This document shows positions 1 through 24,096 of a stretch of DNA of 24,096 bases, piece after piece; positions within the stretch are counted from its first letter, which is position 1; every line of letters begins with the position of its first letter. The notes under the pieces were generated by a model, which was not told the DNA's origin, made no database searches, and saw only the letters and a list, made by a program, of their open reading frames with translations. Origin of the DNA: Lachnospiraceae bacterium UBA6998 (GTDB taxonomy: Bacteria; Bacillota; Clostridia; Lachnospirales; Lachnospiraceae); NCBI GenBank assembly GCA_002448395.1, contig DJXS01000109.1:31194-55289 (forward strand), written 5' to 3'. The position numbers and the translations under genes are program-made.

Positions 1-49
1 AAAAGAAAAGAAAAGAAAAGAAAATAAATATATATATAGTTTTCTTTTA

Positions 50-75
50 GGCGCATTGAGCGCCTTTTCTTTTTG
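50..75 (+). terminator. Intrinsic terminator at left edge
   Basis: GGCGC and GCGCC pair around the loop ATTGA and are followed by TTTTCTTTTT. It would end a rightward transcript that begins left of the window. The opposite strand has no clean T run, so it is read as rightward only. Confidence 0.7.
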
Positions 76-417
76 TTCTTTTCTCGTGGTCCTGGGGCCA
101 TTGCCTTGCGTGCTTTATTTGAGATTGGGGGTGCATTATACATATAATTAATCCGCATGCTATATAGTGCTATACAAGTAGTATGGCCTGCAGGCAGTTG
201 GCAATGAGATAAGGGAGTATGTCTTATAGTACTATATAAGGAGATCTCTGCGTTTGTCTCAGCGTTCTGGCAGCACGTGCCGGCTGCCGGCGTGGTCCCT
301 CGTATAATGCTCCAACAGTATATGGGGCTGATCCTGGTTGTTAGCACCGCGCCGCGGTATCTCACTTGTATTGATCACAAGGCATGCATAAGTGATACGC
401 TTCTATATAACCCGACA
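76..417. other. Noncoding region rich in dyads
   Basis: No credible gene is seen here. The stretch holds several dyads: TATAGTGCTATA at 163-174 and TATAGTACTATA at 225-236, the palindrome GCCTGCAGGC near 187-196, ACCGCGCCGCGGT at 346-358, and an imperfect inverted repeat GTATC(TC)ACTT / AAGTGATAC at 357-367 and 390-398 with CTTGT/ACAAG nested inside it. Such clusters occur at replication origins, recombination arm sites and operators, and I cannot choose among these. It lies downstream of the repressor and at the edge of the element, so an attachment or origin role is possible. Confidence 0.4.
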
Positions 418-419
418 CG

Positions 420-438
420 AAAAAAGACGCCGGGCGTC
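420..438 (-). terminator. Terminator of the repressor gene
   Basis: On the minus strand GACGC-CCG-GCGTC is followed directly by six T. The hairpin overlaps the stop codon of the leftward repressor gene, a compact arrangement. Confidence 0.7.
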
Positions 439-760
439 AATTCCCAGCGTCCTTAGTTCCAGCGTCCTTTACTGTCAGCCTGTCAGGCTCTCCCCGTGCA
501 ATCGCAAGCAGCGCCTTGCACAGATCATCATTCCCGGAAACCGCGCATATCAGCTCCCTCTCTGCGTCAGACCTCGCAAGGAGCGCAGCCGGCGGGACAT
601 CCAACACAGCCGCCATTTGCATAATCTTATCAACAGACGGAGAAGCGCTGCCCCGGCTGTATCCCGACATTGTGGCCTTTGTAACCCCAACCTCGACCGC
701 GAGCTCTTTCTGTCTTATGCCGCGCGCCTTTAAAACTGCATTCAAATTATCACAAAACAT
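437..760 (-). CDS. XRE-family (Cro/CI-like) repressor
   Basis: This 107-aa protein has an N-terminal helix-turn-helix of the Cro/CI (XRE) class. The motif spans about residues 8-60, with RQKELAVEVGVTKATMSGYS as the helix-turn-helix core and the family's SPSVDKIMQMAAVLDV stretch after it. The C-terminal 45 residues are short and contain no LexA-like peptidase motifs, so it is not a self-cleaving repressor. A ribosome binding site AGAGGTGAT precedes the ATG at the family's usual spacing. It is divergent from the early operon, as in temperate phages, and probably binds the AT-rich region at 780-1020 to control the 990-1018 promoter. The C-terminus has a small duplication (KDAGTKDAG). The family is clear; the role as lysogeny-type repressor is inferred from position. 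Confidence 0.85.
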   Translation of the reverse strand: MFCDNLNAVLKARGIRQKELAVEVGVTKATMSGYSRGSASPSVDKIMQMAAVLDVPPAALLARSDAERELICAVSGNDDLCKALLAIARGEPDRLTVKDAGTKDAGN

Positions 761-799
761 AATATCACCTCTTTTCTGTCATACTTATCTTCTATATTG

Positions 800-828
800 A
801 TTATAAAAAAACTTAACACAAAACGCAA
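800..828 (-). promoter_or_regulatory. Probable promoter of the repressor gene
   Basis: On the minus strand TTGCGT (823-828) is followed after 17 nt by TATAAT (800-805), about 40 nt upstream of the repressor start. The -10 is perfect and the -35 is a partial match. Confidence 0.5.
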
Positions 829-989
829 ACAGAAAAATGCAAAAACAAGCACTTCACAAAATGTTCACACTTATTTTTCCCTTTATTTACTGCACAAAAT
901 TCAAAATTATGATAATATAAGATCATCGAAACAGGCAGAAGATCATAAAAAATAATTCGAAAAAAATTCAAAAAAATTATAATTTATAG

Positions 990-1018
990 TTGACATTAAT
1001 TCGGACCTATAATATAAT
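990..1018 (+). promoter_or_regulatory. Consensus sigma-A promoter of the early operon
   Basis: TTGACA at 990-995 and TATAAT at 1013-1018 are separated by exactly 17 nt, a full consensus housekeeping promoter. Transcription should begin near 1025. A promoter this strong needs tight repression in the integrated state, which fits the adjacent XRE repressor. AGATCAT occurs twice just upstream, near 920 and 942, and could be part of an operator. Confidence 0.85.
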
Positions 1019-1024
1019 AAGTAC

Positions 1025-1337
1025 AGAAACAAAGAGGAACAAGAACGAACAACTGAATAGCCGGCGACGCGAAAGCGACCCGGATAGGGATAGACCTCAC
1101 AGGAAAACGGGGATCCCGAATAAGCAACAAAAAAGAGGACAATTTAGCCGATACGAGATAAGAACCCCGGAAAACCGGGGATAAAAGGAAGATAAGGCGG
1201 CGAAAGAAGAAAGATCAGACCTGGGGACAGCACGCAGGAAGCGGAGACTGTACGGCGAAGATCTTACAACGGACGCCAAACCAGGACCATTCAGGGACTG
1301 GGAGTGATACGAAAGTACACTCCCGGTCCTTTTTTTA
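1025..1337 (+). ncRNA. Structured leader or small RNA
   Basis: The transcript from the 990-1018 promoter would run about 310 nt to the terminator at 1294-1337 without a convincing reading frame. It contains small stable hairpins, including CGC-GAAA-GCG near 1068-1077 and CCCCGG-AAAA-CCGGGG near 1165-1180. It could be an independent small RNA, or an attenuation/antitermination leader controlling the operon beyond. No sequence match to a known RNA family is recognised. Confidence 0.45.
1294..1337 (+). terminator. Intrinsic terminator inside the operon leader
   Basis: GGGAGTG (1300-1306) pairs with CACTCCC (1318-1324) and GGAC with GTCC below it, followed by eight T. It stands between the main early promoter and the first gene, with no obvious new promoter downstream, so the operon must be transcribed by readthrough. 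Confidence 0.8.
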
Positions 1338-1513
1338 TTATCTCAAGCGGCATAACAAAGCGGGAAAGCAAGCCGGAAACGGCAGAAGAAAGAGGATCAA
1401 TAGCAGCCGGCAAGCGCCGGCCCCTTGCCAAGACCCGGAAACGGCGAGCGATGGAAAAAAGTAGGAACAAGAAAAACGAGGATTTCTCTCACACTAGACA
1501 CAAAGAACACACA
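1338..1513 (+). other. Leader between terminator and first gene
   Basis: No gene is supported here. Near 1403-1428 two hairpins compete for the same bases: GCCGGC-AAGC-GCCGGC, and GGCAAG pairing with CTTGCC. No good -35/-10 pair is visible. The region is purine-rich and otherwise featureless. Confidence 0.35.
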
Positions 1514-1591
1514 GGACCGCACAAGACACGAAACGGACAGCGGCATAAACCGGGTGCAATCCCCGGGCGGTCTGTTAGCCCGACAGAGGGC
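1514..1591 (+). repeat. T-arm-like intergenic RNA element, copy A
   Basis: GGACCGC (1514-1520) pairs with GCGGTCT (1567-1573), giving seven pairs with one G-U. Directly inside the 3' strand is a 5-bp stem CCGGG/CCCGG with the 7-nt loop TGCAATC (1555-1561), which mimics a tRNA T arm (T54, C56, A57, A58 kept, G at 55). Then come GTTA and a second hairpin GCCC-GACAGA-GGGC (1578-1591), 17 nt before the next start codon. The linker between the 5' strand and the T-arm-like stem is 29 nt. Confidence 0.6.
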
Positions 1592-1608
1592 GCGAAAGGA
1601 GAACAAAT

Positions 1609-1965
1609 ATGAGAGATAACACGATTTACAAGGAGATCATCAGAGGACAGATCATAGACAGCTGCGAGACGACGCTGTCAGGGATATTAACGCTGGACGG
1701 GATCAGATATGAAGATCTCGCGGTCAACAGGAGAAGAGTGATCGTATGCCAGGGCGTCAATGACGTCGAGTTCACCGCATCCGGTTATATCCACCTGACA
1801 GACCCCATATATATAGCGGTCGAGATCGAGGGCAGCGTAGACAGACACGGAGTACACATAGGACGGATCAAGGATACTTACCGCGATATGACGATATGGG
1901 GCAAAGATGAGGACGGCAAACGCTGGACGCCCAAGGATTACCTGATAGCCCGCCTGTGCGAATGA
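1609..1965 (+). CDS. Unknown early-operon protein, 118 aa
   Basis: First gene of the early operon, with a strong ribosome binding site AAAGGAG eight bases before its ATG. The protein is soluble, acidic and rich in beta-prone residues (for example GYIHLTDPIYIAVEIEG), with no signal peptide or membrane segment. I recognise no family. Being first after the regulated leader and just ahead of the replisome organizer suggests an early function in DNA metabolism or regulation, but this is position-based only. A protein made first in the operon is a natural candidate for binding the repeated RNA elements; nothing in the sequence proves it. Confidence 0.7.
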   Translation: MRDNTIYKEIIRGQIIDSCETTLSGILTLDGIRYEDLAVNRRRVIVCQGVNDVEFTASGYIHLTDPIYIAVEIEGSVDRHGVHIGRIKDTYRDMTIWGKDEDGKRWTPKDYLIARLCE

Positions 1966-2156
1966 TGATCGCAGAAAGAAGCGCTCGGTCCTGGCTGACG
2001 GCTGATGCCGCGGCTGGGGACGCAGACAGACACACAGCCGGCCCGGGTGTCACAGCCCGGATCGGTACTCGCCACATTAAAAATACCGGAAAAAACTTCA
2101 ATTTATACAGAGTGGCAGAATTACAACAAAAAACAGAGAGAAAGGAACAGACAGAT
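1966..2156 (+). other. Intergenic region with hairpins
   Basis: The reading frame of the next gene is open upstream to 1956, but the ribosome binding site and domain start place its ATG at 2157, leaving this gap noncoding. It holds CGGC-TGAT-GCCG (1999-2010) inside GTCC/GGAC (1988-1991 and 2018-2021). It also holds CCGGG-TGTCACAG-CCCGG (2043-2060) followed by ATCGGTAC. The last hairpin resembles the T-arm-like element but has an 8-nt loop and no 5' partner strand, so at most it is a decayed copy. Confidence 0.4.
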
Positions 2157-3083
2157 ATGAGAAGAGAAGAGAAACGCGAAAAGATGTATTTCTTGCAGAT
2201 GTCTTCAAAATTTTTTGATGAGATCGCAGTAAAGCGCCTGGTGTTGACCGGCGGAAACGATGCACTGGTGATCTACCTGCGCATCTGGTGCAAGTCACTC
2301 GAAACCGGCGGAGTGATCGAATTGACGGGCATGGGAATGGAGCCCGCCGAAGAGATCGCGCTGATGATAGACTGCCCGGCAGTCCCCCAGGTCGCGAGCG
2401 TGCTGACAATGTGCCAGGCATACGGCCTTATCACAGTCGGAGAAGGCGACAGCGGGAAGATCATTAACTTCTCCCTGACGGAAGACTACACCAGGGCATG
2501 GACGCGCGAAGCAATTATGAGGCGCAACGACAAGACCAACAGGATCGAAGCCACAGAGGAGCCGGCAATGATCGAAGCGAAGGAAGAACCGGAAGAGACC
2601 GAAGAAGAGCGCAAGAAGCGCGAGAAGAAAGAGGCGGCCAAGCGCAAGAAAGCCGAAGAAAAGGCGCGAATTGATGAGTTCTTCGAACGGCTCTGGGCGG
2701 CATATATACCGGGGCACAAGGACGATAAAAACGCGGTTAAAGCGGCCCGCCGAAAAGAGCTTTATGAGATCGGCGAAGAGAAATGCCTGCAGGCGCTGGA
2801 AGCATACGAGCAGTGCGATAGAGTCCGAAAAGGATTTGTTTTGAAAGCATCAAAGTTCTGGAACTACGAAATCAGCAACATATTAGACACAATGCAGGCA
2901 ACACAGCAGACAACGCAGAAACCGCAGGCCCCGACAAGAACCACCATCAAGGCACAGCTCGAGGCGGACGGAGTCATATCTTTTGAAGGCGTAGACCGCA
3001 GCCGTTGGGAAAAGGTACAGAGCAAGTACGCGGATGGAGCAAAGGCCCTGGCTCTTGAAATTATGAAAGCAAATGAAATTTAA
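2157..3083 (+). CDS. Phage replisome organizer (replication initiator)
   Basis: A 308-aa protein. Residues 8-110 match the N-terminal domain of phage replisome organizers: the pattern YFLQMSSKFFDEIAVKRLV, then an ALVIYLRIWCKSLE helix and a loop/helix region ending GLITV. These proteins bind the origin and recruit the helicase. Residues 145-180 form a highly charged Glu/Lys linker, probably helical. Residues 180-240 form a second folded segment (FFERLWAAYIPG...), typical of the C-terminal helicase-loader half in this family. AAAGGAA precedes the chosen ATG; an in-frame start at 1956 would add 67 residues unlike the family. The next gene is the DnaB-like ATPase, the usual partner. The origin may lie within or near this gene, as in many phages. 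Confidence 0.8.
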   Translation: MRREEKREKMYFLQMSSKFFDEIAVKRLVLTGGNDALVIYLRIWCKSLETGGVIELTGMGMEPAEEIALMIDCPAVPQVASVLTMCQAYGLITVGEGDSGKIINFSLTEDYTRAWTREAIMRRNDKTNRIEATEEPAMIEAKEEPEETEEERKKREKKEAAKRKKAEEKARIDEFFERLWAAYIPGHKDDKNAVKAARRKELYEIGEEKCLQALEAYEQCDRVRKGFVLKASKFWNYEISNILDTMQATQQTTQKPQAPTRTTIKAQLEADGVISFEGVDRSRWEKVQSKYADGAKALALEIMKANEI

Positions 3084-3103
3084 CACAAAACACAGTACTC
3101 ATT

Positions 3104-3132
3104 CCGGGCTGAGGGCAGAAGCTCCGGCCCGG
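3104..3132 (+). other. Intergenic GC-rich hairpin
   Basis: CCGGGC (3104-3109) pairs with GCCCGG (3127-3132), with GAG/CTC inside. It lies between two replication genes, about 27 nt before a ribosome binding site, and has no T run, so it is not a terminator. It may protect the mRNA or occupy the slot that the repeated RNA element fills elsewhere; it lacks that element's loop sequence. Confidence 0.45.
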
Positions 3133-3169
3133 GATACAGGCAGAGAGACGAAAAACGAAAGGAGCAAAG

Positions 3170-4204
3170 ATGGAAAAAGAGCGGAATATCAATGACTTAC
3201 TGCAGGAAGCAAAACAGGAGCTGGGGATAAAGGATCACAAAGAACCGCCGGCCGGTGATATATGGGAGCCGATACCGGATGACGATGACCCGACACTGAC
3301 AAAGATCATGGATGCCCCGATAGAAGATGTTTACAACGGGCCGCGCCTGGCGACAGGGATCAGAAGCATAGACTCCAGATTATACGGCGGGATCAGACCC
3401 GGCGGGATGGCAATAATAGCCGGCCACGAGGGCGGCGGAAAAACCTCCTGGGCGTTGCAAATTATGGCGAAGGCGATGATCGCAGACGAACGGAGACGCC
3501 AAGCAAGGAACCCGAAAGACCCGCCATATAGCCGCGGGTGCTGCATCTTTTCAAGCGAGATGCCGGCGAAGAAACTGCACAGAATATTATCCCATCAGCT
3601 GGCGGGTCCCGGCGAGATCAAACCGACCGGCCCGGAAGATTTTCCGAGATACGAGGTCACAGACGAGGTTGATAACAAGGTTAAGCGGATATACGCCCCA
3701 TGGATAAGAGGCCTGGAACCCGAAATAAGCTCTCAGGGATGGAAAAAGCTCGTTGAGACCTGCGAGAAACAGGCAAAACAAGGCCGCCGATATTTTGTAT
3801 TAGATAACTTAATGACACTCTCAAACCTCATCGGAATGGACGCGGATCACAAAGGACAGAGCGAGAACAGCCTGCAGCTGGCAGTCGCAGCATGGGCCGC
3901 AGAATTTGCAGCCAAGTACGACGTATGGGTGATCTTAATAGCACACACCCGCAAAGAGACGCAGTGGGATGCATCCGCCACGAACTTAAATGACCTGATC
4001 AGCGGAAGCAAGACAGTTCCTAACCTGGCAAGCGTAGTTCTGTTTTTCACAATGTTACCCCAGGAAGACCGACAGGACGACCCGGACACGCCGGACAGAC
4101 TGGCCAGATTGACTAAGAACAGAGATCATGACAAGAAATTAACAAGAGGCGTAAGAACAGAATTCGAACCGGCCTCATGGACAGTATCAGAGAAAGAGCT
4201 GTAA
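3170..4204 (+). CDS. DnaB-like replicative helicase/ATPase
   Basis: A 344-aa RecA-fold ATPase of the DnaB C-terminal/Twinkle type. Walker A is GHEGGGKT at residues 85-92, Walker B is YFVLDN at 208-213, and a sensor strand VILIAHTRKE lies at 254-263. DLISGSKTVPNLASVVLFF follows, the segment that in DnaB precedes the DNA-binding loop and the arginine finger region (LTKNRDHD). It lacks the DnaB N-terminal primase-binding domain; the first 60 residues are an acidic tail. The start has AAAGGAG seven bases upstream. Next to the replisome organizer, it should be the helicase loaded at the element's own origin. A RadA/KaiC-like role in recombination is the alternative. Confidence 0.8.
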   Translation: MEKERNINDLLQEAKQELGIKDHKEPPAGDIWEPIPDDDDPTLTKIMDAPIEDVYNGPRLATGIRSIDSRLYGGIRPGGMAIIAGHEGGGKTSWALQIMAKAMIADERRRQARNPKDPPYSRGCCIFSSEMPAKKLHRILSHQLAGPGEIKPTGPEDFPRYEVTDEVDNKVKRIYAPWIRGLEPEISSQGWKKLVETCEKQAKQGRRYFVLDNLMTLSNLIGMDADHKGQSENSLQLAVAAWAAEFAAKYDVWVILIAHTRKETQWDASATNLNDLISGSKTVPNLASVVLFFTMLPQEDRQDDPDTPDRLARLTKNRDHDKKLTRGVRTEFEPASWTVSEKEL

Positions 4205-4211
4205 CAACAAC

Positions 4212-4279
4212 GGACCGATGCAAGAACCGCAACGCGGTCCGGGGTGCAATTCCCCGGCGGTCCATTACCCCACATGGGG
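4212..4279 (+). repeat. T-arm-like intergenic RNA element, copy B
   Basis: Begins seven nt after the stop codon of the ATPase gene. GGACCGA (4212-4218) pairs with GCGGTCC (4257-4263) apart from a terminal A-G mismatch. Inside are hairpin ACCGC-AAC-GCGGT (4226-4238) and the T-arm-like stem CGGGG-TGCAATT-CCCCG (4240-4256). ATTA and hairpin CCCC-ACAT-GGGG (4268-4279) follow, 25 nt before the next ATG. CGGTCC also occurs at 4235-4240, giving the 5' strand a second possible partner. Confidence 0.7.
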
Positions 4280-4304
4280 AACAAAGCGAAGGGAGAGGAC
4301 GCAG

Positions 4305-4820
4305 ATGATCAAAGCAAGAGCAAACAGCGAATTGCCGCTGGCCCCGTATATCCCGGATGCCCCGACAGTATACGGGCAGTGCATGGCAAAGCGAGCGCTC
4401 GGAGAGGACGACGGTTTTTACAGCATGTTTTCCCGGCGCCTGATTGCCGGCCTGTACATGGACCCGGTAGTTGATAAGCGTATACAGGAACTTTGCTGGC
4501 GGACGCTCTACAACGGAGAGGACCCGAAAGACATCGGATGGGAGCAGCAGTACAGACCCATTGGCCCGGACGGAGTAACGACACTGGTTATGTATGGGAT
4601 AGACATCATCGGAAAACGACAGCACGCAATTTTTGCCGGGACGCTCGAAGAGCGACAGGAACGAGACGAAATTGCGATGGTACTCAAAGACGGCTGGAAG
4701 GCCGAGAACAGACGTCAGGCGGCCGAAAGAGCCAAACGCGAAGCAGAACAGGAAAAGCGCGAAGCACGCGCAGCAGCAATCAAAAGAAACAGAGAAAAGA
4801 CGAAAGCGAAAGGAGAATAA
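4305..4820 (+). CDS. Unknown protein with charged helical tail, 171 aa
   Basis: The ATG at 4305 follows GGGAGAGG; an upstream in-frame ATG at 4218 lies inside the RNA element and is rejected. Residues 1-110 look globular (PYIPDAPTVYGQCMAKRALG, then a FYSMFSRRLIAGLYMDPVVD helix). Residues 120-171 are almost wholly Glu, Arg, Lys and Ala, a long basic helix or coiled coil that could contact nucleic acid. I recognise no family. It is soluble, lies between the helicase and RusA in the replication operon, and ends one base before the next start codon, so the two are probably translationally coupled. Confidence 0.7.
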   Translation: MIKARANSELPLAPYIPDAPTVYGQCMAKRALGEDDGFYSMFSRRLIAGLYMDPVVDKRIQELCWRTLYNGEDPKDIGWEQQYRPIGPDGVTTLVMYGIDIIGKRQHAIFAGTLEERQERDEIAMVLKDGWKAENRRQAAERAKREAEQEKREARAAAIKRNREKTKAKGE

Positions 4821-4821
4821 C

Positions 4822-5184
4822 ATGAAGAAACAGGAGATGGAGAAGGAAATGGCGATGAAAGATTACTACGAGACGGAATTCGAAGAGACCGTCGACGAAA
4901 TGCCGGAATACGCAGACGCGGACGAAATGGATGCGGAAATGGCCGCGATAGCAGAAGCCGAGGCCGCAGAAATGGAAGCGGCCGAGAGGGAATACGAAGC
5001 GGCCCGGGCGGCATTCGAGAGAGAAGAACAGGAAGCGGCGGAAAGAGAGGAAGCCAGACAGTACGAGGCGCTGGTATTCTCCAAATTCTGCGAGACACAG
5101 GACAGAATTGAAGACGCCATAAGACGCGAGATGGAAAGAACCGCCGGCAGATACTTCGATCACGTGGCGGTAAGCGGGGCATGA
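4822..5184 (+). CDS. Acidic coiled-coil protein, 120 aa
   Basis: The ATG at 4822 is preceded by AAGGAG and lies one base after the previous stop. The protein is very rich in Glu and Ala with heptad-like spacing (EMAAIAEAEAAEMEAAEREY), so residues 35-85 are a predicted coiled coil. A short more ordinary C-terminus follows (FSKFCETQDRIEDAIRREME). It has no recognisable domain. The start of rusA overlaps its stop (ATGA), implying coupled translation. Its composition suggests a scaffold or protein-binding role in the replication module; DNA binding is unlikely given the charge. Confidence 0.65.
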   Translation: MKKQEMEKEMAMKDYYETEFEETVDEMPEYADADEMDAEMAAIAEAEAAEMEAAEREYEAARAAFEREEQEAAEREEARQYEALVFSKFCETQDRIEDAIRREMERTAGRYFDHVAVSGA

Positions 5185-5621
5185 ACAGCATGAAAACATT
5201 CACATTTTTTGTAGAGGGGCGGCCCAAGGGCAAGGGCCGCCCACGCATGAACAGGAGAACCGGGCAGGTATACACGCCGGCAAGTACAAAGGAATATGAA
5301 AGCAAGATAAGACAGGCTTTCTTAAAACAGGGCGGCGAAAGCTTCGGGGATGCTCCGGTGATGATAGAGATCGAGGCGCTGTATCCGATGCCCAAGTCAT
5401 GGAGTAAGAAAGACCGGGCGGCGCTGGACGGCACTTTTTGTGACCGTCTCCCGGACATCGATAATTTGGCCAAAGTCGTGCTAGACAGCATCCAAGGATG
5501 CGCGACAGCGATAAACAATGACAAAAGCGTCGCCGTCTTAGTTGCACAAAAGCGCTGGACCTCCGGGGAGGGCGGCGTAGAGATCACGATCACAGATGTC
5601 AGTGACGACCAGAGCAATTAG
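5181..5621 (+). CDS. rusA: RusA-family Holliday junction resolvase
   Basis: A 146-aa protein matching RusA endodeoxyribonucleases, which cut Holliday junctions at phage recombination or replication intermediates. It opens with the family's FFVEGRPKGKGRPRMN and carries the catalytic group seen in E. coli RusA: D92 and D94 in PDIDNLAK, K98 in the same motif, and D114 in INNDKSV. Length is slightly above the 120-residue typical. The ATG at 5181 overlaps the previous stop by four bases; a second ATG at 5190 is also possible. Its stop codon's last base is the first base of RNA element copy C. Confidence 0.9.
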   Translation: MNSMKTFTFFVEGRPKGKGRPRMNRRTGQVYTPASTKEYESKIRQAFLKQGGESFGDAPVMIEIEALYPMPKSWSKKDRAALDGTFCDRLPDIDNLAKVVLDSIQGCATAINNDKSVAVLVAQKRWTSGEGGVEITITDVSDDQSN

Positions 5622-5681
5622 GACCGTCCCGGCAGACCGGGCGCGCGGGATCATCCCCCGGCGGTCCATTACCCCACGGGG
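5621..5681 (+). repeat. T-arm-like intergenic RNA element, copy C (diverged)
   Basis: GGACCG (5621-5626) pairs with CGGTCC (5662-5667). Inside are hairpin CCCGG-CAGA-CCGGG (5628-5641) and a stem CGGG/CCCG (5646-5649 and 5657-5660) with a 7-nt loop that has lost the TGCAATY sequence. ATTA and a hairpin of CCC/GGG (5672-5681) follow. The outer stem, the two-hairpin layout and the ATTA spacer are kept while the loop is not. Confidence 0.55.
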
Positions 5682-5718
5682 AGAACAGATTATATATAAG
5701 AAGCGAAAGGAGAACGAA

Positions 5719-6162
5719 ATGAGACTGACAGACGAAATGGGATTGTTTGACATCGATGAATGGGAGGCACTGGAAAGAGATGCACTGGCAGCCCAGGAGG
5801 AAGCGGAAGAAAGAGCACGCCGCATGATCACATACAGACGGGCGGATGACGGGACGCTGACACAGATAGGCGCGGATACAGAGCCCGCTCCGGATCTGGA
5901 CGTGCAGATCAATACGGACCCCGCCATGTATGCCAACAGACTGACAGAGGCGGCGGATGAAATATCACGCGTTGTTCACTACGGGAGACTGACGGAAGGC
6001 GAAGTGTCAGACGCGGCGGCCGTATACATCCAAGGACTCGGGTACAAGGTGGCTGCGGCGCTCCTGAGTGTGGTGGGGACATCACTCAGGATAGACCCCG
6101 ACGAGCTGGCACACAGAATATGCAAGATGGTGGATACCTACGAGGCGCTGACGGAGAAATAA
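5719..6162 (+). CDS. Unknown acidic protein, 147 aa
   Basis: AAAGGAG stands eight bases before the ATG at 5719; upstream in-frame codons fall inside RNA element copy C. The protein is acidic and mostly helical, beginning MRLTDEMGLFDIDEWEALER, with a small middle segment (TQIGADTEPAPDLDVQINTD) and a C-terminal helical region. No signal peptide, membrane segment or catalytic motif is seen and I recognise no family. The N-terminal EWEALERDALAAQEEAEERA helix could oligomerise. Confidence 0.65.
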   Translation: MRLTDEMGLFDIDEWEALERDALAAQEEAEERARRMITYRRADDGTLTQIGADTEPAPDLDVQINTDPAMYANRLTEAADEISRVVHYGRLTEGEVSDAAAVYIQGLGYKVAAALLSVVGTSLRIDPDELAHRICKMVDTYEALTEK

Positions 6163-6169
6163 CATAACA

Positions 6170-6243
6170 GGACCGATGACAGAACCGGGAAACCGGTCCG
6201 GGGTGCAATTCCCCGGCGGTCCAATCATTACATGGGTCGCATG
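6170..6243 (+). repeat. T-arm-like intergenic RNA element, copy D
   Basis: Begins seven nt after the previous stop. GGACCGA (6170-6176) pairs with GCGGTCC (6216-6222) except at the last position. Hairpin ACCGG-GAAA-CCGGT (6184-6197) replaces ACCGC/GCGGT of copy B, a compensatory C-G to G-C change. The T-arm-like stem CGGGG-TGCAATT-CCCCG (6199-6215) is identical to copy B. The spacer ends in ATTA and the following hairpin is CATG-GGTCG-CATG (6231-6243), a different sequence with the same position and shape. CGGTCC is again duplicated (6194-6199). Confidence 0.7.
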
Positions 6244-6291
6244 CATAAGAGCAGAAAACAACAGATGTTTTTATGAAGGGAGAACGAAGAT

Positions 6292-6501
6292 ATGAGAGAC
6301 ACGAGGAGCAACAGGATGTTATGCGCAGCAGTGATCCAGCAGGCGCGCCAGGTCGCAGAAATGGGCGGCGGTAACGTAAGGTTCACAACGCCGGACGGGC
6401 CGCAGGAGATCGGGGATGACATCGATATCGAGATCGAGTACAACAGCAGACCGACCAGGGCGGACGGATACAGGCAGTTACTGGCAGCAATAGGAGCGTG
6501 A
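6292..6501 (+). CDS. Unknown small protein, 69 aa
   Basis: The ATG at 6292 is preceded by AAGGGAG. The protein has a helical first half (MLCAAVIQQARQVAEMGGG) and a beta-like second half (DDIDIEIEYNS). It is soluble and lacks recognised motifs. It ends four bases before the sigma-like gene and is likely translated with it. A small accessory partner of that regulator is possible but unproven. Confidence 0.6.
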   Translation: MRDTRSNRMLCAAVIQQARQVAEMGGGNVRFTTPDGPQEIGDDIDIEIEYNSRPTRADGYRQLLAAIGA

Positions 6502-6505
6502 TGAT

Positions 6506-6931
6506 ATGGCGGGACGGAACGTTGAAGCAGTCCTGGAAAGACCGGGGCAGATAGCGCGGATCATCCGCGATATTGAGGCGGACATCACGGCAATAAGGGC
6601 CGGCTTTGAGGCCGGCTCTCCGTCCTTATCATTTGCACCCGGGGGCGGCGGCGGGAAAAGAGATCTTTCTTCGTATTATGCCCGCGTAGAGGAGCTGCAA
6701 GAGGTCAGGGCGGAAGCCGTGGAGTCATTTGCAGCAGCGCAGGAAGAAGCGGCGGAGGTGCTGATCGGATGCCGGTCACAGAAAGCACGGCACTTGCTGG
6801 CACTAAAATACATGCGCGGATACACCGTGCGAGAGATAGCGGACGCGCTGGGCATGGGATATGACACAGTATACACAACGATCAGGAGAGAAATTGGACA
6901 CTTACAGCGAAAGGAGATGGAAGAAGCATGA
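6506..6931 (+). CDS. Sigma-like / ArpU-type transcription regulator
   Basis: A 141-aa protein whose C-terminal 50 residues form a sigma region 4-like helix-turn-helix: ALKYMRGYTVREIADALGMG followed by YDTVYTTIRREIGHLQ. The N-terminal part is helical, with a flexible Gly-rich patch (APGGGGG) near residue 46-51. Proteins of this shape are common at the end of phage early operons in Firmicutes, where they are called ArpU-type or RinA-like late activators. Its position as penultimate gene before the terminator fits. The likely target is the promoter region just beyond, driving the paralogue pair or genes elsewhere in the element. GGAG lies upstream of the ATG. Confidence 0.7.
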   Translation: MAGRNVEAVLERPGQIARIIRDIEADITAIRAGFEAGSPSLSFAPGGGGGKRDLSSYYARVEELQEVRAEAVESFAAAQEEAAEVLIGCRSQKARHLLALKYMRGYTVREIADALGMGYDTVYTTIRREIGHLQRKEMEEA

Positions 6932-7140
6932 AACTGACAGAATGGAGAGAAAGAATGGCGGCAGCAAAAAACCCGTATGACATACACGAGGCAGGCCGCA
7001 CAATTGGCCGCGATATGACGATCGCAGACGCGGCGGAACTGGCGCGCGAAACGGTATACAGGCCGACAGTACACCACTCAGAGGATGAGGCAGTGCTGAT
7101 CACACTCGCGGCGGCGCTGGAAAGACTGGCGGAAGAATGA
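6928..7140 (+). CDS. Unknown small protein, 70 aa
   Basis: The start overlaps the sigma-like gene's stop by four bases (ATGA), with AAAGGAG upstream. The protein is acidic and helical (MKLTEWRERMAAAKNPYDIH...) with no recognised domain. It is the last gene before the UUCG terminator. Overlap and shared strand argue that it is real and translated with the regulator. Confidence 0.6.
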   Translation: MKLTEWRERMAAAKNPYDIHEAGRTIGRDMTIADAAELARETVYRPTVHHSEDEAVLITLAAALERLAEE

Positions 7141-7151
7141 TGATCACACGG

Positions 7152-7180
7152 GGGCCCCTTCGGGGGTCCTTATTTTTTTC
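7152..7180 (+). terminator. Terminator of the early operon
   Basis: GGGCCCC-TTCG-GGGGTCC is followed by TTATTTTTTT. It lies 12 nt after the last early gene and separates the replication module from the paralogue module. Confidence 0.85.
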
Positions 7181-7181
7181 C

Positions 7182-7211
7182 TTTACATTTAAGTATTTTA
7201 TATAGGATAAT
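7182..7211 (+). promoter_or_regulatory. Probable promoter of the paralogue module
   Basis: TTTACA (7182-7187) and GATAAT (7206-7211) are 18 nt apart. About 150 nt of untranslated leader follows, including CGCCG/CGGCG arms near 7291-7317. The paralogue pair therefore appears to be its own transcription unit. Confidence 0.5.
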
Positions 7212-7362
7212 ATACATAGAAAGCACGTCAATTGTTACCGCATCTGGTAAAAAAGCCGTAAAAGATACGTAACAATAGAAAATGGGAAAACGCCGAGAAA
7301 AAACACCGGAAGCGGCGCCGGGCTAGTTTTATTGCGCTCATTTTACAGGGAGGTGATACAGA

Positions 7363-8049
7363 ATGTATGCAACAGCAGCAGCGGAAACGATGGCAGAGAC
7401 ACGGGGAATGGAGTGGCTGAGGGAAGATATTGTCCTATATCTTACAGGAGAGATGACCGACATCATAAACCGACATACCAGCCAGACATGGGGCGGATAC
7501 CGCAGACGACACTTAGGAGAGCGCGGCCTGCTGATCATACACACAGTGGACGGGCAGCCCGGTCTGCGGATGTGCTGGTATCCATACAGGGACGGGACAG
7601 ATGACGTTCCGGGAATGGCAGCATTGCACACGAGCGCCGGCGATTATGAGATAACTGACGGCCCGGAGCTGATCATGACTACAAGTAATTCCATTTACAC
7701 GGTCTCCCCGTGCCTGGATGAAGATCTTCTGGCATGGGGCGGAAAGATGTGCGCCGGGATATTCCTTACACAGGTAAGGGAGAGAGTCTCCCGTTACCGC
7801 CGCCGCGTGTTGGATTATATCCGGGATGATACGATGGATCCGTCGGCGGAGGTCCTGATATACAGACTGGCGGCGGAAATTGATATGCCGACAGACTGCC
7901 TGGACTGCGAGGACGTGGACGAGATGGCCATTGCATGGCTGGCGACAGACGTGGAGATAATAGATACCCTCATGTCCGCGGGGTATATAGACTGTGAAGA
8001 GTACGACATAGATATTGATGATATTGACATTGACCCCGATGGTCAATGA
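7363..8049 (+). CDS. Unknown accessory protein, paralogue 1 (228 aa)
   Basis: The ATG follows the strong site GGGAGGTG. The protein is soluble and shares scattered blocks with the next gene: RGLLIIHTV, then MCWYPYRDGTDDVPG near residue 70-84, AWGGKM near 124-129, a helix before DDTMDPSAE, and a C-terminal IIDTLMSAGYI. The last 18 residues are an acidic tail (DIDIDDIDIDPDG). Five cysteines, two in CLDCED, are present but do not form a clear zinc motif. I recognise no family. It lies between a terminator and the integrase, the usual place for cargo in satellites and integrative elements, so a host-benefit or phage-interference role is possible. That rests on position alone. Confidence 0.7.
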   Translation: MYATAAAETMAETRGMEWLREDIVLYLTGEMTDIINRHTSQTWGGYRRRHLGERGLLIIHTVDGQPGLRMCWYPYRDGTDDVPGMAALHTSAGDYEITDGPELIMTTSNSIYTVSPCLDEDLLAWGGKMCAGIFLTQVRERVSRYRRRVLDYIRDDTMDPSAEVLIYRLAAEIDMPTDCLDCEDVDEMAIAWLATDVEIIDTLMSAGYIDCEEYDIDIDDIDIDPDGQ

Positions 8050-8058
8050 TACGATACG

Positions 8059-8103
8059 GGGGCGGCGGGTTTCTCCTTCCTCCTTTTTTCTCCTGGCCGC
8101 CCC
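8059..8103 (+). promoter_or_regulatory. Hairpin with anti-Shine-Dalgarno-like loop
   Basis: GGGGCGGC (8059-8066) and GCCGCCCC (8096-8103) form a perfect 8-bp stem. The loop is almost pure pyrimidine and contains CCTCCTTTT, complementary to Shine-Dalgarno sequences. The downstream gene's site AAAGGA (8137-8142) could pair with TCCTTT in the loop. It may tune translation of the second paralogue. No T run follows the stem, so it is not a typical terminator. Confidence 0.5.
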
Positions 8104-8150
8104 AATACTAAAAACAACAGAGAAACACAGAAAGCGAAAGGACAGAGACA

Positions 8151-8816
8151 ATGAAAAGAAGAAGAACGACAGTAGACCACGGTATGGATTGGGCGACAGA
8201 GGCCGTATATCAGATGGGTCCGTGCATCGTAAAATACACGCAGACGGAGGAAACGGAAGAGGACATACAGACAGAGCTGACAGGCGCGCGGGGATTTGTT
8301 GTCATCCACACAGTAGCTGATGTTTTTGAACGCGTCAATGATAATCTATATGATGCACTGGTGGAGATGTATTTTTATCCTTATAGGGACGAGATGGCAG
8401 ATGTGGACGGGACCCCGCCCGAGGAGCTTTTCAAAGTGTACACGCATACCGGCATATGCACACCGACACTGTATGGCAAGATATTGGAGGTGGTCGCAGA
8501 CGGTATCAGATACGGCTTATTATGGGACCACGACCCGGAACGCGATGCATGGGGCGAAAAGATGCAGCAGAGAGTGGCCGAAATACAGGGAGACAATTTT
8601 GCCCGTTTTTACAAGCAGTATATCGCAGAATATCTGGACGGAGAACGGGATGATCCGAAGGGACATATACAGGCCATTATTGATATAATCAGAGACTTGT
8701 ACAGGGGGAAGATCAAGCGCCCGAGAGTTAACCAAGTGGGATACATTGCAGCCCGCAAGATGGTACAGGACCAGGAGGTAGTGGAGATGCTGAGGGCAGC
8801 CGGGCGGATTAAATAA
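8151..8816 (+). CDS. Unknown accessory protein, paralogue 2 (221 aa)
   Basis: Diverged paralogue of the preceding gene: RGFVVIHTV, MYFYPYRDEMADVDG, AWGEKM, DDPKGHIQ and a C-terminal VVEMLRAAGRIK appear in the same order with the same rough spacing. It lacks the acidic tail and has a basic start (MKRRRTT). AAAGGA precedes the ATG at 8151. It is soluble and no catalytic motif stands out; the most conserved feature of the pair is the aromatic block YPYRD. Two related but unequal subunits, or a duplicated gene diversifying, would both fit. Confidence 0.7.
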   Translation: MKRRRTTVDHGMDWATEAVYQMGPCIVKYTQTEETEEDIQTELTGARGFVVIHTVADVFERVNDNLYDALVEMYFYPYRDEMADVDGTPPEELFKVYTHTGICTPTLYGKILEVVADGIRYGLLWDHDPERDAWGEKMQQRVAEIQGDNFARFYKQYIAEYLDGERDDPKGHIQAIIDIIRDLYRGKIKRPRVNQVGYIAARKMVQDQEVVEMLRAAGRIK

Positions 8817-8989
8817 TCTAGTCAGTACACTATATATAGTAGATATGATGCGGAAACCCCGTCTTTTGTGCAGCCGGAGATAATAACATGACATTCCACA
8901 GGTAGACTATAATAGCGGCAGTTCCTTCCGTTTATCCGGCTGCATATATAGGCGGAAAAGATACAACAGGCAGCGAGGGGGTGATACAT
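8817..8989 (+). other. Intergenic region with long-range inverted repeat
   Basis: No gene is seen. TGCAGCCGGA (8869-8878) and TCCGGCTGCA (8935-8944) form a perfect 10-bp inverted repeat around a 56-nt loop. The loop contains TATAAT at 8908-8913, but no matching -35 is visible. The palindrome ACTATATATAGT sits at 8829-8840. The arrangement could be the closing stem of a small RNA that ends at the terminator at 9000-9023. Confidence 0.45.
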
Positions 8990-9010
8990 ATGACAATGGG
9001 GGCGCCATAA
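8990..9010 (+). other. Six-codon reading frame with strong ribosome binding site
   Basis: GAGGGGGTG stands eight bases before an ATG that opens MTMGAP and then stops. The stop codon lies in the loop of the terminator hairpin. The ribosome binding site and start context resemble those of paralogue 1 (GGTGATACA followed closely by ATG). It may be a minimal regulatory peptide, or the scar of a deleted cargo gene. Confidence 0.3.
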
Positions 9011-9023
9011 GGCGCCCTTTTTT
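9000..9023 (+). terminator. Intrinsic terminator after the paralogue module
   Basis: GGGCGCC-ATAA-GGCGCCC followed by six T. Confidence 0.85.
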
Positions 9024-9030
9024 GCATTTT

Positions 9031-9065
9031 GCAACAACTGCGTATTAAGTATACGCGTTTGTTGC
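9031..9065. repeat. Long dyad between cargo and integrase
   Basis: GCAACAACTGCGTAT and ATACGCGTTTGTTGC are inverted arms of 15 nt with 13 matching pairs around TAAGT. It lacks a T run on either side. A protein-binding operator or recombination arm site is more likely than a terminator. Confidence 0.5.
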
Positions 9066-9088
9066 AGCCCGTGCCTTACAGGGGGCGT

Positions 9089-9129
9089 AAAAAACTCCGC
9101 CTTATCTTTACCCCGGGTAGAGGACGGAG
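9089..9129 (-). terminator. Terminator of the integrase gene
   Basis: On the minus strand CTCCG pairs with CGGAG, with CCT/AGG and TACC/GGTA nested inside, and the stem is followed by six T. It lies 11 nt past the integrase stop. Confidence 0.6.
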
Positions 9130-9139
9130 AAGGACAAGA

Positions 9140-10300
9140 TCATGAATAAGGATTATCCAGCTGCTCCGGGATAAGATCATAATATATCCGCATGGTAACA
9201 GAGACATCCGAGTGACCGGCAAGGCGGGAAATTACTTTGATGTCCATTTTGTGCCTTATCTGATACGATATGCCGGAATGACGCAGATCATGCGGGGAGA
9301 GATCTTTTTTTATTCCCGCCCTTTCCAGTGCTTTTTGTAGAGTCCTATTGAGGTACTGCTGCGAGACGCGGCCGCCGTTTTTAGTACAGACAAAAGGCCC
9401 TTCTTGTTTCCCCGCCCTTTTTCTGCATATGTCCAGAGCTGCGACGGCCTGGGGACACAGAGAGACGGACCGCCTTCCGGCCCGTGATTTGGGCGTATAG
9501 ATGACGGTATGGGATCCCGGAAGGAGAGCGCCGTCCTTGTCCCTGTTTCTGATCTCCTGGGCGTTTTTTGTAACGGAGACAACATTCCCGGAAATATCCG
9601 ACCAGTCAAGGGCGATAAGCTCTCCGATGCGCAGAAAACTCCACATGAGAAACGCAAGCGCCGGCCCGTGTATGCTGCCGGAGATCCCAGGACGCACAGG
9701 CTCACACAGAATATCAGTCAGTTTTGTCATCTCTGCGTCTGTCAGAATATGTTCTCCGATCTCATCCGTGGATACAGAACGCGGACAGGTGACAGTTCCG
9801 GGGACCATCAGAATGGTCGTGTTACCGTTTGCCCGGCAATAGTCACAATACTGACGCAGCAGAGACAGCGTCTTTTTCTGCGTGCTTGTGGATTTTCCGG
9901 CTTTAAGCATCTGATTGATATGCGCCTGTATCTGCCTGTTGGACACATCGCAAAAGGGCGTTAACCCGAGGGGGGTGTCTTTAAGATCATTATTATAAGT
10001 ACTTTCAATCGTGTCCCAGGAACGGCCCTTTAATTGGTGTTGTTTGTAGTTGTACAGCCAGTCTTTGATGCAGTCCTGCAGGGGCGCTGTGCTGTCCTGG
10101 TCTGTCGGAGCGCGCTCTACTTGTTCCGCTGCCCGGATTGCTTCCCGTTTCTTGTCCATCAATTCCCGGCACTCTGATTTTGAAGTTCCTGAGACAGACA
10201 GCCGCCGGCCGTCCACGATTATACGATATATGATTTTCCCGTTCCGCTTGTCCACGGTGTAAGATCCTACGCCGTAACTTCTTTTAGATTTTTTGCCCAT
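9140..10300 (-). CDS. int: Tyrosine recombinase (site-specific integrase)
   Basis: A 386-aa integrase of the lambda/Tn916 type, which inserts and excises the element by strand exchange. Residues 10-60 form an AP2-like/arm-binding N-terminus (YGVGSYTVDKRNGKIIYRI). Residues 75-155 form the SAM-like core-binding domain. Residues 185-380 form the catalytic domain, with R224 (FLRIGEL), K271, H337 and R340 (HDLRH), H363 (AGHSDV) and a tyrosine at 373 or 374 (RIYYDL). All catalytic residues are present, so it should be active. The ATG at 10300 with AAGGAG is preferred over an in-frame ATG at 10351, because the extra 17 residues overlap an operator-like repeat. It reads away from tRNA-Trp, its probable target. 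Confidence 0.93.
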   Translation of the reverse strand: MGKKSKRSYGVGSYTVDKRNGKIIYRIIVDGRRLSVSGTSKSECRELMDKKREAIRAAEQVERAPTDQDSTAPLQDCIKDWLYNYKQHQLKGRSWDTIESTYNNDLKDTPLGLTPFCDVSNRQIQAHINQMLKAGKSTSTQKKTLSLLRQYCDYCRANGNTTILMVPGTVTCPRSVSTDEIGEHILTDAEMTKLTDILCEPVRPGISGSIHGPALAFLMWSFLRIGELIALDWSDISGNVVSVTKNAQEIRNRDKDGALLPGSHTVIYTPKSRAGRRSVSLCPQAVAALDICRKRAGKQEGPFVCTKNGGRVSQQYLNRTLQKALERAGIKKDLSPHDLRHSGISYQIRHKMDIKVISRLAGHSDVSVTMRIYYDLIPEQLDNPYS

Positions 10301-10320
10301 GATGTTCTCCTTCCGTTTTC

Positions 10321-10375
10321 TGTATCCAATCCGTTGCCAATCTGTTGCCAATGTTTGGCGTAAAAATTGGATACA
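10321..10375. promoter_or_regulatory. Operator-like repeats upstream of the integrase
   Basis: TGTATCCAAT (10321-10330) and ATTGGATACA (10366-10375) are a perfect 10-bp inverted repeat. Between them GTTGCCAAT is repeated in tandem every 11 nt, about one helical turn. The arrangement looks like sites for an integrase, excisionase or repressor bound on one face of the DNA. Confidence 0.55.
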
Positions 10376-10468
10376 GGCCCTCAGAAAAAGAAGAAAAGAG
10401 AGAGACGAAAAGCAGAAAAGAAGAGATGTAAAAAAAGAAGAAATGCCGAAAAACCCTTTATTTTAGGC

Positions 10469-10506
10469 AAAAAAAGGCCCCTTCTTTTTAAAAAAGAAAG
10501 GGCTTT
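10469..10506 (-). terminator. Terminator following tRNA-Trp
   Basis: On the minus strand AAAGCCCTTTCTTTTTT pairs with the sequence AAAAAGAAGGGGCCTTT, which runs on into more T. It begins eight nt after the tRNA. Confidence 0.7.
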
Positions 10507-10513
10507 GAACTAG

Positions 10514-10584
10514 CAGGGGAAGAGGGATTCGAACCCCCATGAACGGTTTTGGAGACCGTGATACTGCCATTGTATGATTCCCCT
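10514..10584 (-). tRNA. tRNA-Trp (anticodon CCA)
   Basis: The 71-nt cloverleaf has acceptor stem AGGGGAA/TTCCCCT with discriminator G, D stem ATAC/GTAT, anticodon stem ACGGT/ACCGT with loop CTCCAAA (anticodon CCA), a 4-nt variable loop, and T arm GGGGG-TTCGAAT-CCCTC. CCA is not encoded; CTA follows the discriminator. Its 3' end faces the integrase, making it the likely integration site. It is divergent from purL. Confidence 0.97.
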
Positions 10585-10625
10585 ATGAAATTATTGACCG
10601 GTCCTTTTGTCCGTCAACATTTGGA

Positions 10626-10654
10626 AGTATAACACAACCTATTAGGATGTTCAA
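10626..10654 (-). promoter_or_regulatory. Promoter of tRNA-Trp
   Basis: On the minus strand TTGAAC (10649-10654) and TATACT (10626-10631) are 17 nt apart, about 40 nt upstream of the mature tRNA 5' end. Confidence 0.75.
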
Positions 10655-10699
10655 CTAAAATTTGCGTAGAAGTAAATAAATCATTAGACATACCGTGTA

Positions 10700-10727
10700 T
10701 GTACATTTTGAATTCGTATGATATAAT
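10700..10727 (+). promoter_or_regulatory. Probable promoter of purL
   Basis: TGTACA (10700-10705) and TATAAT (10722-10727) are 16 nt apart, and TGA just before the -10 makes it an extended -10 promoter. The leader is only about 50 nt, too short for a purine riboswitch. Confidence 0.6.
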
Positions 10728-10779
10728 TCTTGAGACAATAAACAAATCACTTACCCCATAGGAGGAGAGAGCGCGATCT

Positions 10780-13700
10780 ATGAGTAAAGTCAGACGGATC
10801 TATGTTGAGAAGAAGGAACCCTACGCAGTAGCGGCAAGGCAGCTGAAGGACGACATTATCGGCTTTTTGGCAGTGAAAGGACTTACCGGGGTTCGGAAAC
10901 TGATCCGATACGATGTGGAGAATGTCTCCGATGAAGTTTTTGAAACTGCGTGCAGGACTGTTTTCTCAGAGCCGCCCGTAGATATTCTTTACAGAGAAAC
11001 TATTGATATTCCCGCGAACGGGCATGTTTTCAGCGTTGAGGCCCTTCCCGGACAGTTTGACCAGAGAGCGGACAGCGCGGTCCAGTGCGTCCAGTTTCTC
11101 AATGAGAACGAACAGCCTGTGATCAGGACGGCGGAGACATACATTCTTCTGGGGGATATCACGGAAGAAGAGCTTGAGAGGATCAAGCATTACTGCATCA
11201 ACCCCGTTGACTCCCGTGAAACCGGGATGGAGAAACCCAAGACGCTCCAGATGGATTATCCGGAAGCAGAGGATGTAAGGGTCATGACCGGAATGACTCA
11301 GATGAAAGAATCCGAGCTCATGGATCTCTACGCATCCCTGGGTCTTGCGATGACTCCCAACGACTTTAAGTTTATCCAGGAATATTTTGCCGGCACAGAG
11401 CACAGAGATCCCACCATCACTGAGATCCGTGTTCTTGATACCTACTGGTCGGATCACTGCCGCCACACTACTTTCTCCACAGAACTTCGGGATGTGGAAT
11501 TTGAAGACGGCTATTACAGGGACATTATCGAGCCCACTTATTTCAGTTATCTTGACACAAGAGAAGAGTTTTACAAAGACCGCAACGACAAATATGTCTG
11601 CCTGATGGATCTGGCCATCATGGGAATGAAGAAGCTCAAGGCTGACGGCAAGCTCACGGATCAGGAAGAGTCCGACGAGAACAATGCCTGCTCTGTCGTA
11701 GTGCCCGTAGAAGTCGACTACGGAAACGGTCCCGAGACTGAGGAGTGGCTTGTATTCTTTAAAAATGAGACACACAACCATCCCACGGAGATCGAGCCTT
11801 TCGGCGGCGCAGCCACATGCCTTGGCGGCGCGATCCGCGATCCGCTCTCCGGAAGAGGTTACGTATATCAGGCAATGCGTGTAACAGGAGCAGCAGATCC
11901 CACTGTTCCCGTATCTGAGACTCTTGAGAACAAGCTTCCCCAGAAGAAGCTTGTCACGGGAGCTGCCAAGGGCTATTCCAGCTACGGGAACCAGATCGGC
12001 CTTGCTACCGGCCAGGTCAAGGAGATCTACCATCCCGGCTATGTCGCCAAGAGAATGGAGATCGGAGCAGTCATGGGCGCAGCAGCGCGCAAAAATGTTA
12101 AGCGCGAGAACAGCGATCCCGGCGATATCATCATCCTGCTCGGCGGACGCACAGGACGCGACGGAATGGGCGGAGCGACCGGTTCTTCCAAGGCGCACAA
12201 TGATCAGTCCCTGACTGACTGCGGAGCAGAGGTCCAGAAGGGTAATGCGCCTACTGAGAGAAAGCTCCAGCGGCTGTTCAGAAGGCCTGAAGTCTCAAGC
12301 CTTATCAAGAAGTGCAACGACTTCGGCGCAGGCGGTGTGTCTGTAGCGATCGGTGAGCTGGCAGACGGACTTAAGGTCAATCTCGACCTCGTTCCCAAAA
12401 AATATGAGGGTCTTGACGGAACCGAACTCGCTATCTCCGAATCTCAGGAGAGAATGGCCGTAGTTGTAGCACCCGAAGATAAGGAACAGTTCCTTGCTTA
12501 TGCGGCGGAAGAGAACCTTGAGGCTACTCCTGTCGCAGTAGTCACAGAGGAGCCCAGACTTGTGCTCAACTGGAGAGGGAAGCCGGTAGTCGACATCTCC
12601 AGAGCTTTCCTTGACACAAACGGCGCGCATCAGGCTACGGATGTAAAAGTGCTCATGCCCTCCGAGAAGGACAATTATCTCAATAAATTCGCCTGTGAAG
12701 GCGTTCGCAATACTTTTGGAGACCGCAGAAACCGCGACATGACCGGAGAGGACTTCGTAAAGGCTATGGAGAGCTCTCTGTCGGATCTCAACGTCTGCTC
12801 TCAGAAGGGTCTTGTGGAGATGTTCGACGCCTCCATCGGAGCCGGCACGGTAGATATGCCTTACGGTGGAAAATATCAGCTGACTGAGACTCAGACGATG
12901 ATCGCCAAGCTCCCCGTTCTGGGCGGAAAGACGGATACAGTGACTATGATGAGCTACGGATTTGATCCGTATCTCAGTTCCTGGAGCCCTTATCACGGAG
13001 CTGTTTACGCAGTGACGCAGTCTGTCGCCAAGGCAGTGGCGGCCGGCGGTGATCTCACAAAGCTTCACCTTACTTTCCAGGAATATTTTGGCAGGATGTC
13101 CAAGGATCCTTCCCGCTGGAGTCAGCCTTTCTCCGCGCTTCTGGGCGCCTATGACGCACAGCTAGGATTCGGGATCGGCAGTATCGGCGGCAAGGACAGT
13201 ATGTCCGGTACATTCAATGATATTGATGTGCCTCCGACCCTGGTATCTTTTGCCGTCGATGTGGCTAAGATCGGCGATGTGATCACTCCGGAGCTCAAGA
13301 AAGCCGGCGACAAACTTGTTCATATCGACATCGAGAGAGATGAGTACGACATTCCTGTATACACGGATGTTTGTTCGATCTACAGTACAGTTACTGAACT
13401 CATGAGAGAGGGCAAAGTGAAAGCTGCTTACACCGTGGACTGCTACGGTGCAGCTCCCGCAGCCGCCAAGATGGCTTTCGGAAACGGATTCGGCGTCGAA
13501 TTCGCTGATGAAGTTCCCCTCAAGCACCTGTTCAGAAACAGGATCGGCGACCTGATCCTCGAGATGGAGCCCGGATGTGAGCAGATCCTCGAGGAGCGTC
13601 TGCCTGACAATTATACAGTGATCGGCACTGTCACAGAGGATGGTTCGAAAACTGCCTTTACATGGCGCGGCGCGTCAGTTTCCATTGCAGACGCTGTTAA

Positions 13701-14616
13701 GACGTGGAAAGCGCCTTTGGAAAAGGTATTCCCTACTAAGGCATCCAGTGATACTTCCGCGATCGAAACACCTGTCTATGACAAGGGCAGCATCGCTGTC
13801 TGCAGTCATAAGATCGCACAGCCCACAGTCTTCATTCCGGTATTCCCCGGAACGAACTGTGAGTATGATACCGCGGCAGCTTTTGAGGCGGCCGGCGCGA
13901 AGACGATCACAAGAGTATTCACAAACCTCAGTCCTCTGGACATCAGGGAGAGCGTAAACGCTTATGCTAAGGCCATTGACGAAGCCCAGATCATCATGTT
14001 CCCGGGCGGCTTCTCAGCAGGTGATGAGCCTGACGGAAGCGCCAAGTTCTTCGCAACGGCATTCAGGAACGCTGTCATCGAGGACGCGGTAGGAGATCTT
14101 TTGAACAAGAGAGACGGACTGATCCTCGGAATCTGCAACGGCTTTCAGGCCCTTATAAAGCTCGGCCTTGTTCCGAACGGCGAGATCACAGGACAGAATG
14201 AAGATTCTCCCACGCTGACCTATAATACGATCGGCCGCCATATTTCCAAGATGGCATACACCAAGGTCGTGACCAACAAATCCCCCTGGCTTTCCGGAGC
14301 GGAGCTCGGCGGCGTATATACAAATCCCGCTTCCCACGGAGAGGGCAGGTTCGTAGCCCCCAAAGAGTGGATCGACAAACTCTTTGCAAACGGCCAGGTG
14401 GCTACTCAGTATTGTGATCCTGACGGAAACATTTCCATGGATGAGGAGTGGAATATCAACGGTTCCTTCGCGGCGATCGAGGGTATCACTTCTCCCGACG
14501 GAAGGATTCTGGGCAAGATGGCACACTGCGAGAGAAAGGGTAACGGCGTCAACCTCAATATTTACGGAGAACAGGATCTTCGTCTGTTCGAGAGCGGCGT
14601 TCGCTATTTTAAATAA
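10780..14616 (+). CDS. purL: Phosphoribosylformylglycinamidine synthase, single chain
   Basis: A 1278-aa enzyme converting FGAR, glutamine and ATP to FGAM, the fourth step of purine synthesis. This is the large one-chain form, not the split PurL/PurQ/PurS form of Bacillus. Residues 1-170 are the PurS-like N-terminus. Residues 210-1000 are the duplicated AIRS-type synthetase halves, with the ATP/substrate segment FKNETHNHPTEIEPFGGAAT near 327. Residues 1025-1278 are the class I glutamine amidotransferase, with the oxyanion strand FPGTNCEYD, the nucleophile Cys1119 in GICNGFQ and the catalytic His1186 in SHGEGRF. All key residues are intact. GGAGGAG precedes the ATG. It stands alone between its own promoter and a terminator at 14631. 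Confidence 0.96.
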   Translation: MSKVRRIYVEKKEPYAVAARQLKDDIIGFLAVKGLTGVRKLIRYDVENVSDEVFETACRTVFSEPPVDILYRETIDIPANGHVFSVEALPGQFDQRADSAVQCVQFLNENEQPVIRTAETYILLGDITEEELERIKHYCINPVDSRETGMEKPKTLQMDYPEAEDVRVMTGMTQMKESELMDLYASLGLAMTPNDFKFIQEYFAGTEHRDPTITEIRVLDTYWSDHCRHTTFSTELRDVEFEDGYYRDIIEPTYFSYLDTREEFYKDRNDKYVCLMDLAIMGMKKLKADGKLTDQEESDENNACSVVVPVEVDYGNGPETEEWLVFFKNETHNHPTEIEPFGGAATCLGGAIRDPLSGRGYVYQAMRVTGAADPTVPVSETLENKLPQKKLVTGAAKGYSSYGNQIGLATGQVKEIYHPGYVAKRMEIGAVMGAAARKNVKRENSDPGDIIILLGGRTGRDGMGGATGSSKAHNDQSLTDCGAEVQKGNAPTERKLQRLFRRPEVSSLIKKCNDFGAGGVSVAIGELADGLKVNLDLVPKKYEGLDGTELAISESQERMAVVVAPEDKEQFLAYAAEENLEATPVAVVTEEPRLVLNWRGKPVVDISRAFLDTNGAHQATDVKVLMPSEKDNYLNKFACEGVRNTFGDRRNRDMTGEDFVKAMESSLSDLNVCSQKGLVEMFDASIGAGTVDMPYGGKYQLTETQTMIAKLPVLGGKTDTVTMMSYGFDPYLSSWSPYHGAVYAVTQSVAKAVAAGGDLTKLHLTFQEYFGRMSKDPSRWSQPFSALLGAYDAQLGFGIGSIGGKDSMSGTFNDIDVPPTLVSFAVDVAKIGDVITPELKKAGDKLVHIDIERDEYDIPVYTDVCSIYSTVTELMREGKVKAAYTVDCYGAAPAAAKMAFGNGFGVEFADEVPLKHLFRNRIGDLILEMEPGCEQILEERLPDNYTVIGTVTEDGSKTAFTWRGASVSIADAVKTWKAPLEKVFPTKASSDTSAIETPVYDKGSIAVCSHKIAQPTVFIPVFPGTNCEYDTAAAFEAAGAKTITRVFTNLSPLDIRESVNAYAKAIDEAQIIMFPGGFSAGDEPDGSAKFFATAFRNAVIEDAVGDLLNKRDGLILGICNGFQALIKLGLVPNGEITGQNEDSPTLTYNTIGRHISKMAYTKVVTNKSPWLSGAELGGVYTNPASHGEGRFVAPKEWIDKLFANGQVATQYCDPDGNISMDEEWNINGSFAAIEGITSPDGRILGKMAHCERKGNGVNLNIYGEQDLRLFESGVRYFK

Positions 14617-14630
14617 TTGCTGAACTATAT

Positions 14631-14670
14631 GGAGTATGTGCGGATTCTGCCGCGCATACTCCGTGTTTTG
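14631..14670 (+). terminator. Probable terminator of purL
   Basis: GGAGTATGTGCGG pairs with CCGCGCATACTCC around ATTCTG, followed by GTGTTTTG. The stem is strong but the T run is short. Confidence 0.6.
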
Positions 14671-14707
14671 AACTGCCGCGGACTTGTCAAAAGAGAGATG
14701 AATACCG

Positions 14708-15379
14708 ATGAATCCCAATTACAGCAGGATTTTGGAAAAGGAAATACAGAGACTTGACGAGAGCGGCATTAAGCCCAGGCTCCTTCTGCACAGCTGCTGC
14801 GCGCCATGTTCAAGTTACGTGATGGAATATCTCAGGGAACATTTCAGGATCACGGTCTTTTATTACAATCCAAACATCACTTCAAAGGAAGAATACGATT
14901 ACAGGCTTTCAGAAGAAAAGCGGCTGATCGAGGCCTATAACCGTCAGGTGGAGACACAGGATTTCGAGGGAATGAACTCAACCCCGAAAGCGGAAAAGAT
15001 TGAAATACTCGAATGCCCTTACGATCCGGAGAACTATTTGAAGGCCGTAAAGGGATATGAGAACTGCCCGGAAGGCGGCGACCGGTGTGGGATCTGCTTC
15101 GAGATGAGACTGAGAAAGACTGCGGAAGCTGCTCGGGAAGGCGGGTATGACTGCTTTACAACGACGCTGACTATAAGCCCCCTCAAGAACGCTGCAAGGC
15201 TCAATGAGATCGGAGAGAGAGTCGGCGCGGAATACGGCATAGCATTTCTGCCCTCCGATTTTAAGAAAAAGAACGGGTTTAAGAGATCCATTGAACTGTC
15301 CGCACAGTTTGATCTCTACAGACAGAATTACTGCGGATGCGGCTTTTCGAAAAGACAAGCGCAGGAAACAAATATTTAA
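14708..15379 (+). CDS. queH: Epoxyqueuosine reductase QueH
   Basis: A 223-aa protein of the QueH (formerly DUF208) family, which performs the last step of queuosine synthesis, reducing epoxyqueuosine in tRNA. The cysteines expected for its iron-sulfur and iron centres are all present: LLHSCCAPCSS at residues 26-36, RCGICFEMR near 122-130, and the C-terminal YCGCGFS. It replaces the cobalamin-dependent QueG in many Firmicutes. The ATG at 14708 has only a weak GAGATG upstream site. The stop is 25 nt before argS, and both concern tRNA, so co-transcription is likely. Confidence 0.92.
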   Translation: MNPNYSRILEKEIQRLDESGIKPRLLLHSCCAPCSSYVMEYLREHFRITVFYYNPNITSKEEYDYRLSEEKRLIEAYNRQVETQDFEGMNSTPKAEKIEILECPYDPENYLKAVKGYENCPEGGDRCGICFEMRLRKTAEAAREGGYDCFTTTLTISPLKNAARLNEIGERVGAEYGIAFLPSDFKKKNGFKRSIELSAQFDLYRQNYCGCGFSKRQAQETNI

Positions 15380-15404
15380 TTACAGCATAGACAAGGAGAA
15401 TACA

Positions 15405-17174
15405 GTGGAAAAATTTCTGAATCTGATCTCCGCCGAGATGGCGGGTGCTTTCGATGCGGCCGGATATGACAGCGAACTCGGAAAGGTAACTGTCTCAAAC
15501 CGCCCCGACCTGTGTGAATATCAATGCAACGGCGCTATGGCGGGTGCCAAAAGATACCATAAGGCACCGCTCATGATCGCGAACGATGTGGCAGCGAGAC
15601 TTCAGGACTCGAGAGTGTTCTCATCGGCGGAAGCTGTAAAGCCGGGTTTTCTTAACCTGAAGATCCGGGAAGAGTTCCTCACCTCTTACCTCAACGAGAT
15701 GAGCGGCGCTGAGAAATTCGGCCTTGAGACGCCCGAAAAGCCCGCCTCCATCATTCTCGACTACGGCGGACCCAATGTTGCCAAGCCTCTTCACGTGGGA
15801 CACCTTAGAAGTGCCGTGATCGGAGAGGCTGTCAAGAGGATCGCCAGATATCACGGAGAGAAGGTCATAGGAGATATCCATCTCGGAGACTGGGGCCTTC
15901 AGATGGGTCTTGTGATCACGGAGGTCTCCAAAAGGCAGCCTGATCTGTGCTATTTTGACCCCTCCTATGAAGGAGAGTATCCCGAGGAGGCTCCTTTTAC
16001 AGTGTCTGAACTGGAAGAGATCTATCCCACAGCCAGCAAAAAGTCCAAGGAAGATCCGGAGTACTACGCTGAAGCGATGGCCAACACGCACCGGCTTCAG
16101 GAGGGCGACCGCGGCCTGAGAGCTCTGTGGAACAAGATCATCGAAGTCTCTGTGGCAGACATGAAGAAGAACTATGCCAACCTTGACGTCGATTTCGATC
16201 TCTGGTGGGGCGAGTCCACTGTACACGACGCGATTCCCGGCATGGTCGCCGATATGAAGGATAAAGGGCTGGCTTACGAGTCAAACGGCGCACTTGTAGT
16301 AGATGTTTCAGAGGAAAGTGACACCAAGGAGATCCCGCCCTGCATCATCCTCAAATCTGACGGAGCGGCGCTCTATACGACCACAGACCTTGCTACCATC
16401 AGCGAGAGGGAGAGACTTTATCACCCCGACCAGATCATCTATATCACGGATAAGCGTCAGGAACTTCACTTCCAGCAGGTTTTCCGCACAGCGAGAAAGT
16501 GCGGCCTTGTAGATGAGAACACTCAGCTGCGACACATCGGTTTCGGCACGATGAACGGCAGGGACGGCAAGCCTTTCAAGACAAGAGATGGCGGCGTCAT
16601 GAAGCTCTCCGACCTGATCAGTGATATCAACACAGAGATGAGAGGCAAAATAGCGTCAAACCCGGAGATCGGACCTGAGGAAGCAGAGAAGACCGCTAAG
16701 CAGGTCGCTCTCGCGGCCCTCAAATACGGCGATCTGTCCAATCAGGCCTCGAAGGATTATATTTTCGATATCGAGAGATTTACTTCTTTCGAAGGGGACA
16801 CAGGTCCTTACATCCTTTATACCATCGTCAGGATCAAATCCATCCTCGGCAAGTATGCCGCATCGGGCGGAAGAGATCTCTCTGAGCTCCGGATCGGCCT
16901 GGCACAGAGCAAGGCGGAGAAAGACCTGATGACAGATCTGGCAGGGTTCGGCGCCATGATGGACAATGCGTATACGGAGATCGCTCCTCACCGCGTATGC
17001 GCCTATATTTATCAGCTCTCCAATGATTTCAACAGTTTCTATCACTCGACGAAGATTCTGTCGGAACAGGATCAGGAGAAGAAGGAGAGCTGGATCGCAC
17101 TGCTCAAACTTACACTGGATATCCTCAGCGCCTGCATCGATGTTCTCGGCTTCTCAGCCCCGGAGAGAATGTAA
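15405..17174 (+). CDS. argS: Arginyl-tRNA synthetase
   Basis: A 589-aa class I synthetase that charges tRNA-Arg. The N-terminal domain (about 1-110, with SNRPDLCEYQCNGAMAGAKR) recognises the tRNA D loop. The HIGH signature is HVGH at residues 130-133, within GGPNVAKPLHVGHLRSA. A GKPFKTRDGG segment near 388-397 stands where the divergent KMSKS loop lies. The C-terminal helical anticodon-binding domain carries the expected YILYTIVRIKSI. I chose the GTG at 15405, preceded by AAGGAG; an upstream in-frame ATG at 15291 overlaps queH and adds unrelated residues. Length is normal for the family. Confidence 0.95.
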   Translation: MEKFLNLISAEMAGAFDAAGYDSELGKVTVSNRPDLCEYQCNGAMAGAKRYHKAPLMIANDVAARLQDSRVFSSAEAVKPGFLNLKIREEFLTSYLNEMSGAEKFGLETPEKPASIILDYGGPNVAKPLHVGHLRSAVIGEAVKRIARYHGEKVIGDIHLGDWGLQMGLVITEVSKRQPDLCYFDPSYEGEYPEEAPFTVSELEEIYPTASKKSKEDPEYYAEAMANTHRLQEGDRGLRALWNKIIEVSVADMKKNYANLDVDFDLWWGESTVHDAIPGMVADMKDKGLAYESNGALVVDVSEESDTKEIPPCIILKSDGAALYTTTDLATISERERLYHPDQIIYITDKRQELHFQQVFRTARKCGLVDENTQLRHIGFGTMNGRDGKPFKTRDGGVMKLSDLISDINTEMRGKIASNPEIGPEEAEKTAKQVALAALKYGDLSNQASKDYIFDIERFTSFEGDTGPYILYTIVRIKSILGKYAASGGRDLSELRIGLAQSKAEKDLMTDLAGFGAMMDNAYTEIAPHRVCAYIYQLSNDFNSFYHSTKILSEQDQEKKESWIALLKLTLDILSACIDVLGFSAPERM

Positions 17175-17199
17175 GCTTTATGCCATGCACTATTCACGA

Positions 17200-17228
17200 T
17201 TTACAGAACCTGTAAAAAGTGCTATGTT
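17200..17228 (+). promoter_or_regulatory. Possible promoter before the cobO-like/dap genes
   Basis: TTTACA (17200-17205) and TATGTT (17223-17228) are 17 nt apart in the 100-nt gap after argS. The -35 is good and the -10 is partial. Confidence 0.4.
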
Positions 17229-17276
17229 GAAAGGGATATTATTGTTTTAGTGTATAGAAAAGTGTGGGGTTTCGTT

Positions 17277-17771
17277 ATGGCTTCTGGAAAAGTAATGATC
17301 TTTATGGGGGATGGATACGGAAAGTCGGCGGCTGCGCTCGGAATTGCCATGAAAAGGGCATCGGAAGGCGACAGTATCGTCATCATTCAGTTCCTCAAGG
17401 GAAAGGGAATCACAGACAGTCCCTTCACCAAGAGGCTTGAGCCGGAGATCAAGCTCTTCCGATTCGAGAAATCGGATATCGATTACATGGACCGTACACA
17501 GGAGGAGAAGGAGGAAGCTGCCGTTAATATCAAAAACGGCCTCAATTTCGCCAGAAAAGTGCTCACTACTGGTGAATGCAATCTTCTGATCCTCGACGAA
17601 GTGCTCGAAGTCGTCAACAAGAATATAATTTCTGTTGATGATCTGAGGGAACTGGTCGAATCCCGCGCGGATACGGATATTATTATTACAGGAAGCGAGA
17701 TGAATGTTGAAGTCTGCAAGTTTGCTGACAAGATCTCTGAGATCGGAAACATGCAGTTCAGAAATTTCTGA
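17277..17771 (+). CDS. CobO/BtuR-like P-loop protein (adenosyltransferase family)
   Basis: A 164-aa protein of the ATP:corrinoid adenosyltransferase (CobO/CobA/BtuR) family, which adds the adenosyl group to cobalamin precursors. The P-loop is GDGYGKSAA at residues 11-19, where classic members have GNGKGKTTAA. The Walker B-like strand LLILDEV is at 103-109, followed by the family's pattern of a short helix and VDDL. Length is a little short. The substitution in the P-loop and the location upstream of dapA rather than among cobalamin genes leave open whether it is a true adenosyltransferase. The ATG at 17277 has GGGG eight bases upstream; a GTG at 17250 is possible. Confidence 0.7.
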   Translation: MASGKVMIFMGDGYGKSAAALGIAMKRASEGDSIVIIQFLKGKGITDSPFTKRLEPEIKLFRFEKSDIDYMDRTQEEKEEAAVNIKNGLNFARKVLTTGECNLLILDEVLEVVNKNIISVDDLRELVESRADTDIIITGSEMNVEVCKFADKISEIGNMQFRNF

Positions 17772-17812
17772 TTGACTGCGCGCTTTGAGGCGCCAGTGGG
17801 AAGGATGGGAAA

Positions 17813-18703
17813 ATGGCAGTTTTTAAAGGTTCTGCAGTAGCAATTGTGACGCCCTTTAAGGAGACGGATGAGTCCGTCAACTATGAGGCTTTTGCCGACA
17901 TCATTGATTATCAGATCGACAACGGGACGGATGCCATCGTTGTCTGCGGCTCCACCGGAGAAGCAGCCACGATGTCCGAGCAGGAGCATCTGGACGTGTG
18001 CAAATTCTGTATTGAACACACAAAGGGAAGAGTCCCCGTGATCGCGGGTACAGGCTCCAACAGAACCCTGACCGCAATGCAGCTCTCAAAGGAAGTGGCA
18101 TCTTACGGCGCAGACGGCCTGCTTCTTATTTCCCCTTACTACAACAAGGGCACGCAGGACGGCGTTTACAAGCACTTTAAGATGGTCGCGGACGAAGTCC
18201 CCGGAACTCCCGTGATCCTCTACAATGTGCCCAGCCGCACAGGCGGAAATGTTCTGCCCCAGACAGTTGCAAGGCTTGTAAAGGATGTCCCCAACATCGT
18301 GGGTATCAAGGAAGCCAGCGGCGACATCAGCCAGATCGTCAAGCTCATGACTCTCTGTGACGGAAATATCGACCTCTATTCAGGCAATGACGACCAGGTC
18401 GTTCCGCTTCTCTCTATGGGAGGGATCGGCGTGATCTCGGTAGTGGCTAATGTAGCTCCCAAGGCAATGCATGATCTGTGCTATAAGTTCTTTGACGGAG
18501 ACGTAAAGGGCGCGGCCAGACTTCAGATGGATACCCATGAGCTTTTCGAGGCGCTGTTCTGTGAGGTCAATCCGATCCCCGTCAAGAAGGCTGTCAATCT
18601 TATGGGCCAGAATGCAGGACCTCTTCGTATGCCTCTTACGGAAATGACACCCGCAAATACAGAGAGACTCAGGAATGCAATGCATAATTTCGGACTTATC
18701 TAA
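17813..18703 (+). CDS. dapA: 4-hydroxy-tetrahydrodipicolinate synthase
   Basis: A 296-aa TIM-barrel aldolase that condenses pyruvate with aspartate semialdehyde, the first committed step to diaminopimelate and lysine. The Schiff-base lysine is K166 in VGIKEASGD, the catalytic tyrosine is Y137 in YNVPSRTG, and CGSTGEAATM (45-54) is the pyruvate-binding loop. Length and all motifs are typical. It starts 41 nt after the CobO-like gene and is followed 16 nt later by dapB, so the two dap genes are an operon. Confidence 0.97.
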   Translation: MAVFKGSAVAIVTPFKETDESVNYEAFADIIDYQIDNGTDAIVVCGSTGEAATMSEQEHLDVCKFCIEHTKGRVPVIAGTGSNRTLTAMQLSKEVASYGADGLLLISPYYNKGTQDGVYKHFKMVADEVPGTPVILYNVPSRTGGNVLPQTVARLVKDVPNIVGIKEASGDISQIVKLMTLCDGNIDLYSGNDDQVVPLLSMGGIGVISVVANVAPKAMHDLCYKFFDGDVKGAARLQMDTHELFEALFCEVNPIPVKKAVNLMGQNAGPLRMPLTEMTPANTERLRNAMHNFGLI

Positions 18704-18719
18704 GCAGGGGGAGGCAGAA

Positions 18720-19472
18720 ATGATCAGGATCATCATTCACGGCTGCTGTGGCAGAATGGGACATATTATCACAGATATCTGTGAGAAGGATGAAAAAACG
18801 CAGGTAGTGGCAGGCGTTGACGCTTTCGGTGAAGCATATGCCGGATTCCCGGTTTACAGAAAGCTTGAGGAATGCCCGGAAGCAGATGTAGTCATTGACT
18901 TCTCAACAGCTTCCGCTGTAGACGGACTTCTCGCTTACTGCTCGGAAAAGAAGCTCCCTGTAGTCGTCTGCACCACGGGACTTTCCGAAGAGCAGACCAA
19001 AGCGCTTCACAGCACTGCAAACGAGATAGCAGTTCTAAAATCGGCAAATATGTCAGTAGGCGTAAATCTGATCGAAGCTCTGATCGCACAGGCAGCTCCG
19101 AAGCTTGCAGCCGCGGGATTCGACATTGAGATCGTAGAGAAGCATCATAATCAGAAGATCGATGCTCCCAGCGGCACAGCCCTGGCTCTTGCCGACGCTG
19201 CCAATGCAGCTTTGGGAAATGAGTATGAGTATGTCTATGACCGCACCGGCAGAAGGATGAAGAGACCTGTCAAGGAGATCGGTATCTCCGCAGTCCGCGG
19301 CGGATCCATAGTGGGAGACCACGACGTGATCTTTGCCGGACAGGACGAGGTGATCACCCTTTCCCACAGGGCTTACAGCCGTGCCGTATTCGGAAAGGGA
19401 GCCGTTGAGGCTGCCAAATTCCTGGCAGGCAGGGAAGCAGGCTTCTACACCATGAGCGATGTGCTCAGCTGA
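18720..19472 (+). CDS. dapB: 4-hydroxy-tetrahydrodipicolinate reductase
   Basis: A 250-aa NAD(P)H-dependent reductase acting on the DapA product. The nucleotide-binding loop is HGCCGRMG at 7-14 and the substrate/catalytic segment EKHHNQKIDAPSGTA at 140-154. CTTGLSEEQ and SANMSVGVN are the other family signatures. I chose the ATG at 18720, with GGGGGAGG upstream; an ATG at 18675 lies inside dapA and adds 15 unrelated residues. A UUCG terminator follows 17 nt after the stop, ending the operon. Confidence 0.96.
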   Translation: MIRIIIHGCCGRMGHIITDICEKDEKTQVVAGVDAFGEAYAGFPVYRKLEECPEADVVIDFSTASAVDGLLAYCSEKKLPVVVCTTGLSEEQTKALHSTANEIAVLKSANMSVGVNLIEALIAQAAPKLAAAGFDIEIVEKHHNQKIDAPSGTALALADAANAALGNEYEYVYDRTGRRMKRPVKEIGISAVRGGSIVGDHDVIFAGQDEVITLSHRAYSRAVFGKGAVEAAKFLAGREAGFYTMSDVLS

Positions 19473-19488
19473 TAACACGGATCACAAA

Positions 19489-19514
19489 GGGACCGCTTCG
19501 GCGGTCCCTTATTT
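19489..19514 (+). terminator. Terminator after dapB
   Basis: GGGACCGC-TTCG-GCGGTCCC followed by TTATTT. Confidence 0.85.
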
Positions 19515-19541
19515 GAAGGGAGATTTACGGGAGACCGGGAT

Positions 19542-20345
19542 ATGCGTATCAGACCTTGCATAGACATACATAACGGACGAGTCAAACAGATCGTGGGAGG
19601 CACACTTAAGGATCAGGAAGACCGGATCCCGGGGTCCGCCAGAGAAAACTTCGTGGCGGATAAAGATGCCGCTTATTACGCCTCTGTCTACAGAGATATG
19701 GATCTGCGGGGAGGACATATAATCCTTCTCAATTCTGTCAGGGAAAAGGCTTATGCGGAGGATAAAATCCAGGCAATGGGCGCTTTAGCCGCTTTTCCGG
19801 GCGGTATGCAGATCGGCGGAGGCATTACACCGGAGAGCGCAGGTGCTTTTCTGGGCGCCGGAGCATCTCATTTGATCGTCACCTCTTATGTCTTCAGAGA
19901 CGGAAAGCTCAACGAGAGTGCGCTCGAAGAAATGATCCGCGCAGTGGGGCGGGAGAGAATGGTGCTGGACCTGAGCTGCCGCAGGAGAAGCGACGGAAAG
20001 TATATGGTTGTCACTGACCGATGGCAGAAGTTTACGAACCTGGAGATCAGTGCTGATACTCTGGACAGGCTCTCAGCGCACTGCGATGAATTTCTGATCC
20101 ATGCAGCGGACGTAGAGGGAAAACGTTCCGGGATAGAAGAGAACCTTGTCACCGTACTGGGAGAATGGCAGCAGAAATCCGGATTTCCGGTCACATATGC
20201 GGGCGGTGTTCACTCTTTTGACGACCTTAAACTGATAGGAGAACTTTCAGGCAGCAGGATGGATGTCACTGTCGGAAGCGCTCTGTCACTGTTTGGAGGA
20301 GATCTTTCTCTTGAAGACCTGGTGAAAACAGCGAAAGAGATCTGA
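19542..20345 (+). CDS. hisA: HisA, eukaryote-type (HIS6-like) isomerase
   Basis: A 267-aa TIM-barrel enzyme that isomerises ProFAR to PRFAR in histidine synthesis. The sequence follows plant and fungal HIS6 rather than the usual bacterial HisA: RPCIDIHNGRVKQIVGGTL at the start, MQIGGGIT, GASHLIVTSYVF, VLDLSCRRR, VVTDRWQKF, FLIHAADVEGK and VTVGSALSLFGG. The phosphate-binding loops GGGI and GSAL are intact. GGGAG precedes the ATG. It stands alone, away from other his genes, between a terminator and cspA. Transfer or ancient paralogy could explain the type; I cannot date it. Confidence 0.88.
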   Translation: MRIRPCIDIHNGRVKQIVGGTLKDQEDRIPGSARENFVADKDAAYYASVYRDMDLRGGHIILLNSVREKAYAEDKIQAMGALAAFPGGMQIGGGITPESAGAFLGAGASHLIVTSYVFRDGKLNESALEEMIRAVGRERMVLDLSCRRRSDGKYMVVTDRWQKFTNLEISADTLDRLSAHCDEFLIHAADVEGKRSGIEENLVTVLGEWQQKSGFPVTYAGGVHSFDDLKLIGELSGSRMDVTVGSALSLFGGDLSLEDLVKTAKEI

Positions 20346-20373
20346 ACAGTTCATAATTCAGAAACGATATAAA

Positions 20374-20415
20374 AAAACCGGTCCGGCGGAGAAAACTCTC
20401 CGCCGGACCGGTTTT
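20374..20415. terminator. Bidirectional terminator between hisA and cspA
   Basis: A perfect 19-bp inverted repeat (20374-20392 with 20397-20415) around AAAC. It has A at the left end and T at the right end, so it works on both strands for the convergent genes. Confidence 0.92.
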
Positions 20416-20425
20416 AAGATTATGA

Positions 20426-20626
20426 TCAGAGTTTGGTCACATTTACAGCCTGAGGGCCTTTCTCGCCCTGGACGATGTCGAATTCCACTTCCTGACCTTC
20501 TTCAAGAGACTTGAAACCTTCGCCGTTGATACCTGTATAATGTACGAATACATCGTTTCCTTCCGAATCACTGATGAATCCAAAACCGCGCTGGTTATTG
20601 AATCTTCTGACTACACCCTTACTCAT
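20426..20626 (-). CDS. Cold-shock protein, CspA family
   Basis: A 66-aa five-stranded nucleic-acid-binding protein that melts RNA structure. RNP1 is RGFGFI and RNP2 is VFVHY, both complete. [20 protein letters not shown] is a typical opening; ORF length is exactly the family's. GGAGGTAA precedes the ATG. The 5' leader contains dyads and is described separately. Whether it is cold-induced or constitutive cannot be told from sequence. Confidence 0.95.
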
Positions 20627-20660
20627 GCTGTTACCTCCGAATTATGTAATGAATGATTCA

Positions 20661-20695
20661 GCACAAATGTTTGTGAAAAATAAAACAATTTGTGC
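20661..20695 (-). promoter_or_regulatory. Dyads in the cspA leader
   Basis: GCACAAAT (20661-20668) and ATTTGTGC (20688-20695) form a perfect 8-bp inverted repeat. An overlapping perfect dyad CACAAA-TG-TTTGTG lies at 20662-20675, so two hairpins compete. The predicted transcript starts close to 20692, putting most of this in the 5' leader, where cold-shock mRNAs often carry structure-based control. Confidence 0.45.
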
Positions 20696-20698
20696 AAC

Positions 20699-20726
20699 AT
20701 TATCAAAATAGCACAGGTATACTCAA
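20699..20726 (-). promoter_or_regulatory. Probable promoter of cspA
   Basis: On the minus strand TTGAGT (20721-20726) and GATAAT (20699-20704) are 16 nt apart. Confidence 0.55.
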
Positions 20727-20800
20727 AAGTAAAGGTACAAAACCAATAATTGTAATATCGATGAACAATGATACTAACTACCATTTACTCGCCTAAACTC

Positions 20801-20829
20801 TTTACTTTAAAACTTTACAATGCTAAAAT
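20801..20829 (+). promoter_or_regulatory. Probable promoter of the yerC-yfhO genes
   Basis: TTTACT (20801-20806) and TAAAAT (20824-20829) are 17 nt apart, about 45 nt upstream of the yerC start. Confidence 0.55.
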
Positions 20830-20874
20830 ATTATCTGCAGGTTAGTATTACTTGAGAGCAAGGAGTAGCGGGGT

Positions 20875-21210
20875 ATGAACAAAAAGATCAGAACTGAGGC
20901 TGTCGACAGCCTTTTTGAAGCTATTTTGACACTGGAGAGCAAGGAAGAATGCTACAGTTTCTTTGAGGACCTTTGTACTGTCAATGAGCTTCTCTCCCTA
21001 TCTCAGAGGTTTGAGGTAGCAACGATGCTGCGCAAACATGACACATATCTCAAGATCGCAGAGAAGACCGGTGCGTCTACTGCGACGATCAGCCGTGTCA
21101 ACCGTTCTCTTAATTACGGAGACGACGGGTATGCTTTAGTTTTTGCAAGAATGCCCAGCATGAAGGACTTTATCGAGGCAGAGAAGGCATCAGAGGAAGC
21201 CGGCGAGTAA
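20875..21210 (+). CDS. yerC: TrpR-like protein, YerC/YecD family
   Basis: A 111-aa helical DNA-binding protein of the TrpR-related YerC/YecD family. The helix-turn-helix is at about residues 58-85: TYLKIAEKTGASTATISRVN. Residues 10-50 form the dimerising helices with the family's LCTVNELLSLSQRFEVA. The regulatory target in most species is unknown; the tryptophan-binding residues of true TrpR are not assured. AAGGAG precedes the ATG. It is followed 12 nt later by yfhO, so the two probably share a transcript. Confidence 0.9.
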   Translation: MNKKIRTEAVDSLFEAILTLESKEECYSFFEDLCTVNELLSLSQRFEVATMLRKHDTYLKIAEKTGASTATISRVNRSLNYGDDGYALVFARMPSMKDFIEAEKASEEAGE

Positions 21211-21222
21211 GAGGACACTATT

Positions 21223-23598
21223 TTGACTACGAAACGTTCGAGTATATTTCAGTATATATTGCTGTTCGCGGGAGGAGCGCTGCTGTATATGGCAGCGGTC
21301 CTTCCATTTTTGATATATCACGGAGGAATCTTCTTTTATTACGGTGACTATAATGTCCAGCAGGTCCCTTTCTATATACTGGCACACAGAGCCGTGCGAA
21401 GCGGCCGCTTTTTCTGGAATCCTTATATAGATCTTGGAAGCAGCATGGGCGGGAGTATGTCCTTTTATCTCTGGGGCAGTCCTTTTTTCTGGCTGACGAT
21501 CCCATTTAGCGAGAAAGTGATCCCTTATATCCTTCCGGTTGTCATGTCCCTGCGTTATGGAACCGCGATGGTGACCTCCTATGCTTACATCAGAAGACAG
21601 GTGCGCTCGGATTTCTGGGCTGTGATCGGAAGTCTCTTATATACTTTCTCCGGTTTTCAGGCGTGCAACATCGTGTTCCAGCACTTCCACGACGCGACGG
21701 CTTTCTTTCCGCTCTATCTTCTTACATTTGACGATGCCGTGCAGAAGAATAAAACAGCCGGTTTTACCCTGATGACAGCTCTGATGTCTGTCATCAACTA
21801 TTATTTCTTCTTCGGACAGGCGGTCTTTATCCTGATCTATTATATCGTCAGATACTGTCCTTCAAGGGAACCGGCCAGGATAGCGGGCGATGTCATCCGT
21901 GTTCTTCTGAGCGGAATTCTGGGACTTATGATGTCCGCGTTTTTCCTCGTGCAGTCAGTCTACGGGCTGTCCGGGAACAGCCGGCTCAATGATTACATTA
22001 ACGGTTATGGGCTCTTTGCCTTTGAAGAGGGCAAAACCCCGCTGGCGATCATCAAATCCCTGTTTATGGTACCGGATATCATCGCTAAACCGACTCTTTT
22101 CTCGGGAGAACAGGTCAAGAACAGTTCTCTGGCCGCTTATCTGCCCTGTTTCTCCATGGCAGGCGTGATCGCGTACATGAGATTGTTTGACAGATCCTGG
22201 AAGAAACGCATGATCATGATCTGCGGCATCATCGCTTTCATACCGGTCTTTAATTCGGCCTTCAGCGCGTTCAACTCGGAGTATTACGCGAGATGGTTCT
22301 ATATGCCGATCCTCATCATGGCGGCAATGACAGCCAGGGCACTGGAATCCGAGGATAAGAAGAGTCTTGCCCATGCCGCCCGCATAACCATTGTTATCAC
22401 TGTTCTGATCATGCTGAGTGCATTGGTTCCCGTGATCGATAACGGGAAAGTGAAGTGGTTCTCGGTCAGCAGCAATAACGACCTGCTCATCATTGAGATC
22501 GCGGCAACCGCAGTGCAGCTCCTTATTCTTGCAGCGCTCCTCATTCTGATGCCGTACGTCAAAGACATGTCAAAATACAGAAAGCCTCTGTTTTTAACAG
22601 CCACGATATTTTGCTGTCTTTTGACCAACATTGCCGTTTTGTATAACGGAAACTCCCTGATCGCTAAGTCAGGAGGAGTAAAGTGGAAAAAGCAGATGCT
22701 GGATGAGCGGCCTGAACTGGGGGATACATCTGAATTCATGAGAGTGGAGACGGACGGGACCTCGACCAACTATGAGATGGTCTGGGGATATCCGACGATC
22801 CATTGCTTCGAGAGCACCGTCAATCCTTCTGTTTTTTCTTTCTACAGAAAGATAGGAATGATCCGGACAGTGGAATCGACACTCCCCGTCGAGAGAGTCG
22901 GCGCCAGAGCGCTTCTGTCTGTCCGCTATTATATTGAAAATACACTTGTTAAGCCTTCTAAAACGCTCGAAGACAAGGGCGGCCTTGCGGGATACGACGA
23001 TTATACGGAGAGCAGCGGCTATAAAATCTATGAAAATTCCAACTATATCCCCATGGGGTTCACGTTCAACAGTTACATACGGGACGATGAATACAGCTCG
23101 ATGAAGAAGGGCGAGATGACAGACAGACTTCTTGTCAAGGACATCATTCTCACGGAAGAGCAGGTAGCAAAATACGGCAAATATATGCAGGAAGACCAGC
23201 ATGTGGACGAGCAGGTCATGAGTGATCAGGACTTTGCCAGGCACTGCAGGGAAAGAGCCGAATCAGCCTGCAAAGAGTTCAGCTTCACCCTCAGCGGTTT
23301 CACAGCGGAAGCGGATCTTCCCAAAGACAATCTGGTGTTCTTCTCAGTCCCCTATGACCAGGGCTTTACCGCCGTTGTGGACGGCGAAGCAGTTCCGATC
23401 GAAATAGTGGACGGCGGATTAATGGCTGTCCCTGTTCCCGCAGGAAAGCATTCCATTGAATTTACTTATTTCCCTGCCGGCCTTGGAGTCTGCTCGATCA
23501 TTTCGGCTGCGGCGGCAATACTGTTTCTCATCCTGCTGGTGCGCGCAAATGTCCGCACCAGAAAAACAAATGTCCTTGCAATAGAGAATAAACCGTGA
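21223..23598 (+). CDS. YfhO-family membrane protein
   Basis: A 791-aa polytopic membrane protein of the YfhO family, linked in Gram-positives to glycosylation of cell-wall or lipid-anchored polymers. The signature acidic loop YYGDYNVQQVPFYILA follows the first membrane helix, as in GT-C type glycosyltransferases. About a dozen hydrophobic segments fill residues 8-480. A large outside domain (about 485-755) follows, then a last membrane helix near 760-780 and a basic tail (RANVRTRKTN). The start is a TTG at 21223 with a weak GAGG; no better start gives the first membrane helix. The acceptor substrate is unknown. Confidence 0.85.
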   Translation: MTTKRSSIFQYILLFAGGALLYMAAVLPFLIYHGGIFFYYGDYNVQQVPFYILAHRAVRSGRFFWNPYIDLGSSMGGSMSFYLWGSPFFWLTIPFSEKVIPYILPVVMSLRYGTAMVTSYAYIRRQVRSDFWAVIGSLLYTFSGFQACNIVFQHFHDATAFFPLYLLTFDDAVQKNKTAGFTLMTALMSVINYYFFFGQAVFILIYYIVRYCPSREPARIAGDVIRVLLSGILGLMMSAFFLVQSVYGLSGNSRLNDYINGYGLFAFEEGKTPLAIIKSLFMVPDIIAKPTLFSGEQVKNSSLAAYLPCFSMAGVIAYMRLFDRSWKKRMIMICGIIAFIPVFNSAFSAFNSEYYARWFYMPILIMAAMTARALESEDKKSLAHAARITIVITVLIMLSALVPVIDNGKVKWFSVSSNNDLLIIEIAATAVQLLILAALLILMPYVKDMSKYRKPLFLTATIFCCLLTNIAVLYNGNSLIAKSGGVKWKKQMLDERPELGDTSEFMRVETDGTSTNYEMVWGYPTIHCFESTVNPSVFSFYRKIGMIRTVESTLPVERVGARALLSVRYYIENTLVKPSKTLEDKGGLAGYDDYTESSGYKIYENSNYIPMGFTFNSYIRDDEYSSMKKGEMTDRLLVKDIILTEEQVAKYGKYMQEDQHVDEQVMSDQDFARHCRERAESACKEFSFTLSGFTAEADLPKDNLVFFSVPYDQGFTAVVDGEAVPIEIVDGGLMAVPVPAGKHSIEFTYFPAGLGVCSIISAAAAILFLILLVRANVRTRKTNVLAIENKP

Positions 23599-23642
23599 TA
23601 GTATAGGTTTCGTCATTGAGGTCGTTTGTAAAGGAGACGGTT

Positions 23643-24095
23643 TTGAGCGAAAAGACAGAATTCTATATTGTGCGCGCGAGGGCAGTTTCCGAGGTGCTTC
23701 GGGGCGTCGCCAAAGCCAATGAACTGCTGGCGTCCGGAAAAGCCAGAACGGTGAACGATGCCGCAGAGCTGGCCGGGATCAGCAGGAGTTCCTATTATAA
23801 ATTCAAGGATGATATCGAAGAATTCCATGACAGTATGTCCGGGATGAACGTCACTCTTTCCTGTGAGATCAACGACGAGACAGGGATCCTTGCCAGTCTT
23901 TTAGGGATCATATCGGGCTGCAACGCCAATATATTGACGATCCATCAGAGTATACCGATCAGCGGGGTCGCAGATCTTAGCATAAGCCTGCAGATCAGGG
24001 AGAACACTGAGGACATAGGGGGAATGATCCGGAAGATCGAGGCTCTCGGCGGCGTCAGGAAGATCAGGATCATGGGAAGAGATAATATTCACTGA
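23643..24095 (+). CDS. pheB: ACT-domain protein PheB (UPF0735)
   Basis: A 150-aa protein of the PheB/UPF0735 family. Residues 5-60 form a helical part with a helix-turn-helix-like segment (VNDAAELAGISRSSYYKFKD). Residues 72-145 form an ACT amino-acid-binding domain (VTLSCEINDETGILASLLGI). The family is often next to homoserine dehydrogenase genes and is presumed to sense an amino acid; the effector is not established. The TTG start at 23643 has AAGGAG six bases upstream; an earlier TTG at 23616 has no such site. The stop falls one base before the window ends, so the gene is complete. Confidence 0.88.
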   Translation: MSEKTEFYIVRARAVSEVLRGVAKANELLASGKARTVNDAAELAGISRSSYYKFKDDIEEFHDSMSGMNVTLSCEINDETGILASLLGIISGCNANILTIHQSIPISGVADLSISLQIRENTEDIGGMIRKIEALGGVRKIRIMGRDNIH

Positions 24096-24096
24096 A

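Follow-up and report, generated by a model that had tools for sequence, protein, structure and literature searches.

Repeated acceptor/T-arm-like RNA elements in a prophage early operon and their possible processing as tRNA mimics

Four genes of a prophage operon are each preceded by a copy of the same repeat, which raises the question of what these repeats do in the message. We analysed them in a window of 24,096 nt, the whole stretch of DNA under study, whose positions serve as coordinates throughout. Copies A–D start at positions 1514, 4212, 5621 and 6170 of the + strand, within a prophage early operon; the prophage has att repeats and head genes. A promoter-like site at 990..1018 (+), which scores 12 of 12 against the sigma-70 consensus, is the likely start of this operon. 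An earlier note on this DNA had reported four intergenic copies at these coordinates, and all were found, on the + strand. In a direct-repeat search of positions 400–9000, the first-listed family was exactly A–D, and the 30-nt core of the copies was 67–100% identical to the reference copy. The four copies are genuine repeats, beyond chance.

Copy A (1514..1577, +) comprises a 7-bp closing stem (GGACCGC/GCGGTCT), a 29-nt spacer, the T-arm CCGGG-TGCAATC-CCCGG and the tail GTTA, and is followed directly by the hairpin GCCC/GGGC (1578..1591, +). Copy B (4212..4267, +) starts 7 nt past the helicase stop codon and has the closing stem GGACCG/CGGTCC, a middle hairpin (ACCGC/GCGGT), the loop TGCAATT and the tail ATTA; the hairpin CCCC/GGGG (4268..4279, +) lies directly 3' of it. 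Copy D (6170..6226, +), 7 nt past the stop codon of the preceding gene, has the same closing stem and loop, the middle hairpin ACCGG/CCGGT and the tail AATC, with a CATG/CATG hairpin (6231..6243, +) 3' of it. These three downstream hairpins were identified from both sequence and fold. Copy C (5621..5671, +), whose first base is the final base of the rusA stop codon, is degenerate: the closing stem GGACCG/CGGTCC and the tail ATTA are retained, the T stem is broken and the loop reads GATCATC. The CCCC/GGGG pair 2 nt past copy C (5672..5681, +) folds to a hairpin with a 3-bp stem and a 4-nt loop.

The features named in the earlier note were thus largely borne out: GGACCG was present, as were the closing strand GCGGTCY and the hairpins that follow the copies (GCCC/GGGC, two of CCCC/GGGG and CATG/CATG), the loop TGCAATY occurred in three copies (A, B and D), and the change of the middle hairpin between B and D was genuine. 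Other parts of its description held for some copies only. Stems of 7 + 5 bp were found in A alone, B and D folding as 6 + 6 bp, with a sum of 12 throughout these copies; A has no stable middle hairpin; the RTTA tail gives way in D to AATC, with ATTA 4 nt beyond; and the T-arm-like fold does not extend to C, in which the GATCATC loop is placed by alignment and the minimum-free-energy (MFE) fold lacks a 7-nt T loop.

A second, diverged prophage occurs in genome G054 of the same host genus, the early proteins compared being 23–32% identical. Its early region contains five further copies (G1–G5), four of them with largely different stem sequence. Homologues thus exist outside the element's own phage, the absence of which the earlier note would have counted against its reading. 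The element is known from these two phages only, both of them Lachnospiraceae prophages. All nine copies lie on the sense strand, each ahead of a gene, and A and G5, B and G1, and D and G4 occupy corresponding positions despite the low identity of the compared proteins. The genes downstream of B (4305..4820, +) and D (6292..6501, +) are 30% and 31% identical to those downstream of G1 and G4, respectively, and the gene downstream of C (5719..6162, +) has a G054 relative (23%) without the element. No family was assigned to these three genes, and a family search with the gene downstream of A (1609..1965, +) was negative. Some gaps are occupied in one phage only, namely those of C and of G2 and G3. 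Likeness within a phage reaches 82–86% among G1–G3 and 87% between B and D; because copies inside one phage are related, copy counts are not independent.

The copies are closely placed with respect to the genes around them. In seven copies, the distance from the upstream stop codon is 7, −1, 7, 2, 7, 4 and 7 nt; no gene lies directly upstream of A or G5. A ribosome binding site lies 22–60 nt past the element in seven of the eight copies scored (G5 was left out), the pattern used having found none for G2. This site is unpaired in the folds predicted for A, C and D.

The geometry of the element is more constant than its sequence. Between the 7-nt loop and the point where the closing stem ends lie 12 nt in eight of the nine copies (in C via alignment alone), the exception being G5 with 13 nt. 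The stem junction shifts (7 + 5, 6 + 6 or 5 + 7) and the sum stays at 12, so that eight of nine copies, again counting C via alignment alone, show the 7-nt T loop and 12-bp acceptor/T stack of a tRNA. The loop starts with TGCAA in seven copies, with AGCA in G5 and with GATC in C. Seven of nine copies match T54, C56, R57 (as A57) and A58 of the T-loop consensus TTCRANY; they deviate from it by G at position 55, and Y60 is absent in G1–G3. Over eight of the nine copies, 95.8% of cells were paired vs 70.7% in shuffles, and eight of the 12 pairs had a two-sided change, a level matched in 0 of 500 shuffles. This covariation supports the earlier note's claim that the repeat is an acceptor/T-arm-like RNA whose stems change in a compensatory way.

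We also used a sequence-free descriptor, composed after the elements were known (7-nt loop, 5-bp T stem, outer 6 closing-stem pairs, 12-nt spacing and at least 7 GC pairs). It gave three sense matches in window positions 900–9100 (A, B and D; C escapes it) and one antisense match. In the homologous G054 region it gave five sense matches and one antisense, the G5 match being in a register one base short of that copy's full stem. When both regions were shuffled 100 times, the mean was 0.28 sense matches and the maximum 3. Seven of the eight real descriptor loops start with TGCAA, compared with none in shuffles. Single-sequence folding is weak evidence for the predicted element: the core folding z-scores were −1.3 (A), −2.3 (B), −1.0 (C) and −2.8 (D), and in a 104-nt context the MFE fold of copy B differs from the element fold.

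No Rfam family scored above threshold for any copy; a match to a described family is what the earlier note would have taken as refuting its reading. The sole family listed for any copy was mascRNA-menRNA (RF01684), at 23.7 bits for D and 17.7 bits for B, below the gathering score of 42.5; this model had no match within the region of G054. None of the copies appeared under the Rfam tRNA model (RF00005) at E ≤ 5 or 10. Its one match in the window was a tRNA-Trp gene at 10514–10584, which was also the only gene called by ARAGORN, with no call at the copies. In its mitochondrial mode, ARAGORN made a single call across the two real regions and 24 across 30 shuffled sets, which lends no support because shuffles do equally well. 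A trial at a 50% threshold returned dozens of tRNA calls and was uninformative. As for a D-arm with GG in its loop and an anticodon arm, the predicted folds show no D-arm, and GG is absent from the B and D spacers. Window positions 400–9200 contain 13 terminator-like sites, none of which falls on a copy.

Two nucleotides past the discriminator position, nine of nine copies have a U, in downstream stretches with a T content of 12%. B. subtilis RNase Z is about 200-fold more active when a U lies within 2 nt of the discriminator (PMC10100781), as it does in all nine copies. The genome itself encodes RNase Z, and among the genus tRNAs scored, CCA is encoded in 0 of 72 and U lies within 2 nt of the discriminator in 60 of 72. 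For RNase P, acceptor-T-arm hairpins are described as minimal model substrates of the bacterial enzyme in PMC11143913, and the copies resemble these in predicted shape only. In A–D, a base other than U precedes the closing stem. RNase P also reads the G19–C56 elbow contact (PMC11693755); because their spacers hold no GG, B and D could not form this contact. A cut by RNase P in C would hit the rusA stop codon, which this copy overlaps. Judged from sequence, the evidence favours tRNA processing, and RNase Z over RNase P because of the U at +2 in all copies, the CCA-less host tRNAs and the RNase Z gene in the genome. A protein-binding role may also be compatible with it.

We therefore tentatively propose, with not quite even confidence, that the repeats are predicted tRNA mimics that host RNase Z and RNase P would cut, punctuating the early operon. 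An acceptor stem and T-arm mimic would fold within the polycistronic early message. RNase Z would cut after the discriminator nucleotide, so that the downstream message would often start with a short hairpin, followed by its ribosome binding site; RNase P would cut ahead of the first closing-stem base, leaving an upstream message that ends at or just past its stop codon. The 5' hairpin would be expected to hinder 5' exonucleases, and per-gene message stability could follow from such slowing. Both cuts, and the folding in the cell, are what we infer from the model. A wider picture, possible but leaning towards doubtful, is of a bacterial virus with its own tRNA punctuation, in which host RNase P and RNase Z would excise tRNA-half mimics sited behind stop codons to yield single-gene messages, often hairpin-capped, and small tRNA-like RNAs that could occupy host tRNA enzymes. 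If true, the phage would borrow essential host tRNA maturation to define message ends and stability. The 7-nt T loop, 12 bp and U would make a simple geometry that could be searched for in any operon, and the element, small, natural and lacking a D-arm, would be a substrate on which the real requirements of RNase P and RNase Z could be tested.

Four other explanations were weighed against tRNA-like processing. The copies could be binding sites that are not cut, a phage or host protein recognizing the T-arm-like stem-loop and controlling the next gene through its translation, stability or transcript elongation. We consider this unlikely, if not very much so. In its favour, a near-constant loop is repeated before several genes of one operon, several early genes without an assigned family could encode the binder, and an early leader and terminator lie upstream of every copy. 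However, binding alone does not account for the 12-nt sum with its moving junction, for U at +2 or for the tight placement at stop codons, and the unpaired ribosome binding sites predicted for A, C and D also speak against it. Plain stabilizing hairpins at message ends, blocking 3' exonucleases without their tRNA shape being recognized, are improbable. The GC-rich stems −1 to 7 nt past the upstream stop codon and the further short hairpins that trail several copies agree with such a role, but it needs neither constant loop, constant spacing nor U at +2, and A and G5 lack a gene directly upstream.

Because the loop's UGCA is self-complementary, kissing dimers within or between messages are conceivable. 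UGCA starts the loop in seven of nine copies, and C has the self-complementary GATC at the same site; nevertheless, G5 carries AGCA, the 12-nt rule and the tail are left unexplained, and we regard loop–loop pairing as very improbable. We give just as little credence to a mobile or recombining repeat without RNA function. The partial clustering by phage (G1–G3, B/D) and the gaps filled in one phage only would suit it, whereas the covarying stems, the sense orientation of nine out of nine copies before a gene and the corresponding positions of A/G5, B/G1 and D/G4 at 23–32% protein identity would not.

Processing of tRNA mimics has precedents elsewhere. Excised tRNA separators are known in mitochondria, and tRNA mimicry in lncRNAs and plant RNA viruses. 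In the mitochondrial tRNA punctuation model, structures between the genes of a polycistronic transcript are excised to release messages; mitochondria use true tRNAs, whereas the phage copies would be D-arm-less mimics, putatively excised, in a bacterial virus. The RNase P targets in bacterial operon mRNAs and in C4 and M3 RNAs are known as single sites or trans-acting RNAs, and we know of no repeated separator element or RNase Z signature among them. Among the open-licence full texts listed in our literature searches, no repeated tRNA-mimic separator was seen for a bacteriophage operon. Action of RNase P on non-tRNA transcripts, including bacterial operon mRNAs and phage C4 and M3 RNAs, is described in PMC11143913. 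Another close parallel is mascRNA/menRNA, which RNase P and RNase Z release from a longer transcript; it is tRNA-like without a full D-arm, having an acceptor stem, middle hairpin and T-arm (PMC11693755). By contrast with the copies, these are mammalian lncRNAs, B and D score far under the gathering score, and the small D hairpin of mascRNA carries two conserved G, a GG that the B and D spacers lack. The SAS/ESAS of cluster K mycobacteriophages resemble the copies in being repeated ahead of genes in one phage: PMC3203893 describes a conserved element before many genes, about half with an inverted repeat. There, SAS lies inside the ribosome binding site and ESAS, a 17-bp imperfect inverted repeat, has a variable spacer; in seven of our eight scored copies, the ribosome binding site lies beyond the element.

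Searches for further copies extended to several collections. The viral collection gave 0 matches to GGACCG...TGCAATY...GCGGTCY, to the T-arm pattern of B, D and G4, and to pieces of the leader or the stretch behind it; two matches to a looser pattern, in apparently coding sequence, were taken by eye as chance, as were pattern matches in seemingly coding regions of G012 and G081. In genome contigs, a leader pattern matched one contig, from uncultured Lachnospiraceae RUG14676 and equal in length to G054:C1. The helicase as query had no relative in the viral or species-genome collections, while helicase relatives P0002–P0006, 46–78% identical, belong to metagenomic contigs. A helicase alignment found 6 distant viral loci, where the best score of model R1 was 11.1 bits and R2 had no match at E ≤ 1. 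Among phage records, the replisome organiser 21 is the one distant relative of the helicase, and the leader has none. At E ≤ 1, R1 matched in 25 of 62 genus genomes, own genome and G054 included, the other matches being a mixture of tRNA genes and weak matches. R2, built from the phage copies alone, had three other matches at this cut-off in these 62 genomes, all on tRNA genes, which speaks for the tRNA-mimic reading, and failed to pick up G4; its one match beyond the own genome among 397 family genomes was a terminator-like hairpin. These model searches covered the best candidates per genome (up to 112 for the genus, 17 for the family), so that distant copies may escape. Two further genus prophage regions with distant helicases held no convincing copy.

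The earlier note had listed RNase P, antitermination and protein binding without preference, and its overall reading is partly supported. Nothing here links the copies to antitermination, although the conserved leader and terminator may leave room for it. The leader, a separate early RNA of 300 nt, is strikingly conserved. Beyond the two phages, matches to its DNA were short and fell in two genomes of the family sample, with no element there, and in 14 genomes of the order sample.

The earlier note had placed four intergenic copies of a repeated element in the window, and inspection of the window sequence confirmed their positions: copies A, B, C (degenerate) and D begin at 1514, 4212, 5621 and 6170, respectively, on the + strand. 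In a repeat search of the early region, they make up the direct-repeat family that is listed first. A 49-base stretch (window 10512-10560), which covers most of the 3' half of a tRNA-Trp gene and extends past it, has a second copy close to the beginning of the same contig (C37:8-56). The interval bounded by these repeats holds genes for terminase, portal, minor head and scaffold proteins, and the window contributes genes for a repressor, replisome organiser, DnaB-like helicase, RusA and sigma-like regulator, as well as an integrase-like ORF (9140-10351, named by eye). The repeats, the head genes and the phage genes of the window together indicate that A to D sit in the early operon of a prophage. 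Directly left of window position 1, a run of N (a scaffold gap), read from X residues in ORFs, falls in an A-rich repeat (locus L009, about 17107-17196); continuity of the sequence to the left of the repressor may be uncertain. Also left of the window, the same prophage carries a 963-aa ORF (L009 13891-16782) in which, by eye, amidase-like, metallo-beta-lactamase-like and glucosaminidase-like stretches are joined.

A search of 62 host-genus genomes gave three relatives of the window helicase besides itself. One of these, in genome G054, is 32% identical and belongs to an operon with a similar gene order, whose replisome organiser and three small proteins are 23-31% identical to their window counterparts. 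This operon (locus L055) holds five further elements: G1 (11589-11542, minus; closing stem ACCGTCC/GGGCGGT), G2 (13744-13699, minus; CCGTCCC/GGGACGG), G3 (12757-12711, minus; GCCGTCC/GGGCGGC), G4 (9776-9706, minus), the only one of the five to keep GGACCG, and G5, before the first gene (GGAGCTG/CAGCTCC). By gene order, A and G5, B and G1, and D and G4 occupy equivalent positions; the genes behind A and G5, compared directly, showed no similarity to each other. At window 2043-2060, a hairpin (CCGGG/CCCGG, 8-nt loop) precedes the window replisome organiser, by eye in the gap where G054 has G2, and is possibly a decayed copy.

Each of the seven copies that follow a gene lies close to its stop codon, the gaps for B, C, D and G1-G4 being 7, -1, 7, 2, 7, 4 and 7 nt, respectively (-1 denotes one base common to stop codon and element). 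A ribosome binding site was found 22-60 nt past the element in 7/8 scored copies, with the start codon 35-74 nt past the element; the pattern used found none for G2. Six of nine copies (A-D; G3, ATTGCCA/TGGCAAT; G5, GCCG/CGGC) show, by eye, a short hairpin no more than 8 nt from the predicted 3' cut.

In seven copies (A, B, D, G1-G4) the loop begins with TGCAA; in G5 it begins with AGCAA, and in C it reads GATCATC. Of the T-loop features of tRNA, T54, C56, R57 and A58 are present in 7/9 copies, with G at position 55. Measured from where the 7-nt loop ends, the closing stem finishes after 12 nt in 8/9 copies (for C, by alignment only) and after 13 nt in G5. Acceptor and T stems of tRNA measure 7+5; the predicted splits are 7+5 in A, 6+6 in B, D and G4, and 5+7 in G1-G3, whose loop may additionally be closed by an inner U-G pair; each split sums to 12. 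On these predicted pairings, the constant feature of the copies is tRNA geometry. A sequence-free descriptor, written after the elements had been seen, matched only A, B, D and G1-G5 in the sense strand of the two early regions, with C missed and G5 matched one base short of its full stem; two further matches were antisense. Shuffled controls gave a mean of 0.28 and a maximum of 3 sense matches (both regions, 100 shuffles), and a spacing of 12 yielded the most matches among spacings 9 to 16. Across eight loci, a stricter descriptor recovered A and G1-G3, along with the genuine tRNA-Trp and, in locus L088, two unexplained sites. In an eight-row alignment with spacer letters set to N by choice, 95.8% of cells were paired, with two-sided changes in 8/12 pairs. 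Its score was reached by 0/500 shuffles, and sliding the partners by 1-3 columns lowered pairing to 37-60%. Since the copies are related, none of these figures is a probability. A covariance model made from phage copies only gave three other matches at E<=1 in the genus, each of them on a tRNA gene; among 397 family genomes, its lone match outside the genome that contains the window was a terminator-like hairpin.

We tentatively interpret the elements as tRNA-mimic punctuation, in which RNase Z and RNase P would cut at the two ends of each predicted mimic. RNase Z is the best supported of the two candidate nucleases. A role for RNase P is supported by shape: a model substrate of this enzyme consists of an acceptor stem with T stem and T loop (PMC11143913). 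If this reading is right, the elements would work like mitochondrial tRNA punctuation and like mascRNA processing (PMC11693755); elbow recognition is also treated in PMC4810234. Folding in the cell, cleavage and an effect on message stability are what we infer. Weighing against punctuation, B and D lack the D-loop guanosines, position 55 is G, the base before the closing stem is not U in A-D, the T-arm of C is broken with its predicted cut inside the stop codon, B is predicted to fold differently in longer context, and the element is known from two phages only. The main rival explanation, that some phage- or host-encoded protein binds the elements, we consider less likely than punctuation.

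The elements are not themselves tRNAs: neither Rfam nor ARAGORN gave a tRNA match at the copies, and the mitochondrial mode of ARAGORN did no better than chance; both ARAGORN results also count against the punctuation reading. Identity with mascRNA was rejected at the Rfam threshold, with SAS/ESAS repeats by comparison with PMC3203893, and with terminators by a terminator-site scan. No description of such elements was found in the literature searched, mainly open-access papers.

Copies A and G5 come after the terminator of a leader RNA. In the window this RNA (about 1025-1337, roughly 300 nt, + strand) follows a consensus promoter (990-1018) and ends in a terminator (1294-1337). Over 255 nt it shares 82% identity with its G054 counterpart (L055 15560-15215, minus), the compared proteins being 23-32% identical. 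Its predicted folding far exceeded that of shuffles (z -5.75; 0/100 reached it), and the terminator stem carries one two-sided change between the phages. The leader is present in 2/62 genus genomes; further matches in order and family samples were short. Since the terminator precedes the first gene, the leader may act in antitermination or as a small RNA; this analysis showed no link between it and the elements. Just 3' of the terminator, the stretch CTTGCCAAGACCCGGAAACGG is identical in both phages (window 1420-1460; L055 15135-15095, minus) and had no exact match in the viral contigs searched.

Dense tRNA-gene arrays occur in two genus genomes, at L058 5495-10566 (G029:C69) and L062 (G027:C120), with 14 genes in 3 kb of L029/L063 and 13 in L062. 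None of the scored tRNA genes encodes CCA, and the arrays are possibly mobile. Elsewhere in the window, a cspA-thermoregulator-like match (20378-20816, minus) scored 55.8 bits against a gathering score of 78; a cold-shock-like ORF (20426-20626) underlies it.
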